From: Candidatus Woesearchaeota archaeon
Lineage (GTDB): Archaea > Nanobdellota > Nanobdellia > Woesearchaeales > WJIZ01
Length of the DNA: 53,216 nt
Assembly: GCA_018221205.1 (NCBI GenBank)
Contig: JAAOYF010000028.1
Coordinates: 1 to 53,216 of the forward strand
Direction of reading: 5' to 3'
In this document: one piece after another, positions 1 through 53,216 of the stretch
Position numbering within the stretch: position 1 is the stretch's first letter
Layout: the number at the start of each line of letters is the position of its first letter
The notes under the pieces: generated by a model
Seen by the model: the letters and a program-made list of their open reading frames with translations, nothing else
Database searches by the model: none
Told to the model about the DNA's origin: nothing
Position numbers and translations under genes: made by a program

Positions 1-340
1 AGGGTGGGGGTGTTCACCCATTAAAAGGGATCGTGAGCTGGGTTCAGAACGCTGCGAGGCAGTTTGTTTGATATCTACTGGAATTGTTTGGTATCTGAGA
101 GGAAGGAGCCCCTAGTACGAGAGGAACGAGGCTTCGACGCCTCTGGTGTACCTGTTATCTGATAAGGTATGCAGGGCAGCTACGCGTCAATGGATAAGTG
201 CTGAAAGCATCTAAGTACGAAGTCAACCTCTAAAAGAGATACCACGAACGCTCCTAGAAGAGGAGTTTGATAGAGCTGGTGTGTAAGTACCAAGCTTCGG
301 CGAGGTATTCAGCATGCAGCAACTAATTGTTCATATCTTT
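1..340 (+). rRNA. 23S ribosomal RNA, 3' end (partial)
   Basis: The sarcin-ricin loop is present around 114-127 (core AGTACGAGAGGAAC), and the preceding segment at 30-60 and the following helices read as domain VI of large-subunit rRNA. The 5' part lies outside the window. The exact mature 3' end cannot be read; I place it near 325-345, just before a T-rich run. No 5S rRNA or tRNA follows on this strand before the next protein genes. Confidence 0.95.
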
Positions 341-346
341 GTGCAT

Positions 347-372
347 GGTCTTTTTTTTCTTTCTTTTTTAGA
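347..372 (+). terminator. T-rich terminator after 23S rRNA
   Basis: Two runs of T (8 and 6) separated by CTTTC follow directly after the rRNA. Archaeal RNA polymerase terminates at oligo-T tracts without needing a hairpin, so this is the likely end of the rRNA transcript. Confidence 0.6.
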
Positions 373-431
373 ACCTTTAGTAAACCTTTTTATCATGATT
401 AGCGTGAGCTTTATAATTTCTAAGAAAAAAA

Positions 432-779
432 TTAAGGACAGAGAACAGTTAACCAGTCTTCATCTACAGTATTTTTTGTGACGGTTTCAGCTTGTGAAAT
501 CTGATTACCGTTTAGATAAATGTCAACAGTGTACGCTGTTGGCGATACTGAGATTATATTATAGACTATCCTTCCTGATTTAGTTATGCACTCTCCATCT
601 CTAAATCCAGCTGTTGAAGGAACAGGTGCTGTTTCAGTTGGCTGCTCATTCTCTTCTTGCTCGGTCGGAGCAGGAACTTCTTCAACTTCAATTTGCAGTG
701 CAGGATCGGCAGGCTGTGTCTCCTGTTGGCATGCAGTGATCACCAACATGGCACAAATGAGTATGATTGCAGTTTTCAT
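432..779 (-). CDS. Small lipoprotein, function unknown
   Basis: A 115-residue secreted protein. The N-terminus is a lysine followed by a hydrophobic stretch ending in the lipobox-like V-I-T-A-C (Cys17), so it is probably cleaved and lipid-anchored on the outside of the membrane. Residues 18-55 are rich in Glu, Pro, Thr and Gln, a typical unfolded linker. The remaining 55 or so residues form a small domain with Cys near residue 64 and Cys114, which could pair in a disulfide. I recognise no family. It is convergent with the rRNA gene and divergent from the next gene; the roughly 60-nt gap to the rRNA terminator holds nothing visible. Confidence 0.6.
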   Translation of the reverse strand: MKTAIILICAMLVITACQQETQPADPALQIEVEEVPAPTEQEENEQPTETAPVPSTAGFRDGECITKSGRIVYNIISVSPTAYTVDIYLNGNQISQAETVTKNTVDEDWLTVLCP

Positions 780-838
780 ATGTGCTTCTGAGCATTACAG
801 GTATACGAATCTTTTCTTTATATGTTACTTTTCGTAAT

Positions 839-849
839 CCTTTTAAATC
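839..849 (+). promoter_or_regulatory. TATA box for the PepSY-like gene
   Basis: CTTTTAAATCA is centred about 26 nt before the ATG at 870. That is the archaeal TATA-to-start distance, so the mRNA should be leaderless. This is why the ATG at 870 is preferred over the upstream in-frame ATG at 822. Confidence 0.5.
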
Positions 850-869
850 ACCTTATTGTATCTTGTTCT

Positions 870-1400
870 ATGCAAGTGAAAGATAAACTCGCATTGTTAG
901 AAAAAGACAAGCTGTTTTTAGGATGGAGAAAAGACAACCATAACAGTCATTTAGCGCATGTGTTCAGAATGCTCGATGAAGCGAACAAGAACATCTGGCA
1001 ATTCGGCTACTATAATGAGGATGACACCATAACCACGTTTATTCTTGATAATGATGAAGTGAAAGAGATTCCAGAACAGAAGATATTCAAGAAGGACAAA
1101 CATAAACTGCCTGAGCTTGAGGTGTCTAAGATCAAAGTGAGCCTTGATGATGCTGTTGCGAAGGCAACGGAACTGCATGGTGAGAAGTATAAACAGCATC
1201 CTATCATGAAGACCATCGTCATTCTCCAGACCATAGAAAAGAAACAACTCTATAACATCACGTTTGTCACTGAGACGTTCCATACATTGAATGTAAGGAT
1301 TGATTGTGTTACTGGAAAGGTCGTAAAAGAGAAATTAGCAAGCCTTATGGAAATGGCCAAATTTGAGAAAGGCACGGGCAAATCAGATTATATCGGATGA
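870..1400 (+). CDS. PepSY-like domain protein, cytoplasmic
   Basis: About 176 residues starting MQVKDKLALLEKDK; the frame is open further upstream to 822, but the TATA position supports the ATG at 870. No signal peptide or membrane helix remains with this start. The C-terminal third, with a strand-strand pattern ending in D-x-x-T-G-K-V, resembles the PepSY fold, where a substrate or metal-bound peptide is often recognised. The first half has no family I recognise. It stops 19 nt before the dUTPase start and is on the same strand, so the two may be co-transcribed. The PepSY call is tentative. Confidence 0.55.
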   Translation: MQVKDKLALLEKDKLFLGWRKDNHNSHLAHVFRMLDEANKNIWQFGYYNEDDTITTFILDNDEVKEIPEQKIFKKDKHKLPELEVSKIKVSLDDAVAKATELHGEKYKQHPIMKTIVILQTIEKKQLYNITFVTETFHTLNVRIDCVTGKVVKEKLASLMEMAKFEKGTGKSDYIG

Positions 1401-1419
1401 ACTATATCTTGTAAAACAT

Positions 1420-1896
1420 ATGAATTTAAATACAAGCAAGGAATGCAAAAAGTGGGGATGCACGATAGTTGAACTCAAGATCCAACGGATTTCTGATGTC
1501 ACTTTACCGAGTTATGCACATGAGGGAGATGCAGGCATGGACCTGTATGCAGCGCACGATGAAATACTCAAGCCTGGCGAACATAAGATCATCAAAACAG
1601 GCATCAAGATTGCGGTTCCTGTCGGTTATGAAGCACAGGTCAGACCAAAATCAGGACTGGCATTGAAACATGGATTGAGCATCGTCAACACCCCGGGCAC
1701 GGTCGATTCTGGCTATCGGGGAGAAGTGGGTGTCATCGTTATCAATCACGGCAAAGAGGATTTTCTAGTCAAGAAGAACATAAAAATAGCACAGATGATC
1801 ATCAATAAAATCGAACAGGCGAATTTAATAGAAGTGAAAGAACTCGACGATACAGCAAGAGGCGAGGGTGGCTTTGGCAGTACTGGCCACAAGTGA
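1420..1896 (+). CDS. dut: dUTP diphosphatase (dUTPase)
   Basis: Hydrolyses dUTP to dUMP and pyrophosphate, keeping uracil out of DNA and feeding dTMP synthesis. All trimeric-dUTPase motifs are visible in order: G-D-A-G-M-D-L-Y (motif I), R-P-K-S-G-L-A (motif II), G-T-V-D-S-G-Y-R-G-E (motif III, with the catalytic Asp and base-stacking Tyr) and the C-terminal A-R-G-E-G-G-F-G-S-T-G (motif V, P-loop-like). I use the ATG at 1420, giving 158 residues; an earlier in-frame ATG at 1363 would overlap the preceding gene by 38 nt and adds residues outside the family. It is 0.7 kb from thymidylate kinase, the next enzyme in the dTTP route. Confidence 0.93.
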   Translation: MNLNTSKECKKWGCTIVELKIQRISDVTLPSYAHEGDAGMDLYAAHDEILKPGEHKIIKTGIKIAVPVGYEAQVRPKSGLALKHGLSIVNTPGTVDSGYRGEVGVIVINHGKEDFLVKKNIKIAQMIINKIEQANLIEVKELDDTARGEGGFGSTGHK

Positions 1897-1900
1897 TAAA

Positions 1901-1911
1901 GTTTTATAAAG
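1901..1911 (+). promoter_or_regulatory. TATA box upstream of small ORFs
   Basis: GTTTTATAAAG lies immediately after the dut stop codon and about 26-29 nt before the ATGs at 1930 and 1934. It predicts a short leaderless transcript reading into the small ORFs at 1934-2129. Confidence 0.45.
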
Positions 1912-1933
1912 AAGCGAAAAAGATGGTGAATGA

Positions 1934-2032
1934 ATGAGCAACATCAGCTATGGCACATTAGTGAAGAATAAGAGACTTGGGGATTTTATTGAGGGGGTGG
2001 ATGATGAAAAAGACAAGGATGAAGTATCTTAG
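1934..2032 (+). CDS. Possible 32-residue small protein
   Basis: A short ORF starting MSNISYGTLVKNK, placed at the predicted transcription start of the promoter at 1901-1911. Its C-terminus is very acidic and lysine-rich. It overlaps the better-supported small ORF at 2001-2129 in another frame. It could be a real leader peptide coupled to the next ORF, or the two could be halves of one gene broken by a frameshift. The support is the promoter spacing only. Confidence 0.3.
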   Translation: MSNISYGTLVKNKRLGDFIEGVDDEKDKDEVS

Positions 2033-2129
2033 CTTAAGTAACATCGAATATTTCTTTTCGGCTGAGGAATCACTGAAACTTACAGTAGAAGAACTGCTTT
2101 CAGATCCTGATGTGAAGATTGCAGGATAG
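2001..2129 (+). CDS. Small 42-residue protein, unknown
   Basis: Begins MMKKTRMKYLSLSNIEYFF and ends with an acidic helical stretch (EELLSDPDVKIAG). A strong Shine-Dalgarno-like GAGGGGGTGG sits directly in front of the first ATG (the second ATG, 3 nt on, has better spacing). It overlaps the 32-residue ORF in another frame. No family recognised. Too short for confident calling, but the ribosome binding site and the amphipathic sequence favour translation. Confidence 0.4.
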   Translation: MMKKTRMKYLSLSNIEYFFSAEESLKLTVEELLSDPDVKIAG

Positions 2130-2177
2130 CCATTAGGGAGTGGCAAACTTTAAAAATCCCTCTTCATTCTTCTCGGT

Positions 2178-2561
2178 ATGAACAAACGAGCAGATTTTGG
2201 AATAGGATGGATATTGCTGATTATCGTCATCATCCTTGCACTCGGCTGGCTGGTCAATGAGGGCTGGAAGGAGTGCAGGGTAGACAGCGATTGCAGTGAG
2301 GCTCAGTATTGCGGCAGTGATTTCAGCTGCCATGATATGCAGATTTTCCGTGAAGTGGGTTCGCCACAAGGGATACATTTAAATTCTGCTGTTGTCTTTT
2401 TGGGTATAAGCATCATCATCGCTGCAGTCATCATGAAATGGGACACGTTGTTCAAGAAGAAGAAAAAGAAGAAGCCAGAACATATGGGCCATAATATTGA
2501 GGAAAAAGGGCTTTATCAGGATGACCTTGATGAAGAGGAAGAGCCTCAGAGCCACCACTAA
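2178..2561 (+). CDS. Two-helix membrane protein with Cys-rich external loop
   Basis: 127 residues. A first membrane helix spans about 9-27, a second about 71-86. Between them is a loop with four cysteines (C-x5-C-x5-C-x5-C: CRVDSDCSEAQYCGSDFSC), likely exposed outside and disulfide-bonded. After helix two comes a run of lysines (positive-inside) and an acidic tail ending EEEEPQSHH. A TATA box (2147-2158) sits 26 nt upstream, so the mRNA is probably leaderless. Small membrane proteins with this Cys-loop are frequent in DPANN archaea; function unknown. Confidence 0.65.
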   Translation: MNKRADFGIGWILLIIVIILALGWLVNEGWKECRVDSDCSEAQYCGSDFSCHDMQIFREVGSPQGIHLNSAVVFLGISIIIAAVIMKWDTLFKKKKKKKPEHMGHNIEEKGLYQDDLDEEEEPQSHH

Positions 2562-2566
2562 TAATA

Positions 2567-2579
2567 ACTTTTATAAACG
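2567..2579 (+). promoter_or_regulatory. TATA box for tmk
   Basis: ACTTTTATAAACG is centred about 26 nt before the ATG at 2600. The spacing decides the start: the in-frame ATG at 2588 would lie upstream of the transcription start. Confidence 0.55.
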
Positions 2580-2599
2580 CCCTTTCTTTGTTTTCTGCT

Positions 2600-3220
2600 A
2601 TGAAAAATCTTTTCATAGTCTTTGATGGAATGGACGGTACTGGGAAAAGCACACAGATTTCTATGCTTCACGATTATCTCTTCAAGAAGAATAAACGTGT
2701 CAGAATACTCACCACGAGAGAACCTACTTATGGGATCCATGGCGCAAAGATCAGGAAGAAGCTGAAGCAGCATAAGGATCCCTATAAGGACAGCAAAGAT
2801 CTTCTTGATCTCTATGTCAAAGACAGGAGAGACCATGTCAACAGGATGATCAAACCTTTCTTGCGCAAGGATGGTGAGAATGTCTCTATCGTCCTTTGTG
2901 ATCGCTATTATTACTCTACTATCGCTTATCAGCATGCACAAGGCATAGAGCTGAAGAAAACACTAAGCCTGAACAAGAGATTTCTCAAGCCAGATATCGC
3001 CATCATCTTGGATCTGCATCCCGAGACTGCCCTTAAGCGGATATCTAAAGCACGGGCTGTTGAAAAATTCGAGAAACTGGAATTCATGAAAAAATTACGT
3101 ACTAATTTTCTTCTGCTGCATGAACTCATCGATGATAATATGGTCATCATCGATACTTCTGGCAAAGAAGAGGAAGCATTTGAGAAGATCTGCAAAAAAG
3201 TCGATAAGCTTCTGAGATGA
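2600..3220 (+). CDS. tmk: Thymidylate kinase (dTMP kinase)
   Basis: Phosphorylates dTMP to dTDP with ATP. The P-loop is at residues 8-16 (G-M-D-G-T-G-K-S-T); the DR(Y/H) motif C-D-R-Y-Y-Y-S-T-I-A-Y-Q near residue 100 contains the phosphate-sensing Arg and the Gln after Tyr, typical of Tmk. Length about 206 residues is normal. An earlier ATG (2588) is in frame but upstream of the predicted leaderless start. The 3' end is 4 nt before bioY on the same strand, so tmk may be the first gene of the tmk-bioY-ecfA-ecfT transcript. Confidence 0.88.
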   Translation: MKNLFIVFDGMDGTGKSTQISMLHDYLFKKNKRVRILTTREPTYGIHGAKIRKKLKQHKDPYKDSKDLLDLYVKDRRDHVNRMIKPFLRKDGENVSIVLCDRYYYSTIAYQHAQGIELKKTLSLNKRFLKPDIAIILDLHPETALKRISKARAVEKFEKLEFMKKLRTNFLLLHELIDDNMVIIDTSGKEEEAFEKICKKVDKLLR

Positions 3221-3224
3221 GTCT

Positions 3225-3752
3225 ATGAAAACCAAGGCTATGATGTATGTCGCACTCTTTGCTGCGCTGACTGCAGCAGTCTCTCCTATAAGAATACCTT
3301 TAGGTTTCACTCCCGTTCCCATAACTCTGCAAACACTTATTGTGCTGTTGTCTGGCATGGTTTTAGGGAGGAACCTTGGGGCATTGTCCCAGATTGTATA
3401 CGTTATCGTCGGCCTGATAGGTCTGCCTGTCTTTTCAGGCGGCAGTTCTGGATTCGGTGTCCTCTTCGGACCTACTGGCGGGTTTCTGTTCGGGTTCATT
3501 GCCGCAGCTTATGTTGCGGGTTACCTTGCAGAGAGGAAAAGATCTTTTCTTACTCTTCTTATCTCAGGGGCGGGCGGGACGATCACCCTTTATGTTTTCG
3601 GTATTATCGGAGGGATGTTGACAACAGAATTAGCCCTTCCTGCTATCTTAGTAGGGTGGGTCGTGCCATTTATCATTAGCGATATCATCAAACTGACCGT
3701 TGCAGCAATGATAGCTTTCAAATTCGATACGAGAAAGTATCTTAAGCTATGA
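3225..3752 (+). CDS. bioY: BioY biotin-binding S component of ECF transporter
   Basis: 175-residue membrane protein with about six hydrophobic helices. BioY signatures are clear: the N-terminal T-A-A-V-S-P-I-R-I-P, the G-F-T-P-V-P-I-T-L-Q-T segment and the glycine-rich loop S-G-F-G-V-L-F-G-P-T-G-G. BioY binds biotin and hands it across the membrane with the ECF energising module encoded next. It overlaps ecfA by 4 nt (ATGA), so translation is coupled. No biotin synthesis gene is visible in the window; with the organism's likely small genome this suggests dependence on external biotin (inference). Confidence 0.93.
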   Translation: MKTKAMMYVALFAALTAAVSPIRIPLGFTPVPITLQTLIVLLSGMVLGRNLGALSQIVYVIVGLIGLPVFSGGSSGFGVLFGPTGGFLFGFIAAAYVAGYLAERKRSFLTLLISGAGGTITLYVFGIIGGMLTTELALPAILVGWVVPFIISDIIKLTVAAMIAFKFDTRKYLKL

Positions 3753-4423
3753 TAGAAGTCAAGAATCTCAGCTACAGACTTAAAAAGCCTATTTTGCAGA
3801 ATATCTCTTTTTCTATAAAAGAGGGAATATCTGTTGCTCTTTTAGGACATAATGGTTCAGGCAAGACCACTCTCGTAAAGCATCTGAATGGGTTGCTGAA
3901 AGCACAAACTGGCTCTGTCAGTGTCGATGATCTTTCTACTGATTGGGAAGTGAAGAAGAATGTCGGCTTTCTTTTCCAGAATCCGGATGAGCAGCTGTTC
4001 AGTTCTATTGTTGAGGAAGATATCGCTTTCGGCCTTGAGAATCTGGGAGAGAAGCCTGCTGTGATGAAAGCCAAAGTGAAGAAGATCCTGAACAGTCTGC
4101 GTATCGAACAATTGGCTCAACAGGATGTCAATGAATTGTCTTTCGGACAGAAGCAGCTTGTCGCACTTGCCGGAGTGTTGGTGATGGAGCCAAAGTATCT
4201 TATCCTTGATGAGCCTTTCTCTCTGCTTGACCCAAAGAATAAATCAAATCTGATATCAATCCTTCATTCGCTCAAGACTACACTCATCTTAGTCACGAAT
4301 AATCTTGATGATCTGGCCTTGGTCGAGGAGGTTATCCTCTTAAAACAGGGAAAGATCGTCTTTAAAGGGAAGAGATCCAGATTGTCGAAACAGATCCTGA
4401 AGAAGGCTGATATGATTGGTTAA
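3749..4423 (+). CDS. ecfA: Energy-coupling factor ATPase EcfA (BioM)
   Basis: 224-residue ABC ATPase powering the ECF importer. Walker A G-H-N-G-S-G-K-T-T is near residue 34, the Q-loop F-Q-N-P-D-E-Q-L-F (the variant typical of ECF/cobalt-type ATPases) near 78, signature L-S-F-G-Q-K-Q near 132 and Walker B L-I-L-D-E-P-F-S-L-L-D near 155. The D-loop and a switch position are present, although the usual switch His is not obvious (L-V-T-N-N-L-D-D). Only one ATPase gene is present, implying a homodimer as in BioMNY systems. Confidence 0.92.
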   Translation: MIEVKNLSYRLKKPILQNISFSIKEGISVALLGHNGSGKTTLVKHLNGLLKAQTGSVSVDDLSTDWEVKKNVGFLFQNPDEQLFSSIVEEDIAFGLENLGEKPAVMKAKVKKILNSLRIEQLAQQDVNELSFGQKQLVALAGVLVMEPKYLILDEPFSLLDPKNKSNLISILHSLKTTLILVTNNLDDLALVEEVILLKQGKIVFKGKRSRLSKQILKKADMIG

Positions 4424-5102
4424 TATCCTGCAGAGATTGGACCCACGATCAAAGATCATCTTACTGTTGTTGCTCAGCATCTATCTCTTTGCCATTACGA
4501 GCAGCTCCTCATTTCTTCTGCTGAGTGCTTTTGGCATACTACTCTTAATCATCACTAAACTCCCTCTCGGTTACTTGCTGAAGAGGCTTTTTCCGTTCCT
4601 GTTCTTCTTTGTCTTTATCCTGGCAGCGCATTATGCAAATATTCTAGCTGGATTATTCACTATATGGAGATTTCTGCTGCTTGTCTTGTTTGCAGCTGTT
4701 CTACTCTGGACCACTACTATAAGCGAGATGGTCTCTGCGTTGGAGAAATTGCTTTCGCCTTTACGCTTTTTCGTCTCTCCACGGGACATCTCCCTCATGG
4801 TGGCTACAGCTGTCCGGTTCATCCCTCTTCTTATGCATGAGACGTCACAGCTGAGAGATGCGCAGAAATCGAGAGGATTAAAGAAATGGAGATTTAGGCA
4901 CGTAAGCCAATTAGTGCAGGGCATGCTGAAGAAGACCTTTCTGAAAGCAGGGGCAATTGCAGATGCATTGGATGCCCGATGCTATCGTGATAAAAATTAT
5001 ACAAGATATACTATACTGCAGATAAGCTATCGAGATATTGTAGCTGCTTTTGTTATTGCTCTTGTTCTGGTCATAGATATCCTAAAGATTCAATATCTTT
5101 GA
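4416..5102 (+). CDS. ecfT: ECF transporter transmembrane component EcfT (BioN)
   Basis: 228-residue integral membrane scaffold that joins BioY to EcfA. Several N-terminal hydrophobic helices are followed by the two short coupling motifs diagnostic of EcfT: D-A-Q-K-S-R-G (near residue 150) and D-A-L-D-A-R-C-Y-R (near residue 188), corresponding to the two A-R-G motifs that dock on the ATPases; here each deviates by one residue. The start appears to be TTG overlapping ecfA by 8 nt; no ATG exists before L-D-P-R-S-K. The last 32 nt overlap the convergent NUDIX gene. Confidence 0.88.
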   Translation: MVNILQRLDPRSKIILLLLLSIYLFAITSSSSFLLLSAFGILLLIITKLPLGYLLKRLFPFLFFFVFILAAHYANILAGLFTIWRFLLLVLFAAVLLWTTTISEMVSALEKLLSPLRFFVSPRDISLMVATAVRFIPLLMHETSQLRDAQKSRGLKKWRFRHVSQLVQGMLKKTFLKAGAIADALDARCYRDKNYTRYTILQISYRDIVAAFVIALVLVIDILKIQYL

Positions 5103-5466
5103 TGACTCCAGGGACAAACTTGAATTCTTTTATCTGTTCTTTTGTTATCCATCGATAATCAGAATTCTCATGGCATAGCTCGATGTTGTCAGAAGAAGCT
5201 TTGCAGAGATAGACCATGACCAGGAATCTTCTCCCTTCTCTTACCTCTGTCTGGACCAGCTTTCCTTCAGTCTCTAATTCAACATCCAGGCCAGTCTCTT
5301 CTTTCGCTTCTCTCAATACTGCATCTTCTGTTGATTCGAATTCATCCAGGTATCCTGAGCAGAATGACCAATGGCCTGGAAAGTATCTATCATCATCAGC
5401 TTTTTTGAGGATGAGCATCTTATTGTTATATCTGATGATACCGGTCACGACAAAATAGGTCTTCAT
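5071..5466 (-). CDS. NUDIX hydrolase
   Basis: 131 residues from the second in-frame ATG (MKTYFVVTGII). The complete Nudix box is visible at about residues 38-60, pattern G-x5-E-x7-R-E-A-K-E-E-T-G-L, which binds the metal and activates water to cleave a nucleoside diphosphate linked to another group. The flanking strands fit a small MutT-like enzyme. Substrate cannot be told from sequence; house-cleaning of oxidised or modified nucleotides is common. It converges on ecfT with a 32-nt overlap of coding ends. Confidence 0.88.
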   Translation of the reverse strand: MKTYFVVTGIIRYNNKMLILKKADDDRYFPGHWSFCSGYLDEFESTEDAVLREAKEETGLDVELETEGKLVQTEVREGRRFLVMVYLCKASSDNIELCHENSDYRWITKEQIKEFKFVPGVIKDIESLGYL

Positions 5467-5527
5467 TAGAAGAAGCAAAAAAGCTGAGCAATATAAAATT
5501 ATGCTTTAATAAAAATCGACCCCTTTT

Positions 5528-5659
5528 TCAGTCAAAATCTAAAAATAATTCGTCCATCTCATGATGTGAGACGATCTTCTTGTTCAAGACAGCCATCTTC
5601 GGCTTCTTGCCGTGGGTTCCACGGACCATATCAAATTCAAATTCATCTTCTGGCATCAT
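5528..5659 (-). CDS. Small acidic protein (43 residues), third gene of small-protein operon
   Basis: Reads MMPEDEFEFDMVRGTHGKK, then a lysine-rich middle and an acidic end (HHEMDELFLDFD). Its ATG overlaps the stop codon of the upstream 66-residue gene, and GGGTGGG 1-7 nt before the start serves as ribosome binding site, so translation is coupled. No family recognised. Because the three small genes are tightly packed and have sensible overlaps, I take them as one operon of interacting small proteins (inference). Confidence 0.6.
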   Translation of the reverse strand: MMPEDEFEFDMVRGTHGKKPKMAVLNKKIVSHHEMDELFLDFD

Positions 5660-5856
5660 TCCCACCCAACTACTTGCTCTCTGATCGACAGGCGTTCAAC
5701 CTGCGCCAGTCTCCGCTCCAATTCCTTGATCCTGATAGATTGCTCCTTGACGCGGACGTTCAGATTCCTCATCTGGTTCCAGCTATCATATTTCATAAAA
5801 TCGATATCTCTCCTCACTTGAGCAAAAGAGTTCTGAAGCTTTCTCTGTGAAATCAT
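5656..5856 (-). CDS. Small coiled-coil protein (66 residues)
   Basis: Starts MISQRKLQNSFAQVRRDI and continues as a heptad-patterned helix (L, V, I, L spacing through about residues 35-58) ending VVGWE. It looks like a short coiled-coil oligomerisation or partner-binding protein. It begins directly after the stop of the 42-residue gene (no spacer) and its stop overlaps the start of the 43-residue gene. Similar short coiled-coil proteins occur in DPANN genomes; function unknown. Confidence 0.65.
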   Translation of the reverse strand: MISQRKLQNSFAQVRRDIDFMKYDSWNQMRNLNVRVKEQSIRIKELERRLAQVERLSIREQVVGWE

Positions 5857-5985
5857 TTAGACAACCTCCAAGTTCTCATAGTATTCTTTTCTGTGCATCT
5901 CTTTCTCTATCAAACGGGCTCTTTCCTCTTTAGTGAGGCTTCTTCCAGCCACTTTCTCGTCCATGAGTTTTTCTGTCAATGCCAT
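5857..5985 (-). CDS. Small charged protein (42 residues), first gene of small-protein operon
   Basis: Reads MALTEKLMDEKVAGRSLTKE and then an Arg/Glu-rich helix ending EYYENLEVV. Its stop is directly followed by the ATG of the 66-residue gene. The reading frame is open for about 32 more codons upstream with protein-like sequence but no ATG, GTG or TTG, so either the start is non-standard or the upstream frame is open by chance. No obvious ribosome binding site precedes the ATG. Function unknown. Confidence 0.55.
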   Translation of the reverse strand: MALTEKLMDEKVAGRSLTKEERARLIEKEMHRKEYYENLEVV

Positions 5986-6087
5986 TTTGAAAAAAGTGCC
6001 CAGGGCAATTTCGAGGGGATGAAGAAGAAAGTACCCCGGACTCTTAGTGTTATTACTGGAAAGTAGAAATCAGGTCATATATAAATG
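5986..6087 (-). promoter_or_regulatory. Promoter and about 70-nt leader of the small-protein operon
   Basis: On the minus strand a TATA box CATTTATATATG lies at 6087-6076, predicting transcription start near 6055 and a leader of about 70 nt, unusual beside the leaderless neighbours. The leader holds a CGGGG/CCCCTCG pairing (around 6037 and 6015) and the palindrome GCCCTGGGC near 6000, so it may fold. No riboswitch class recognised. Confidence 0.4.
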
Positions 6088-6136
6088 TTTCGCTTTATAG
6101 CTACTGCTAAGTGATGAAAGTATAGAACGAAGGATA

Positions 6137-6673
6137 TTACCCTACCCTTCTAACTGGCGCTTCTCGGGGCATATCACTAATTCCGTAAGTCTTCACGGTG
6201 CTTTCTCGGAAATAATTGCCGATAATATGGATGAGATCAGGTGTTGTTAGGATAACAACCTCACGGGTAGTAATGTCGGGTTCGACTTCTGCCAAGCCCT
6301 CAAGAATCTCCCTTCTTACATCATCTTCAGTGTGATATGCATCATCCATTCTCGCTGCTTTTCTCAGCTGCATCAACGTCGCGAGAGCAACAACAGGACG
6401 ATATATCCCTTGTTCAGACGTACCTAATGCAACAATTCTATCAACATATTTTGATCGTCCTTGATCATCTCTCGGGAAGTCTCCAATTTGATGATCTGCA
6501 TAACCATGCATATAATCTGCAAGGAAGAAAGGATTGTCATACCTCCTTATATCCCTGGCCAAAGATTTTTTGAGTGCTTCGGGAAGATCATTTGCAACCA
6601 AATACACAACTCGGTCTATTGTAGAATCAGAAGGTGCTCCTCTCACGCGCTCTGCTAGTGCAGTCTCTGGCAT
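6137..6673 (-). CDS. Hypothetical protein (178 residues)
   Basis: A soluble, mixed-charge protein starting MPETALAERVRGAPSD with no membrane segment or cysteine. It looks mostly helical in the first two-thirds and has a possible strand region near T-R-E-V-V-I-L-T-T-P. No family recognised. A TATA-like TTTAAATAC lies about 28 nt upstream on the minus strand (around 6700-6708), fitting a leaderless mRNA. Flanked by rnp4 upstream and the small-protein operon downstream, each with its own promoter. Confidence 0.6.
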   Translation of the reverse strand: MPETALAERVRGAPSDSTIDRVVYLVANDLPEALKKSLARDIRRYDNPFFLADYMHGYADHQIGDFPRDDQGRSKYVDRIVALGTSEQGIYRPVVALATLMQLRKAARMDDAYHTEDDVRREILEGLAEVEPDITTREVVILTTPDLIHIIGNYFRESTVKTYGISDMPREAPVRRVG

Positions 6674-6787
6674 GTGGGTGTCCCATTAGCTATGAAGTAT
6701 TTAAATGTTTGTATTAATAGCTATATTAGTATACTAGTTCTATATAATCTACACTTTTTTATATATAAATGAGGAATCTATAGAAAA

Positions 6788-7102
6788 TCACTTTCTTAAG
6801 GGAAATCTCATGAATTTCTTGCATTCAAGGCAGGAATAGGTCATTTTCCCTTGAGTTGTCCTGACTCTGAGATTCTTTCCAGGCATGAGAAATGAATAAC
6901 AGTGCTTGCAGAATCTTTTCTGCAGGCTGGGGGTGATCCTTATCTTGTATTTCATGGCGATCCTTCTCGCTAGATAGACATATCTGTCTGCCAATGCTTT
7001 CTCTTCATCGAAGATATCTTCGGCCTGCTGGATGAGCTTCTTGATCCGCTGCTTAGCTACATCCAATACTATCTTTGAACGGCGGTGGTATTTCTTTGGC
7101 AT
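6788..7102 (-). CDS. rnp4: Ribonuclease P protein component 4 (Rpp21/Rpr2 family)
   Basis: 104-residue subunit of archaeal RNase P, which matures tRNA 5' ends together with RNase P RNA; it pairs with Rnp1 (Rpp29). The N-terminal half is a basic two-helix region (A-x-x-R-I-K-K-L ... A-D-R-Y-V-Y-L-A-R-R-I-A) and the C-terminal half a zinc ribbon with C65-x2-C68 and C91-x2-C94. Length and motif order match the archaeal family. It shares a divergent promoter region with the coiled-coil gene at 7164. Confidence 0.85.
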   Translation of the reverse strand: MPKKYHRRSKIVLDVAKQRIKKLIQQAEDIFDEEKALADRYVYLARRIAMKYKIRITPSLQKRFCKHCYSFLMPGKNLRVRTTQGKMTYSCLECKKFMRFPLRK

Positions 7103-7121
7103 AGCAGCTGAATAAGGCCCT

Positions 7122-7143
7122 CAATTATAAAATTTTTTAAATG
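7122..7143. promoter_or_regulatory. Overlapping divergent TATA boxes (rnp4 and coiled-coil gene)
   Basis: The AT-rich segment TTATAAAATTTTTTAAAT serves both directions: its left part lies about 27 nt before the rnp4 ATG (minus) and its right part about 26 nt before the ATG at 7164 (plus). Both mRNAs would be leaderless, and the two pre-initiation complexes would compete. Confidence 0.5.
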
Positions 7144-7163
7144 GCAAAGGGAAAAAGGTCCCT

Positions 7164-8405
7164 ATGTTCGGTTTTTTGAAGAAATTATTCAAAAAAGAAG
7201 AGGAAATCATCGAGAAGATCAAAGCAGAAGAATTAGGAATATGGTTTGAACATAAGGCAGAGCAGATCGAAAGGAACTCTACGCAGCTTCTCGACACATT
7301 CCGCAAACAGCTGAGCAATAAGATGGTGCAGGTACGAGAGCTGCTCAAGAACCTCGAGAAAGCCAGCTTAAGGAATTCTAATATCACGATCAGAGAGAAG
7401 CAGTTCATGGAGGGCAACCGGAAATCATATGTCCAGCGCACCTTGCTCTATCTCAAAGAGATCGATGACATGCTCGAAGAAGAGCTTCATTTCTTTCTCT
7501 ATCATTATCCGCAGTATCTGGAAAATTTCTCGAAAAGCACCCAGCGATCATATCGAATCCTCCAGGAGTTCTTCTCGAACGAGACCAGAGAAATTGCACT
7601 GAAGATCAAGGAGCTGGACGATGTTGTCGGAGATATCCAAAAAGATGAAGAGATGCATAACTATAGCAAGATCGAAAAGATCAAGAAAGGGCTTGAAAAA
7701 GTAGTGCAGATGGTGCAGAAAGAAAAGGAGCTTGAGGAAGAGCTAAAAAAAGCAAAAAGGGAAGTGTCGACTATCGAGCAGGACAAGAAAACATTGGCTG
7801 ATACCAAGAAATCATTGGAAGAGTCCAAGGAATTCAAGGAATATACAAAGCTTGAACAGGACATCGGACACGCAGAAGAAAAAATCAAGAAACTCAAGCA
7901 GGATATCTATGACCTATTCTCACCCATAACACGGGCATTACGCAAGTATCAGAGGATTGCTCTGGAGCATGAGAAGAAAATTGAGCATTACTGCCAGGAT
8001 GCGTGGGATGCCCTGCTCAAAGATGAGGCTACAGATATCCTCCACATTGCCAAAGGACTCTCGACAAACATCAAGAACGGCAGCCTGGTGCTCAAGAACA
8101 AAGATAAAATTCTTGCATGCATCGATAAGATGGACAAGAAGTTCTTTTCAGACATGAAAAAGCAGCATGCCGATCATATCAAGAACAAGGAAGATATCCA
8201 TAAGAAACTCAAAGAGCATACCACTAAAAAAGAGTTCGATAAAGTGGCGAAAAAAATAGAGGACCGGAAGTCCAAGATATCGATGACGAAAGAGATGCTG
8301 GAACGATTGACTGAAGAGCTGAATTCAATAGACCTTGTCCATATGAGGGATGAACTGAAGAAAGATATTGAACATCTATTAAAAGTAAAGATAGAATTTA
8401 TGTAG
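7164..8405 (+). CDS. Long coiled-coil protein (413 residues), unknown
   Basis: Begins MFGFLKKLFKKEEE, an amphipathic basic helix that could touch membrane or DNA. Residues about 30-140 look like a compact helical domain, and two long highly charged coiled-coil stretches follow (about 165-245 and 325-413), with a helical segment of mixed character between them. There is no P-loop, so it is not itself an SMC ATPase. Similar coiled-coil proteins are widespread in archaea without known role. Its last 8 nt overlap the end of convergent pgk. Confidence 0.65.
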   Translation: MFGFLKKLFKKEEEIIEKIKAEELGIWFEHKAEQIERNSTQLLDTFRKQLSNKMVQVRELLKNLEKASLRNSNITIREKQFMEGNRKSYVQRTLLYLKEIDDMLEEELHFFLYHYPQYLENFSKSTQRSYRILQEFFSNETREIALKIKELDDVVGDIQKDEEMHNYSKIEKIKKGLEKVVQMVQKEKELEEELKKAKREVSTIEQDKKTLADTKKSLEESKEFKEYTKLEQDIGHAEEKIKKLKQDIYDLFSPITRALRKYQRIALEHEKKIEHYCQDAWDALLKDEATDILHIAKGLSTNIKNGSLVLKNKDKILACIDKMDKKFFSDMKKQHADHIKNKEDIHKKLKEHTTKKEFDKVAKKIEDRKSKISMTKEMLERLTEELNSIDLVHMRDELKKDIEHLLKVKIEFM

Positions 8406-9570
8406 TTTTCAAGGCTTCTAGCGCATCCAGTTTTCCAGAGGTGATATATTGGATGGATGCTCCCCCACCAGTCGAGACTTTTGCATCGACACCTTCAGCT
8501 GCAGCAGCCAAATCTCCTCCGCCGATGACTGCGTAGCCTTTTGTCTCTCCGATCGCTTTGACTATGGCCTGAGTGCCTTCCTTAAAATTGAATTCATAAG
8601 CGCCCATCGGTCCGAACCAGACAATGCGTTCAGCTTCTTTGATTGCAGCCATATCTTCTTCAGTCGGCAGGACATCAGCAATGATGTGGCCTTCCTCTAT
8701 ACCCTCTTTCGGGTTTATCACTGCTTCTTTCTTGAAGTCAGCTGTCGCTAACACTGCCTGTGTGGGAAAGATTATCTTCTCTTTCACCGCTCCCGAAATG
8801 ATATCATTAGCCTCTTTGCAATAGTCTTTTCCTTTCTCCTCGCATTTGGAGGAACCAATCTTAAATCCAGCAGCATTCATGAAGACATTGGCGACAACCC
8901 CTCCAAGGATGATCCTGTCGAATGTCTTAGAAAACTTCTTGACTGCTTTGATCTTTTCCTTCAGCTTTGCGCCTCCGATAACTGCGACACTTTTTCCTGT
9001 ACCTTCAACAATGGGTTTCCAAATAGAAAGTTCCTTGTCCATCAAAAAGCCAGCTGCTATCGGTTTTTTTTCTTTTGCCAAGGTCAAAGGAAGTCCGTAT
9101 GTTGAGGCATGGGCGCGATGGGCAGTGCCAAAGGCATCATTTATGTAGACATCTGAAAGTTTTGCAAGACCTGCTACAAATATTGCTTCATTTTCCTGCT
9201 CGCCAGCGTGGAATCTAAGATTCTCTAGCAGAACTACATCACCATCGTTCATCGCATCAACAACAGCTTCAGTCTCGGCTCCGACACAATCGGGCGCGAG
9301 CTTCACTGCTTTTCCTAGTTTTTCTGATAATTTTTCGGCAACTGGCTTGAGCGTGAAATCAGGATTCTTCTGGCCTTCTGGCCTGCCTAGATGAGACATA
9401 AGGATGGCTTTGCCTTTGTTCTCCATTATATATTTGATTGTCTCTAGAGGAGCATCAATCCTTGTGGTATCTTTTACTTTTCCTTCTTTTATCGGCACGT
9501 TCAGGTCCAATCGTACCAACACCTTCTTTCCTGCAAGATCAAGATCCTTTATCGTCTTATAGTCTGACAT
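8398..9570 (-). CDS. pgk: Phosphoglycerate kinase
   Basis: 390 residues. Interconverts 1,3-bisphosphoglycerate + ADP and 3-phosphoglycerate + ATP in glycolysis/gluconeogenesis. Signatures: L-V-R-L-D-L-N-V-P (about 17-25), M-S-H-L-G-R-P (about 58-64, substrate site), A-V-I-G-G-A-K-L (about 195) and the nucleotide loop G-G-G-D-L-A-A-A near 350. The length and these motifs look more like bacterial PGK than the longer archaeal enzyme, which matches the bacterial-type GAPDH at 27926. Good ribosome binding site AGGGGTGA before the ATG and a TATA box at 9602-9616. Confidence 0.95.
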   Translation of the reverse strand: MSDYKTIKDLDLAGKKVLVRLDLNVPIKEGKVKDTTRIDAPLETIKYIMENKGKAILMSHLGRPEGQKNPDFTLKPVAEKLSEKLGKAVKLAPDCVGAETEAVVDAMNDGDVVLLENLRFHAGEQENEAIFVAGLAKLSDVYINDAFGTAHRAHASTYGLPLTLAKEKKPIAAGFLMDKELSIWKPIVEGTGKSVAVIGGAKLKEKIKAVKKFSKTFDRIILGGVVANVFMNAAGFKIGSSKCEEKGKDYCKEANDIISGAVKEKIIFPTQAVLATADFKKEAVINPKEGIEEGHIIADVLPTEEDMAAIKEAERIVWFGPMGAYEFNFKEGTQAIVKAIGETKGYAVIGGGDLAAAAEGVDAKVSTGGGASIQYITSGKLDALEALKTT

Positions 9571-9571
9571 A

Positions 9572-9616
9572 ACGTCACCCCTTGAATCAATTGAAGATTG
9601 GTCCTATATAAATATT
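9572..9616 (-). promoter_or_regulatory. pgk promoter and ribosome binding site
   Basis: Minus-strand TATA (ATATTTATATAGG, 9614-9602) followed by the Shine-Dalgarno-like AAGGGGTGACG just before the ATG. Unlike most single genes here, pgk has a leader with a strong ribosome binding site. Confidence 0.5.
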
Positions 9617-9675
9617 CTTACAGTATTGTGTAGTAATGCAAACTTTTTTATATCATTTTTATGGGGAGAACAGTG

Positions 9676-10260
9676 ATGAAAGAAATGCGAAAGAAGCTGC
9701 TCCTTTTCCTTTTAGCAGTTGTCAGCATAGTGCTTATCGTGGAATTTATCTTTATCCTGTATAAACTTAATCCCTTAGAGTATCTCAAGACCCTTCCTAT
9801 CATCAGAGAGATCATCACTGCAGTGGTACTTCTTCTCGAGAATAAGAATTATGTGGGTGTGTATCTATTCTTTGCTTCTGCTGCCCTGTTCTTCTTTCCC
9901 TCTCCACTGGAACTGTTCTATTATGGATTTCTTCAGCAGGACTTTTCCTTTCTGCCGTTGTATGCTGCAACTTTGCTGGGAATCCTGACAGCACAGCATA
10001 TCAATTATGGCCTTGGAAGATTTTTCGGGAAATTACTCAGGAAATGGGTGAACGAGAAGACCATCGCTAAATATCAACGGAAGATCGAGAAACAGGGGCA
10101 TTACTTCATCCTGGTCATGCATGCTTTTCCTCTGCCTTATGCCATCTTCAATTTCGTCGTCGGACTATCGCATTATAGATATGGAAAATGGCTGGCCATG
10201 GCTGTGAGTGGATTGATGTTCAATTTTGTCTTAATCTATTCGATATTTCTCCTGTTCTAG
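9676..10260 (+). CDS. VTT/DedA-like membrane protein
   Basis: About 194 residues with four to five hydrophobic segments. The central region F-F-P-S-P-L-E-L-F-Y-Y-G ... G-I-L-T-A-Q-H-I-N-Y-G-L-G-R-F-F-G-K-L resembles the VTT (SNARE-associated, DedA/YqaA) core with its re-entrant loop and glycine motif; the later H-A-F-P-L-P-Y-A-I-F-N segment fits the second half. Such proteins act as lipid flippases/scramblases or in membrane homeostasis. The TATA at 9645-9654 favours the ATG at 9676 over that at 9661. It ends on top of the end of the small membrane ORF of ATPase operon 1. Confidence 0.7.
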   Translation: MKEMRKKLLLFLLAVVSIVLIVEFIFILYKLNPLEYLKTLPIIREIITAVVLLLENKNYVGVYLFFASAALFFFPSPLELFYYGFLQQDFSFLPLYAATLLGILTAQHINYGLGRFFGKLLRKWVNEKTIAKYQRKIEKQGHYFILVMHAFPLPYAIFNFVVGLSHYRYGKWLAMAVSGLMFNFVLIYSIFLLF

Positions 10261-10370
10261 AAAAAGGCCTTCAGCGAAAGATAGAGAATGATCATGAAAC
10301 CGATGAAGACCGTTATTTCTGAGGAAAGCCTTGCGAAATGAAGCAGCCTGACGTAGGATTCATTCTTCAA
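10257..10370 (-). CDS. Small one-helix membrane protein at the end of ATPase operon 1
   Basis: 37 residues if started at [23 protein letters not shown] followed by a hydrophobic helix (VFIGFMIILYLSL) and a short K-A-F-F end. It overlaps the last 11 nt of the D-subunit gene, so translation would be coupled. The reading frame closes exactly 4 nt into the convergent VTT gene. No Vma21 or subunit e match is claimed. The same arrangement (D gene, then a tiny one-helix protein) occurs at the end of ATPase operon 2, which supports it being real. Confidence 0.5.
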   Translation of the reverse strand: MKNESYVRLLHFARLSSEITVFIGFMIILYLSLKAFF

Positions 10371-10962
10371 CCTTGATCACCTTCAATCTTGAGAACTCTT
10401 CTCTGGCGCGCTCTTCTAATCTGAAAGATATCCTTTTTGCTGTTTTCTTCAATCTGGGTAGGGTATGAAATTCTAAAGAGTTCACTCTTCTCTTTGTCTT
10501 CTGGATATGGTCTGCAAGCTTCTTCAGTTTGAGCTGCTTCTCGGCGAGAGTCATGATACTGGGGAATAACGCACGGTATTTGACCAATGCATTATCTAAT
10601 TCTACACTTTGGTCGAAATAACCAGGCCATTGATATTTCACCTCTAATTTGTCTATCTTCGGCACGGTGACACCCATGATCTTCTCCTGGGAGATATGAA
10701 AGGTAGAGTCTTCAGCCAACCCTAAAGAAAGGCGGTCGATATCGACCCTTCCTTCAATCGCGATGGCGTTGTATAAAGAAGCACGGGCTTTTCCCAGCTC
10801 TCCTGCGATCTTTCCCCTGGCCTCTTTGATCTCTTTCAGGACTTTGAAGAATTCCATGATCAATGCATCTCTTTTCTGCTTGAGGAGCTTATGGCCGCGG
10901 TCTGCCATATCGATCCTTTTCCTTGTCTTCAGCAATTCCATCCGGGTCGGTTTAGTTTGCAT
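10360..10962 (-). CDS. atpD: A/V-type ATPase subunit D, operon 1 (central stalk)
   Basis: 200 residues. Subunit D is the antiparallel coiled-coil axle that rotates inside the A3B3 head. The characteristic beginning [12 protein letters not shown] and [15 protein letters not shown] are visible, as is the C-terminal [16 protein letters not shown] motif. The start overlaps the B gene end by 11 nt. The paralogue at 18810 is the D subunit of operon 2. Confidence 0.95.
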
Positions 10963-12322
10963 AGTACTTCTCGATGAATTCTTTGGAGATCCTCTTCAAT
11001 TCTTCTTTGGGCAAGGTAGAAAGAAGCTGCCAGGCTTTTTTCAACGACTCCTCTATAGGGCGATCCTCATCATAGCTCTGATTGATGAATTCATGCTCGA
11101 ATGTATCGGCGAAATCAAGATACTTCAAGTCGAGCTCTGTCAAGGATTCTTTTCCTATGACAGCAACCAAATCTCTTAGCGAGCGGCCGCGGGCATAGCC
11201 AGCATATAGTTGATTGGACACATCTGCATGGTCCTCTCTTGTATGGCCTTTGCCTATTCCATGGGCCATCAATCTTGATAATGAAGGAAGTACATCATTC
11301 GGCGGATAGATCCCTTTATGCTGCATATCCCTGGAAAGGACAAACTGGCCCTCTGTGATATAGCCTGTCAGATCCGGAATGGGGTGGGTTATGTCATCAT
11401 CAGGCATGGATATGATGGGCACCTGGGTGAGAGAGCCTTTTCTTCCTTTAATGCGGCCGGCCCTTTCGTATAATGACGCAAGATCAGTGTACATGTATCC
11501 TGGATAGCCCCTTCTTCCTGGAATCTCATTCCTTGCTGCAGAGACCTCTCTCAGCGCTTCACAATAATTTGTCATATCAGTCAGGATAGCGAGAACATGC
11601 ATGTCTTTCTCGAACGCGAGATATTCGGCAGCACTCAACGCAATCCTCGGAGTGATTATCCTCTCGATAGCAGGATGATTTGCGAGATTGAGGAACAAGA
11701 TAGTATTCTGCAACGCGCCAGATTCCCTGAACTCATTCCTGAAGAACTGGGCCTCTTCGTGCGTTATGCCCATGGCCACAAACACCACAGCGAAATTCTC
11801 CTCTTTCGCAAGGACTTTTGCCTGTTTGACTATCTGAGCAGCAATCTTATTATGAGGAAGGCCTGCGCCTGAGAAAATGGGCAATTTCTGACCTCTTACG
11901 AGTGTGTTCATCAGATCTAAAGCAGATATTCCTGTCTGGATGAATTCTTTTGGATATTCTCTCCTGAACGGATTGATCGCAAGACCGTTGACATCGATAC
12001 GTTTCTCCGGGATGATATCTGGCTGGCCGTCAATCGGCTCGCCAAGACCATTGAACATCCTTCCTAACATCTCAGGACTGACATTCAGCTTCATCGTATC
12101 TGCGGTGAAGCGTACCCTGGTCTTGAGGGTGTCAATTCCAGAGGTGCCCTGAAAGATCTGCACCACAGCTTTTCCTTTCTCTACTTGCAAGACCTGGCCG
12201 AGCCGTCTTTGATCATCGGCAGTGATGATCTCAACAATCTCGCCGAATGCAACATCCTCTATGCCTTCGACTACGATGAGCGGGCCTTTCACATCGGTAA
12301 CAGAGCTATATTCCTTTATCAT
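10952..12322 (-). CDS. atpB: A/V-type ATPase subunit B, operon 1
   Basis: 456 residues, the non-catalytic nucleotide-interface subunit of the A3B3 head. Conserved: the N-terminal K-G-P-L-I-V-V-E barrel, [16 protein letters not shown] (the degenerate P-loop region typical of B) near 147, and [15 protein letters not shown] near 270, with the interface Arg usually found downstream in S-L-S-R-L-M (visible). Starts overlap the A gene end by 17 nt. It is about 30 residues shorter at the C-terminus than the operon 2 copy. Confidence 0.96.
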
Positions 12323-13979
12323 ATTTCATCCTAGCTAATTTTTCATCCATCTTCGGATCCTTCAATTCTGACAGTTTCTTTCCTTGCTTGATATCTTTCA
12401 TCAGCTTTTCATGATATTCTAAGATCTCTTTCAGCATAAAGAACTGCTTTTTCGGAGCGCAATAGGAGTCTACTTTATCATAGGCATTCTGCTGCAGGAA
12501 ATCCTCTCTCAGTCTTTTTGTTGTGTCTAAGACGAGCTTGTCCTCTTCTGGAAGAGCATCTGGGCCGACCAATTGCACAATCTCCTGCAATTCTTCTTCT
12601 TTCTGAAGAAGGGCAAAGGCTTTCTCCCGTAGCTCTGGGAATTGCGGATCCACCTTAAGATAGAACTCTTTTACATCGTCGGCATATAGTGAATACGAGG
12701 TGAGCCAGTTGACAGCTGGAAAATGCCTTTGATATGCGAGAGGTGCGTCCAGTCCCCAGAAGACTTTTGTTATTCTCAGCGTATTTTGGGTAACGGGCTC
12801 TGAGAAGTCGCCTCCAGGGGGAGAGACAGCACCAATAACAGAGATAGAGCTTTCAGCATCATTAAGGGTGAGCACATTTCCTGCACGTTCATAGAACTCA
12901 GCAAGTTTCGAAGACAGGTAGGCAGGATAGCCTTCCTCTCCTGGCATCTCCTCCAATCGTGAAGAGATCTCTCTCAATGCTTCAGCCCATCTTGAGGTTG
13001 AATCTGCCATCAACGCCACATTGAAACCTTGGTCGCGAAAATACTCTGCAATCGTTATTCCAGTATAGATAGAGGCTTCTCTTGCTGCTACAGGCATATT
13101 TGAGGTGTTGGCGATCAAAACTGTTCTTTCCATCAATGGCTTATTGGTGCGGGGATCCATCAATCTTGGAAAATCATTCAGCACTTCTGTCATCTCATTT
13201 CCTCGTTCGCCGCAGCCGATATAGACGACAATATCTGCATCAACCCATTTTGCCAGCTGATGCTGGGATATGGTCTTTCCTGCTCCAAAAGGACCGGGAA
13301 TACAGGCTGTTCCGCCTTTTGCCAATGGGAAGAACGTATCAAATACCCTTTGTCCTGAAATCAATGGCTGTGAAGGGGTGAGCTTCTTCTTGATCGGTCT
13401 TGGTACTCGGACAGGCCAGCTCTGGCTCAAGGTTATCTCCTCTATACCCTTCTTTGTCTCTATTTTCGCAACAACACTCTCTGCCCTATGCACACCTTCA
13501 TAGATCTCTATCAATCTGCCTTCTTTGTCCGGAGGCACCATTATCTTATGCTGGATCAGCTCGGTTTCAGGAACGTGACCAATGACCTGACCAGGTAAAA
13601 GTGGGGTGCCCGGATGGACATTGGCCTTAAATTCAAATTCCTGTTCCTTGCTTAAGGAAGATGCTTCTATACCACGCTCAATAAAATCTCCAGACTGCGT
13701 AGCGAGATAGGGCAGAGGTCTGCCAATACCGTCGAGAATGCTGCCTAATAAGCCTGGGCCAAGATCGATGCTCAAGGGCAACCCTGTTGTCTCGATCTTC
13801 TCATCCGGTTTCAAACCTGTTGTATCTTCATAGACCTGTATAACCGCTAAGTCTCCTTTCAATTGGATGATCTCTCCAATCAGACCTTCTTCTCCTACTT
13901 TGACTACATCAAACATCCTAGAACCTTTCATGCCTTCCCCTATCACAACAGGTCCGGAAATCTTGTTGATGAATCCCAT
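12306..13979 (-). CDS. atpA: A/V-type ATPase catalytic subunit A, operon 1
   Basis: 557 residues. Catalytic ATP-binding subunit. Walker A G-P-F-G-A-G-K-T is near residue 229, the catalytic Glu motif G-C-G-E-R-G-N-E near 256, and the bulge ('non-homologous') region specific to A-type subunits spans about residues 115-190. All residues needed for ATP turnover appear present. Its start touches the F gene stop and its end overlaps B. No intein is present, although A subunits sometimes carry one. Confidence 0.97.
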
Positions 13980-14257
13980 CAGAGCTGCACTTCTCCGCCG
14001 ATGGCTTTCCTTGTTATCTCCTGCAGGTCATCTATCTTTGAAAAATCCTTCAATGTATCTGGAAATACAATGACATTCTCGTACTCTTTCAATTCAGGAA
14101 CAAGATCCATGATATCTACAGTGGCTATGATAAAGGCATCTTTGTCCATCTTCTTGAGCAATGAGATCGCCTGCACTCTTGAGGAGACGGCATGGCTGTT
14201 CTTTATGCCTGCCAGTCTCAATCCGAGGGCGAACTCCTCATTCGCCAAGACGATCAT
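13979..14257 (-). CDS. atpF: A/V-type ATPase subunit F, operon 1
   Basis: 92 residues. Small central-stalk regulator that binds D. The N-terminal pattern [10 protein letters not shown] matches the F-subunit signature (G-F-x-L-A-G), followed by alternating beta-alpha elements as in its Rossmann-like fold. Overlaps C by 4 nt (ATGA) and touches A. Divergent from the operon 2 copy (104 residues), consistent with separate assembly of the two machines. Confidence 0.88.
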
Positions 14258-15318
14258 ATGACCATCTCCTTCAGTTCTTTCTTATCGAGCTGTGCTGTAA
14301 TGCCTTTTGCGATGATGAGCAGATTGCGGAATTCCATCCTTTTCTTTGTGAGATAGGAGACCAACGGATAGGGGCCGATAGGATGTGAGAGATCTTCCTT
14401 CGAGACACTCGTTAAAAACCACCTATGCAGTTCCTGTTCGAAGCTGTAGAAATTGTCTGTCTTGTTGTATTTGGCCAAGGCGTTCTGCAGCGGCTGTTCT
14501 AATTCAGTAGACTCGAACGCATTGACGAATTCTTCCATGGTCTTCGCGTTGATCGCTTTTTCCTTCAGGGGAGAGTCAAGCTGCACTTTTTTCTGGATCT
14601 CTTTTTGTTTTCGTATCTTGCATTTCAAGAGCATGAGGATATTCTTGATGAGTTTTCTTTTTGCGAATATTCCTGCGATATGGTCCCTATCAGCGACCCT
14701 TAGTCCAGAGAGCGACTCATCAATGCCCTTCATCACTGTCTCTTCTAATGCAAGATCAAATTCCTCTATTGAGCTGATCTTCTGGTCGAAGATCTTTTCA
14801 TATTCGGTATTGTGCAAGACCAGCTGCACATCTGCAAGAGTCTTTGTCTGATGAAGCCTTGTCAGCAGCACTGGATTGATCGATCCTATGGGCTCGACTA
14901 AACTCTTGTCTAGGTGGGTATTGGAGAATCGGGATCGGAAGAATGTCTTTAAGATGCGGCCTTCATAGATCTTGTCATAAGCATCAAATACGGGCTGGAA
15001 CTTTTTCGGAGAAAGATTTTTTGTGTTCTGGATGGATTGGATGAATCCCTGCTCTACAGCCATAGAGAATTCCAGCAGGCTTTTCTTGTTGATTGTCCTG
15101 AGGAACTCCTGGGAATCAGTATTGTTCAGCTTAGCGACCAATTCAGGCAAGGAATCGCACTCTGCAAGTTTAAGGCATGCGTCATGATCCAGAACAGCAC
15201 GTGATATGATCCTTGCGTTGGCATAGAGGAAAGAGCTCTGGCTGGCATTCTTATACAGGACAATACCTAGCGCAGCACCGGTAACTGCTGTTATGCCTAA
15301 TGCGAGCTCAGCTACCAT
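14254..15318 (-). CDS. atpC: A/V-type ATPase subunit C, operon 1
   Basis: 354 residues. Subunit C (the V-ATPase d homologue) is the funnel-shaped adaptor that joins the central stalk to the K ring. The sequence is all-helical, with the threefold pseudo-repeat suggested by spaced F-x-x-A-x-E and F-R-x-L motifs and the conserved R-N-L-L-I-I-A-K-G end. The first 20 residues are hydrophobic, an unusual addition absent from the operon 2 copy. Position between E and F supports the call. Confidence 0.88.
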   Translation of the reverse strand: MVAELALGITAVTGAALGIVLYKNASQSSFLYANARIISRAVLDHDACLKLAECDSLPELVAKLNNTDSQEFLRTINKKSLLEFSMAVEQGFIQSIQNTKNLSPKKFQPVFDAYDKIYEGRILKTFFRSRFSNTHLDKSLVEPIGSINPVLLTRLHQTKTLADVQLVLHNTEYEKIFDQKISSIEEFDLALEETVMKGIDESLSGLRVADRDHIAGIFAKRKLIKNILMLLKCKIRKQKEIQKKVQLDSPLKEKAINAKTMEEFVNAFESTELEQPLQNALAKYNKTDNFYSFEQELHRWFLTSVSKEDLSHPIGPYPLVSYLTKKRMEFRNLLIIAKGITAQLDKKELKEMVI

Positions 15319-15844
15319 AGAATAACCTCCTCGCTATCTTATTTCTCAGCTCTTGCTTCTGTGCTTCAAGGAATCTCGTAAAGGTGAAATCCAATGTCAA
15401 TGTATCTTTCTCAATGGTGATCCCGTTTATGCTGGTGTCAATCTGTATATCTGGAAATAAACCCCTATATTCTTCGAACGTCCCCCTCACCTTGCCTTCT
15501 CCAGATGATCTCTTGACCCGTTCAATATATTCTGGATTCTTCAGCACTTGTCCGGATCGTTCTTCGGCCTGTTTGAAGGCTTCAATGAGCAGATCTTCCC
15601 TTTTCTGCTCATATTCCTTTTTCGCATGCAGCACCTCGTCAGCCATAGTAGAGGTATAGACTTTCTTCTCTTCATTGATCATCTCAGATTCTTTCTTTCT
15701 TAACGCGATGTCGTGGTCTGAGTCGATAGACAAGCGGTCTTTGGTGAAAAGCTCAAGCTGCTCTTTCTCGAAATCATCAAGAAGCTTCTGATAGTGCTTC
15801 TTGAGCTCCTCTCTGAGCAGTTCAAGATTTCCAGCAGTGTTCAT
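15308..15844 (-). CDS. atpE: A/V-type ATPase subunit E, operon 1
   Basis: 178 residues. Peripheral-stalk subunit: a long charged N-terminal helix (about 1-105) that pairs with subunit H to form the stator coiled coil, and a mixed C-terminal domain that holds the top of the A3B3 head. Order K-E-C and length match the family. Overlaps C by 11 nt and K by 4 nt. Confidence 0.88.
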   Translation of the reverse strand: MNTAGNLELLREELKKHYQKLLDDFEKEQLELFTKDRLSIDSDHDIALRKKESEMINEEKKVYTSTMADEVLHAKKEYEQKREDLLIEAFKQAEERSGQVLKNPEYIERVKRSSGEGKVRGTFEEYRGLFPDIQIDTSINGITIEKDTLTLDFTFTRFLEAQKQELRNKIARRLFYGS

Positions 15845-16323
15845 CCCAACACTCCAAGACCTACGACAAGCAAGATCAATGAGACGATAAAGCCGAAGAT
15901 AGCTGGCGTTTCACACTGGCCGCCAAAGATCAAGCTTGGCGCAAAGGCATCTGGATTCTTTGCGGAGCTCACTATCCCTGATGCAGCCACTGTTCCCTGG
16001 AAGATGGCAGAGATGCCTGTTATGGCGACTATGGCTCCTGCGCCGAACATCGCCAATCCTTGAAGGGTGGTGAGACTCTTGACACTGCCGCCGAGCAGAC
16101 CCGCACCCATGAGGATCAAGAGTGCGGTGATGAACGCATACACCGTCTGTGTCTGCGGCAGGGCCTGTAGGATCAAAGCTGAACGGAAGTTCTCTTTTTT
16201 TTCTGCGACCGCGCCGGTTCCTGCCAAGCCTGCAGTCTTCAATCCGAAGACTGTACTCAGACCTGCCACTCCCATTGCTAAAGCTGCTCCTGAAATTGCC
16301 CAAATTGTACCTTCAGTTACCAT
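15841..16323 (-). CDS. atpK: A/V-type ATPase rotor subunit K, double hairpin, Na+-type (operon 1)
   Basis: 160 residues, four membrane helices in two hairpins, resembling Enterococcus hirae NtpK. The second hairpin has the ion-carrying Glu138 (C-E-T-P-A-I-F-G-F) and Gln109 (F-Q-G-T-V-A-A-S-G) 29 residues before it, exactly as E139/Q110 in NtpK. The first hairpin has L55-P-Q-T58-Q59-T-V-Y62, matching NtpK L61, T64, Q65 and Y68, and no carboxylate. All NtpK Na+ ligands are therefore present. One carboxylate per four helices halves the ions moved per turn, which favours ATP-driven pumping over ATP synthesis. The Na+ reading is inference from residue identity recalled for NtpK. Confidence 0.93.
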   Translation of the reverse strand: MVTEGTIWAISGAALAMGVAGLSTVFGLKTAGLAGTGAVAEKKENFRSALILQALPQTQTVYAFITALLILMGAGLLGGSVKSLTTLQGLAMFGAGAIVAITGISAIFQGTVAASGIVSSAKNPDAFAPSLIFGGQCETPAIFGFIVSLILLVVGLGVLG

Positions 16324-18202
16324 TTTCTATACCTCCGAATGGAACATATTTTTTTCCTTGTCCTTCATAGAATTTTGAGAAAAACTCAAGAAAGTGAAGC
16401 CTGATGGAGTGAACAAATGCACCTAAGCCATTCATCGCCAGATTGAAGAGATGGCCTATGATGAACACCATAGGGGCAGCTATCTTCCCTACAAAAGGAA
16501 TGCCCCATACCATCAGCGTCATGAAATTTACCGCTAATGCGATGCCTGCAGTCCCTACAGCAAGTGCCATCAATCTGCCATAGGAGAATAAATCTCCTAT
16601 GAAGCCAGTGAAATTGAACACTGATAAGAGAGAGGGAACAACTCCTGCTTCGTCATAGGTGAGACCTACCTGGAATACGAGCGAGAGCAAGAGCAAGCTG
16701 TAGCCGAATACAGGAATCTGCAGCACAAACATGATCAAAGAGAAGAGGAATAGAATCCACACCCCCTGCTTATGCAATGCGTCTTTGACTTTCTTCTTCT
16801 TCATATTTTCAAAAAAACCTACTGCCAATCCGGTGAAGAGATGGATTGCGCCAAGAGCAATTGCAATAACCAAGATGGTCGTGATGCTTCCCAACGAATC
16901 AAGGAGTTGAGGGACATTAAATCCTACTCGTTGAAAGAAATCTCCGAAATAGGAGCCGAAAAAACTTCCTAAGACAGCAGTAAAGATACCGAATGTTGTC
17001 AGGATGAGGCCGATATCTTTTGTTCTTCTATCATAGCTTCCTTTTCCCCTTATCAGGAGGAGGCCCAAGGCCAATAGGACGAAGCCATAGACGACATCAG
17101 TCAGCATGAAGCCGAAGAAGAATGAAAAGGTGATGGCAAGTATCGGAGTCGGGTCGATGTCCTTATAGCGGGGCAGGGAATAGAGTTCAGTGAACAGCTC
17201 GAACGGCTTGATGATCCTTGGATTTTTCAGCAGCGTAGGAGCATCTTCTGCTTCTTCATAGCTCAGATGGAACCCTTTGGCCTCTCGTCCGATGACATAT
17301 TCGAATTCATCCTTGTTCTTTTCAGGGAGCCAGCAGTCCAGTACAGAGAAAGATTCGGCTCCTTTGAGCATCTCTAAGGCAGTTATCTTCTCCTTCCAGA
17401 TATTCAACTCTTTCAGGAACGAATCGAGCAGGCGATGATTGGCCACAAAGAGACGGTATTGATCTTTCATTATCCTGTTTTCCTCTTGCAAGAGCTTCAG
17501 ATTCTCATCTTTTAATGTCTTTATTCTCAGATGAGGAAGGATACCTTCTTTCGACAATTGCAAGGCATCAAAACCGACAGTATGCAGGCCTGATTCGATC
17601 TTCTGCGCATCCTCATGCAGGCAGACGACAATAAGCAGGCAGACCTTCTCATCAATGGGTTTGGTGAGTATGATGGCTCTTTCCAATGATAGGCGATGTT
17701 GAGCTGAGTAGGAGATTATTCCGGCGAATTTCCTGAAAAACTGTGAATCTGCCAGCGCATCTAGCTTGATATCAGGCAGATATCTCAGATTCTCTATCTC
17801 ATAATCGTTCTTGTTCCTGTTTTCCTGGATAGCCTTGACCCTCTGTGCATTCTTTTTAACACGGTCTTCCATAGTATCGAGAATATCTGTTATTTCCCCG
17901 AACAATTCCTCTTTTTTCAGCTGGGCGACACTTTTCAGCGTGGTCTTTTTTGAGAAGAGGTCCTTGAAGAAATTCTTGGGGGTCGCTTTGCTATACTGGC
18001 CAAGGGTCTCTTTGAGGAATTTGACGCGGGCATAGAGGTTGATAGTCTGCTGCTCGTCTTCATCAAGGCTCTGCTCATCCAGATTCACTTCTGATTTTGT
18101 TAGTTGGCAGATGCCCTGCTTGTATAATGCAGAGATGACCTCTTGAGCATGGTCTTTAGGCAGAATCACTGAAGTCCTCACTATCTTTTCTGGCTTAAAC
18201 AT
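16313..18202 (-). CDS. atpI: A/V-type ATPase subunit I (a), operon 1
   Basis: 629 residues. Stator membrane subunit that forms the ion half-channels. The N-terminal about 330 residues are soluble and coiled (binding the peripheral stalks); the rest has seven to eight membrane helices starting with P-T-P-I-L-A-I-T-F-S-F-F-F-G. The two arginines expected to face the rotor carboxylate are seen in S-Y-G-R-L-M-A-L and H-S-I-R-L-H-F-L-E-F-F-S-K-F-Y. The ATG overlaps the H gene by 8 nt. Confidence 0.95.
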   Translation of the reverse strand: MFKPEKIVRTSVILPKDHAQEVISALYKQGICQLTKSEVNLDEQSLDEDEQQTINLYARVKFLKETLGQYSKATPKNFFKDLFSKKTTLKSVAQLKKEELFGEITDILDTMEDRVKKNAQRVKAIQENRNKNDYEIENLRYLPDIKLDALADSQFFRKFAGIISYSAQHRLSLERAIILTKPIDEKVCLLIVVCLHEDAQKIESGLHTVGFDALQLSKEGILPHLRIKTLKDENLKLLQEENRIMKDQYRLFVANHRLLDSFLKELNIWKEKITALEMLKGAESFSVLDCWLPEKNKDEFEYVIGREAKGFHLSYEEAEDAPTLLKNPRIIKPFELFTELYSLPRYKDIDPTPILAITFSFFFGFMLTDVVYGFVLLALGLLLIRGKGSYDRRTKDIGLILTTFGIFTAVLGSFFGSYFGDFFQRVGFNVPQLLDSLGSITTILVIAIALGAIHLFTGLAVGFFENMKKKKVKDALHKQGVWILFLFSLIMFVLQIPVFGYSLLLLSLVFQVGLTYDEAGVVPSLLSVFNFTGFIGDLFSYGRLMALAVGTAGIALAVNFMTLMVWGIPFVGKIAAPMVFIIGHLFNLAMNGLGAFVHSIRLHFLEFFSKFYEGQGKKYVPFGGIENGN

Positions 18203-18509
18203 TTTTCAGAAACTCCTCAAAGATGATATTGATGGCATCATTAATCCTGTTTTTGACAGCATCAAGCTGGTGTATCTTCTCGCTATAGGACTGTCTCAAT
18301 GAAGATGCTTCTTTCTTTGCCTCTTCCTGGGCTTTTTTCACCAGATTATGTTTGTAAGAGGATAGTTCAAAGAGCTCCATATGGTTCTTATCAAGAAGCT
18401 CTTTCTTCTGCTGCGAGAGGATATCTAGAAAGACCCTTTTTTTCTGCTCAAACGCTGACTCTTGACTCTTCTCGAAGAGTTGTAGCTCTTCCAGTACTGA
18501 AATGTCCAT
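18195..18509 (-). CDS. atpH: A/V-type ATPase subunit H, operon 1
   Basis: 104 residues, almost entirely a charged coiled-coil helix rich in Gln, Lys and Glu, ending in a shorter amphipathic segment. This is the peripheral-stalk partner of subunit E. It is first in the operon and has the strong ribosome binding site AGGGGTGACG. Assigned from position and coiled-coil character more than from sequence motifs, which are weak in this family. Confidence 0.82.
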   Translation of the reverse strand: MDISVLEELQLFEKSQESAFEQKKRVFLDILSQQKKELLDKNHMELFELSSYKHNLVKKAQEEAKKEASSLRQSYSEKIHQLDAVKNRINDAINIIFEEFLKNV

Positions 18510-18510
18510 C

Positions 18511-18556
18511 CGTCACCCCTTTTTATATCTCTTCTCGGAAGGGGTGTTTTTAAATC
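18511..18556 (-). promoter_or_regulatory. Promoter and ribosome binding site of ATPase operon 1
   Basis: On the minus strand the TATA-like GATTTAAAAACAC (18556-18544) would start transcription near 18524, giving a leader of about 15 nt that contains AGGGGTGACG. A second AT-rich GATATAAAAA lies too near the ATG to act as its TATA box. Operon 1 can therefore be transcribed independently of operon 2. Confidence 0.5.
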
Positions 18557-18590
18557 TTTTGCTAGAGATTTTTCGAAAATCTCGCAAAAG
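18556..18590. repeat. Inverted repeat between the ATPase operons
   Basis: Arms CTTTTGC-TA-GAGATTTT and AAAATCTC-GCAAAAG pair over 15 bp with a 2-nt bulge and a TCG loop. It sits immediately upstream of the operon 1 TATA box and 86 nt after the last ORF of operon 2. It could be a processing or termination structure for operon 2, or a regulator-binding palindrome for operon 1. Confidence 0.6.
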
Positions 18591-18597
18591 AGCACAC

Positions 18598-18624
18598 AGG
18601 GTATTTCGCTTCGCTCAATACCCT
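18598..18624. repeat. Hairpin AGGGTATT/AATACCCT
   Basis: Perfect 8-bp stem with an 11-nt loop (TCGCTTCGCTC) in the same inter-operon gap. Read on the minus strand it is in the 3' untranslated region of operon 2. Confidence 0.55.
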
Positions 18625-18626
18625 AA

Positions 18627-18651
18627 GGCAACCCCTCGTCGAGCAGCGCCA
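18627..18651. repeat. Copy 1 of a dispersed intergenic repeat
   Basis: GGCAACCCC followed by TCGTCGAGCAGCGCCA matches the segment at 50109-50133 at 21 of 25 positions. Both copies sit beside hairpins in intergenic DNA, like bacterial REP elements or small IS remnants. Confidence 0.5.
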
Positions 18652-18675
18652 ACTCCTACTTAAGTGGACTATTTG

Positions 18676-18813
18676 TTATAAGAACTTTTTAAAGAATACG
18701 ACGATTAAGGTAACGAACAAGGCAAGAACAACAGCATTTATCAATGCGACAATCAGCCAGAATTTAGTTGACGGCTTCTTTAGCCAATTCTTGAATCTTT
18801 TCCAGCGCTTCAT
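18676..18813 (-). CDS. Small one-helix membrane protein at the end of ATPase operon 2
   Basis: 45 residues. MKRWKRFKNWLKKPSTK is a strongly basic head, followed by one membrane helix of about 24 residues (FWLIVALINAVVLALFVTLIVVFF) ending K-K-F-L; the positive ends suggest the N-terminus stays inside. Its ATG overlaps the stop of the D gene (ATGA), so it is translationally coupled to the ATPase. No family recognised. Together with the similar tiny ORF after operon 1 it suggests an unnamed accessory or assembly subunit. Confidence 0.7.
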   Translation of the reverse strand: MKRWKRFKNWLKKPSTKFWLIVALINAVVLALFVTLIVVFFKKFL

Positions 18814-19427
18814 GTTTTTTTCTTTATGCGCTTCATCCTGAAGACATTCTCTCTTTCTGCCTCTTCTAGGCGGAGCTGGATAAAAGAGGAGGTCTTCTCC
18901 ATACGCGGGATGACTTCAAACTCGAGTGCATTCACCCTTCTTTTTGTCTTTTCGATCTCTCTCAACAGCTTTCTCATACCAGTCTCGACTTCTGCAGCCT
19001 TGATGATCTTCTCGACGACCTTCTCATAGCCGGATGCTGCCTCATCCACTGCAGCTGAGCTGTATAGGCCATATCCCCTTTTCAGGGTTGATTTCTGCAC
19101 TTCAATCTCACCGATATTCGGCACTAAAACTCCCATGATGTTCTTTGTGCCTATCTCGACTTCAGGAGATTTGGAAACAGCCAAGGCAATCGACTTTATC
19201 TTGAGATCAGATTCGAGCAGGCGGGCCATATTCATCTTGTCAAGAGCACTTTTGTACTCCTCGACAATCTCCCCTCTCAGATTCTTCACTTCTTTGAGGA
19301 TGTCAAAGAAATCCAAGATGAGGCCGTCACGCTTTTTCTTCAGGAGATTATACCCGGATTTAGCCAGCTTGATCTTCTTCTTCAATTCCATCAATTCCGA
19401 TCTTGTCGGTTTGACGTTCTGGGTCAT
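18810..19427 (-). CDS. atpD: A/V-type ATPase subunit D, operon 2 (central stalk)
   Basis: 205 residues, central rotor axle of the second ATPase. Conserved P-T-R-S-E-L-M-E-L-K-K-K-I, N-L-L-K-K-K-R-D-G-L-I-L-D-F-F and K-T-K-R-R-V-N-A-L-E-F-E-V-I-P-R segments. Clearly paralogous to the D at 10360 but with many differences. Touches the B stop (1-nt overlap) and overlaps the small membrane gene. Confidence 0.95.
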   Translation of the reverse strand: MTQNVKPTRSELMELKKKIKLAKSGYNLLKKKRDGLILDFFDILKEVKNLRGEIVEEYKSALDKMNMARLLESDLKIKSIALAVSKSPEVEIGTKNIMGVLVPNIGEIEVQKSTLKRGYGLYSSAAVDEAASGYEKVVEKIIKAAEVETGMRKLLREIEKTKRRVNALEFEVIPRMEKTSSFIQLRLEEAERENVFRMKRIKKKT

Positions 19428-20890
19428 TACGCTACCTCTTTCTTCAAGTCGTCTTCATCGACGCCGCCTTCAAGGGGTTTTTTGTATTTGGGTGTTGTCT
19501 TTCCTGATCCTGCTATTTTTTCTACATGATCTTTGTAGTACTTCTTCTTCAGGTCTGGGGAGATCCTTGTCAATTCATCCGGTGGAATCATGCCAAAAAG
19601 CTTCCAGCCCATATTCAAGGTTGTGGTTATTGTCCTGTCTTCATCTTTTGACTGGGTCACGAACACTTTCTCGAACTCTTCTGCGAATTTCAAAAGCCGC
19701 TTATCTCTTGCTGACAATGCTTCTTCACCGACGATGGCCACTAGCCCTCTTAAGTCCCGGCCTTCTGCATAACCTGCATAGAGCTGGTCTGAGACTGATT
19801 TATGGTCATCTCTTGTTTTCTTCGGACCTATACCAAGGTTCATCAGCCGTGATAATGACGGCAAGACATCAACCGGAGGATATATCCCTTTTCTGTGCAG
19901 CTCTCGGCTCAGGACAATCTGGCCCTCAGTGATATATCCTGTCAGGTCGGGAATAGGATGTGTAATATCATCTCCGATCATGGTCAAGATAGGGAACTGA
20001 GTGATAGACCCCTTTTTGCCCTTGATGACTCCTGCCCTTTCATAGATAGAAGCCAAGTCAGTATACATGTATCCTGGATAGCCTCTTCGTCCTGGAACTT
20101 CTTCTCGTGCTGCTCCGATCTCTCGCAATGACTCACAATAGTTTGTCATATCGGTCAGGACAACCAAGACGTGATAGCCTTTCTCGAATGCAATGTATTC
20201 TGCAGCAGTCAAGGCCATCTTTGGTGTAACTAGTCTTTCGACAGCAGGATCATCTGCTAAGTTCAAGAAGATGATTGCTTTAGACAATGCACCTGTCCTC
20301 TCGAAATCTGCGATGAAGTATTGAGCTTCTTCATTTGTTATACCCATAGCTGCGAAGACAACGATGAACTTTTCTCCTTCTCCAAGCACCTTGGCCTGTC
20401 GGGCAATCTGCAATGCCATCTCACTATGAGGCAAACCAGAGCCTGAGAAAATAGGCAGTTTCTGCCCTCTTACGAGGGTATTTGTCGCGTCAATTGTTGA
20501 GATGCCTGTCTGGATAAAGTCTGCAGGAGTGTCTCTTGCGTATGGATTGATGGCTGCTCCGATGATATCCATCTTCTGCTCTGGAATTATGGGGGCCTTT
20601 CCATCAATGGGCTTTCCAGCGCCGTTGAAGACTCTTCCTAACATATCTCCAGAAACACCCAATTTAAGGGTCTCGCCAAGGAACTTCACTTTCGCCCCTT
20701 TTCCGATTCCTGATGTGCCCTCGAAGATCTGGACAACGACGAGATCATCAGAGGTATCAAGGACCTGTCCTGTCTTGACCTCTCCTGAATCCAGCTTGAT
20801 GCTGACGATATCAGCATATCCTATGGGCTCTGTCTTCTCTACGAAAATCAGAGGACCGGCGACTTTGGTTATTGTTTTATATTCTTTCAT
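19427..20890 (-). CDS. atpB: A/V-type ATPase subunit B, operon 2
   Basis: 487 residues from the ATG at 20890. I prefer it to the GTG 9 nt upstream because AGGGTGAT forms a ribosome binding site for the ATG and that GTG is part of it. Same landmarks as the other [39 protein letters not shown] and S-L-S-R-L-M. A charged tail of about 30 residues ([14 protein letters not shown]) follows the usual end and is missing from the operon 1 copy; it could control pairing of the right D or F. Confidence 0.96.
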
Positions 20891-20895
20891 TATAA

Positions 20896-22626
20896 TCACC
20901 CTAGTGCTGCGAACTCTTTTGTCATACTTTTTTCAGCGTCCGTCAGGATCTTCTGATAGTCCTTATCGAACTTTGAGTTCACAATCTCGTTCTTTGACTT
21001 CACTTCAAGGATCTTCTGGATTCTCATCCCTTTGCCCAGGGCTTCCTGTCCAAGGTCCCTATATTTGAGAATAGTCTTCATGATCGCTCTTGTTTTCTTC
21101 AGATCGCAGAACGTATCAACTGCGTGGAACGCGTTCTGCTGCAGGAAAAATTCTCTGATCATCCTGGCAACCTCTAAGGTCAGCTGCTCTCTGTCAGGCA
21201 GGGCATCGGATCCTACTAACTGTACGATCTGAAGCAGTTTCTCTTCTTCCTGCAAGATGCTCATGAACTCGGTCTGGAGCTTCTTAAAATCCTTTCCGAC
21301 ATTCTCTGCAAACCAGGGCTCTAGTGCGTCTCGATATAGTGAATACGAGGTGAGCCAATTGATACTGGGGAAATGTCTTCTTTGGGCGAGCTTTGCGTCC
21401 AATGCCCAGAACGCCTTGGTGACCCTTAGGGTATTCTGAGTAACGGGCTCTGAGAAGTCGCCTCCTGGGGGAGAGACAGCTCCGATAAGTGTTACAGATC
21501 CTTCTTTCTTCTTTCCTTTCGGAATGGCCCTTCCTGCCCGTTCGTAGAACTGCGCAAGTCTTGTTGCGAGATATGCAGGGTAGCCTTCTTCACCAGGCAT
21601 CTCTTCCAGCCTTGAGGAGATCTCTCTCATGGCTTCAGCCCATCTTGAGGTTGAATCTGCCATCATAGCAACACTGTAACCCATATCCCTAAAGTATTCT
21701 GCTATCGTTACTCCAGTATAAACAGATGCTTCTCTTGCTGCTACTGGCATATTTGAGGTGTTCGCAATGAGGACTGTCCGATTCATGAGTGCTTTTCCGG
21801 ATTTTGGATCAATAAGTGCTGGGAATTCTTTCAGAACCTCTGTCATCTCATTTCCTCGTTCGCCGCAACCGACATAGACGACGATATCTGCGTCAGCCCA
21901 TTTAGCCAATGTCTGCTGAGCAACGGTTTTTCCTGCTCCGAACGGACCTGGAATGGCTGCTACCCCTCCTTTTGCTAGCGGGAAGAGTGCGTCGAAGATC
22001 CTTTGTCCTGTTATCAATGGAACAGTCGGATTGAGTTTCTTTCCAACAGGCCGCGCTTTTCTGACAGGCCAGAGCTGCTTCATCTTTAAGATAGTGCCGT
22101 CATCCAATTTTCCGACAGGTTCGTCAACAGTATATTTACCTGAGGATATCTCCTTGATCTTTCCTTCCTTGTCAAGAGGGACCATGATGCTGTGCATGAT
22201 TCCAGGTGTCTCTTCGACTTCGCCGATAACTTGGCCAGGCTTTACTGCATCACCTTTCTTCACTTTGGCCTTGAAATCCCACTTTTTCTTTGGGTCCAAG
22301 CCTGGAGCTTCGAGGCCGCGGAAGATATAATCTCCCTGTTCCTGCTGAAGCACAGGCAGCGGTCTCTGGATTCCGTCGTAGATGCTCGTCAATAATCCGG
22401 GACCGAGTTCGATGCTCAGCGGCTTTTTTGTATTAATGACCGGCTCGCCAGGCTGCAGGGCAGAGGTATCTTCATAGACCTGGATGATGATCTTATCCCC
22501 ATCTATCTGGATGACCTCACCCATGAGCTTTTCATTGCCTACTTTCACGAGATCGTACATGTTTGCACTGATTCCTTTTGCGACCACGACTGGGCCAGCA
22601 ATCCTATATAAAACACCTTTTTCCAT
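20896..22626 (-). CDS. atpA: A/V-type ATPase catalytic subunit A, operon 2
   Basis: 576 residues. Walker A G-P-F-G-A-G-K-T near residue 229, G-C-G-E-R-G-N-E near 256, and the A-type bulge region at about 115-190. Full catalytic equipment, so both machines in the window should hydrolyse or make ATP. Shares its first base with the F stop and ends 5 nt before the B start. It has about 20 extra residues at the C-terminus relative to the operon 1 A subunit. Confidence 0.97.
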
Positions 22627-22940
22627 TATGATTCACCTTTCCATAGATCTACTCCTATAGATTTGATTATCAATTTGCGGATATTGTCTCCGCCTGCATC
22701 TTTTGAGAGTGAGATGAAGACCGGATCAACAGAGTCTTCGATGTCTGAGCGGTCTTGGGATTCCAATTTTTGCAAAACGCTTTCGTCGACAATGATGATG
22801 CCTACTTCTTTATTCTCTTTCAGCTGATACATCTTATCTAAAATATCTTTCTTGTCTTCTGTGTTGACCGACATCCTGATGCCTGCCAATTGGAATCCTA
22901 GCGTGAATGCCTCTGTCCCTATGCACGCCACTTTCTTCAT
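22626..22940 (-). CDS. atpF: A/V-type ATPase subunit F, operon 2
   Basis: 104 residues. N-terminal signature [13 protein letters not shown], then strands and helices including [10 protein letters not shown]. Central-stalk subunit bound to D. Overlaps C by 4 nt. The C-terminal 35 residues, thought to extend upward as a brake in some A-type enzymes, are longer than in the operon 1 copy. Confidence 0.9.
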
Positions 22941-23965
22941 GCGATCACCAACGGCTCTACTTTTTCCATATCCATGCCGAAATTCTTGGCTTTGACGATG
23001 CTCTTGATATTCCGTATCTCGATCTCTTTTGCGAACAGATAGCTCAAGATGACATTGACTGAGAGAGGATTCTGATGCTGGAAGAGAAGTGTTTTCCTGA
23101 AGAGATACTGGTTCAACGCTATTTCCAAGGGAATCAATGAAGATTCGTCAATCTCTTTTATCGGATAAGGAGATTTTGCGATCAACCTATGGATCTCTTC
23201 TTTTGTTTTTGCTTTGAGCAATGATCTCATAAAGACATTGTCTGATCTGTCGAGAGTGAAGAAAATATGCTTCTTAATCTCATCGCTTGCAAAGTTTTCT
23301 TTCTTCAGTCTGAAAAATGTCAATAAATTCGTTGTCTGGATAATGCTCACTAAGAATTCTCTGAACAATTTTCCCTGCCGGGGAATGTTCTTCGCGAAAT
23401 CGAGGAGAGTTCTGAAATAAAAATGATCCAATGCAGTCTCGACATCTACCAATTGCTTTGAGGGCAGCTCTTTGTATCTAAGATAAAATTCATTCAGAGG
23501 AGGTTTCGCTGATTTGAACATCTCCTCATTCTCTTTTTTTCTCATCAGGTCCAGGTCTTGCTCGGACAGCAATCCTATGGGCAAGAGCAATGCTTTCAGC
23601 TCTTCATCAGGAAGATCAATGGCCTTTGCCCGCAATACCACTTTGATATTGTCGATGTCAAATTTGAGAAGATAGGCATCGATGACATCATTGAAATAAT
23701 CCGGAGAAATCCTCTTTAGCTTGGCAATGGTGTGCTTGAAATTCTTGTTCAGGGCCTGTTCTATGAGCTCAAGGCCAGAATACCTCACGCCAAGTTCATT
23801 CATCTCCTTACTGTACTGCGTCTCTCCAAGATAATTGGAGATCTCTGCAAGAGACATCTTCATGAGTTTCTTATAATCTGCTTTAGGTATGAGTAATGTG
23901 CGCATCACCGCGGTCCTCACATAGGTGTAAGGACTTTCCCATAACCTCATCTTACCTTTTTTCAT
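22937..23965 (-). CDS. atpC: A/V-type ATPase subunit C, operon 2
   Basis: 342 residues. Characteristic subunit C beginning Y-T-Y-V-R-T-A-V-M-R-T-L-L-I-P and end E-I-E-I-R-N-I-K-S-I-V-K-A-K-N-F-G. All-helical collar linking the K ring to the DF shaft. Overlaps E by 4 nt. It lacks the hydrophobic N-terminal extension of the operon 1 paralogue. Confidence 0.93.
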   Translation of the reverse strand: MKKGKMRLWESPYTYVRTAVMRTLLIPKADYKKLMKMSLAEISNYLGETQYSKEMNELGVRYSGLELIEQALNKNFKHTIAKLKRISPDYFNDVIDAYLLKFDIDNIKVVLRAKAIDLPDEELKALLLPIGLLSEQDLDLMRKKENEEMFKSAKPPLNEFYLRYKELPSKQLVDVETALDHFYFRTLLDFAKNIPRQGKLFREFLVSIIQTTNLLTFFRLKKENFASDEIKKHIFFTLDRSDNVFMRSLLKAKTKEEIHRLIAKSPYPIKEIDESSLIPLEIALNQYLFRKTLLFQHQNPLSVNVILSYLFAKEIEIRNIKSIVKAKNFGMDMEKVEPLVIA

Positions 23966-24495
23966 CTGAACAACTCTTGTGCTATCTCCTGCAGATATTT
24001 TTCTTTGATACCTCCAACCACTGTATCAAAAGAATAATTTATGCTGACACTGCCATCACTGTTCTCAGAGATCAATCCACCATCTATATCTCCAACTGTT
24101 GCTTTAACTCCTTTGAGGAATTTCGCGTCCTGCTTGTTGCAGTATACCCGAGCTATCTTCATCTGTCTCTGAGCTTTCTTGAGGATGCTCTTCAGATAGG
24201 ATTCTCTCTTTTTTGAAAGTTCCTTCTTCGCTTCCTGAATGGCTTCTTCAATCAACTCCCGTTTCTTCTCGAGCACAAGATGGGCAGCCTCTCCTTGAGA
24301 CTCCGCCTCCTTGATCTGCATTCTGCGCTCCTTCTCTTCTTCAAGAGAATTCTGCAGATGCTTTTTCTTCTCCTGCACGAAATCCTTGAGTTCCTGCTCC
24401 AGTTGCTGTAGTTTGTTTCTGGTTTCTGTCTCTATCTGAGCGATCTCTCTGTCTCTACTCTGTTCGATATCCTTCTTGATTTCTTCAAGTCCCAT
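23962..24495 (-). CDS. atpE: A/V-type ATPase subunit E, operon 2
   Basis: 177 residues. Long charged coiled-coil N-terminal half (E-x-Q-R-D-R-E-I-A-Q-I pattern) and a folded C-terminal half with the D-x-D-x-x-D/G-G-L-I-S-E-N-S-D-G region typical of E. Peripheral stalk with H. Separated from K by 2 nt. Confidence 0.92.
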   Translation of the reverse strand: MGLEEIKKDIEQSRDREIAQIETETRNKLQQLEQELKDFVQEKKKHLQNSLEEEKERRMQIKEAESQGEAAHLVLEKKRELIEEAIQEAKKELSKKRESYLKSILKKAQRQMKIARVYCNKQDAKFLKGVKATVGDIDGGLISENSDGSVSINYSFDTVVGGIKEKYLQEIAQELFR

Positions 24496-24497
24496 GC

Positions 24498-24743
24498 TTA
24501 TCCAGCCATACCGATGATCAAAATGGCGATAACAAGTCCGAAGATAACGATTGTCTCTGGAATAACGGTCAAGATAAGACCTTTTCCGAACAACTCTTCT
24601 TTCTCTGCCATTGCACCTATAGCTGCGGTACCAATTCCTTTTTCAGCCCATGCTGCTGCAAAAGCTGATGCACTGATAGCGATGCCTGCTGCGAGAGCAA
24701 TCATCCCTGTACTTCCATTTGTTATTGCGGCTCCAACTGCCAT
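24498..24743 (-). CDS. atpK: A/V-type ATPase rotor subunit K, single hairpin with two carboxylates (operon 2)
   Basis: 81 residues, two membrane helices. The ion-carrying Glu63 is in I-P-E-T-I-V-I-F-G-L. Exactly 29 residues before it, where Na+-type rings have Gln, is Glu34 (A-W-A-E-K-G-I-G), so two carboxylates could face each other in the ion site. The T-Q-x-x-Y part of the Na+ signature is absent (P-E-T-I instead). One ion site per hairpin gives a high ion-to-ATP ratio, suited to ATP synthesis. A two-carboxylate site is known from the Na+-driven c-ring of Fusobacterium nucleatum, so ion type here is open. Confidence 0.95.
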   Translation of the reverse strand: MAVGAAITNGSTGMIALAAGIAISASAFAAAWAEKGIGTAAIGAMAEKEELFGKGLILTVIPETIVIFGLVIAILIIGMAG

Positions 24744-24746
24744 GTT

Positions 24747-26558
24747 TTATCCCTCCTTATAGCCAAACGGCTTAAATCTTATTCCGCCTCCTTTGTAGAA
24801 CTTACTGAACAGTTCCACATAGTGGAGTCGTAATGAGTGTAAAAAGCTTCCTAACATTCCTATCCCTATGTTGATGATATGGCCGACAATCAATAGGAGT
24901 GCACCCCAGACATAGCCAAGGCCTCCAGCTGCGAACAGCGGCGCGGCCTGGTCGTTGATGACCAATGCTAATCCTACTGAACTTAATCCAATTGCCATTA
25001 ATCTTAGATAACTAAGGATGTTGCCGAAGATGCTCGGAATCTCCACCAATCCTCTCACTCCTTCTCCTTTGTAGAGCATGAAGAGTGATAGTGCAAGGAC
25101 GATCCAGCCCACTATGGGCAAGAGCAGGATGACTTTTGTATAAGATAATGCGAGCAGTGCTACTGAGGCCTGCAGGAATATCCAGCCGAACTTCTCGTAA
25201 AATGCTGTCATGAAACCATGTGCCCTGAATTCATTGATGAAGCCAGCGATCAAACCAGCATTCACATGGATAACGCCTGCAAAAAGTGCAGCGATCATCA
25301 AAGGCTCCAATGCGTGATGAGGATTTCTGCTGATCAAGGGATGCCAAAATTCATAGCCGAAAAATTCTCCAAAGATCAATCCGAAAAATATCGTGCCGAA
25401 TGAGGCAAAGATGAGGATATTGAAAAATCTCTTGAATTGAGGCATGGCTTTCTTCATAAACCAAAATAGTACCAGTGTAGTAAGGCCGTAGCCATAATCT
25501 CCGAGCATGAACCCGAACAATAACGGGAAGGTGATGAACATGAACCACGTAGGATCTATCTCCTTGTACTTCGGCAGGGTATAAAGGTCGAGGAAAAACT
25601 GGAAGCTATTGACGCCCTTCTGATTCTCGAGCTCTATCGGTACTTTGTCTTTCTTGTCTATTGCATGGATCTCGACAACGAGCCTATCATTCGCAGCGTT
25701 TCTCAGTTCTTTTATCGAATGCTCGATATCTTCTTTCGGGACAAAACCCCAGACAACAAATGCTTTGTCTGTCTCCTGGAATCTTAATGGTGCTTCAGCT
25801 TTCTCAAGCTCATTGCTTAGGAGGAACTCATAATCAGGCAGCTTCTTCGCATATTCTTTCTTCAGATTTATGCGTTTTCTTCCGATACCCTTAAGATTGG
25901 ACTGCGCTTTTGCCACTGTCTCTTTTATCCTCTTCTCAGAGCTTTGTTTCATATCTGAGAAATCGATGGAGATGAAATCATGGGCAGTGAGCATGGATTT
26001 TGCAGAATCAAAGAAAGAACTGTCGATGAACAGGGCAATGACAGCTTTCTTTTCAATGATCGCCTTTCTCAATGAATACTTTGTCGTCTTTTCTTTCAGC
26101 TTTGCTTCGAAAGCCTCGATGTTTTTGATGAAGCCGACAGTATAGGAGAGGGTGCTGTATTCCTGAAATGCATCCAGATCAAGCTTCAATGCTTTGAGGA
26201 TCTTTGCCTTTTCGAGATGGTCCTGCTGCTTTCTCAGGATATCGTTGCTTTCTTTCTCCTCATCGGCTATTTTGATGAGCTTTTGAGCGAGAGCTTCGAT
26301 CTCTTTGGCGATCCCCTTCACTGATCCCTTCTGGGCAGCATGCTCTTTTCTGAGCGGGATATTGAATTTTGAGGCAATAGCACGGATCTTTACCAAGGTA
26401 GAAGAAAGAAGCTCTGCATCGGGCAAGGATGAGCCTTTCTCTGCCTCATTCTGGCCTTCTACGATATGGAGGATCTTCAGTTCCTGCAGCCTGGCGATTA
26501 TCTTCGGCATGACAGCCTTCGAGCCTACCAGACGTAATTTAGTCATGTCATTAATCAT
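24747..26558 (-). CDS. atpI: A/V-type ATPase subunit I (a), operon 2
   Basis: 603 residues. Soluble N-terminal half with coiled coils, then membrane helices from P-T-W-F-M-F-I-T-F-P-L-L-F-G-F-M-L-G-D onward. Rotor-facing arginines visible in L-S-Y-L-R-L-M-A-I and H-S-L-R-L-H-Y-V-E-L-F-S-K-F-Y. Start overlaps H by 4 nt (ATGA). It is 26 residues shorter than the operon 1 copy, mainly in the soluble part. Confidence 0.95.
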   Translation of the reverse strand: MINDMTKLRLVGSKAVMPKIIARLQELKILHIVEGQNEAEKGSSLPDAELLSSTLVKIRAIASKFNIPLRKEHAAQKGSVKGIAKEIEALAQKLIKIADEEKESNDILRKQQDHLEKAKILKALKLDLDAFQEYSTLSYTVGFIKNIEAFEAKLKEKTTKYSLRKAIIEKKAVIALFIDSSFFDSAKSMLTAHDFISIDFSDMKQSSEKRIKETVAKAQSNLKGIGRKRINLKKEYAKKLPDYEFLLSNELEKAEAPLRFQETDKAFVVWGFVPKEDIEHSIKELRNAANDRLVVEIHAIDKKDKVPIELENQKGVNSFQFFLDLYTLPKYKEIDPTWFMFITFPLLFGFMLGDYGYGLTTLVLFWFMKKAMPQFKRFFNILIFASFGTIFFGLIFGEFFGYEFWHPLISRNPHHALEPLMIAALFAGVIHVNAGLIAGFINEFRAHGFMTAFYEKFGWIFLQASVALLALSYTKVILLLPIVGWIVLALSLFMLYKGEGVRGLVEIPSIFGNILSYLRLMAIGLSSVGLALVINDQAAPLFAAGGLGYVWGALLLIVGHIINIGIGMLGSFLHSLRLHYVELFSKFYKGGGIRFKPFGYKEG

Positions 26559-26872
26559 TTTATCTCTTCTTCAAATTTCTGTACTACAAGAGAAACCGCT
26601 TTTTGCATGTTCTTCCTGGTATCCCGTTCTAGGGCCTGAGCTTCACTCTTTCCCTTAGCAAGGCTTTTTTCCTTGATCTTTTCCATCTCTTTGTCATACT
26701 GCTCTAATGTCTGAGCATGCTCTTTGTCTAATCTTTCCTCTTCCATCTGTTTCTGTCCTTGGATCTTATCAGAAATCTCTCTCAGTCTCAGCTCTGCTTT
26801 TTTTCTTGCCTGCTCAACCTTTTTCTTGGCATCAGTCTCTGCAAGCTTGATTTTTTTCAGGATTGCATCCAT
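26555..26872 (-). CDS. atpH: A/V-type ATPase subunit H, operon 2
   Basis: 105 residues, a continuous charged coiled coil (K-K-V-E-Q-A-R-K-K-A-E-L-R-L) with a short end segment Q-K-A-V-S-L-V-V-Q-K-F. Peripheral-stalk partner of E; first gene of operon 2. Ribosome binding site GGAAGGGTGG lies just upstream. Confidence 0.86.
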   Translation of the reverse strand: MDAILKKIKLAETDAKKKVEQARKKAELRLREISDKIQGQKQMEEERLDKEHAQTLEQYDKEMEKIKEKSLAKGKSEAQALERDTRKNMQKAVSLVVQKFEEEIK

Positions 26873-26876
26873 ATTT

Positions 26877-26913
26877 CCACCCTTCCGGCTTGATTTCTGG
26901 CCGTTATATAACG
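26877..26913 (-). promoter_or_regulatory. Promoter and ribosome binding site of ATPase operon 2
   Basis: The palindromic TATA-like CGTTATATAACG (26902-26913) lies upstream of GGAAGGGTGG (26886-26877) and the H start. Operon 2 thus has its own promoter, separate from the PhoU-like gene 70 nt upstream. Confidence 0.5.
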
Positions 26914-26940
26914 TTTTGCTCTTTAGTCTATGAAAAGTAT

Positions 26941-27816
26941 TTAGTTCTCTATCTTTTTGCTGATCGACCAGTCTAAGATGATCTCTCCGATGCTATGGAA
27001 GAGACGGCTGATCCGATATTTGTTGAAATTCTTGATGGTGATCCCTTTTGATTTCATCAATATAAGCACTGTTTTCATGAAGGAAGCCCCTTTTATATAA
27101 TCGAGATCATTTATGTTCTCGAGGACATCCTTCAGTTTTTCCACTATCTTAAGGACTTCCTGCAGATATGCTTTATCTTTTGGATCAAGCAGAATGCTGT
27201 AATCCACTATCCTCTCAAGCTCAGTGGCTAACTGGACAGTATAATACATATCGATGGATTTTAGCGTCGTGGGTTGATTGAGGACCAAAGCAGAGATGAC
27301 AGACTTCTGGATAAGGATCTTGCTCCTGTCTATCTCCTCTTCATATTTCTGGATCAGGCCTGCGTCATACTTCTCTATGAATACATAGAAAAGGTTCTTG
27401 ATCTTCTTCACCATGGTCTTCAACAGTGAATCTGGTTCGTGGATGGTCATGCTTGATTCATAGGTGACATGCTCTCCATCCAATTCGACGAACTCCAGGG
27501 CGGAGATGATATGTTTCTGCTCGAGGATAGAGGTCATGTCGATCTTCTTGTCCAATTTGATATTAAAAGAATGGGTAGGGTTGACATAGCAGGCCATGAT
27601 GATATTTATCAAGGCGTCTTTATATTTTGAGGGAACAGTGAGGTCGATGTTAGCGAGGCCTTTCTCTTTCAATTCAGGTGTTATCAAGAGAGAGCCATCA
27701 GCATTTTCTCTCACCGCAATCTTGGTGTCAGAGTTGATCTTGAACTTTTTGCACCAGCTTGTAGGCAGATAGACATAGTGCATCTTCCCTGTACGCTGGA
27801 TATTCCTTATCTCCAT
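26941..27816 (-). CDS. AbrB-PhoU fusion regulator (phosphate-uptake-type)
   Basis: 291 residues. Residues 1-45 form a SpoVT/AbrB-type DNA-binding swapped hairpin (R-T-G-K-M-H-Y-V-Y-L-P-T-S-W-C-K-K-F ... L-L-I-T-P-E). The rest is helical and resembles PhoU-like domains, for example V-Q-L-A-T-E-L-E-R-I-V-D-Y-S near 220. This fusion is common in archaea and annotated as phosphate uptake regulator; here no phosphate transporter is nearby. It is encoded directly upstream of ATPase operon 2 on the same strand, so a link to ATPase expression is possible but unproven. TATA at 27837-27850, leaderless. Confidence 0.8.
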   Translation of the reverse strand: MEIRNIQRTGKMHYVYLPTSWCKKFKINSDTKIAVRENADGSLLITPELKEKGLANIDLTVPSKYKDALINIIMACYVNPTHSFNIKLDKKIDMTSILEQKHIISALEFVELDGEHVTYESSMTIHEPDSLLKTMVKKIKNLFYVFIEKYDAGLIQKYEEEIDRSKILIQKSVISALVLNQPTTLKSIDMYYTVQLATELERIVDYSILLDPKDKAYLQEVLKIVEKLKDVLENINDLDYIKGASFMKTVLILMKSKGITIKNFNKYRISRLFHSIGEIILDWSISKKIEN

Positions 27817-27925
27817 GTATTTAGGAGTAAGTATAGTATATATAAATATATAGGTTTTCTTGAATATCTATGAGATAGAGCTTATAAGCTCAAAATTTAT
27901 TTATAAAAAAAGAAGAATTATATAA

Positions 27926-28933
27926 TCATTCACGCTTATTCATAATATGCCTGACCATATCGATCATCCGGTTGGAGTAGCCCCATTCGTTGTCATACCA
28001 GCCTGTAACCGATAATAGATTGTCTTCTATGACTTCGGTCATCAAAGAGTCAAAGACACAAGAATGGGGGTTGCCGATGATATCTGTCGAGACCAAGGGT
28101 TCGTCAGTATATTGCAATATCCCTTTCATATGGTGCTCTGAGACACTCCTGAATAATTCATTCACTTGATCCTTGTTCACCCTTTCCTGCAATTCTGTCA
28201 CGAAGCTCACTAATGAAGAGTCAGGGGTGGGTACTCTGATCGCTGATGCGACTAATTTTCCTTTCAGATTCGGGATGACTTTCATGACTGCTGTCGCTGC
28301 TCCAGTCGATGTCGGGATGATGTTTATGGCAGCCGCCCTCGCCCTTCTCAAATCTTTATGGGAAGAATCAACAGTCCGTTGGTCTGCGGTATAAGAATGG
28401 ACAGTTGTCATGACTCCGCCGATGATGCCATAGTTATCATGGATCACTTTTGCCATGGGCGCAAAGCAGTTTGTCGTACAGGATGCGTTGCTGACAAAAG
28501 CTTCATTATTGTATTCATGCTCATTGACACCTTTGACTAACGTCTTGATGCCTTCATCGTTTCCTTTTGTCGGCGCTGAGAGAAGGACTTTTTTTGCTCC
28601 TGCATTCAGATGTTTCTGCATGCCCTCTTTGTCTCTAAAGACACCGGTGCATTCGATAGCGACATCAACATCCAAATCACGCCAGGGAAGCTCCTCTGGA
28701 TTTCTTGTCGAGAACATCTGGATGTCCTGATTGCGGACGTGTAATTTTTTTTCATAAGCCATCAGCTCATGAGGGAATCTTCCATGCACTGAATCATGCC
28801 TTAACAGATGTGCTAAAGCCCAAGGATCATTAGGATCATTTATACCGACGAATTGGATATCTGGATTGTCGATTCCTGCTCTCAGAACTAATCTTCCTAT
28901 TCTACCGAAACCATTGATTGCAACCTTAATCAC
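27926..28933 (-). CDS. gap: Glyceraldehyde-3-phosphate dehydrogenase, bacterial type (class I)
   Basis: 335 residues. Oxidises glyceraldehyde 3-phosphate to 1,3-bisphosphoglycerate with NAD(P)+. Rossmann start V-A-I-N-G-F-G-R-I-G-R, catalytic S-C-T-T-N-C (Cys near 150), H-S-Y-T-A-D-Q with the base His near 177, and W-Y-D-N-E-W-G-Y at the C-terminus are all present. This is the bacterial/eukaryotic class rather than the archaeal one, which has a different sequence, so it was probably acquired by transfer. The Asp in I-N-D-P-N-D suggests NAD+ preference. Start is GTG with ribosome binding site GAGGTGG. Confidence 0.96.
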   Translation of the reverse strand: MIKVAINGFGRIGRLVLRAGIDNPDIQFVGINDPNDPWALAHLLRHDSVHGRFPHELMAYEKKLHVRNQDIQMFSTRNPEELPWRDLDVDVAIECTGVFRDKEGMQKHLNAGAKKVLLSAPTKGNDEGIKTLVKGVNEHEYNNEAFVSNASCTTNCFAPMAKVIHDNYGIIGGVMTTVHSYTADQRTVDSSHKDLRRARAAAINIIPTSTGAATAVMKVIPNLKGKLVASAIRVPTPDSSLVSFVTELQERVNKDQVNELFRSVSEHHMKGILQYTDEPLVSTDIIGNPHSCVFDSLMTEVIEDNLLSVTGWYDNEWGYSNRMIDMVRHIMNKRE

Positions 28934-28970
28934 TCTACCACCTCTTTTTTTACTTTTGGAAAAGGAGTTT

Positions 28971-29291
28971 TTAAAGCTTTGCTATAACTTCATCAATCTC
29001 GTTTTTCAGCTGATCTTCCTGTTTGAATCCTATCAGTCTTGCCACTTCTTTTCCCTTGCTGAAGACAACTAAGCAGGGAATTGATCTTATCTCGTATTGT
29101 ACTGCCAGATCTTTCTGTTCTTCGGTATTGACTTTGCCGAATTTCAGCTTGCCTTCATACTGCTTGCTCACTCTTTCGAATACAGGGGCCATGGCCATAC
29201 ACGGTCCGCACCAGCTTGCCCAGAAATCAACAATAACAGGCAGATCAGATTGATCCACTTCTTCCCAGTTTGTCTTTTTGAGTTCTAACAT
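28971..29291 (-). CDS. trxA: Thioredoxin
   Basis: 106 residues. Disulfide reductase fold with W-A-S-W-C-G-P-C active site (Cys32-type) near residue 28 and the cis-proline S-I-P-C-L near 75; an extra Cys follows the cis-Pro. No signal peptide, so it works in the cytoplasm. Ribosome binding site GGTGG and a TATA-like ATATTTATTC at about 29311-29320. Upstream of gap on the same strand (37-nt gap). Confidence 0.93.
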   Translation of the reverse strand: MLELKKTNWEEVDQSDLPVIVDFWASWCGPCMAMAPVFERVSKQYEGKLKFGKVNTEEQKDLAVQYEIRSIPCLVVFSKGKEVARLIGFKQEDQLKNEIDEVIAKL

Positions 29292-29321
29292 GGTTCCACC
29301 TACATATCCTGAATAAATATT

Positions 29322-29795
29322 CTATTTAATCTTTTCCCCTGCGATGAAGATACTGCTTTCTCTCTCGAATAATAATATACGGTTGTACAGGATCCTTGTC
29401 TTGATCGTATGCGGGCCAGGCGCGATGAGCCTATTGATATCGAATTCACTTAACGGAAGGGTGTAGGTGAAATCTCCTGTGAATCCTAATCCTTGATATT
29501 TTGCTGCGAGCAGCTCTCCTGATGCTATCTCATAAGGTTGATTTGTCTTTTGGATGAATGATTCCACTGTAAGAGAAGCCATCTGATCATCCAACTCTAT
29601 CTCGACTATCGCTTTGAGGGGAATGATCTCTTCTGACGTTGTCTTCAGGGAGATAGCCGCATCCACTTCTTGCAGCCCTTCAGGCTGCAATATAGCTAAT
29701 CCTGTTGTCGTGGGTTTCATCAATAGAGCAGCAGCGAAGAAGATGAGTATGGAGATAATAGGAAGCGCCATTGAGATGATCTTTTCTCTTTTCAT
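29322..29795 (-). CDS. Membrane-anchored protein of unknown function
   Basis: 157 residues: a single N-terminal membrane helix (about 8-27, I-I-S-M-A-L-P-I-I-S-I-L-I-F-F-A-A-A-L-L) followed by an external domain of beta strands with no cysteines. The repeated strand pattern and the T-Y-T-L-P-L-S-E-F-D segment resemble an Ig-like or transglutaminase-type sandwich, which I cannot assign. Overlaps the methyltransferase gene by 4 nt (ATGA), so co-translated with it. Confidence 0.6.
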   Translation of the reverse strand: MKREKIISMALPIISILIFFAAALLMKPTTTGLAILQPEGLQEVDAAISLKTTSEEIIPLKAIVEIELDDQMASLTVESFIQKTNQPYEIASGELLAAKYQGLGFTGDFTYTLPLSEFDINRLIAPGPHTIKTRILYNRILLFERESSIFIAGEKIK

Positions 29796-30751
29796 TCTTT
29801 TCTTATCTTTGCGACGAAAAAGCCCTCTGTATCATTGTCTTGGGGCCAGATCCTCAGGCATTTCTCTATCTCTTCATTATATGATCTTCCTTCGAATTCT
29901 AAGATGGATGGGGAGGATTTCAGTCCTTTGAGGGAGACGGTCTCGAGCTTTGCATTCCCGTATCTCTGCAGAAGGAAATCGATGATGCCTTCATTCTCTT
30001 CTGGCTCCAACGAGCAGGTCGAATAGACCATTGTCCCTTTTTCTTTAAGACAGTTGAATGCTGTATCGATCAGTCTTCTTTGCTCTCCAGCTATCTTTTT
30101 TACCATGTTGGGGTTCCAGATCCTTAGCGTTTTGAGGCTTTTTCTTATCGTGCCAGTTCCTGAACAGGGAGCATCTACCAGGATCCTGTCAAATTCAATC
30201 CCTGCTTTTGCGAACCACTGGCCTTTCATCATGGTAACAATGGTGTTGGTGGTGGACATCCTCTGCAGATTGATGCCTAATGCAGCCATCCGTGCTCCGG
30301 TGAGATCATTTGTCACCAATGCCCCTCTGTTTTCCATGTATTGCGCAATCTGGGTCGATTTTGAGCCAGGAGCTGCGCACATATCCAATATGAGTTCCCC
30401 TGGTCTGGGTTCTAGAACCAATGGGGGGATCATTGAGGCTGCTTCCTGGATGTAGATATAGCCTAACTGATGCTCTCGGGTGTTACCGACATCTCTTCGA
30501 TAGTCTTCGCCCTTGCCTTTATGGTCGATCCAGAAGCCTTCTTTGCACCAAGGTATGGGATCTAACTGCCAGACCTTTTCCATTCTTTTCTTTACTTCTT
30601 CTACTGAGATCTTCAAGGTGTTTACCCTGATGCTTCTTCTGAGAAATGATAATGAATATTCTTTGAACGGCTCCCAATCTGTCAATAGCTCATATCTTTT
30701 CTTGAACTTATCTTTTATCTCGATCTTGTCATTTGGGATGGCTTTTGGCAT
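29792..30751 (-). CDS. RNA cytosine-C5 methyltransferase (NOL1/NOP2/Sun family)
   Basis: 319 residues. SAM-dependent m5C methyltransferase of tRNA or rRNA. Motifs: SAM site L-D-M-C-A-A-P-G-S-K-S-T-Q near residue 120, motif IV D-A-P-C-S-G-T-G (releasing Cys) near 193 and motif VI S-T-C-S-L-E-P-E-E-N-E (catalytic Cys) near 245. The N-terminal R-R-S-I-R-V-N-T-L-K is the family RNA-binding segment. No PUA domain. Target (tRNA as in archaeal Trm4, or rRNA) cannot be told. Confidence 0.93.
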   Translation of the reverse strand: MPKAIPNDKIEIKDKFKKRYELLTDWEPFKEYSLSFLRRSIRVNTLKISVEEVKKRMEKVWQLDPIPWCKEGFWIDHKGKGEDYRRDVGNTREHQLGYIYIQEAASMIPPLVLEPRPGELILDMCAAPGSKSTQIAQYMENRGALVTNDLTGARMAALGINLQRMSTTNTIVTMMKGQWFAKAGIEFDRILVDAPCSGTGTIRKSLKTLRIWNPNMVKKIAGEQRRLIDTAFNCLKEKGTMVYSTCSLEPEENEGIIDFLLQRYGNAKLETVSLKGLKSSPSILEFEGRSYNEEIEKCLRIWPQDNDTEGFFVAKIRKE

Positions 30752-30858
30752 ACGTCTAGAGTTATCAACACCTACTTAAACTATGCCGTTTTTTTATGTC
30801 CTACTACTTAATGGTAACAAATGCAAACACTTATATGAAGATAATAAATTCTATCCCT

Positions 30859-31926
30859 ATGGAAAACGAAGACCAATCTACTTTGCCTTTTAATTTAGAT
30901 AATCTTCTCTATGTTTTAAGAGCAGATATTCCTATTGTTCTTATGAGCTTTGCTGCGGTTGCTAATGGTGATGATTTTTGTCTTGCACATGTTATAAGGG
31001 ACATAAATTCAAATTTGTCAAAGGGTCAACGACTACCTTCAAAAGTGATGGCCCGTGCAGCTGAATGGCTTACCCAACAGGGAATATTGGGAAGGACCTC
31101 TAATAAAAATAGGACCAAAGGACAAAATACACACTATCGTCTCAATCCAGAATATCAAACCTTTGGATTAGCAGCACAAGGATTACTCTATACTATCGCA
31201 CGAACTGAAATCCCTATGAATAAGCTGGTAGGCCAATATTATCCACATACGCTAGAGGGAAGTAAAGGACTTCAAAGCTGGTGGGCAGCAATGCATAAGA
31301 TTCACGAAGCAAGGCCCATGCACTCATCAGATCTTAATGAATGCCAATACTTAACCCTTACAGATCTGCTTGATCTTCCCGATTTACCTATGAGAGACGC
31401 TTTACATGAAAGAGTGAAACAACTGGCTGAATATGGTTGGGCACATTTGGTAGTCAATCCTTCAGAAATTGGTACATTTACGCATGCATTGATGAAACGA
31501 CTCGATACTAAAGGGGCCCATAATGTAAATACTCCTCTAGGGAAGATGAGAAGATATGCAGAGAACAGTGGAATTATTTCTAATGAGGGAGTGTCACCTA
31601 AACTCTATGGAAGAAGTGCGATTTGTAGGGATATGGAAAGGTATGGTACTACTCAAAGATCGGCTACAGTTATTATCGATAGATTGAGACAGCACGGCGC
31701 TTATCAGAAAGTACATCCTCCAAGGACTCTTGAACTGCAATCAACACCGATGGGTGTCCGCGTTTTTTCAGCATTTGATGATCAAATTACAAACATGTTA
31801 CTGGTCTATGATAAACGTGGAGCTGTACCGGATTTTCAAACACCTTTACTGAGATTTGGAATAGATCGGGCAGCAGCGATTGCTATTCATAATTATACGG
31901 AATCTAGAAATATCAAAGGTTCTTAA
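30859..31926 (+). CDS. Hypothetical protein, possibly winged-helix
   Basis: 355 residues if started at the ATG at 30859. A TATA-like ACACTTATATG (30825-30835) is about 28 nt upstream of it, so earlier in-frame ATGs at 30796 and 30835 are unlikely. Residues about 20-75 (L-D-N-L-L-Y-V-L-R-A-D-I ... S-K-V-M-A-R-A-A-E-W-L-T-Q-Q-G-I-L-G-R) look like a winged helix-turn-helix, and a second similar segment lies near residue 260 (R-S-A-T-V-I-I-D-R-L-R-Q-H-G-A). Two such motifs suggest a DNA-binding or replication-initiator-like protein; no family recognised. Codon use is more AT-rich than neighbours, a hint of transfer. Its end overlaps elp3 by 14 nt. Confidence 0.6.
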   Translation: MENEDQSTLPFNLDNLLYVLRADIPIVLMSFAAVANGDDFCLAHVIRDINSNLSKGQRLPSKVMARAAEWLTQQGILGRTSNKNRTKGQNTHYRLNPEYQTFGLAAQGLLYTIARTEIPMNKLVGQYYPHTLEGSKGLQSWWAAMHKIHEARPMHSSDLNECQYLTLTDLLDLPDLPMRDALHERVKQLAEYGWAHLVVNPSEIGTFTHALMKRLDTKGAHNVNTPLGKMRRYAENSGIISNEGVSPKLYGRSAICRDMERYGTTQRSATVIIDRLRQHGAYQKVHPPRTLELQSTPMGVRVFSAFDDQITNMLLVYDKRGAVPDFQTPLLRFGIDRAAAIAIHNYTESRNIKGS

Positions 31927-33589
31927 CCATGTAACATCCTTCTAAATTATAACTCATTTTTCGATAGTATTCTCTCACACCGACTCCAGAGATGACGACT
32001 ATTTTATTATAGGAATGCTTTTTGGCAATGTCTTCTGCTTTTTTCAATAGTTTTTTACCGATGCCCTTGTGCTGGACATCTCCTTCTTCGCCTATTTCGG
32101 CAGCCATGCCGTAGACATGGAGTTCTCTTATTAATGCAGAAGAGTCTGTTATCTCAGGCCGTAATTGTTGTGAGGGAAATCTTAATCTGCAATAACCGAT
32201 CAAGGCGCCATTCTTTTCAGCGACGATGAAGAATTCTTTTCCTTGGGAAGCTTCGTATTCTTCTATTTTGATCTTATAGCCTTTTATGGTCTCTTTAGTT
32301 CGGCCTATCTCTCTACAACGGATGCATCTGCATGTTATCCCTTTCTTCTTCACTATTTTATCGACATACTGCCGTAAATTAGTTTTATCAACACCATCTT
32401 CTGTCATGTAGGTAGGAATGTCTCTCTGGACGCGCATCATCCTGCACCATTCAGGAATAGAAGGTTTGAATTCAGCTATGAGTTTGGCAGCTTCTGCTGT
32501 CCGTATCGGTTCAAACTTTCCTTTTTTCCAATCTTCATAGAGCTTTGTGCCTTTCATGACTAAACACGGATAGATCTTCAGCATGTCTGGCCGGAAATCA
32601 GGATTTGAGAATATCTCTTTCAATGACTCCATGTCTTTCTTTCTCGTCACTCCCGGCAGGCCAGGCATCATATGATAGTTGATCTTGAATCCTAAATCTT
32701 TGAGGATTCTCGTCGATTCTCTACTGTCTGCTAAGGTATGTCCTCGGTTGACTGCTTCCAACACTTTATCATAGACTGTCTGGATCCCTAGTTCAACTCT
32801 TGTGCATCCTAATCGTAACATCTCGTTCGCATGATCCAGCTTTGCATGACTTGGCCTTGTCTCTAAAGTCATGCCGATCTGTCTTATGTCGCTTGTTTCG
32901 TTCTTCACCTGCTCTTTTTCTAGTCCGCATTTTCCTTTTTTCTCGAGCAGTTTATCGTGTATACGCTTTTGCCTTTTCGGATCATTGATATCTCCGGGTA
33001 GCTCAAAAAATTTCTTGAAAAGATTGATCTTGAATTTTCCTTTGTCGAAGAATAATCTTGAGAAATCGTTCATGGCTTTGAAGGTGTACTTGACAAACTC
33101 TTCCTGGAACTCTTTCGATAATGAGGGAAGGGTGCCGCCCATGATTATCAGATCGACTTTTTCAGGTGTATGTCCAGTTACCATATATTGCTCTAATCTA
33201 TTCATGACTTGAAGATAAGGATCGAAATTATTTCTTATTGCTCTTCTGGTCGTGGGCTCTTTTCCAGTGTAGCTTTGAGGGACATCTCCAAATGCTGATT
33301 TCGGTCCGCCAGGGCAATACGTACAGGTGCCATGAGGACATTTATGCGGTCGAGACATGATGGCGACAGGTGCAACCCCCGAGATGCTTCTTGTGGGTTT
33401 GGTGAGAAGAAATTTCTTGACATCCTTTTGCTGAGATTCTGGAACGTTGAGGAGAATCTGGATATCTGTTGGAATGTAATGGAGATTGTGCTTCTTACAG
33501 AGCTTGGTCTTTATTCTGGCCAGCTTGTCCTTATTCGGCTTTTCTTTCTTTATGATGGAGATTAGCTCCTGAAAATACTTCTTTTCCAT
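31913..33589 (-). CDS. elp3: Elp3-type tRNA uridine C5 carboxymethyltransferase (radical SAM + GNAT)
   Basis: 558 residues. Modifies wobble uridine in tRNA from acetyl-CoA and SAM. Radical-SAM cluster C84-x4-C89-x2-C92 in C-P-H-G-T-C-T-Y-C-P-G-G-P; core helices include E-L-G-I-Q-T-V-Y-D near 270 and Y-H-M-M-P-G-L-P-G near 300; the C-terminal about 150 residues form a GNAT acetyltransferase domain with acetyl-CoA loop H-K-G-I-G-K-K-L-L near 510. Cys-rich C-R-C-I-R-C-R-E-I (about 417) between the domains binds zinc. Length and order match archaeal Elp3. Confidence 0.96.
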   Translation of the reverse strand: MEKKYFQELISIIKKEKPNKDKLARIKTKLCKKHNLHYIPTDIQILLNVPESQQKDVKKFLLTKPTRSISGVAPVAIMSRPHKCPHGTCTYCPGGPKSAFGDVPQSYTGKEPTTRRAIRNNFDPYLQVMNRLEQYMVTGHTPEKVDLIIMGGTLPSLSKEFQEEFVKYTFKAMNDFSRLFFDKGKFKINLFKKFFELPGDINDPKRQKRIHDKLLEKKGKCGLEKEQVKNETSDIRQIGMTLETRPSHAKLDHANEMLRLGCTRVELGIQTVYDKVLEAVNRGHTLADSRESTRILKDLGFKINYHMMPGLPGVTRKKDMESLKEIFSNPDFRPDMLKIYPCLVMKGTKLYEDWKKGKFEPIRTAEAAKLIAEFKPSIPEWCRMMRVQRDIPTYMTEDGVDKTNLRQYVDKIVKKKGITCRCIRCREIGRTKETIKGYKIKIEEYEASQGKEFFIVAEKNGALIGYCRLRFPSQQLRPEITDSSALIRELHVYGMAAEIGEEGDVQHKGIGKKLLKKAEDIAKKHSYNKIVVISGVGVREYYRKMSYNLEGCYMVKNL

Positions 33590-33620
33590 GCCAAAAGAAA
33601 CTTCACATCTCTATAAAAAT

Positions 33621-33761
33621 CTATTCTATAACTTCAATAAACGGACGGACGCTTTTCCGTGCCCTTTCTGTCAAGAATTCTATATCCTGCTTTGATTCTG
33701 CTGGCCAGGGCTTGTTCAGGTCTAATTCGACAATCTCTTCTTTTTCAATCAGTTCTTGCAT
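33621..33761 (-). CDS. Small protein of 46 residues
   Basis: Reads MQELIEKEEIVELDLNKPWP and ends with a basic helix (FLTERARKSVRPFIEVIE). It overlaps the end of the preceding zinc-finger gene by 17 nt and has GGAGATAAAAG as ribosome binding site. Acidic N-terminal half, basic C-terminal half; function unknown. Its tight overlap implies co-expression with the zinc-finger protein. Confidence 0.6.
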   Translation of the reverse strand: MQELIEKEEIVELDLNKPWPAESKQDIEFLTERARKSVRPFIEVIE

Positions 33762-34050
33762 CTTTTATCTCCTTGAGTTCTTTGAGGAAATATTCCAGGC
33801 AGTCCATACCGCAGAATGATGCCCTTTTCTTGAAATCGTCAGGACCGAACAGGATGGTGAAATTATTTACTTGTTTTGTATCCATCTCTGAAGAACAGGT
33901 TGCGCAGAACTGCTTATGCTGCTTCTCGAGCTCTTTGATCCTTGTGTCGAGGAGGGTAAGGAAAGAGCCATCAGATTCAAAATCGTTTTTCAAGCTCAGA
34001 AGCTCATGGTAATCGAGGTTGTAGAGCATTGTCTTGAATTGATATGTCAT
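33745..34050 (-). CDS. Small zinc-finger protein (101 residues)
   Basis: A coiled N-terminal half (about 10-45) and a Cys pair C-A-T-C near residue 50 matched by C-x3-C in S-F-C-G-M-D-C-L-E-Y-F near 80-84, plausibly a treble-clef or MYM/FCS-like zinc site. The charged ends suggest a nucleic-acid or protein adaptor. Ribosome binding site AAGGTGG upstream. It overlaps the 46-residue gene and is preceded by a hairpin (34071-34086). Confidence 0.6.
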   Translation of the reverse strand: MTYQFKTMLYNLDYHELLSLKNDFESDGSFLTLLDTRIKELEKQHKQFCATCSSEMDTKQVNNFTILFGPDDFKKRASFCGMDCLEYFLKELKEIKDARTD

Positions 34051-34070
34051 TGGGCCACCTTAAAAAAATA

Positions 34071-34086
34071 GGGGTCATTTGACCCC
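34071..34086 (-). terminator. Hairpin GGGGTCA/TGACCCC followed by T run
   Basis: A perfect 7-bp stem with an AA loop, followed on the minus strand by TATTTTTTTAAG. It lies after the AbrB-like gene and just before the zinc-finger gene, so it can end the AbrB-like transcript or attenuate read-through into the zinc-finger pair. Confidence 0.55.
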
Positions 34087-34113
34087 CCGAATTCAAAACC
34101 ACGCCAAGGAATG

Positions 34114-34284
34114 TCATGTATGAGGTTCGAACTTAACGTACCACTTATTTGCATCAGGATCGAAAGCGAAGACCACGTTGTATTTTCTGGTTTTATCCAG
34201 GGCGAAGAGAAGAGGCATAGGTATAGTTGTTTCAAAGCTTGAGCCTCGCCTGTAGAGCTTCCGTCTGAATTCTGTTGGTGCCAT
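34114..34284 (-). CDS. Small AbrB-like protein (56 residues)
   Basis: Reads MAPTEFRRKLYRRGSSFETT, then I-P-M-P-L-L-F-A-L-D and a strand-rich end (Y-N-V-V-F-A-F-D ... K-W-Y-V-K-F-E-P). The short R-x-G-S-S-F-x-T-T-I-P-x-x-L pattern is that of AbrB/SpoVT half-barrels (compare R-K-x-G-x-S-x-x-V-T-I-P), so it is probably a small homodimeric DNA-binding protein. A longer ORF in another frame on the same strand looks non-biological. Palindromic operator-like sites lie directly upstream (34291-34409), suggesting autoregulation. Confidence 0.6.
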   Translation of the reverse strand: MAPTEFRRKLYRRGSSFETTIPMPLLFALDKTRKYNVVFAFDPDANKWYVKFEPHT

Positions 34285-34290
34285 TTGTGA

Positions 34291-34409
34291 AAATACTTAT
34301 TTTCTTTCTTATTAATTTCCTTATATTTAAGCATTTTCATTTGCTCTTACGCTTGCTCTTTCGAAATACTTATTTAAGTATTTCTTTATCTCAATATAAA
34401 AATACTTAT
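34291..34409. promoter_or_regulatory. Operator region with repeated AAATACTTAT sites
   Basis: AAATACTTAT occurs at 34291-34300, 34364-34373 and 34400-34409; the middle one is part of a perfect palindrome GAAATACTTA-TT-TAAGTATTTC (34363-34384). The sites lie between the AbrB-like gene (minus) and dtdA (plus). The region also holds ATATTTAA sequences usable as TATA boxes for both directions. Probable binding region of a dimeric regulator. Confidence 0.55.
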
Positions 34410-34483
34410 ATTTAAAGGTTCTGATTTCAGCTTGTTTTTCAGACGAGCAGAGGTTTTTTAAGTGAAACCGGCTGACACTTTCT

Positions 34484-35296
34484 ATGGCCTTTGCAATCAT
34501 TGTTTCAGAGCAGGATCCTGCAGGGATGAATATCAAAGCAAGGTTACTTGAGAGTTATGGGTTCAAAGAAAAAGGTGAATTTGAAGGAACAGCTGTTTTC
34601 GTTCTCGGTGATACTACACTTTATACTATCAAAGGTCCATTGATAACTGCAGAAGGGATCGATAAACAAATCCCTGAGGATTTTCTTATCTTTGGCAGCA
34701 AGCATGCGAGCAAAGAAGAAGTCCATTCTCTGAGCTGCCATTGCACTGGAAATTTTGGAGAGGCAAAGTATGGTGGGCAGGATAAGAAATTGAGCATGGG
34801 TTCTGCATTGATGTTGAAAAAAGCGTATTTGGAATTATTACGACATAAAGAAGAAGTGCCTGATCATCAGATCACTTTAGAGGCGACGCATCATGGTCCT
34901 TTACTGGAGAAACCCCACTTGTTCATTGAGATCGGTTCGACTGAAGAGCATTGGGGGAATGAAAAAGCAGGAAAGATCATTGCTCAGACCATCATGCATC
35001 TGATTGAAGGTGAAGATCTAGCGGAACAAGAGATTGTCTTTGCAATCGGAGGAACGCATTATTGTGCGACCTTCAATAAGATCCTTCAACGGACGAATCT
35101 TGCTTTTGCTCATGTCTGTGCGAAATATGGATTAGAACATCTTGACGAGGAATTGATACAAGAGGCATTTGAAAAGACTTCTGAGAAAGCAACGTCTGTT
35201 CTTCTTGACTGGAAAGGATTGGGAAAAGAAAAAGAACGGATCAAGAGCTTATTAGAAACAATGGGTATAGAATATAAAAGATCAGATAAATTATGA
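34484..35296 (+). CDS. dtdA: D-aminoacyl-tRNA deacylase (archaeal DtdA)
   Basis: 270 residues. Removes D-amino acids mis-charged onto tRNA. Family landmarks: an N-terminal I-I-V-S-E-Q-D-P-A-G, the H-S-L-S-C-H-C-T-G-N-F-G segment near 85, L-E-A-T-H-H-G-P near 130 (metal-binding histidines), the I-E-I-G-S-T-E-E-H-W strand and G-G-T-H-Y-C near 190. TATA-like GTTTTTTAAG at 34452-34461 is 26 nt upstream (leaderless). Converges with rpl11 (6-nt overlap). Confidence 0.92.
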   Translation: MAFAIIVSEQDPAGMNIKARLLESYGFKEKGEFEGTAVFVLGDTTLYTIKGPLITAEGIDKQIPEDFLIFGSKHASKEEVHSLSCHCTGNFGEAKYGGQDKKLSMGSALMLKKAYLELLRHKEEVPDHQITLEATHHGPLLEKPHLFIEIGSTEEHWGNEKAGKIIAQTIMHLIEGEDLAEQEIVFAIGGTHYCATFNKILQRTNLAFAHVCAKYGLEHLDEELIQEAFEKTSEKATSVLLDWKGLGKEKERIKSLLETMGIEYKRSDKL

Positions 35297-36046
35297 TTTC
35301 TTCTCTTCTGGCTTGGCAGCTGGTTTCTCTCCAGGCTTGGCATCGCCTTCTTTCTCGTCAGGCATCAATTCTTTGATGATTGGATCAGGGATGCCGTCGT
35401 CTTTCATGCGCTTCTTGATGACATTGGCCTCTTTTCCTTTCAGCTCTTCTAAGATGGCCTTTGCTTTTGCTTCGAACTCACTCTTTCGAGCTTCCATCTC
35501 TTCGGCAAGCTTCTTCTTCTCTTCTTCCAGATGCTTCTTCTCTTCTTCAGATAATTCTGTCTTACCTGAAGCGATCTTTTCGTCGAATTTACCGGCGTTG
35601 ATCTCAGCAATAGCTTCATTAGCGGGCTTTCCCTCTACAAGTATGCCCATGGATTGGCATGTTCCGCAGATCTCTTTGACTTTCTCTTTTGTGGTCTTGC
35701 CAAGAGTAGCGTCTTCTTTCATCTTTGCAATCTTGATGATCTGCTCTATGAGTAAATCTGCGACTTTATCAGTAAGAGGATTTCCTGCTCCTTTCGCCAC
35801 TCCAGCCTCTTTCTTGATCAAAGCTGTAGCAGGCGGAGTTCCTACTGTTATCTCAAATTCTTTTGAATCAGAATCGACAATGACTTTTACAGGCACTTGC
35901 ATGCCTTTGAATGACTCGGTCTTCTTGTTTATCTCGGCAACGACCTGGCCAATATTCACTCCTAATGGTCCTAGGGCTGGGCCTAAAGGGGGTGCAGCTG
36001 TCGCTTTGCCGCCTTCAACCAATGATTCTATAGTTTGTGTTGCCAT
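35291..36046 (-). CDS. rpl11: Ribosomal protein L11 with long C-terminal extension
   Basis: 251 residues, against about 160 usual for archaeal L11. The core (1 to about 165) is canonical: P-P-L-G-P-A-L-G-P-L-G-V-N (rRNA and GTPase-centre contact), G-T-P-P-A-T-A-L-I-K-K near 70, and the C-terminal rRNA-binding domain with E-I-C-G-T-C-Q-S-M-G-I. Residues about 165-251 add a highly charged coiled coil ending in P-G-E-K-P-A-A-K-P-E-E-K-K-S. Last gene of ftsZ-secE-spt5-rpl11. Confidence 0.95.
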   Translation of the reverse strand: MATQTIESLVEGGKATAAPPLGPALGPLGVNIGQVVAEINKKTESFKGMQVPVKVIVDSDSKEFEITVGTPPATALIKKEAGVAKGAGNPLTDKVADLLIEQIIKIAKMKEDATLGKTTKEKVKEICGTCQSMGILVEGKPANEAIAEINAGKFDEKIASGKTELSEEEKKHLEEEKKKLAEEMEARKSEFEAKAKAILEELKGKEANVIKKRMKDDGIPDPIIKELMPDEKEGDAKPGEKPAAKPEEKKS

Positions 36047-36078
36047 CGTATTTAGGACCTTCAGCCAATTTATAAAGT

Positions 36079-36555
36079 TTACTCAGAAGAATCGTCAGTT
36101 TCTTCATCGCTTTCCCTTCTTATCACCTTCACTGCATCCATCTTCACAGTGATAGGAATGGGTACGGCGGATTCAAGCAACTCTACTACTACCTCTTCTT
36201 TCTGTTTGTCAATCCTTGTTATTTTCGCGTTTTCACGCTTGAATGGACCACTGATGATCTCTACAATATCATTCTTCTGGATGTTCATCTCAGTCTTGAC
36301 CTGTTCAAGCATATGCTCGATCTCTTTATAATCGATGACATTAGGCAGAACGCCTCTTGCATAAGGAACATTGAAAGCCGATTGCTCTGCATCTGATCTT
36401 GAGCCTGCTTCGACGAAGATATAGCCTCGCATGCCATGCGGCCTGATGACTGCATAGACCTCTAATTTCTTCCTTTTGGCATTACTCGTAACGAAGTCCA
36501 TGACTTGGTCTTCGCGGTTTGCCGTTGTCCTGATTGCATATATCTGTGCTTCCAT
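36079..36555 (-). CDS. spt5: Transcription elongation factor Spt5 (NusG homologue)
   Basis: 158 residues from the ATG at 36555 (MEAQIYAIRTTANRE), chosen because an upstream in-frame start would overlap secE heavily. NGN domain (1 to about 90) that binds the RNA polymerase clamp with Spt4, then a KOW domain starting N-D-I-V-E-I-I-S-G-P-F-K near 100. The C-terminus is acidic. Starts 1 nt after the secE stop. Confidence 0.92.
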   Translation of the reverse strand: MEAQIYAIRTTANREDQVMDFVTSNAKRKKLEVYAVIRPHGMRGYIFVEAGSRSDAEQSAFNVPYARGVLPNVIDYKEIEHMLEQVKTEMNIQKNDIVEIISGPFKRENAKITRIDKQKEEVVVELLESAVPIPITVKMDAVKVIRRESDEETDDSSE

Positions 36556-36556
36556 T

Positions 36557-36742
36557 TTAGACCGGGAAAAATAGCTGTCTTGCGATTGAGATGACAAAGC
36601 CAAGAAGGCCGATAATAGCCATCCCTAAAGCAGATGCCTTGACGATAGTCATGAACTCCTGCCTGTCTGCTTTTTTTGTCACTCTCAAAACTCTCCGACA
36701 TTCAATCGCGAATGATTTGAGCTTCTGTATGGGCTGTTTCAT
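36557..36742 (-). CDS. secE: Protein translocase subunit SecE (Sec61 gamma)
   Basis: 61 residues, the clamp subunit of the Sec translocon. Amphipathic helix (S-F-A-I-E-C-R-R-V-L-R-V-T-K-K-A-D-R-Q-E-F) on the cytoplasmic face, then a single membrane helix G-M-A-I-I-G-L-L-G-F-V-I-S-I-A. Position between ftsZ and spt5 is the classic archaeal arrangement. Confidence 0.92.
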   Translation of the reverse strand: MKQPIQKLKSFAIECRRVLRVTKKADRQEFMTIVKASALGMAIIGLLGFVISIARQLFFPV

Positions 36743-36743
36743 T

Positions 36744-37838
36744 TTATTCGATGAATTCTATCCCTAACTCCTTTTCAATCTCTTTTCTTTTTACGTCTGA
36801 TGTCTTGAAATCATGTCCGAAAATCTGTGAGGACTTTACTCCTGTAACGATGAGCATCACTCTGACAGTTTTATCGAGGTCTTTATAAATCTGTGCACCC
36901 CAAATCACCCTGGCTTCATCACTCAGCCTTTCTGTAACCGCTTCGACGACCTTTCGTGCTTCATCTAAGGTCATATCATCTCCGCCTGCGACATTGATCA
37001 ATGCTCCGTTAGCATTGCTGATATCAACATCCAATAATGGGTTGTTTATTGATTTCTCGACAGCTTCGATAGCCCTGTTATCAGTATCTGATTCGCCCAG
37101 GCCAATCAATGCGACACCGCCGCCTTTCATGACTGCCCTTATATCGGCAAAGTCTAAGTTGACCAATCCTGCTTTCGTGACCAACTCTGCAATCCCTTTG
37201 ACTGAATTGGTCAGGATCTCATCTGCGACTTTGAAAGCAGTGTGAAGCGGTAGATCGGGTGCAAGTTCCAGTAATTTATCATTCGGGATGACGATCAAGG
37301 TGTCGACGATCTGCTCCATCTTCTCCAGACCAATGACTGCATTATCATATCTTCGATGGCCTTCCATAGTGAAAGGCATAGTAACAACACCGACTGTAAG
37401 GGCACCTACTTTCTTGGCAGCCTCTGCAATGATAGGAGCTGAGCCGGTCCCTGTTCCACCACCCAGGCCGCAGGTGATGAATACCATATCAGCACCCTGC
37501 ATGGCGTTTCTTAAGTCGTGCTCGTTCTCTTTGGCTGCCTCTTCCCCTAATTTCGGATTGGAGCCAGCGCCCATTCCCCTTGTGGATTCGCGGCCAATGA
37601 GTATCTTTTGATCAGCAGTCGTATAGAGCAGATCCTGGGCGTCTGTGTTGACAGCAATGGCCTGTGCGCCTTTGATCCCTACTTCTGCAATTCTTGTTAT
37701 AGTATTATTGCCACCGCCACCAGTGCCGATGACCTTTATCTTTGCCTGCTGATTCGCAAGATATTGCTCTAATTCAGCATCAGCTTCGTTGAACGGCTGT
37801 TCAGCCTGTTTTGCATTTTCGATTATTGAGTCCATCAT
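36744..37838 (-). CDS. ftsZ: Cell division GTPase FtsZ
   Basis: 364 residues. Polymerises into the division ring. Tubulin signature G-L-G-G-G-T-G-T-G-S-A-P near residue 120, G-T-G-G-G-G-N-N near 38 and the T7 synergy loop N-L-D-F-A-D-I-R near 225 with the catalytic Asp. The N-terminal 30 residues are a typical acidic lead-in; the C-terminal peptide is short. First gene of the four-gene operon; either of two adjacent ATGs after GAGGTGG can be used. Confidence 0.96.
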   Translation of the reverse strand: MMDSIIENAKQAEQPFNEADAELEQYLANQQAKIKVIGTGGGGNNTITRIAEVGIKGAQAIAVNTDAQDLLYTTADQKILIGRESTRGMGAGSNPKLGEEAAKENEHDLRNAMQGADMVFITCGLGGGTGTGSAPIIAEAAKKVGALTVGVVTMPFTMEGHRRYDNAVIGLEKMEQIVDTLIVIPNDKLLELAPDLPLHTAFKVADEILTNSVKGIAELVTKAGLVNLDFADIRAVMKGGGVALIGLGESDTDNRAIEAVEKSINNPLLDVDISNANGALINVAGGDDMTLDEARKVVEAVTERLSDEARVIWGAQIYKDLDKTVRVMLIVTGVKSSQIFGHDFKTSDVKRKEIEKELGIEFIE

Positions 37839-37877
37839 TCCACCTCAAATCCCACTACTTCAAATCTGAGGATACTC

Positions 37878-37888
37878 CTATATAAATT
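37878..37888 (-). promoter_or_regulatory. TATA box of the ftsZ-secE-spt5-rpl11 operon
   Basis: Minus-strand ATTTATATAGG overlaps the final codons of the upstream FKBP gene region and predicts a leader of roughly 20 nt carrying the GAGGTGG ribosome binding site of ftsZ. Confidence 0.5.
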
Positions 37889-38541
37889 TATTTATTACTC
37901 TCCGGTTGTGCTTTGAATGTCACTTCCTTGATGGAAGGGATCACTTCTTTGATCTTTTTCATCACTTCAACCTGCAACGGCTTCTGGAGAGTCATCTCAA
38001 CCTCTGCCTTTCCTTCTTTTATACTTGCCTTAACCTCTTTATGGCCTAAGCTGATCTTGAGGAATCCTTTGAGCTTGTCGATATCATCTTCCACTTTCTT
38101 CAGGATCTTCACTTGGTAGATGAGGGTCTTTCCAGACAATGGATGATTGAAATCAACCAATATCCTGCCGCCTGTAACTGTCTTTATCACTCCAGTCAGG
38201 CCATCCACATTGATCTGCAGACCAGGCATAGGATCGATCTTTTGATCGCGAAATTTTCTTGCCGGGATGAGCTGCACTAATTTAGCAGATTTCTTGCCAA
38301 AACCCTTTTCTGCAGGAAGTGTGATATCGTATTCTTTACCCACTTCCTTATCCAGAAGTTCGTGCTCAAGGCCCTCTAACAATTGGCCCTGACCCAGGCA
38401 GATGACAATTGGTCCGAAGATGGAAGTAGGAGAATCTATTCCAGTCTCTTTTGCCAGCTCTTCATTTGTGGTGTCAAAGACCTGGTGGTCTTCAGTCTCT
38501 CCCGTATAGGTTATTTCGATGAAATCGTTGTTCTTGAACAT
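37888..38541 (-). CDS. FKBP-type peptidyl-prolyl isomerase (SlyD-like)
   Basis: 217 residues. Proline isomerase and holding chaperone. FKBP core Y-T-G-x-x-x-x-x-x-V-F-D-T at about 11-24, I-C-L-G-Q-G-Q-L-L-E-G-L-E near 50, an inserted IF (insert-in-flap) domain near 75-130, F-N-H-P-L-S-G-K-T-L at 135 closing the core, and a C-terminal about 70-residue extension found in archaeal long-type FKBPs. Lies upstream of ftsZ but with the ftsZ promoter in between. Confidence 0.9.
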   Translation of the reverse strand: MFKNNDFIEITYTGETEDHQVFDTTNEELAKETGIDSPTSIFGPIVICLGQGQLLEGLEHELLDKEVGKEYDITLPAEKGFGKKSAKLVQLIPARKFRDQKIDPMPGLQINVDGLTGVIKTVTGGRILVDFNHPLSGKTLIYQVKILKKVEDDIDKLKGFLKISLGHKEVKASIKEGKAEVEMTLQKPLQVEVMKKIKEVIPSIKEVTFKAQPESNK

Positions 38542-38625
38542 TTTTTAGTTCCTTCTAGCTCGTCTTAAATGACTCAGAAGAATTTGTTTTAGTGTTGTTA
38601 TTTGATTTATAAAGGTATCGGATTG

Positions 38626-39207
38626 CTAGAAATGTGCTCGGCCTATCTTGAGCGAGAGAATAAATTTCCTCGCAGTCTCGATCTGCTTGTCATGTGTGAA
38701 GTTTCTATCTTCGTCCATGACTTTTCCCATCCGTTTGCATATGTGGTGGAAGGGCTTTCCTGCATGTTGAACCCATTGCCTACCGATGAAAGAGACTGGG
38801 TCTGACAAAGGCTCAGGATTGACTTCTTCAGGATGCAATGGGGTTGCTACACCATATTCAAAAACTGCCATCAGCTTTGGAAGAGCTTCAATGAGGAAGC
38901 CTGCATTGTCTCTATAATGCGTAGGTAGAAATCTTGCCATTATATTCCTGACTTCATGCAATTGTGTGACAAGCATTTGACTGAATTGTCCTTTATGAAC
39001 CTGAAGCAAGCTGCCACTTACTTCATCATAGTGTTTATCGAAACTCTTATCGAATAATCTTGCCAATCTACCTTTCTCATCAATTCTCAGTTCAGCATGT
39101 ACAAGAAATATATGATTAAAGTCATCTTTCGCTGCTTCAAAATCTAATTTTTGAACTATCTTTCTAACTTTGGGTTCTTTTACTTTCTGCTCTGCTTCGA
39201 TGGCCAT
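38626..39207 (-). CDS. Hypothetical protein (193 residues)
   Basis: A soluble, histidine-rich helical protein with no membrane segment or known motif. Its ATG overlaps the cmk stop (TAATG), so it is the second gene of a cmk operon. An N-terminal lysine-rich tail (K-V-K-E-P-K-V-R-K-I-V-Q-K) could bind nucleic acid. I cannot assign a family. Confidence 0.6.
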   Translation of the reverse strand: MAIEAEQKVKEPKVRKIVQKLDFEAAKDDFNHIFLVHAELRIDEKGRLARLFDKSFDKHYDEVSGSLLQVHKGQFSQMLVTQLHEVRNIMARFLPTHYRDNAGFLIEALPKLMAVFEYGVATPLHPEEVNPEPLSDPVSFIGRQWVQHAGKPFHHICKRMGKVMDEDRNFTHDKQIETARKFILSLKIGRAHF

Positions 39208-39737
39208 TACTTTCTCACTTTCTTCACTATTTTCTCTATCGCTTGCTCTGGTGTTATGCTTGTTGTGTCGATGATGAGGTCGAAATCACTTTTTGTAGGA
39301 AAATCGATGCCGTAATATTCTTTATACCTGATATTCTCAGACCTCATCCTTTCTTTGACATATTTTTCTGCCTCTTTCTGGCTCTTGTATCTCTCTTCTG
39401 CCCTCCTATGGCCTATGATCCTCTTGGCAGCCTCTTTCAGATTGACATTCAAGAATATCTTATATGAATCCGGGATGAAATGAAACCCTAACCTGGAGTC
39501 GATGACAAAACCGTCATGCTCCTGTCCGAACTTCACTTGCTTTTCGTCTAATTCTTCATCGATGGTCGAGTCAACCTCAGCCCTCTTCGAGAGATCCATG
39601 ATGGTGAGATGTCTTTTCTTCGCGATCCCCCTCATAAAGTCGCCGATAGAAACAAATTCCAATCTCAGTTTTTTAGCGAGCATCTTGGAGACGGTGCTTT
39701 TGCCTGAACCCACAGCCCCCGATACCGTGATTTTCAT
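39207..39737 (-). CDS. cmk: Cytidylate kinase (archaeal Cmk)
   Basis: 176 residues. Phosphorylates CMP/dCMP. P-loop V-S-G-A-V-G-S-G-K-S-T at 5-15, the mononucleotide-site motif I-D-S-R-L-G-F near 79 and the C-terminal lid R-R-A-E-E-R-Y near 113. Shorter than bacterial Cmk, as usual for archaea. Its TATA box (CATTTATAAAG, 39769-39759) is 27 nt from the ATG and only a few bases from the transposon target duplication at 39773-39780. Confidence 0.9.
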   Translation of the reverse strand: MKITVSGAVGSGKSTVSKMLAKKLRLEFVSIGDFMRGIAKKRHLTIMDLSKRAEVDSTIDEELDEKQVKFGQEHDGFVIDSRLGFHFIPDSYKIFLNVNLKEAAKRIIGHRRAEERYKSQKEAEKYVKERMRSENIRYKEYYGIDFPTKSDFDLIIDTTSITPEQAIEKIVKKVRK

Positions 39738-39772
39738 AATTTTGCCAGAAGAAATATTCTTTATAAATGTTG

Positions 39773-39780
39773 TTAATTTT
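39773..39780. repeat. Target-site duplication, left copy (TTAATTTT)
   Basis: Identical to 43081-43088 on the other side of the element, in direct orientation and directly abutting the terminal inverted repeats. Eight base pairs is the duplication length typical of IS6-family transposition. Confidence 0.85.
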
Positions 39781-39808
39781 TGAGCTGTTAAGTTAGCGTC
39801 ATCTGAGG
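39781..39808 (+). repeat. Left terminal inverted repeat of the transposon
   Basis: Starts TGAGCTGTTAAGT. Pairs with the complement of the right end, TGGGCTGTTAAGT, then continues with A.CGTCA.CT and GG; 22 of 28 positions agree. Confidence 0.8.
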
Positions 39809-39818
39809 TATAAAAAAA

Positions 39819-40016
39819 TTAATCCATAAAATATTTTGAATATTTATTTTTTAGATGTGATAACTTTTCTTTATCAATCTGCTCTCCGAATTTCTTTATG
39901 ACAGTTAGATATGCATCTACTCTACCTAAATTACTTTCTGGTGCCGAATTATAATTTTCAATAACTGCTTCAAATTGTTCAACACAGTATTCAAAAATGT
40001 CTTTTGCATCTACCAT
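39819..40016 (-). CDS. Small helical protein (65 residues), partner of AbrB-like protein
   Basis: Reads MVDAKDIFEYCVEQFEAVIE and continues all-helical, with basic end K-L-S-H-L-K-N-K-Y-S-K-Y-F. It starts 9 nt after the AbrB gene with ribosome binding site GGAGGAA and ends 10 nt inside the left terminal repeat. No nuclease motif is visible. The arrangement of AbrB-type protein first and small protein second resembles toxin-antitoxin pairs, but a toxin identity is inference. Confidence 0.55.
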   Translation of the reverse strand: MVDAKDIFEYCVEQFEAVIENYNSAPESNLGRVDAYLTVIKKFGEQIDKEKLSHLKNKYSKYFMD

Positions 40017-40025
40017 TTATTCCTC

Positions 40026-40187
40026 CTAATCCCTCTCAATAATCAGCTTTCCTTTCTTAACTTCAGCTTCCAGTTCTTCCCCTTCCTTCCAGCCCAATTT
40101 CTCTATGGTGCTAGGCTTTACAACAATAACATACTTAGCATATTCCTTATCCCCTACTTTTCGAGAAAGCTGTTTTTGGAGCTTCAT
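40026..40187 (-). CDS. AbrB/SpoVT-like DNA-binding protein (53 residues), transposon-borne
   Basis: Reads MKLQKQLSRKVGDKEYAKYV, then V-V-K-P-S-T-I-E-K-L-G-W-K-E-G-E-E-L-E and I-I-E-R-D: the strand, L-x-W-K-x-G-x-x-L and closing strand of a swapped-hairpin AbrB domain. Probably a dimeric repressor. The promoter carries two GGTACC palindromes flanking its TATA box, and the transposase promoter carries the same, so this protein likely represses both. First gene of a bicistron with the 65-residue protein. Confidence 0.75.
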   Translation of the reverse strand: MKLQKQLSRKVGDKEYAKYVIVVKPSTIEKLGWKEGEELEAEVKKGKLIIERD

Positions 40188-40195
40188 AATGGGTA

Positions 40196-40232
40196 TAGGT
40201 ACCTACTAGTATAAATAATTTTCGGTACCGAA
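40196..40232. promoter_or_regulatory. AbrB-gene promoter with two GGTACC operators
   Basis: TAGGTACCTA (40196-40205) lies between TATA and start codon; TTCGGTACCGAA (40221-40232, perfect 12-bp palindrome) lies just upstream of the TATA (about 40208-40219). Centre-to-centre distance is 26 bp. The ATG at 40187 is about 26 nt from the TATA, so leaderless. Confidence 0.7.
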
Positions 40233-40321
40233 GGCTTTTACAAAGAGATAATTGAACTGTAGAGTAAAAGTCAGGAAAAGCTAAATTAATAAATAAATAT
40301 TTTTATTTTTAGAAAACATGT

Positions 40322-40480
40322 TTAATGTTTTGCTAATTCTTTAAATAATACTTCGTCTTCTTTAAACACTATTTCTTTAGCTACTTTAACCAATTCTAAT
40401 AACTTTTTATCGTTTTTAGAAATTTCATAAACTTCTTTTTCTGTAAGTTTATATGTATCCTTTTTTTCTTCATTTTTCAT
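40322..40480 (-). CDS. Small charged protein (52 residues) after the Doc-like gene
   Basis: Reads MKNEEKKDTYKLTEKEVYEI and continues as a charged helix (K-K-L-L-E-L-V-K-V-A-K-E-I-V-F). It overlaps the end of the Doc-like gene by 11 nt, so the two are translationally coupled. Candidate antitoxin by position and size, although classic phd-doc has the antitoxin first. No family recognised. Confidence 0.6.
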   Translation of the reverse strand: MKNEEKKDTYKLTEKEVYEISKNDKKLLELVKVAKEIVFKEDEVLFKELAKH

Positions 40481-41090
40481 TTTCATCATTTTCCAGAGTT
40501 ATAGTAACAAAAACACCATTTAAATAATTTGCTATATCTTTATCTTCAATCATAACACAATTCCTATCCAACCATTCTTTTATTTCTTGAAAAGTTACTT
40601 TACTTTCATATTTTGCGACCTCTAAAATAAAAGTAACTGCTTCATTAAATTGTATCCTCAAATGGCATTTATTGACTAACATAAAGATCTTTGCTATTGC
40701 ATAAGCCACTCTTTTATTACCATCTGTAAAGTAATGACGTTTAGCAAATTCATTCAAGGCAAAGGTTCCTATACTAGTGGGATTTCTTTGGTTCTTATAT
40801 TGATGGTTTATTAGTTTATAAGTTGAATTGTATATGCCTCCTCTATCCCTAATTCCATGTTCTCCACCACTTAATTCAATTATAGTGTCGTGAACCCTTA
40901 TAATCATCTCTTCCATTTTTAGTACAATGCCTTTGGATATTCTTTTTCTAGGTTTATTCCAATAAGGACTATGGCATTTTGGGTTTGGACAAGAATTGGG
41001 GTTTTGTTCTTTTCTTCTTTTCCAAGTATGGTAACATCTAAAACAAAATAGTATATTATCATTATTAACCATATGTGTATTGTTAACCAT
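40470..41090 (-). CDS. Zinc-ribbon/Doc (Fic-family) fusion protein
   Basis: 206 residues. An N-terminal zinc ribbon with C16-x2-C19 and C34-x4-C39 (C-F-R-C ... C-P-N-P-K-C) is followed by a Doc-type Fic domain with the motif H119-Y-F-T-D-G-N-K-R127. Doc proteins phosphorylate EF-Tu and act as toxins; the ribbon could bind the operon's own operators or RNA. The first ten residues are generated by the repeated operator TTAACCATATGTG, so the start may be the second ATG (41072). TATA at 41113-41122. It is followed by a coupled 52-residue gene. Confidence 0.82.
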   Translation of the reverse strand: MVNNTHMVNNDNILFCFRCYHTWKRRKEQNPNSCPNPKCHSPYWNKPRKRISKGIVLKMEEMIIRVHDTIIELSGGEHGIRDRGGIYNSTYKLINHQYKNQRNPTSIGTFALNEFAKRHYFTDGNKRVAYAIAKIFMLVNKCHLRIQFNEAVTFILEVAKYESKVTFQEIKEWLDRNCVMIEDKDIANYLNGVFVTITLENDENEK

Positions 41091-41166
41091 ATGTGGTTGG
41101 AAATAACCATATACATTTAAATCTTTCTATTGTATATTGTATGGTTATATCTAACCATACAATATA
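41065..41166. promoter_or_regulatory. Doc-gene operator array with 15-bp palindrome
   Basis: TTAACCATATGTG is repeated at 41065-41077 and 41083-41095, TAACCATAT again at 41104-41112, and a perfect palindrome TATATTGTATGGTTA-TATC-TAACCATACAATATA spans 41133-41166. The TATA for the Doc gene (41113-41122) sits between them. Strong signature of autoregulation of a toxin-antitoxin-like operon. Confidence 0.7.
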
Positions 41167-41191
41167 TTAGCTACCTATCCTTTATAAGTAT

Positions 41192-41263
41192 TTCGGTACC
41201 TAAAACTATACTTCTCAATAGATATGATTAGGTACCTAAGTATTTATATACGTTAGGTACCTA
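41192..41263 (+). promoter_or_regulatory. Transposase promoter with GGTACC operators
   Basis: TTCGGTACCTAA (41192-41203), TAGGTACCTA (41229-41238) and TAGGTACCTA (41254-41263). The last two flank the TATA box TATTTATATACG (41241-41252), 25 bp apart, as in the AbrB-gene promoter; the ATG at 41273 is about 27 nt from the TATA, so leaderless. Confidence 0.7.
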
Positions 41264-41272
41264 CTAATACAT

Positions 41273-42169
41273 ATGAAACAAACAACCAAATGTAAGCATT
41301 GTGGCGAAAGCCACTACATAAAAAAGGGATTTCGTAAAACAGAAAATCGTGGCAAAATTCAGAAATATAAGTGCTTAGATTGTGGAATGTATTTTACTAG
41401 TGATGAAGGCTTTTATAGAATGAGAAACTCTGAAAAGAAGATAACTCAAGCCATAGACCTTTACTTCTCTAATCTCTCAAGCAGAAAGGTAAGAAACTTC
41501 TTTAGAAGGCATTTAGACCACAATGCAAGCCATATAACAGTATTGGATTGGTGTAGAAGGTATGTTCTAAAGGTACAGAAGTATGTGAATAAACTACACC
41601 CAGAATTAAGTGGAGAGTTCTATGCAGATGAAACAGAGATACCAAGAGGATGTAACACTAAAAGAAAAGGTGGCGATAAATTCTGGTGTGCGGTTGATTG
41701 GGGAACAAGATACATCAACGCTACTCTTTATTCACCTAATAATCAGAGTGTAGACGAAGCGGTTGAATTTTTGAAGAAAACAACAAAACACAGAAAGCCA
41801 AAATTTATCCAAACAGATGCAGCACAATTTTATCCAAAAGCAATGAAGAAACTTTTTAGTTCTTGTATCCCTCATGAAACTACATTCGGAAAAAGAACGA
41901 CAGTAGAACATCGTATTAACAACGTCAGAAAGACAGGAAAACATAATGTAAGGATTGAAACCGTATTCTCGAAAATTAAGGACAGAGTTGATGATTTTCG
42001 AGGGTTGAAAGCGTTATGGAGTGCCCCTATCCTCATGGAAGGCATTATCATACAACACAACTGGATTGAAGCCCATACAACAACAGGAAGGATACCCTCA
42101 GAACTGGCAGGGATGAAGATTGATACAGGGGCTAATCGGTGGTTAGGGATGATTAAATCTTCCTTATAA
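41273..42169 (+). CDS. IS6/IS240-like DDE transposase
   Basis: 298 residues. N-terminal zinc ribbon (C7-x2-C10, C34-x2-C37), a helix-turn-helix region at about 55-100, and an RNase-H-like DDE domain with D119 (Y-A-D-E-T-E-I), D182 (I-Q-T-D-A-A-Q-F-Y) and E229 (R-I-E-T-V-F-S-K-I-K-D-R). The last D-E spacing is longer than in IS26. The terminal repeat start and the 8-bp target duplication fit IS6. The frame is intact, so the element may be active. Its end overlaps the 299-residue gene by 17 nt. Confidence 0.88.
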   Translation: MKQTTKCKHCGESHYIKKGFRKTENRGKIQKYKCLDCGMYFTSDEGFYRMRNSEKKITQAIDLYFSNLSSRKVRNFFRRHLDHNASHITVLDWCRRYVLKVQKYVNKLHPELSGEFYADETEIPRGCNTKRKGGDKFWCAVDWGTRYINATLYSPNNQSVDEAVEFLKKTTKHRKPKFIQTDAAQFYPKAMKKLFSSCIPHETTFGKRTTVEHRINNVRKTGKHNVRIETVFSKIKDRVDDFRGLKALWSAPILMEGIIIQHNWIEAHTTTGRIPSELAGMKIDTGANRWLGMIKSSL

Positions 42170-43052
42170 TTCTTAATTCCGTAAATTTTTTCTGTTTTTT
42201 CAGTTTTTCTAGCTCCTTTAAAATTATATCATTAATCTTTTTATTAAACTTTGAATTTTTTGAACTGACCTCTAACTTATCTTCTGCTATAGTAATCCAA
42301 TTAGCATAGGAATCTCCAAACATCCAAAAAAGGAAAGGAGAGTAGATTCTTATTTTACAAAAGTTACTATCATAGTCAAAAGAATCTTTAATTTTTAACT
42401 TCTTGTTCCCGAAAAAGCCCTTCTTGCTAAAAGACTTTCTAAAAATTGCTAAAAGGTCCCTATTTTTAGCTAATTTAAACCTATAAGTGTAGATATTTTT
42501 TAACAAATCTTTATTATAATGGAAATGAAGAGCTACGGAAATTGTAATTAGAATAAGCCCAACAAGCGCCATTGAATAAAGTATAATGTTATTTGAAAGT
42601 AGGTTAATTGCTTGAATTTCATATGGAAGTCTTTCTGTTAGTGTGAGTGCTGAAAAATTTACTTCATTCCTATTTAGAACAGTTGTATAAGCTTGTGTTT
42701 CACTAATCTTCAACAGAAATTGTAATCCTGCTTCAACCATAAGGGAAATCCCAATACCTAAAAGAATTCCTGTGAAGAAAGTATTAATTTTTCTCTTTTT
42801 TTGCTGTTCATCAGGAAGCGTTAAATGAATATCAGTAACCTTATTTTTAATATCATCCAAATCCTTCTTAATTTCGTTTGTGTTAGTTGCCACGAATATC
42901 CTCAATATGTTCACTAGACATACTAAGGTATTATACCCCCCTATTTTAATAATTATCTCATTTACATATATAAATCCAGCGAGTATAGCAAAAAAAGACC
43001 ATATCAATAAAAAAGGCAACAAGAAGTAAGTTATAACAACCCAGTTCTCCAT
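42153..43052 (-). CDS. Membrane protein passenger (299 residues), unknown
   Basis: Hydrophobic helices at about 5-30, 35-55, 88-112 and 150-175, a short charged linker with coiled-coil character (K-K-D-L-D-D-I-K-N-K-V), and a soluble C-terminal half of about 120 residues rich in Lys and Phe. No family recognised. The ATG lies exactly 1 nt inside the right terminal repeat, so its promoter must lie partly in the repeat or flank. AT-rich codons like the rest of the element. Confidence 0.6.
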   Translation of the reverse strand: MENWVVITYFLLPFLLIWSFFAILAGFIYVNEIIIKIGGYNTLVCLVNILRIFVATNTNEIKKDLDDIKNKVTDIHLTLPDEQQKKRKINTFFTGILLGIGISLMVEAGLQFLLKISETQAYTTVLNRNEVNFSALTLTERLPYEIQAINLLSNNIILYSMALVGLILITISVALHFHYNKDLLKNIYTYRFKLAKNRDLLAIFRKSFSKKGFFGNKKLKIKDSFDYDSNFCKIRIYSPFLFWMFGDSYANWITIAEDKLEVSSKNSKFNKKINDIILKELEKLKKQKKFTELRIIRKI

Positions 43053-43080
43053 CCGTAGGTGACGTTTACTTAACAGCCCA
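43053..43080 (-). repeat. Right terminal inverted repeat of the transposon
   Basis: Read on the minus strand: TGGGCTGTTAAGTAAACGTC, then ACCTACGG. Pairs with the left end at 22 of 28 positions. Confidence 0.8.
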
Positions 43081-43088
43081 TTAATTTT
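43081..43088. repeat. Target-site duplication, right copy (TTAATTTT)
   Basis: Direct repeat of 39773-39780. It contains the TAA stop (as TTA on this strand) of the gene at 43081-43863, which therefore kept its own stop codon after insertion. Confidence 0.85.
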
Positions 43089-43863
43089 TCAGACCAGGAT
43101 TTCCGCAGATCCTGATGGCAGTGACGAAGAGAATCAAGTAGAGCGTGATCGCGATCCAGGAGAAATAAACTCCCACCAGGGGTGATTGGACAATAAGATA
43201 GCTCTTGAAGTCAAACGGAATAGTAAGAACCTCGATGAGGATCATGATGGTCGCAGTATGGAACGAAAGAGAGAGCACTTGGGGGAGAGTCACGATGTTC
43301 TTCATCGGCTTGGCGAAGGCATAGAAGAGAAATGCCAGGGGATAGATGATCAGGACGTATTTGACCATATAGGTGAAGAAGAGGAAGACAAAAACACTGG
43401 GCAAGAGGAGCGTGAAGATCAGGATAGTAATTCTTTTTGAGCTTTCCCTGTCAGCGGTGAAATCATATTCACCGAGATCAATGGTCCCTTCCTGGAACCC
43501 TATATCATAGAACAGCCTTTCGTTCGTCAGGAGGAGCACTTCTGTGTCGATCTGTTTGGTATCGGTCGTGTCCAACGTTATAATAGGATTAGTATTGGGC
43601 AGGGAGACGGGCTGGGCAGTCTCGAAATCTGCCTTGATCTTCAGTTCTGCGATGTTCAAGAGAGCCTGATCGAGCTCAGTCTTTATCAGCAGCATCTTCG
43701 GAGCAGCGATGACCAGCATGAGCAGTAATGCGCTAAAGAGCACTGCGAGGAAATATGTTATTGCACTGGAGACTCTCCTCTCCCCTATATAGATATAATA
43801 CCTCGGATGCAGACTCTTCAGGATAAGAAAGATAAAATGCTTCAGCTTTGATCTAACGCCCAT
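43081..43863 (-). CDS. Multi-pass membrane protein, DUF1189-like
   Basis: 260 residues. A first membrane helix at about 35-54, an external segment of about 90 residues, then four more hydrophobic helices between about 145 and 250. The domain layout (one helix, soluble loop, four-helix bundle) resembles the DUF1189 family, but I offer that tentatively. It overlaps the upstream lipoprotein gene by 22 nt, so co-translation is likely. The transposon has inserted precisely at its stop codon. Confidence 0.6.
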   Translation of the reverse strand: MGVRSKLKHFIFLILKSLHPRYYIYIGERRVSSAITYFLAVLFSALLLMLVIAAPKMLLIKTELDQALLNIAELKIKADFETAQPVSLPNTNPIITLDTTDTKQIDTEVLLLTNERLFYDIGFQEGTIDLGEYDFTADRESSKRITILIFTLLLPSVFVFLFFTYMVKYVLIIYPLAFLFYAFAKPMKNIVTLPQVLSLSFHTATIMILIEVLTIPFDFKSYLIVQSPLVGVYFSWIAITLYLILFVTAIRICGNPGLKN

Positions 43864-44882
43864 GTATCTATGACCTCTTTTTCTAATGCTATGATATCAT
43901 TTACCTTGTTTATATTTCTTTCGTCTATCATCTCCTTGAAGAGGACAGAGCTCTGGCGGAATTTTCCTGCCTGCTCCTTATCGTCCAGCCAGTCTGCCAG
44001 CGCTTTCCGGGTGATGAAGCCCTGTTTCAGCTGCTGCTCTGATAGCTCCCTTTTCAATACATTATGGCTGAGGAGGATATCTTTCCTTATGGTGACTTTT
44101 GCCTCTTCCTCGTCTATGGGATCACTTTCCCTCAAGACATACCAGGTGAACAGAGGGCCATAGTCATTCACCTCACTCAGCCATCCGTCGTAGAAATCCT
44201 GGGGAGTGATATCAAGATAAGAAGCGCCGGCCAAGGTGGGGTTGTTGATCTTGATATTCTGATCGTAGCCTACAACCGGAACGAAGATAGGGTCATGGAA
44301 CTTCTCTTTCTCCTGCTGGTATCTCCGCAGCAGTTCGTGATGGAGGTAAAAACGGTCGACTGCGACTATAGGCACTGCATTGGATGAGGTTATCAGCTGG
44401 AGATAGACGATGCTGCCCTGGCCTTTTATGGGGGTGGCTTTGAGATCGTATTTTGCATAGAACTGCCTCAGCTTGCTATTCAGCTCTGCACTTGCGTAGA
44501 ATGCCTTGAATCCATAAAGGGACAGGCGGCTGCCCAAGAATTCTTCCAGGGAGGCACCTTTATCATCCAGCTTAGCAGCCCCGGACAATGCGACGATAAA
44601 AGAATAGGGAAGATCAGGATTGAATCTCCTCATAGATACTGCAGTGGCAGCCACGAAATCAATGCACCCATTACATCCATCATAGATGTTCTCTACAGCC
44701 TTCACGGTATGGCTTGCTGGTGTCTCGGTCCTCAGCTTGAATTCAGGAAGATCTGTTGTCTCTTTTTCCTCAAATGTTCCGGCTGTGGAATTGAAGTCTT
44801 TTACACTCAACTGTACGGCTTGCGGAGTCTCATAGATGCAGCCAGCGAGAATGATAAGTGCAAGTAAAAAGAGAGTTTTCAT
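43842..44882 (-). CDS. Lipoprotein with a possible papain-like (C39) domain
   Basis: 346 residues from the ATG at 44882. MKTLFLLALIILAGC is a lipoprotein signal with lipobox L-A-G-C, so the protein is anchored outside. The domain from about residue 65 has Y-D-G-C-N-G-C-I-D-F-V-A-A-T-A-V and later V-P-V-V-G-Y-D-Q-N, reminiscent of C39-type peptidases (Cys start, G-Y-D turn), but the usual catalytic His is not obvious, so a non-peptidase role is possible. A TATA-like CATTTAATAATC lies about 26 nt upstream. Operon with the DUF1189-like gene. Confidence 0.65.
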   Translation of the reverse strand: MKTLFLLALIILAGCIYETPQAVQLSVKDFNSTAGTFEEKETTDLPEFKLRTETPASHTVKAVENIYDGCNGCIDFVAATAVSMRRFNPDLPYSFIVALSGAAKLDDKGASLEEFLGSRLSLYGFKAFYASAELNSKLRQFYAKYDLKATPIKGQGSIVYLQLITSSNAVPIVAVDRFYLHHELLRRYQQEKEKFHDPIFVPVVGYDQNIKINNPTLAGASYLDITPQDFYDGWLSEVNDYGPLFTWYVLRESDPIDEEEAKVTIRKDILLSHNVLKRELSEQQLKQGFITRKALADWLDDKEQAGKFRQSSVLFKEMIDERNINKVNDIIALEKEVIDTWALDQS

Positions 44883-44907
44883 GGTTGCAACAAGAAGGAG
44901 ATGATTA

Positions 44908-45396
44908 TTAAATGTTTTGGAAAAAGATGATGTCTTTGTCTTCTTCAATCTCGTTGGTTATCGAGAAGATTTTTTCTATTAATTCCTTTATCCTGGCAGT
45001 TTTTGAGCTGTTTTTTAGTGTTGTTAAAATAAATTTTTTCTTACCTGCCCTTCTTATCTCTTTCAGTCCTTTTTCGATGTCCTGGAAGTTCTGGATGGCT
45101 GTTATCGAGATGACATAATCGAAATAGTTGTCTGGATAAGGGATGTTCTCTGCTGGTGCTATCTTGTAGGTTATCCTGTCTTTTTGTCTTGCTCGCTCGA
45201 TGAGTTTTTTTGCAGGATCTATGCCGAATCTTTTACAGGGCCAGGGCTCTGTTGTCAGGCCAGTGCCGCAGCCGACGTCTAATAACTTATCTTCTTGCTT
45301 TGGTTTGAGAAATCTTGCTATAAGATCTATCTTCTTTCTCTGTTCTGCTTCATGCAGTTCTTCATACCCTTCTGCTATATCATCGTAATAACCCAT
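44908..45396 (-). CDS. SAM-dependent methyltransferase (class I)
   Basis: 162 residues from the ATG at 45396 (MGYYDDIAEGYEELH), a common start for UbiE/COQ5-like enzymes. SAM motif L-L-D-V-G-C-G-T-G-L-T near residue 41, acidic D-P-A-K-K near 61 and the I-P-Y-P-D-N-Y-F-D-Y-V motif near 87. Shorter than many members, lacking a C-terminal domain. Substrate unknown. Divergent from the PLP enzyme with a shared TATA segment. Confidence 0.82.
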   Translation of the reverse strand: MGYYDDIAEGYEELHEAEQRKKIDLIARFLKPKQEDKLLDVGCGTGLTTEPWPCKRFGIDPAKKLIERARQKDRITYKIAPAENIPYPDNYFDYVISITAIQNFQDIEKGLKEIRRAGKKKFILTTLKNSSKTARIKELIEKIFSITNEIEEDKDIIFFQNI

Positions 45397-45416
45397 AGTT
45401 TCTGTAAATGGGACAA

Positions 45417-45428
45417 TCTTTTTAAAGG
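45417..45428. promoter_or_regulatory. Symmetric TATA segment shared by divergent genes
   Basis: CTTTTTAAAGG lies about 26 nt from both the methyltransferase ATG at 45396 (minus) and the ATG at 45449 (plus), so one TATA box may serve two leaderless genes. Confidence 0.5.
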
Positions 45429-45448
45429 TTAGCGGCTTAATTTCGGTG

Positions 45449-46249
45449 ATGAAATCTGAGGTCATTGAACTGCTGAAGAAGTATACAGGTAAGAGGACAG
45501 TCTATCTGACGCAGAGGGGCAATAAATCGATCTTTCTTGCATTGAAGATCGTCAAAGCAATGGGCATGACCAAGATCATTGTCCAGGACCAAGGCGGCTG
45601 GATCACCTATCCACAATATATAGATAGGCTGAAGCTGCAGATGGTCGAGTTAAAGACTGACTATGGTCTTTTTGATATGAATTCATTGGGGAAAAGCCTT
45701 GATGGAGAGAGTGCTGTCTTAGTTAACGGCTTATCCGGTTATTTTGCCGATCAGCCTATGGGCATGATCAATTCTCTCTGCAAGCAGAAGAATGCTCTGC
45801 TGATCAATGATGCTTCTGGAAGCATAGGTACGGAGATTGCCCGTTATGGGGATATTGTCATAGGCAGCTTTGGCGAGGACAAGCCAGTCAATCTTCAGTA
45901 TGGCGGCTTTCTGGCTTTTGATGAGCTGGATTTTGATAAAGGCATCTTAGATGATGCAGTGTTTGACGCTGATAAAATACAGCGACTGGCTGATAAATTG
46001 AAGCAGCTTCCTGAACGACTGAAATTTTTTGAGAAGCATACCCATAAAATCAAGAAAGAGCTTGCTGAATTTGAGATTCTTCATTCTGACAGGAAAGGAC
46101 TTAATGTCATTGTCAAATATAAGGATGACCATGAAAGGGAAAGGATTATAAAATACTGCGAGAAAGGAGGATATCAATACGTGGAATGTCCTCGTTATCA
46201 TAAAGTGAATGTTCCTGCAATCAGTATTGAAGTGAAGAGGTTAAAATGA
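45449..46249 (+). CDS. Minimal PLP-dependent enzyme (DegT-like fold type I)
   Basis: 266 residues. Looks like the large domain of a fold-type-I aminotransferase: L-T-Q-R-G-N-K-S-I-F near 24 (phosphate-binding region), L-I-N-D-A-S-G-S-I-G (Asp that pairs with the PLP ring) near 131, and G-S-F-G-E-D-K-P-V-N-L-Q-Y-G-G-F near 150 with a lysine in the place of the Schiff-base Lys. It is about 100 residues shorter than DegT. Substrate unknown. Overlaps the next gene by 4 nt (ATGA). Confidence 0.7.
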   Translation: MKSEVIELLKKYTGKRTVYLTQRGNKSIFLALKIVKAMGMTKIIVQDQGGWITYPQYIDRLKLQMVELKTDYGLFDMNSLGKSLDGESAVLVNGLSGYFADQPMGMINSLCKQKNALLINDASGSIGTEIARYGDIVIGSFGEDKPVNLQYGGFLAFDELDFDKGILDDAVFDADKIQRLADKLKQLPERLKFFEKHTHKIKKELAEFEILHSDRKGLNVIVKYKDDHERERIIKYCEKGGYQYVECPRYHKVNVPAISIEVKRLK

Positions 46250-46638
46250 AACTGCCAGAATCTGCTGAAGAATGCTTTTATTTTACAAATAGGGCTATTG
46301 ACGAAAAAGGATATGCTAAAGCTTTTGTTTTAAAACCAGATTGCCCTAAGTGTGGCAAGGCAAAGATGGGCAAACCAATCGCTAAAGGCAAGGTCAAGAT
46401 ACGGGCTAAAGAATATGTCTGCCCTGCCTGCAATTATACGGTCAGCAAGGAAGAGTTTGAGCCGACCCTGCCGATGAACGTAATCTATACCTGTCCTTTC
46501 TGTGAACATAGGGGTGAAACCACAACACCTTATAAGAGAAAGAGGTTCAAGAAAGTGGATGCGTATGTGTTTGAGTGCGACAGTTGCCATGAGCAAGTCC
46601 CTATAACAAAGAAACTGAAGGATATCAAAGAAAAATAG
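46246..46638 (+). CDS. Archaeal zinc-ribbon protein (130 residues)
   Basis: Four C-x2-C motifs (C-P-K-C, C-P-A-C, C-P-F-C, C-D-S-C) forming two zinc ribbons, separated by basic segments (K-G-K-V-K-I-R-A-K and K-R-K-R-F-K-K). Conserved archaeal zinc-ribbon proteins of this kind are thought to bind nucleic acid or act in tRNA/translation; I cannot name it. Coupled to the PLP enzyme and followed by metS, so a translation-related role fits. Confidence 0.75.
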   Translation: MKLPESAEECFYFTNRAIDEKGYAKAFVLKPDCPKCGKAKMGKPIAKGKVKIRAKEYVCPACNYTVSKEEFEPTLPMNVIYTCPFCEHRGETTTPYKRKRFKKVDAYVFECDSCHEQVPITKKLKDIKEK

Positions 46639-46649
46639 ATTTCTGCGTT

Positions 46650-46661
46650 ATATTTATATAT
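46650..46661 (+). promoter_or_regulatory. TATA box of metS
   Basis: ATTTATATATAG is about 28 nt before the GTG at 46684, supporting the unusual start codon and a leaderless mRNA. Confidence 0.5.
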
Positions 46662-46683
46662 AGTCTATCTATCCTAGATATAG

Positions 46684-48762
46684 GTGATTTCATTCACAGG
46701 AAAAAAACGAATTGTGGTAACGTCAGCGTTGCCGTATGCGAACGGGTCCATACACATCGGACACCTTGTTGAATACATTCAGACAGATATATTTGTACGC
46801 TTTCTCAAGCTGATCGGTGAAGATGCTATCTATTGCTGCGCAGATGACACTCATGGCACCCCAATCTCTATCAAAGCTGAGGAATTGGGCATCAGTCCCG
46901 AGGAATTGATCGAGAAAGTCTCTAAAGAGCATCAAGAGGATTTCAAATCATTCTTGATCGAATTCGATTCTTATTATTCTACCAACAGCCCTGAAAATAA
47001 AGAATATGCAGATAAGATATTTGCTGCACTGAAGAAAAAAGACCTGATCTATACCAAAGAGGTAGAGAATTTCTTTGACGAAAAACAAGGAAGATTCCTT
47101 CCTGATAGGTATGTCAAAGGAGAGTGCCCTAAATGCAGGGCTAAAGATCAATATGGGGATGTGTGCGAGAAGTGCAATGCGACGTATAAGCCAATAGATC
47201 TAGTGAAGCCTTATTCGACAGTCTCTGGGGAGAAACCTATACGGAAGAGTTCTCTTCATTATTTCTTCAAATTGAGCGAGCTGGCTCCGAAACTTGATAA
47301 ATGGCTGTCTTCGAATGAAAAATTGCAGCCTGAGGTCGTCAATTATGTCAGGAACTGGATAAAAGAAGGGCTGCAGGATTGGGATATCTCTCGAGATGGC
47401 CCTTACTTTGGCTTTAAGATCCCTGGCGAAGAGAATAAATATTATTATGTCTGGCTGGATGCACCCATCGGGTATATCTCTTCGACTCAGAACTATTGCA
47501 AGCAGCATGGTCTTGATGCTGAGAAGGATTACTGGAAGAGCAAGGATTCACAGATTGTCCATTTCATCGGCAAAGACATCATCTATTTCCATTATCTATT
47601 CTGGCCGGCTATGCTTTCTGAGTCTGGCTTCAATCTGCCTGATTATTTAGTTACTCATGGTTTTTTGACAGTCAATGGAGAGAAGATGTCTAAAAGCCGC
47701 GGGACATTCTTCACTGCCAAGGATTTTTTGAAGAGATATCATCCAGAGTATCTTCGTTATTATTATGCACGTGCTCTCAGCAGGAAGATGGCTGATATTG
47801 ATCTGGATTTTGCAGATTTCAGGAGTACGGTGAACAATGAACTAGTCGCAAATATAGGAAACTTTTGCTATAGGGCATTATCGTTCTTAGAGAAGAATTA
47901 TGATTCTTCTTTTGACAGCATTGAGGAGGAATCAGAACTGTTCGGAGAGATCATCAAGCTGACAGAGGAGATAAAAACAGATTATCATGATGCCAATTTC
48001 AAGAATGTCATCCAGAAGATCTCTGCTATAGGGAGCCTGGGCAATAAATACTTCCAGGATAATGAGCCCTGGAAACTCATCAAAGAGGATAAGGAGAAAG
48101 TGCAGCGTATCTTAGGGAGCTGTGTCAACATCGTGAAGATTTTAGGAATATTGATCAGTCCTGTACTGCCTGGATTCTTTGAAAAGCTGAAGAAACAGCT
48201 TGACCTTCCATCTTTAGGTTGGAAGGATGTGAATTTTGAGCTTACTTCACATAAACTAAGCAAGGTTTCTATCCTGTTCGATAAGATCGATGAGGAAGAG
48301 GAGAAGATCTTTCCATTGAATCTGAAGGTTGCGGAAGTCTTTGAAGTGAAGGATCATCCGAATGCTGATAAGCTTATGATACTGCAAGTGAATATCGGGA
48401 ATGAGAAACGGCAGGTAGTTGCGGGAAAGTTCAAAGAGTATTCATTGGATGATTTCAAAGGCAAGAAGATTGTCCTTGTCACTAATCTGAAATATGCAAA
48501 ATTGCGGGGAGAGGAAAGCCAAGGCATGTTGCTTGCTGGCGATGACGGCAAAACTGAAGGATTAGTAAGTACTGATGCTGTTGTTGGGAGCCCTATTGGT
48601 GTTGAAGGATATACTACTGGAACAGCCCAAGTGAGTTTTGACAGCTTCAAGAAGCTTGATCTGAAAGTCAAAAACGGGAAGCCGTATTATAATAATACAC
48701 TGCTCAAAGCAGGAGATAAAGAACTGGTTGTTGAGAAGGTCAAAGACGGCATCATCCGCTAG
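46684..48762 (+). CDS. metS: Methionyl-tRNA synthetase
   Basis: 692 residues, starting with GTG. Charges tRNA-Met. Class I signatures: H-I-G-H (P-Y-A-N-G-S-I-H-I-G-H) near residue 24, Zn-binding C-P-K-C-R-A-K-D and C-x2-C (V-C-E-K-C) near 145-160, K-M-S-K-S near 330, and a C-terminal tRNA-binding (Trbp111-like OB) domain from about 580 with A-E-V-F-E-V-K-D-H-P-N-A-D-K-L. Complete. The end overlaps the convergent surface-protein gene by 11 nt. Confidence 0.97.
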   Translation: MISFTGKKRIVVTSALPYANGSIHIGHLVEYIQTDIFVRFLKLIGEDAIYCCADDTHGTPISIKAEELGISPEELIEKVSKEHQEDFKSFLIEFDSYYSTNSPENKEYADKIFAALKKKDLIYTKEVENFFDEKQGRFLPDRYVKGECPKCRAKDQYGDVCEKCNATYKPIDLVKPYSTVSGEKPIRKSSLHYFFKLSELAPKLDKWLSSNEKLQPEVVNYVRNWIKEGLQDWDISRDGPYFGFKIPGEENKYYYVWLDAPIGYISSTQNYCKQHGLDAEKDYWKSKDSQIVHFIGKDIIYFHYLFWPAMLSESGFNLPDYLVTHGFLTVNGEKMSKSRGTFFTAKDFLKRYHPEYLRYYYARALSRKMADIDLDFADFRSTVNNELVANIGNFCYRALSFLEKNYDSSFDSIEEESELFGEIIKLTEEIKTDYHDANFKNVIQKISAIGSLGNKYFQDNEPWKLIKEDKEKVQRILGSCVNIVKILGILISPVLPGFFEKLKKQLDLPSLGWKDVNFELTSHKLSKVSILFDKIDEEEEKIFPLNLKVAEVFEVKDHPNADKLMILQVNIGNEKRQVVAGKFKEYSLDDFKGKKIVLVTNLKYAKLRGEESQGMLLAGDDGKTEGLVSTDAVVGSPIGVEGYTTGTAQVSFDSFKKLDLKVKNGKPYYNNTLLKAGDKELVVEKVKDGIIR

Positions 48763-49918
48763 TCTGCGCTAAAGTAGTGCAGGATTTCTTGAGATAGGTG
48801 TTTATTATCTTGTCGCAGACAGTATAATCTCCATCGATTGCAAAATTGATATAGCAGTTATCCCTTCTTGATTCTTTCTGGATGTTTTCACAGATGGCCT
48901 GGTTGTTCAAAGACTGAGCTACTTGAGTGAAGCACCTGTCTCTGTTGTATTGCTCTGTTATCTTGTCGCAGACAGCAGGATCACTCGATTCTTCTCCGAT
49001 GTTCTCCAAACACTTATCCCTGAAGCTTTCAGGCAGCTTACTGCACTCTACCTTTGCCTGATTCTTGTCTGTTTTCGCCAGCTGTTTTATTCTCTCTAAT
49101 TCATCCCACGGATTGGCTGTTGTCTGTTCCTGGCAGTCTTGGGAGCATGATTCTGTAGATTCATCTTTTGAGCAGATCGAATCTCCGCAGACACTTATAG
49201 GATCGTGCTTGCATTCAAAATCTGTCTCTGCATTGCAATAATCCTGGGTATTGGCATTATCATCCTCACAACTTGCTGGACAGTCTTTGCATGCTTTGCA
49301 TGAGCCGCCGCAATCAATGTCTTCTTCATCCTGATTCTTGATGCCATCTGAACAGGTAGGTTGTTTATCTGATGTCACACTGAACTTTTTTGATGCCTGG
49401 GGAGACTGGCCGCTATATCGGGCAGTTATGGTAAGAGTATAGCTTCCTTCCTGGAGTGAGTTGGGCAGTTTTATTGAGAGCGAAACAGTATCTGAGTTCC
49501 CTACTGCTGCTGTCTGGCTTCTGAAAGCCACCCTTTTATCGTTCCGGTCGAAAACTTCTGCCTTGAGAAAGATATCTTCATCCTGTTTTGAATCCTTGGA
49601 TAGATCTATAGATGCTTGTACAGATGCGCCTGCCTTCACTGTCGAATCAAGATCCATGATCCTCATCTCCAGGCTGTCAGAGGAGGCGTCAGGCCAGAAC
49701 CAGAACAAGGCAAAGGCGCTTATCGCGACTACTATAATAATAAGGATGATGGTGCTGGCCAAGGACAATGGTAAGGTTGATCTGTGGCCCTGTACATTAT
49801 ATAATGCTTGATCGATGGTCTTTTCAGGGTAGCCATATTTTCTTAAGTACTGTTTTATGTAGCGTGTATCGTACCCTTGTTTAATCAGCTTTCTAATATA
49901 AGAAGTTAAATCTGCCAT
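48752..49918 (-). CDS. Membrane-anchored Cys-rich surface protein
   Basis: 388 residues. Short helical cytoplasmic domain (1-50, with Y-L-R-K-Y-G-Y-P-E-K), one membrane helix (about 52-75), an Ig-like beta domain (about 85-180), and Cys-rich modules: C-S-D-G-I-K-N-Q-D-E-E-D-I-D-C-G-G-S-C near 190 and C-G-D-S-I-C-S-K-D-E-S near 243, both seen repeatedly in DPANN surface proteins. The end has four spaced C-x(8-13)-C units (C-D-K-I, C-F-T-Q, C-E-N-I, C-Y-I-N). Ribosome binding site GAGG just before the ATG. Confidence 0.75.
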   Translation of the reverse strand: MADLTSYIRKLIKQGYDTRYIKQYLRKYGYPEKTIDQALYNVQGHRSTLPLSLASTIILIIIVVAISAFALFWFWPDASSDSLEMRIMDLDSTVKAGASVQASIDLSKDSKQDEDIFLKAEVFDRNDKRVAFRSQTAAVGNSDTVSLSIKLPNSLQEGSYTLTITARYSGQSPQASKKFSVTSDKQPTCSDGIKNQDEEDIDCGGSCKACKDCPASCEDDNANTQDYCNAETDFECKHDPISVCGDSICSKDESTESCSQDCQEQTTANPWDELERIKQLAKTDKNQAKVECSKLPESFRDKCLENIGEESSDPAVCDKITEQYNRDRCFTQVAQSLNNQAICENIQKESRRDNCYINFAIDGDYTVCDKIINTYLKKSCTTLAQTSG

Positions 49919-50017
49919 TTTCCTCTTTTTTTGTTTAAATCTGAAAGAGAGGTATTTAAAATTTTGCTAAAGAAAGGCAAAGAGGAGTATTAGCTATAGG
50001 TTAGAATGGCGGCTGTC

Positions 50018-50133
50018 GCATTGCTGCGCAATGCTCGTCGACCATGTCAGAAATCGAAGATTTATGAGCACACCAGAAATGCCTTGCATTTCTAAGTGCC
50101 CCGAAGGGGGCAACCCCCGGTCGACCAGCACCA
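50018..50133. repeat. Intergenic hairpin cluster, copy 2 of the dispersed repeat
   Basis: Contains hairpins GCATTG-CTGCG-CAATGC (50018-50034), AGAAATGC-CTT-GCATTTCT (50075-50093) and GCCCC-GAAG-GGGGC (50098-50111), two copies of GTCGACCA, and a 25-nt segment (50109-50133) 21/25 identical to 18627-18651. No tRNA or known RNA is recognised. A minus-strand reading frame across it has no convincing protein character. Confidence 0.55.
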
Positions 50134-50179
50134 TGGCTTGAATTGATTTTCTTCTCAAAAGAGAGGTTAGGAAGAAAGC

Positions 50180-50193
50180 TTTATATATAATCT
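50180..50193 (+). promoter_or_regulatory. TATA box of the anchored surface-protein gene
   Basis: CTTTATATATAAT, centred about 24 nt before the ATG at 50210; leaderless mRNA. Confidence 0.5.
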
Positions 50194-50209
50194 TTCTTAG
50201 GGAGTAGTT

Positions 50210-52438
50210 ATGACTCGCAAAGGTCAAGCGACCATTTTCATAATTCTTGGAATAGTCATCTTAATCGGCGCTGGTCTGTTGGTCTATCTTCGTTCTGATG
50301 ATGTCGACAGATCGATCGAGACAGAATTTCCGACTGAAGTTACTCATGCCGGACAACAAGAATTGCGTTCTTATATGGACACTTGTCTGAGGGATGCTGC
50401 TTACAATGGTCTTGAGATTGTCCGATTGCAGGCAGGACATATTGATTTTCCTCCAGGAACGTCTACTGTTCGTCTTGCCAATGATGCTGATGAGAAGATT
50501 GTTTTTGAGGACGGTATCAAGAAAGTGATTCTTCAACCAGATGCACAAAATGAGATGGCATATTGGTTTGATTCTAACAATAAATTAGCTATTCCTTCTC
50601 AAGCGTATGTTGAGAATAGTTTAGCTGAGTATATTGAGGACAGCATTGCCTTATGTGTTGATAATTTTGATTCATTCAGACAGCAGAATTATGATATCAC
50701 CTTGGGCAATGTAGATGTGACTGTTGAATTAAGCGATGAAGTCCTTGTTAAGGTTGATTACCCTATTACGTTTGAACGAGGAGATGTTAGTTTTGATGAG
50801 AAAGAATTCATCCTTCGAATAGATGTCCCTTTACGAGATGCGTTGGAAATTGCGACTGACCTTACTTTGGCTGAGTACTATGGCAAATATCTTGAACGAG
50901 ATGTTAAATATCTTATTTCATTATATCAGTATTCTGGTGGAGAAAAAAGCAGCTATGATCTCCCACCCTTAAGTCACACTGTGGCAAATGCAGACTGCAG
51001 CATCGTCACGTGGCAGACTGATGAAGCGAATACCTTGTTACAGACCAATCTTGCGAGCAATATTAGGTATCTTACTGTTAATGGTTTTGGAGATAATGCT
51101 CCTTTTGCAGAGAGTGATATAGCACAGGGAGTGTATGAAGGATTGACTCACGATCTTGTTTCCAAGCCCTATGCAGGAGTATTGATAGATTTTCTTTTTG
51201 AACAAAATAATGATTTTTCCATGGACATTTCTCCAAAACTAGGCACGGAAATCAAGCCCGATATTCATCGTGCCACTAATTTACGGTTCTTGCCTATGTT
51301 CTGCAATGTCCGTTATCGATTCAAATATGATCTTAAATTTCCACTCTTTCCCAAACAGACGTTTACCTTATCAAATGCTATCAATATTGAAGGAAAAACT
51401 CTAGAGCGAGAAAGAGTATATGAGTTTATTTCTCCCCTAGGAGTTTTTGTGTGCGGTAATCAAGAACGTGACTGTACAGGAAGTCCTGATGAGAGCTTCA
51501 CTCTCGATGAAGATGCACTTGGCTTTGCCTTACCGCAAGAAACACTCTTTTGCGAAGACGATAATCAAAGAAGCCAACCAATGAAAATAACTGTTGTTGA
51601 TAAGGTGAGTCAGGAACTTCTCGATAATATTCCTCTTTCTTATCGCTGCGGCAGGACAGAAGATGATTGTCTTTTAGGGAGCACTCAAAATGGAGTTTAT
51701 GAAGGAAAGCTGCCATTATGCGTGAATGGACAATTATATGCATTGAAACAAGGCTATGCTGAAAGTTATTCTTTACTCACTACAGAGAAAGGGGAGACTG
51801 TTAAAGATGTTCGTTATGAAATATTTCCTTTACAACCGTATGAAGTAGATATCAAAATTGTTGATCTGCCTATATATATGTTTAATTATATGCGTACAAA
51901 CGGATATACAGAAGCTTATTGTGAAGAGGAATTTAGAGTGGAGGATTCCTTTGATCCACAAGGAGATGAATTGTTCACCTTGGTTTCCGCTAAGGAAGGG
52001 GCTTCTGAGATTGCTTTTGCCTATCCACCTGACCCAGAACAAGAGCCTTTCACGATTGACCTTGCGCCTGGTGCTTATTCCTTTATCTACTATGTCCAAG
52101 GTAGCAAGATCATAGCAGATGGCTCTCTTGAAGGACAGACATTTAGTCTGAATAATGGAGGATTGTCAGATTATATTTATCCTGCGTATCCTGGAGTAGG
52201 GACAAGCTTCGGAGATGAAATTCTTGATCATTCAAAAATTACTTTCTATGTTCCTTTGGAAAGCACTTCTCGCAATGAGAATTTACTCAATGTCCATAGA
52301 CTTATCCAAGATGATGAGTCTGTTAAATACACGAGGCAGTATGATCATGATTGTGATCCTCTGACTCCTATCATTAGTCGTACGCTTACGCTAACTAAAG
52401 AACAAATGCATACCTTGTTTAAACCGACACTAGAATGA
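50210..52438 (+). CDS. Large membrane-anchored surface protein (742 residues)
   Basis: N-terminus MTRKGQATIFIILGIVILIG is a class III-like (pilin-type) signal-anchor seen in many DPANN proteins; the K-G-Q-A segment precedes a hydrophobic helix. The remaining 710 residues are extracellular and acidic, with an early coiled region (E-L-R-S-Y-M-D-T-C-L), several beta-rich domains and scattered cysteines, including C-E-D-D and C-G-N-Q-E-R-D-C-T-G. No enzyme motif found. Overlaps the next gene by 4 nt, so they form one operon. Confidence 0.7.
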   Translation: MTRKGQATIFIILGIVILIGAGLLVYLRSDDVDRSIETEFPTEVTHAGQQELRSYMDTCLRDAAYNGLEIVRLQAGHIDFPPGTSTVRLANDADEKIVFEDGIKKVILQPDAQNEMAYWFDSNNKLAIPSQAYVENSLAEYIEDSIALCVDNFDSFRQQNYDITLGNVDVTVELSDEVLVKVDYPITFERGDVSFDEKEFILRIDVPLRDALEIATDLTLAEYYGKYLERDVKYLISLYQYSGGEKSSYDLPPLSHTVANADCSIVTWQTDEANTLLQTNLASNIRYLTVNGFGDNAPFAESDIAQGVYEGLTHDLVSKPYAGVLIDFLFEQNNDFSMDISPKLGTEIKPDIHRATNLRFLPMFCNVRYRFKYDLKFPLFPKQTFTLSNAINIEGKTLERERVYEFISPLGVFVCGNQERDCTGSPDESFTLDEDALGFALPQETLFCEDDNQRSQPMKITVVDKVSQELLDNIPLSYRCGRTEDDCLLGSTQNGVYEGKLPLCVNGQLYALKQGYAESYSLLTTEKGETVKDVRYEIFPLQPYEVDIKIVDLPIYMFNYMRTNGYTEAYCEEEFRVEDSFDPQGDELFTLVSAKEGASEIAFAYPPDPEQEPFTIDLAPGAYSFIYYVQGSKIIADGSLEGQTFSLNNGGLSDYIYPAYPGVGTSFGDEILDHSKITFYVPLESTSRNENLLNVHRLIQDDESVKYTRQYDHDCDPLTPIISRTLTLTKEQMHTLFKPTLE

Positions 52439-53216
52439 AAACACTCCACTATAAAGCATTATTTATGATTTGCTTAGTGTTGACTCTTCCGTTCTATATT
52501 TCTTCTGCGTATGCTGTAACTGATCCCGTTGCAACTAATGAGGCACCACCCCTGCCAGGAGAGCAATGTGAGGATGTTGTCCAGAAAGGAGAGACGTTCC
52601 TTGATATTATGGATAGTGGCATTATCAATACTCTTGAAATTATCGCTTCAATCATGTTTGCCATTGCTCAAGTAGTGAATACTATTGATATGGTGTTGAG
52701 TGTCATTGGCAATATAACCGGCCATTCTGGGGCTAACTGGTGCTGTCGATTGCCACCACCTGCTGGAGAGGGAGTTTGTATTGGAAAAGCAGCAATATAT
52801 ACTAAATGGAAGAACTTAAAGGCGGATGTTCCTTTACTTGATGCTATTGTTGCTATTGGTAGTTGTGCCTGCTGCTCTGGAGGAGAAGGAAGGGGCGCAG
52901 CACTAAAAGCAACGGGAGCTGCAAGTGGAATATGTGGAGCAGGATTCCTCTTTGATGAATTAGGGGGTGCTTTAGGGGGAACTGATGATGGAGGCGTCAA
53001 TCAGTTTAAGCTGAGTGCTTTTGATAATATCTATACTGCTGTTGGCTGTTTGTGTCCTACTGCAATTTTATTTAATCTCCGTAAATTAAAGACTATTTAT
53101 CAAGTGAGGAATTGTTGTTATCAAGAAGCCTGCAAAGAAGGCTTTTCAACAGAAGTATGTGATCAGCAATACGATGAAGCTAATTGCATGTACTGGGAAG
53201 GAGCCCTCTATAAGAC
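52435..53216 (+). CDS. Cys-rich secreted protein, cut by the window end (partial)
   Basis: At least 260 residues, no stop before the window end. Signal peptide (MKTLHYKALFMICLVLTLPF, cleaved near A-Y-A), then a domain with C-C-R-L-P-P-P-A-G-E-G-V-C, S-C-A-C-C-S-G-G-E-G, a hydrophobic stretch (I-I-A-S-I-M-F-A-I-A-Q) and many cysteines near C-C-Y-Q-E-A-C and N-C-M-Y-W-E-G-A-L. Coupled (ATGA) to the 742-residue protein, so the pair probably forms a surface assembly. Function unknown. Confidence 0.75.
   Translation, partial: MKTLHYKALFMICLVLTLPFYISSAYAVTDPVATNEAPPLPGEQCEDVVQKGETFLDIMDSGIINTLEIIASIMFAIAQVVNTIDMVLSVIGNITGHSGANWCCRLPPPAGEGVCIGKAAIYTKWKNLKADVPLLDAIVAIGSCACCSGGEGRGAALKATGAASGICGAGFLFDELGGALGGTDDGGVNQFKLSAFDNIYTAVGCLCPTAILFNLRKLKTIYQVRNCCYQEACKEGFSTEVCDQQYDEANCMYWEGALYK

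Follow-up and report, generated by a model that had tools for sequence, protein, structure and literature searches.

The leader of a minus-strand operon of three small-protein genes was found to carry a conserved C-rich-loop hairpin, here called P2, which may work as a conditional attenuator of the operon (probability roughly 0.45). Comparison between genomes showed the leader to be, as judged from the sequences, a structured RNA untranslated in any conserved frame. The leader probably represents a regulatory RNA not described before, having a conserved fold and occurring before the third gene of the operon (gene 3) across families and elsewhere as a free-standing element. A broader proposal appears unlikely: that this is a class of undescribed regulatory RNAs of about 70-100 nt in Woesearchaeota-type archaea, existing in some families as a gene for a small RNA and in others as the attenuating leader of the small-protein operon, with one promoter giving both the small RNA and the read-through mRNA. 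Members of the proposed class often include a 5' hairpin and always the C-rich-loop hairpin.

The window, i.e. the whole analysed stretch of 53,216 nucleotides, is contig C2 of genome G000 (1.28 Mb, 74 contigs), the genome of a tiny uncultured archaeon of Woesearchaeota type. The minus-strand operon was confirmed to include three genes of 42, 66 and 43 codons: gene 1 (5985-5857, minus strand), which is sporadic, gene 2 (5856-5656, minus), which encodes a single long helix, and gene 3 (5659-5528, minus), which encodes a small protein conserved in the order. The TAA of gene 1 is followed immediately, with no spacer, by the ATG of gene 2, and the TGA of gene 2 and the ATG of gene 3 overlap as ATGA. 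The coordinates and junctions thus bear out the operon of tiny abutting or overlapping genes described in the initial annotation.

The promoter (6092-6078, minus) is composed of a BRE-like CGAAACA (6092-6086) and the TATA box TTTATATA (6085-6078), and it was aligned in eight genomes. The pattern GAAANNTTTAWATA matches it without mismatch, and when at most one mismatch was allowed the pattern had seven matches in the window against 1.17 expected. At the expected transcription start, placed by the usual spacing between a TATA box and its start site, lies the palindrome TACTNNNNAGTA (6054-6065, minus), which could be an operator or a start-site element. This is the single match in the window, yet 24 of 100 shuffles also contained one; the longer pattern TACTNNNNAGTAAYRACA is present at the leader in six of the seven genomes of family f1, to which the window genome belongs.

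Behind the BRE/TATA promoter the window has a long hairpin with the C-rich loop AUCCCCUC, followed by U6. The P2 element supported by fold, covariation and model matches covers positions 5989-6044 (minus), its outer stem pairs 6041-6034 with 6005-5998 (minus), its conserved C-rich loop motif CATCCCCTC is at 6021-6013 (minus), and the U-run TTTTTT (5990-5995, minus) ends four bases before the ATG of gene 1. At the nucleotide level, conservation in family f1 covers the promoter, a AGTAATGACA-like box and P2. The outer stem has the form GUCYGGGG/CCCCRGAC around the C-rich loop, and five of the seven f1 genomes have CAUCCCCUC as this loop.

The expectation that the leader can fold was confirmed: its 63-nt core reached -19.8 kcal/mol (z -3.16), which none of 200 shuffles equalled, and the 78-nt stretch including the start of gene 1 had a z-score of -2.10, with six of 200 shuffles as good. 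When nine leaders were folded singly, the z-scores were -1.67 (G003), -2.29 (G001) and between -3.08 and -5.13 for the other seven; along with G003, the fold was also weak in G250 (-1.41) and G304 (-1.93).

Conserved secondary structure with compensatory changes was found for the leader. When 13 copies were aligned with MAFFT, without fitting to the structure, 94% of the 100 stem cells were paired, against at most 61% when the pairing was slid, and 12 cells had changed on both sides. Neither the pairing nor the number of both-side changes was equalled by any of 500 shuffles. Further pair types were ordinary in this alignment (176 of 500 shuffles). In the first alignment of eight rows, the both-side changes were matched by 122 of 500 shuffles, a result indecisive alone, and no covariation was found in the small 5' hairpin P1 in these eight rows. 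When 18 copies were aligned, this time fitted to the model structure, unlike the MAFFT alignment, both-side changes were present at seven of the eight pairs. Rfam 15 gave no match for the leader at the 18 loci scanned; the two matches obtained there (E 0.39 and 0.43) lay outside the leader and below the gathering score, and a second scan gave none.

Of the two options that the initial annotation had offered for the leader, the regulatory one is upheld in so far as the stretch between the TATA box and the genes contains a conserved RNA showing compensatory changes; regulation itself, whether through attenuation or through release as a small RNA, we infer. In the attenuation reading, the promoter would start the transcript near 6057-6050, and the first approximately 60 nt would form a terminator-like hairpin displaying the conserved C-rich loop, with U6 after it, immediately ahead of gene 1. 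Some of the transcripts would terminate at the U-run, with read-through into the small-protein operon decided by a factor recognising the C-rich loop. The terminated product of approximately 70 nt may also act by itself, because other families have copies of the RNA that are not linked to gene 3 and have a TATA box of their own.

The other option, a non-standard start codon for gene 1, did not hold. The frame of gene 1 is open upstream from the TGA at 6072-6070 without any ATG, GTG or TTG, so the reported absence of start codons was correct, and the open part (6069-5986, minus; not a gene) has 28 codons instead of the reported approximately 32. A translated N-terminal extension of gene 1 read from a non-standard start would account for these codons, and open frames are present also in G004, G005 and G002 (29, 48 and 32 codons). 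Of 5,000 dinucleotide shuffles of the same 84 nt, however, 28% were equally fully open and 16% both open and free of start codons, and at least 28 open upstream codons occur in three of the 51 listed genes of the window.

Neither was a conserved reading frame through the leader found among the eight genomes sharing it. The distances from the loop motif to the first start codon are 36, 35, 67, 54, 34, 37, 41 and 45 nt, with remainders modulo 3 of 0, 2, 1, 0, 1, 1, 2 and 0, so that the loop falls in all three frames (in G003 and G001 the distance was measured from the counterpart of the loop motif chosen by the analyst). The open frames of G000, G004, G005 and G002 lie in frames 0, 0, 1 and 2 relative to the conserved loop, and their peptides are dissimilar by eye. 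The ATG of G006 is immediately preceded by TAA, the leaders of G003 and G001 include stops, and the six other f1 genomes gave no match for gene 1 itself. Conservation of the upstream codons in relatives, the check proposed in advance, thus yielded the frame changes and stops that had been named as refuting a coding role. On shuffles, frames and stops together the coding reading was rejected, a translated extension being extremely improbable, and the openness of this frame is no more than chance.

The distribution of the RNA was studied with covariance models run on the 352 genomes of the order. Model R1, built of the eight leaders, matched 17 genomes at E ≤ 0.05, including the eight training genomes and nine others, and in two of these nine (G038 and G045) the blind match was located upstream of gene 3. 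The 13-row model R2 matched 58 of the 352 genomes at E ≤ 0.05, against approximately 18 chance matches expected, and its blind match in G100 lies 13 nt before a gene-3 match. With the copy of G250, which was recognised by eye, the RNA precedes gene 3 in 12 genomes of six families (G000, G001, G002, G004, G005, G006, G031, G037, G038, G045, G100 and G250), three of them found blind (G038, G045 and G100). G003 has a degraded copy by eye, and model R3 misses the copies of G003 and G001. On the 40 gene-3 genomes outside f1, R3 gave 26 matches in 15 genomes (E ≤ 0.1). The six matches at E ≤ 3.7e-6 were all gene-3 leaders and had all been among the training rows of R3, the next best having E 0.0022; a strong copy is absent from 34 of these 40 genomes in the R3 search. 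A further copy in G006 (C41, E 1.8e-4) is antisense inside a coding frame and probably due to chance, as is likewise a copy in G244.

Each of the 12 copies linked to gene 3 is preceded by a TATA box at 31-46 nt, compared with 3.1% of 20,000 random places, when the box was sought within 110 nt upstream of copies selected by gene 3. The RNA is thus situated between a promoter and a conserved gene in all 12 linked copies, with the TATA box upstream and gene 3 downstream. This bears on the reading in which P2 is simply a transcription terminator of the upstream genes, the 178-aa ORF and Rpp21. A hairpin plus a U-run would suit such a role, and C-rich-loop hairpins stand directly behind a gene at loci L077, L089 and, by eye, L082. 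In the linked copies, however, the conserved TATA box separates the upstream genes from P2, and P2 directly precedes the first ATG of the operon, which makes mere termination of the upstream genes very improbable. The hairpins in question are L077:1501-1556 and L089:463-527 (G070 and G071), directly 3' of apparently the same gene, and a similar one at L082:777-842 (minus; G241), directly behind a gene end by eye; they are perhaps a 3'-end version of the P2 motif. Locus L078 is the same site as L061.

For attenuation speaks the arrangement in the window, where the hairpin and U6 stand four bases before the ATG of gene 1; against it counts the presence of a U-run, by the analyst's rule, in only five of the 12 gene-3-linked copies. 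Weak model matches have a U-run in 12 of 14 cases, and they often have one because the models reward it. The seven linked copies without a U-run are in line with a different reading, resembling ribosomal-protein leaders, in which P2 is a protein-binding site of the mRNA and a protein on the C-rich loop, either a product of the operon or some other one, controls translation or mRNA stability without termination. The conserved loop on a covarying stem and the linkage to one gene family across six families also agree with it. The spacing between P2 and the start codon nevertheless varies, by eye from approximately 9 nt (G006) to over 25 nt (G003 and G004), and the copies of family f84 are not before gene 3; we regard this reading as rather doubtful.

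Terminator-like hairpin-U sites in three parts of the window numbered 15, 21 and 13, against 18.3, 16.6 and 9.3 expected. As this is near chance level, general use of hairpin-U terminators in G000 was rejected; the scan cannot see P2, because it limited loops to 3-8.

In five genomes of family f84 (G304, G305, G306, G307 and G308), where this is seen best, the RNA occurs away from gene 3, with a sequence-predicted TATA box of its own 55 to 69 nt upstream. In G304, G307 and G308 the copy also folds into a 5' hairpin, and a U-run is present in four of the five genomes, G305 being without one by eye. Elsewhere, G013 has two tandem hairpins before a lipoprotein-like ORF, and G264 and G165 have one hairpin each before other ORFs, the best fold of the G264 copy being without the modelled stem. 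A TATA box within 110 nt upstream was present in all six free-standing or other-gene copies and in one of 14 weak matches (that of G306), the former count not being independent because the copies were picked after their flanks had been seen. Among 371 genomes drawn from the phylum, 13 had matches at E ≤ 0.001, two of them outside the order (G364 and G493), and neither of these two has a TATA box by the rule used for the other copies.

Copies that are separate from gene 3 and have a TATA box of their own would be expected if P2 acted in trans as a small RNA, with its C-rich loop as the seed, and shared the operon promoter by happenstance. The loop also resembles the 16S tail AUCACCUC; the tail GGATCACCTCC is present in six of 15 genomes and absent in G000. 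Against this, pairing of the loop with the starts of the 51 listed window genes did not exceed that of shuffled loops: among 200 shuffles, 52% were as good when the start region was scored minus the gene body, and 21.5% with the start region alone. Anti-Shine-Dalgarno targeting was thus negative for these 51 genes, with no complementary targets beyond chance, and a purely trans-acting role seems quite unlikely.

As far as Pfam shows, and set against what is generally known of ribosomal-protein leaders, the operon differs from these in including no ribosomal protein. The leader resembles the archaeal r-leaders described for S15, eL15 and L4 in being a structured leader of a small-protein operon found by covariation, and differs from them in its structure and in having copies also away from the gene (PMC7247131). 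That source describes poly-U stretches behind some S15 leaders as possible termination signals and names S15 leaders for Halobacteria and Methanomicrobia, and DPANN, Woesearchaeota and Nanoarchaeota are absent from its main text (PMC7247131). Termination in archaea is described as directed by U-tracts, with aCPSF1 as the factor (PMC8716108). The U-run at the proposed 3' end is similar to this; unlike there, the U-run here lies in a leader and follows a conserved C-rich-loop hairpin, an arrangement that not every copy shows (PMC8716108). Among bacterial leader attenuators that also give off a small RNA, Listeria Rli51 is likewise a single 5' leader proposed as both attenuator and small RNA (PMC11394854); that RNA is bacterial and unrelated.

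In the titles and abstract beginnings of the literature on RNA regulation in these archaea, no regulatory RNA was reported from them, and neither this RNA nor the gene-3 family was described in the titles and abstract beginnings searched, a literature including few subscription papers. If the attenuation reading is true, a lineage without genetics would gain a defined RNA that is described by a covariance model, keeps a fixed partner gene and has 5' and 3' ends that can be tested. The leader also points to a small-protein family without a Pfam match, that of gene 3, which is widespread in the order.

Gene 3 was found in 129 of the 352 genomes of the order (E ≤ 0.01), many of the matches covering only approximately 17 residues around LNKK...EMDELF. 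Six positions are invariant in 22 sequences, which were picked by hand with members having long N-terminal parts omitted, and none of these 22 had a Pfam match. Its AlphaFold2 model has two short helices (pLDDT 69.9) and was left out of the fold search; the single match to a solved structure (E 0.061) was not credible. Gene-3 relatives at 12 loci in named genomes belong to Woesearchaeota or Nanoarchaeota records.

Gene 2 is present in all seven f1 genomes and weakly in G037 and G057, and AlphaFold2 predicted a helix over residues 2-65 (mean pLDDT 93.8). Genes 1 and 3 of the window had no Pfam match and gene 2 only sub-threshold ones, and in NCBIfam the matches were weak for gene 1 (E 0.25) and gene 2 (E 0.031) and lacking for gene 3.

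Gene 1 was found only in the window genome among the 60 searched. Its likely relatives are ORFs of 40 and 42 codons at the same place in G240 and G239, with 32 and 38% identity, respectively, for which eight and one of 3,000 shuffles were as good; a search with gene 1 and these two ORFs additionally detected only G134 and G207, both weakly. The short ORFs before gene 3 at L030 and L057 were rejected as relatives, 194 and 1,437 of 3,000 shuffles being equal. In the other f1 genomes gene 2 directly follows the leader, and gene 1 therefore looks like an insertion between leader and gene 2, genes 2 and 3 appearing to be the conserved cargo in f1.

Downstream of gene 3 in other families, an RIO/APH-type kinase is present at L022, L026, L027, L031, L037 and L040 (with Pfam support for L022 only), which by eye we take to be similar to Bud32, and a diphthamide synthesis gene lies near or downstream of gene 3 at L021, L018 and L036 (Pfam for L021 only). 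These neighbours give a hint that gene 3 may act close to tRNA or translation.

In the window the upstream neighbour of the operon encodes an Rpr2/Rpp21 RNase P protein, and the 178-aa ORF, located between this gene and the operon (6137-6673), has no Pfam match. The window also includes tandem paralogous A/V-type ATPase clusters on the minus strand (10360-18509 and 18810-26872), the subunits of which were named by eye, with Pfam matches for the two B-type and both K subunits. One K subunit is a double hairpin of 160 aa and the other a single hairpin of 81 aa, which suggests rotors with different ion-to-ATP ratios.

Follow-up and report, generated by a model that had tools for sequence, protein, structure and literature searches.

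The two-hairpin rotor subunit described here has its closest counterparts in the V-ATPase of Enterococcus hirae, the ATP synthase of Pyrococcus furiosus and the ATP synthase of Eubacterium. The E. hirae enzyme has been reported to use a Na+ gradient for ATP synthesis; the measured ratio is 3.2 Na+/ATP (3.3 expected), as in the E. coli F-ATPase (PMC12018189). In P. furiosus, the c subunit has four helices with one Na+ site (Mayer 2012, cited in PMC3692424 and PMC9264385), and the cell uses the enzyme as a Na+-driven ATP synthase (PMC8415708). Similarly, Eubacterium limosum/callanderi has a V-type c subunit in a Na+ ATP synthase that is paired with Rnf (PMC9503626).

The stretch of DNA analyzed here (the window; 53,216 nucleotides) is one contig of a woesearchaeal genome of 1.28 Mb and 94.8% completeness (the host genome). 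It carries two ATPase operons on the same strand; with respect to transcription, operon 2 is the upstream one, at a distance of 300 bp (Table 1). Operon 1 is complete, with nine intact, overlapping or adjoining genes in the canonical order H-I-K-E-C-F-A-B-D, the third of which encodes the rotor subunit K1. H1 and E1 were assigned by their position, as family searches returned no match for either of them; relatives of H1 were present at two other loci (L037, L039). Concerning the catalytic head, the closest solved A subunit to A1 is 1vdz (a 588-aa "A-type ATPase subunit A," presumably from Pyrococcus horikoshii), with 794 bits versus 682 for E. hirae. A1 is thus closer to archaeal A subunits than to that of E. 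hirae, which argues against a borrowed Enterococcus enzyme, and the nearest relatives of K1 are found in DPANN archaea, so that transfer of the operon from an Enterococcus-like bacterium is unsupported. By its gene set and homologies, the operon 1 enzyme is of the archaeal A/V type with an NtpK-like rotor. Additionally, a 37-aa one-helix ORF (10257-10370, minus strand) overlaps the end of the operon 1 atpD. A TATA-like element precedes the first gene of each operon, ATTTAAAAA (18547-18555, minus) for operon 1 and TTATATAA (26904-26911, minus) for operon 2, which suggests separate promoters.

Table 1. Features of the two ATPase operons, in positions of the window.
Feature	Assignment	Position	Strand	Basis
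Operon 1				
H1	Peripheral-stalk subunit (putative)	18195..18509	minus	Position, charged helical sequence, operon order
I1	Stator subunit a	16313..18202	minus	NtpI match, both arginines conserved
K1	Two-hairpin rotor (c/K) subunit, 160 aa (stop codon included in the position)	15841..16323	minus	NtpK-type Na+ site residues; NCBIfam NF006219 above cut-off
E1	Peripheral-stalk subunit E (putative)	15308..15844	minus	Position
C1	Central-stalk collar subunit C	14254..15318	minus	PF01992, E = 1.3e-33
F1	Central-stalk subunit F	13979..14257	minus	NF003047, E = 1.5e-8, below curated cut-off
A1	Catalytic subunit A	12306..13979	minus	P-loop GPFGAGKT intact
B1	Non-catalytic subunit B	10952..12322	minus	Family match
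D1	Central shaft subunit D	10360..10962	minus	PF01813, E = 4.3e-53
Operon 2	Second complete A/V-ATPase, H-I-K-E-C-F-A-B-D	18810..26872	minus	Gene calls, family matches
K2	Single-hairpin rotor subunit, 81 aa	24498..24743	minus	Glu34 and Glu63

A phmmer search of K1 against all solved structures gave NtpK (2bl2) as the top match by far (E = 1.4e-17), with an identity of 55/142 (39%). In this alignment L55, T58, Q59, Y62, Q109 and E138 of K1 fall on L61, T64, Q65, Y68, Q110 and E139 of NtpK, so that the five ligands (L61, T64, Q65, Q110, E139) and the stabilizing Y68 are all represented, and the distance from Gln to Glu is 29 residues in both proteins. Given the overall identity of 39%, six such matches would arise by luck with a chance of about 0.003. 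The original prediction, which had named these six residues, their spacing and "half the carboxylates" of the ring, is therefore borne out by the alignment: E138, in hairpin 2, is the only carboxylate of the two fused hairpins. Further, K1 scores 115.7 against NF006219 (cut-off 108), which we take to be the Thermococcales c-subunit model. No variation was seen at the six site residues or at Q57 across 29 additional two-hairpin relatives, a set fetched partly with patterns covering L55-T58 and E138, so that invariance at these positions is partly built in, with Q59, Y62 and Q109 lying outside the patterns. Seven K1 proteins found by similarity search alone carry the same site residues. As for Q57, which aligns with G63 of NtpK, the residue is indeed present in the first hairpin, but the accompanying claim that other archaeal rings have Glu there was too general. 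Gln occupies this position in first hairpins of Methanothrix, Methanomicrobiaceae, Thermoplasmata, Altiarchaeales, Aenigmatarchaeota and Nanohaloarchaeota as well, and on these alignments Q57 is not peculiar to K1 but common to many archaeal chains.

The fold of K1 points the same way. An AlphaFold2 monomer model (pLDDT 95, pTM 0.88) has the four-helix fold of NtpK, and 2bl2 ranked first among solved structures, with an rmsd of 1.2 Å over 150 columns and TM scores of 0.86/0.88; the E-value of the runner-up was almost three orders of magnitude worse. Since alignment and fold both agree with NtpK, the named residues are placed at the ion site at the level of both. On the stator side, the best solved match of I1 is NtpI (8wci, E = 1.5e-41), and the equivalents of both NtpI arginines (R573 and R629) are kept in the alignment with it. 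In the mechanism that we propose, TM2 of hairpin 1 would supply L55, T58, Q59 and Y62, hairpin 2 would supply Q109 and the sole carboxylate E138, and the two hairpins together would form a single intrachain Na+ site. Toward the neighboring chains, the edges would be dead, hairpin 1 being without Glu and the TM1 Gln and hairpin 2 without equivalents of Q65 and Y68, and for that reason the ring would carry one Na+ per two hairpins. Na+ would be exchanged past the stator arginines, and the enzyme could run reversibly, toward ATP synthesis or Na+ export.

A site able to hold Na+ might still work with H+ (or H3O+) at the pH of the host, making the enzyme proton-coupled or promiscuous in vivo. Na+-ATPases are reported to move H+ through Na+-type sites when Na+ is absent (PMC2359735), and an archaeal ATP synthase using both ions at once is announced in the title of Schlegel 2012 (cited in PMC3692424). 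We nevertheless consider proton coupling unlikely: the five-ligand set and its Tyr are retained across DPANN, Deltaproteobacteria and methanogens and would be needless for a purely H+ ring, and the rotor of operon 2, K2, shows how loss of the set looks. Judged from its residues, the operon 1 enzyme is likely to be coupled to Na+.

The lone carboxylate of K1 appears to be one case of a wider pattern. A single-hairpin profile was run over all fetched c subunits, and the complete, non-duplicate multi-hairpin chains were counted, giving 69 chains, the host K1 and NtpK included. Of these, 46 have two hairpins; the remainder are 6 three-hairpin, 5 four-hairpin, 8 six-hairpin, 3 twelve-hairpin and 1 thirteen-hairpin chains. 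In all 69, which were gathered with patterns favoring Gln in hairpin 1 and are not independent relatives, the first hairpin has neither the carboxylate nor the TM1 Gln but retains T-Q-Y, and the last hairpin still has its carboxylate and TM1 Gln but no longer the equivalents of Q65 and Y68; the losses of the TM1 Gln and of Y68 lie outside the collection patterns and that of Q65 partly inside. Middle hairpins have the full residue set in 85 of 89 cases, and the four exceptions sit where the two halves of a twelve-hairpin chain meet, in L076 and L085. Each of these two chains can be understood as a head-to-tail fusion of six-hairpin units in which the former border has stayed dead. Because a site is made of TM2 of one hairpin and the Gln/Glu of the next, N hairpins hold N-1 sites, with none between chains; by the same count the fused 6+6 chains have 10, and the halved carboxylates of K1 follow from the pattern at N = 2. 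Methanopyrus (13 of 13) and Methanothermobacter, unlike these 69 chains, reportedly have every site intact (PMC2359735), so the rule concerns this group and not all c subunits. We tentatively suggest, at somewhat less than even confidence, that the chain border acts as a dead seam: a ring composed of N-hairpin chains, with H hairpins in all, would carry H(N-1)/N ions per turn, and the ion-to-ATP ratio would be set by fusing hairpin genes (2, 3, 4, 6, 12 and 13 seen) and not by ring size alone, K1 being the N = 2 end, run beside a full-occupancy single-hairpin ring. A literature search, mostly outside subscription journals, did not find the general pattern stated beyond the individual cases in PMC2359735.

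Also seen were giant c subunits of 1120-1190 aa with 12-13 hairpins in Nanoarchaeota/Woesearchaeales and Thermoplasmata (L063, 9350-12721; L082, 8936-12505; L076, 1159-4545; L085, 5217-8576; and also in genomes G018, G008, G049, G160 and G172), longer than the Methanopyrus subunit, for which 1021 aa are reported. Contig breaks fall within the giant gene in several genomes.

Operon 2 differs from operon 1 in its rotor. In K2, the NtpK Q110 position (TM1, AEK) is taken by Glu34 and that of E139 by Glu63, 29 residues further on, with Ile and Phe in place of the Q65 and Y68 equivalents. This pattern, an A-type ring with two carboxylates, occurs in nearly all single-hairpin rings of the operon 2 type within Woesearchaeales. 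As the equivalents of Q65 and Y68 are lost, H+ may be offered as a first guess for its working ion; F-type rings with two carboxylates can be coupled to Na+, as reported for Fusobacterium (PMC3692424). In the catalytic-subunit tree, operon 2 groups with 13 woesearchaeal rows (support 100/100) and operon 1 falls outside this clade (99/92), together with K1-bearing DPANN including Diapherotrites (93/94; inner node 91/50), so that monophyly of the K1 clade is moderately supported. These separate clades indicate that two ancient lineages have come to lie next to each other. A recent tandem duplication of a single operon was ruled out, as the A and B subunits of the two operons are 57-60% identical, their clades are separate and another genome (G028) carries the same pair in reversed order; a further one (G203) has both operons on different contigs. 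With two anciently separate enzymes and different rotors, the cell probably divides two tasks between them, of ion or of stoichiometry. Evidently, two complete rotary ATPases whose rotors differ can coexist in one small genome.

Paired operons were also seen elsewhere. At five loci of Methanomicrobiaceae/Methanomicrobiales (L086, L089, L093, L095, L099) pairs of A-type ATPase operons run convergently and meet at their ends, one operon of each pair having a three-hairpin, two-site rotor; our literature search found no paper on paired V-type ATPase operons in archaea. Apart from the subunit genes, an unlisted ORF (18676-18813, minus) encodes a 45-aa single-helix membrane protein (MKRWKRFKNWLKK...), and its ATG overlaps the stop of the operon 2 atpD. 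Similar small one-helix ORFs begin at, or at most 14 bases from, the atpD stop at five other loci (L118, L124, L125, L126, L127), and the protein is possibly a small accessory subunit. Directly upstream of operon 2 lies a PhoU-domain-like gene (26941-27816; weak PF01895 match).

Genes for ion gradients in the host genome bear on the direction of the operon 1 enzyme. A membrane pyrophosphatase (HppA) is encoded as a single gene that is divided between the ends of two contigs; these ends overlap by 83 identical bases, which rules out two separate genes. In the alignment the placement of its transport Glu (DLFESYVG) is unlike that of the plant H+-PPase (DLFGSYAES) and a GNTTAA motif is present, features that we take to be those of the K+-dependent Na+ type. 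A membrane pyrophosphatase could build up an ion gradient without ATP. The genome also has two Na+/H+-exchanger-family antiporters, and neither an Mrp/complex I subunit nor RnfC was found in its 94.8%. What it does encode is a divergent RnfD-E-A cluster (contig C26, 57330-59381, equal to L134, 7331-9382; a further one at L140), with all three genes below curated cut-offs. The cluster lies near ribosomal protein genes (L10/L1-like) and has no adjacent RnfB/C/G in both K1 members of the host family examined (the host and G004); it may represent a putative membrane-only Rnf module. An RnfC_N match on another contig (C33) was rejected, being a short biotin-carrier-like protein (AMKMEN motif) that adjoins a carboxylase-like ORF.

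In a set of 241 Woesearchaeales genomes, 6/8 of those bearing K1 encode Rnf-family membrane subunits, versus 6/233 of the others (Fisher p = 1e-7; p = 5e-6 without the family of the host; 5/6 versus 3/82 when counted by family), which would fit a Na+ cycle. None of the eight K1 hosts checked outside the order has Rnf, so the link is not general; for this reason, and because the host has only RnfD-E-A-like genes, a full Rnf complex was rejected as the partner of operon 1. Na+-driven ATP synthesis, in which the pyrophosphatase (and Rnf too in relatives) would supply the gradient as in E. limosum and P. furiosus, draws on this co-occurrence, on the membrane pyrophosphatase present in 8/8 K1-positive genomes versus 121/233 others (p = 0.006) and on the two precedents. 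The co-occurrence, however, could reflect larger genomes, the host and G004 keep only the divergent cluster, RnfC was not found in the host and the outside hosts have no Rnf; synthesis as the role of the enzyme is possible but, in our judgment, distinctly short of an even chance. A fermenting cell could instead use operon 1 only as an ATP-driven pump, spending substrate-level ATP on expelling Na+. The missing Mrp/complex-I-type antiporter subunits and RnfC would agree with this, as would the Rnf-free hosts outside the order and the reported lack of complete electron-transport chains in Woesearchaeota (PMC8421398), but the reversibility of the E. hirae enzyme at 3.2-3.3 Na+/ATP, the use of the same kind of rotor for synthesis in P. 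furiosus and Eubacterium, the host pyrophosphatase and the co-occurrence with Rnf all speak against it. We regard a pump-only role as a serious possibility that still falls a little below even.

In view of the precedents of E. hirae, P. furiosus and Eubacterium, the general statement that such rings favor ATP-driven pumping is not supported, and because of them the halved carboxylates, on this analysis, neither prove a pump nor are new in archaea. From the original prediction of a Na+-exporting V-type pump in an archaeon, the part on an archaeal rotor with a Na+ site of the NtpK type stands, by sequence, fold and conserved stator, and the export direction is unsupported. Given the reversibility in E. 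hirae, the two synthases and the membrane pyrophosphatase, the enzyme may serve either direction. We prefer a reversible enzyme, and consider it probable that the product of operon 1 is a full rotary ATPase of the archaeal A/V type, most likely coupled to Na+ and carrying one Na+ per two hairpins, beside an anciently separate enzyme with a two-carboxylate rotor.

Compared with known systems, K1 shares with NtpK the two hairpins, the single site, the identical L/T/Q/Y and Q/E set with its spacing, and a TM4 without Q65/Y68 equivalents. It differs in its 39% identity, in Gln for Gly at position 63 and in the C-terminal ETPAIF (ETYAIL in NtpK), and unlike the E. hirae enzyme operon 1 has an archaeal catalytic head. 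The P. furiosus A1AO synthase, by its description, is likewise archaeal with two hairpins and one Na+ site, and the catalytic head of operon 1 is of the Pyrococcus lineage by best PDB match; P. furiosus belongs to a different phylum, and its enzyme is driven by Mrp-containing Na+ pumps, which are absent in the host. Eubacterium limosum/callanderi also combines a V-type c subunit with an A-type enzyme, Na+ coupled in its case (Litty and Muller, 2020), and several K1-bearing relatives of the host have Rnf genes too, but Eubacterium is a bacterium with a Na+-dependent Rnf and the host genome has only RnfD-E-A-like genes. Fused hairpins are further known from the triplicate c subunit of Methanocaldococcus jannaschii and the 13-hairpin one of Methanopyrus (PMC2359735), K1 being the two-hairpin case. 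The closest solved match of K2 is the K subunit of the Thermus V/A-ATPase, with which it shares the PET-x-VIF motif, although the Thermus ring has Gln in TM1 where K2 has Glu; K1 is not a Thermus-type H+ rotor, its Q59 and Y62 being supplied from hairpin 1. By these comparisons K1 is a one-site rotor of the NtpK/P. furiosus type, newly placed in DPANN archaea, which extends this Na+ rotor to Woesearchaeales and Diapherotrites, groups whose energetics are nearly unknown.

Follow-up and report, generated by a model that had tools for sequence, protein, structure and literature searches.

The 53,216-nt stretch of DNA analysed in this study (the window) contains a 3300-bp unit at positions 39781-43080. 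Two terminal inverted repeats (TIRs), each adjoining an exact 8-bp target-site duplication (TSD), TTAATTTT, enclose an IS6-like transposase gene, a gene for an AbrB/MazE-fold regulator and several further open reading frames (Table 1). An Rfam search over 39000-44000 gave no match.

Table 1. Features of the unit in window coordinates
Feature	Position	Strand	Basis
Left TSD, TTAATTTT	39773..39780	.	Sequence; same as 43081-43088
Left TIR, TGAGCTGTTAAGTTAGCGTCATCTGAGG	39781..39808	+	22/28 against right end; motif common to ~30 elements
65-aa ORF downstream of AbrB, variable cargo	39819..40016	-	No family match; unrelated small ORFs there in other elements
AbrB/MazE-fold regulator, 53 aa, conserved core gene	40026..40187	-	Pfam, AF2, Foldseek
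Operator box 1, TATAGGTACCTACT, AbrB promoter	40194..40207	.	Box search
Operator box 2, TTTCGGTACCGAAG, AbrB promoter	40220..40233	.	Box search
55-aa ORF, candidate antitoxin, overlaps Doc	40322..40489	-	Role inferred from position
Zinc ribbon + Doc/Fic protein, 206 aa, motif HYFTDGNKR	40470..41090	-	Pfam Fic, NCBIfam DOC_P1
Perfect palindrome, 15-nt arms, upstream of Doc; candidate Doc-module operator	41133..41166	.	Inverted-repeat listing (I17)
Operator box, TTTCGGTACCTAAA, upstream of transposase	41191..41204	.	Box search
Operator box, ATTAGGTACCTAAG, upstream of transposase	41227..41240	.	Box search
Operator box, GTTAGGTACCTACT, upstream of transposase	41252..41265	.	Box search
IS6-like DDE transposase, 298 aa, N-terminal zinc ribbon	41273..42169	+	DDE_Tnp_IS240 profile, signature
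Membrane protein, 299 aa, cargo	42153..43052	-	One clear homolog
Right TIR, TGGGCTGTTAAGTAAACGTCACCTACGG (read inward)	43053..43080	-	Sequence; pairs with left TIR
Right TSD, TTAATTTT	43081..43088	.	Contains stop codon of 43081-43863 gene

Ends and empty sites

The ends and TSD of the unit exceed chance: its TIRs, which agree at 22 of 28 positions, form the best pair with an exact TSD in the window (the runner-up scores 18), and none of 60 Markov shuffles attained this score, the maximum being 18. A sequence-only reading had proposed an IS6-like unit that has intact ends and carries passengers; its 28-bp imperfect repeats, perfect 8-bp duplication, intact DDE transposase and five extra genes were all recovered here, and the five passengers are real ORFs. 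It had also named two outcomes that would speak against it: relatives without the transposase that keep the passengers in the same place, and the lack of any other element with these ends. Neither occurred. An empty site joining the 43081-43863 gene to cmk was found in all six family members searched, with the 260-aa gene 25-162 bp from cmk and the passengers missing from the orthologous site, and many other elements share the ends (see below). The unit is present as a single copy in its own genome, so that recent movement is not directly indicated.

Transposase

The transposase ORF is intact and scores 45.2 bits with DDE_Tnp_IS240 (PF13610; Pfam cutoff 27). D119, D182 and E229 are its candidate catalytic residues, and it carries E--F---K-R, the signature of archaeal IS6 (PMC6807381). 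The enzyme is thus a DDE transposase of the IS6/IS240 type, with a score of 68.8 bits, below the cutoff of 125, for the NCBIfam IS6 equivalog NF033587. The TIRs of the clade have TG tips, not the GG tips of the bacterial core group, which were seen only in L129; GG tips are also missing from many archaeal IS6 members (PMC6807381). Searches of the transposase against plasmid records and viral contigs found no relatives, and a profile comparison with solved structures gave no match.

Related units

At least 30 related units with such ends were found in DPANN archaea, many of them in fragmented metagenome assemblies. The end motif occurs in 57 of 371 genomes of the phylum, and a reversed control in one. 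An exact 8-bp TSD, as in IS6, borders 28 of the 30 delimited units, most of which were first selected by demanding a TSD; some (L111, L113 and the split unit of G001, with CTAAAAGG on both sides) were delimited by the end motif alone. The TSDs prefer C-T-WWWW-A-G. A second unit in G040 is 3899 bp long, with TIRs that agree at 24 of 24 positions and the TSD TCTTTTTG. Several units lack a full transposase, and transposase-less units with TIR and TSD were found. A contig scan by two short peptide patterns gave 11 hits, all in DPANN, and further members may exist elsewhere. No TIR/TSD pair was recognised for the IS6 transposases of these genomes with ~33% identity (L119-L128, L030), for which no unit is claimed; the still more distant L129 transposase has such a pair.

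Regulator and operators

The window AbrB scores 21.7 bits in Pfam, and its AF2 model (pLDDT 91) finds MazE/AbrB/SpoVT-type proteins as best Foldseek matches (best E 0.06, prob 0.99). Fold and family similarity mark it as an AbrB/MazE-fold DNA-binding protein, although the Pfam score is below the cutoff of 24.7. The gene is the conserved partner in 19 of 24 units, usually divergent from the transposase; the other five lack this AbrB. AbrB recurs so widely, beside small genes that have no relation to one another, that it seems to belong to the element as its regulator.

The divergent promoter region between AbrB and the transposase carries palindromes of TTTAGGTACCTAAA type, of which 59 were found in the AbrB-transposase gaps against 0.8 expected. 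They show recurrent spacings of 25-28 and 36 bp and often bracket a TATA-like sequence. In the window unit, boxes 1 and 2 of the AbrB promoter enclose such a sequence, and TATTTATATA lies at ~41241-41250 between the second and third transposase-side boxes. Where cargo separates AbrB from the transposase (window, L055, L119), boxes are found at both promoters. Three of the five WNMGGTACCKNW sites in the 1.28-Mb genome are inside the window element. Valine at AbrB residue 20 goes with GGTACC (9/9) and tryptophan with GATACC or GGTATC (8/8). The regulator type changes seven times on the transposase tree, and the four supported independent pairs are all concordant for AbrB and operator type (sign test p=0.125, with four pairs only). 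This location and covariation suggest that AbrB binds the palindromes, in keeping with the self-regulation that had been proposed from the sequence. AbrB could also act mainly on itself.

Cargo

The Doc/Fic protein scores above cutoff with both Pfam Fic (31.1 bits) and NCBIfam DOC_P1 (50.5 bits; cutoff 38.65), and its Doc domain and catalytic-type motif are those of a Doc/Fic type II toxin. The 55-aa ORF, or 52 aa if counted from an internal Met, matched no antitoxin family in Pfam or NCBIfam. The 299-aa membrane protein gave no match in Pfam or PADLOC and a predicted structure with pLDDT 59; its one clear homolog among the 371 genomes lies inside an abutting member of the family. The unit has the layout of a tIS, with passenger genes between one pair of TIRs. 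Cargo differs in nearly every unit and includes Doc/Fic, ParE-like TA, four type II R-M systems, LD-carboxypeptidase, a serpin, a nucleotide-sanitation cluster and membrane proteins; the passengers do not form a fixed set. Of the one or two maintenance modules once envisaged, one is plausible, namely the 55-aa ORF and Doc with their own palindrome; the pairing of AbrB with the 65-residue protein found no support, given that AbrB recurs and its small neighbour is always different.

Discussion

The window feature is probably (about 0.8) a complete, self-repressed unit transposon with cargo, from an IS6-like family found in DPANN archaea, its repression and mobility being read from sequence. An AbrB dimer would bind the palindromes at both promoters, that of AbrB and that of the transposase, and occlude the TATA boxes, repressing both genes and holding transposition low. 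The transposase would act at the TIRs that enclose the full unit, and also in trans on transposase-less units, perhaps forming cointegrates like other IS6 elements; anything between two ends would therefore move as cargo. In the window copy, the Doc pair may serve as a type II toxin-antitoxin module that makes loss of the element costly, if Doc is active as a toxin.

A plain IS6 element beside unrelated chromosomal genes, with a coincidental far TIR and TSD, would suit the archaeal IS6 elements in ISfinder, which mostly have 700-780 bp and a transposase only (PMC6807381), but it is hardly credible in view of the shuffles, the passenger-free orthologous site in six relatives and the ~30 units in which such ends enclose cargo; it is refuted by the empty sites together with the sister units. 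Cargo might have been acquired by accident, as TIR-bounded DNA caught at random whose genes are useless to the element. This fits the present reading apart from a maintenance role for Doc, and the high diversity of cargo, including serpin, nucleotide enzymes and decayed units, speaks for it; against it, genes of toxin type and whole type II R-M systems turn up repeatedly (window, L026, L055, L119, L108, L111, L112, L157, as a raw tally), which leaves it doubtful but worth keeping in mind.

Two other alternatives concern AbrB. It might activate or antirepress the promoters rather than repress them, as the boxes flank TATA-like sequences and do not always cover them. Their position on both sides of these sequences and near start codons makes this unlikely, since boxes astride the TATA and near start codons are the usual occlusion layout in archaea. 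That AbrB and the 65-residue protein form MazEF-like TA cargo, and not a transposase regulator, is quite improbable: AbrB has the MazE antitoxin fold, a small same-strand ORF follows it, and one transposon of the Tn3 family is reported to carry a PIN toxin and an AbrB/MazE antitoxin (PMC7157771), but the adjoining ORF is unrelated between elements, operator boxes also occur at the transposase promoter, and AbrB and operator types covary.

Beyond the window, the family may well represent a class of cargo-shuttling IS6-like units that is widespread in archaea, in which the AbrB gene and operator array can be exchanged as a control cassette. The two would switch type together among transposase lineages, giving repression groups, and addiction, restriction and metabolic genes could be mobilised, also in trans within units that have no transposase. 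Given the small genomes of DPANN archaea and their dependence on hosts, how they gain genes is an open question, and the family offers a concrete path along which toxins, restriction systems and metabolic genes may spread among them. It also supplies a regulator-operator pair that can be tested and whose specificity varies naturally. The open-licence literature yielded no earlier description of DPANN IS6 units with AbrB and passengers, and the family is apparently undescribed. According to a 2019 survey of archaeal integrated elements, transposons with diverse passengers had not yet been seen in archaea (PMC6563490); such elements were found here across DPANN archaea.

Among known systems, C56 of pSSVi and C68 of pSSVx are AbrB-fold structural matches to the predicted AbrB model, with weak E-values, but they come from virus-plasmid satellites and have no tie to a transposase. 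Tn3-family transposons also hold TA pairs of several unrelated kinds within the transposition module, with one AbrB/MazE antitoxin case, but use another transposase and their own resolvase and res site; the available part of the Tn3 report describes no AbrB/operator module over the transposase (PMC7157771). ISDsp3 of Dehalococcoides, the sole IS6-assigned element with a passenger (PMC7986276), is a bacterial tIS of 1456 bp with a single hypothetical passenger and no regulator described. In IS26 pseudo-compound transposons and translocatable units, cargo is likewise moved by an IS6 transposase, but these consist of two directly repeated IS copies, or of a single IS with the cargo outside it, whereas the cargo here lies inside one TIR pair. 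The archaeal IS6 clades share DDE_Tnp_IS240, E--F---K-R, the 8-bp TSD and a related TIR with a CTGTT core (PMC7986276, PMC6807381); known members are mostly 696-778 bp (PMC6807381), whereas the units found here are ~2-4.9 kb with AbrB and cargo, TG rather than GG tips, and a 298-aa transposase with an N-terminal zinc ribbon.

Results

The sequence-only reading had proposed a passenger-bearing transposon with intact ends, and this unit was confirmed: its terminal inverted repeats (TIRs) match at 22/28 positions, TTAATTTT stands on both sides as a target-site duplication (TSD), and an intact transposase is accompanied by five further ORFs. In a search of pairs 0.7-6 kb apart, this was the window's best combination of TIRs and exact TSD; the runner-up scored 18, a value never exceeded in 60 shuffles of the window. 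The adjacent 260-aa gene has its stop codon inside the right TSD and so remained intact after the insertion. An empty site, for which that reading had suggested a search, was found: the 260-aa gene directly adjoins cmk (25-162 bp apart) in 6/6 family members searched. The element is present as one copy in its own genome.

The window transposase was matched in 10/60 relatives and at 11 loci among GTDB genomes, all of DPANN lineages; at all distances, matches occurred in 117/371 genomes of the phylum. Other elements with such ends, likewise suggested as a check, were recovered. A scan of the retrieved loci gave about 24 transposase-bearing units, and the end motif was found in 57/371 genomes versus 1 with the reversed pattern, also yielding units without a full transposase. 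In genome G040, a transposase 66% identical to the window's lies within a 3899-bp unit (TIRs 24/24, TSD TCTTTTTG), and in genome G001 one unit is split across two contigs with CTAAAAGG at both sides. An exact 8-bp TSD was present in 28 of 30 catalogued units (exceptions: L062, 5 mismatches; L199, 1 mismatch), although a TSD was required in the first choice of many; the end motif alone gave the window and G040 pairs, L111, L113 and the split G001 unit. The target preference was C-T-W-W-W-W-A-G. Transposase-bearing units measure 2.0-4.9 kb, except the decayed L133 (1.4 kb), and transposase-less units 0.5-3.7 kb.

Cargo, mostly assigned by Pfam/PADLOC, and coordinates of the units (L handles, related loci) and other features
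Feature	Coordinates	Cargo	Remarks
Window unit	39781-43080	Doc
260-aa gene	43081-43863		neighbour of the window unit
L026		Fic
L055	5164-5803 (toxin-antitoxin pair)	ParE-like toxin	slightly below its Pfam cutoff
L119	~6890-7600 (toxin-antitoxin pair)	ParE-like
L108, L111		MvaI/BcnI-type R-M
L112		HinP1I-type R-M
L157		another type II R-M	no transposase; 2 TSD mismatches
L057		VRR nuclease
L103		LD-carboxypeptidase
L104		TrmB regulator
L195	1048-4767	methylpurine-DNA glycosylase, thymidylate (TMP) kinase, deaminase, Ham1-type pyrophosphatase (nucleotide-sanitation cluster)	transposase-less; TIRs and TSD
L196		PNP, HAD	transposase-less or remnant
L197		radical SAM, Lrp-type regulator	transposase-less or remnant
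L199	1012-2820	full-length serpin (Pfam 409 bits)	archaeal genome; transposase remnant only
L198	1086-1570	one 84-aa membrane-type ORF	MITE-like, 485 bp; exact TSD
L129	3699-6921	secreted or surface-type proteins	distant IS6-like unit; GG tips, TIRs 23/24, exact TSD
L059	5280-7322		without the common AbrB
L030, L016	G000:C28:71031-71915		second IS6-type transposase of the window's genome

The closest transposase relatives, in G001 (fragments 85-89% identical), carry cargo unrelated to the window's. The window membrane protein has one clear homolog (49%) in 371 genomes, in a unit abutting L059 that reaches the same TSD with its right end. Because the GG-tip unit L129 also carries passengers, cargo may extend beyond the TG-tip clade. 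The similar-looking toxin-antitoxin pairs of L055 and L119 both lie between AbrB and transposase; the transposases are only ~33% identical. The second transposase of the window's genome (33% identical) is divergent from a 51-aa zinc-ribbon ORF similar to the N-terminal part of Doc in the window, and comparable stretches lie close to transposases in L112, L120, L121 and L126; among all these zinc-ribbon loci, TIRs were recognised in L112 only.

The sole recurrent companion of the transposase is AbrB (19/24 transposase-bearing units), mostly divergent from it and, in one subclade, upstream in tandem. The AbrB-transposase gaps of 18 divergent loci contain 59 TTTHGRTAYCDAAA-type palindromes versus 0.8 expected from shuffles; the other 48 kb of these loci contain 12. 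Spacings of 25-28 bp and 36 bp recur, and most 25-28 bp spacers contain TATA-like sequence, as DNA this AT-rich often would by chance. Where a toxin module separates the two genes (window, L055, L119), such boxes stand at both promoters. Three of the five WNMGGTACCKNW sites of the window's genome fall within the element. Among 30 retrieved loci with AbrB homologs in the phylum, 20 have a transposase or TIR alongside and 20 have boxes upstream. L059 lacks this AbrB and has, in the same position, a different small gene (an 84-aa ORF) and CAGTACTG-type palindromes, which suggests that its regulator was acquired independently.

Box type follows AbrB residue 20: V with GGTACC (9/9), W with GATACC/GGTATC (GRTAYC type; 8/8); a third group, arranged in tandem, has boxes of other types. 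Regulator type switches at least 7 times on the transposase tree, and the independent supported pairs are concordant (4/4), too few for significance alone. The L063 transposase clusters with GRTAYC-type elements, yet its AbrB and boxes are both of GGTACC type, which clearly illustrates a joint swap of regulator and boxes.

Discussion

The structure of the unit, its insertion, the existence of sister units, a conserved regulator, arrays resembling operators and the covariation were all observed; on this basis a mechanism may be proposed. AbrB would cover the TATA region and repress both its own gene and the transposase; the transposase would mobilise, in cis or in trans, any DNA bounded by two such ends; and the Doc pair may stabilise the element. 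The single-contig 829-kb genome G115 (contig 1) has at least 3 of these units with different cargo, and is well suited to studies of copy number and polymorphism.

DNA transposons with passengers have been stated to be undetected in archaea (PMC6563490), and no earlier description of such elements was found in the open-licence literature searched. Toxin-antitoxin modules are carried by Tn3 elements (PMC7157771), to which the present units compare by analogy only. A review of the IS6 family records a single passenger-bearing member, ISDsp3 (PMC7986276); the archaeal members listed are mostly 696-778 bp, and have been argued to lie possibly outside the family (PMC6807381). The present clade shares with IS6 the IS240 domain, the E--F---K-R signature and the 8-bp TSD. 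Because it nevertheless falls below the NCBIfam equivalog cutoff and lacks GG tips, it is here termed IS6-like rather than a member of IS6.
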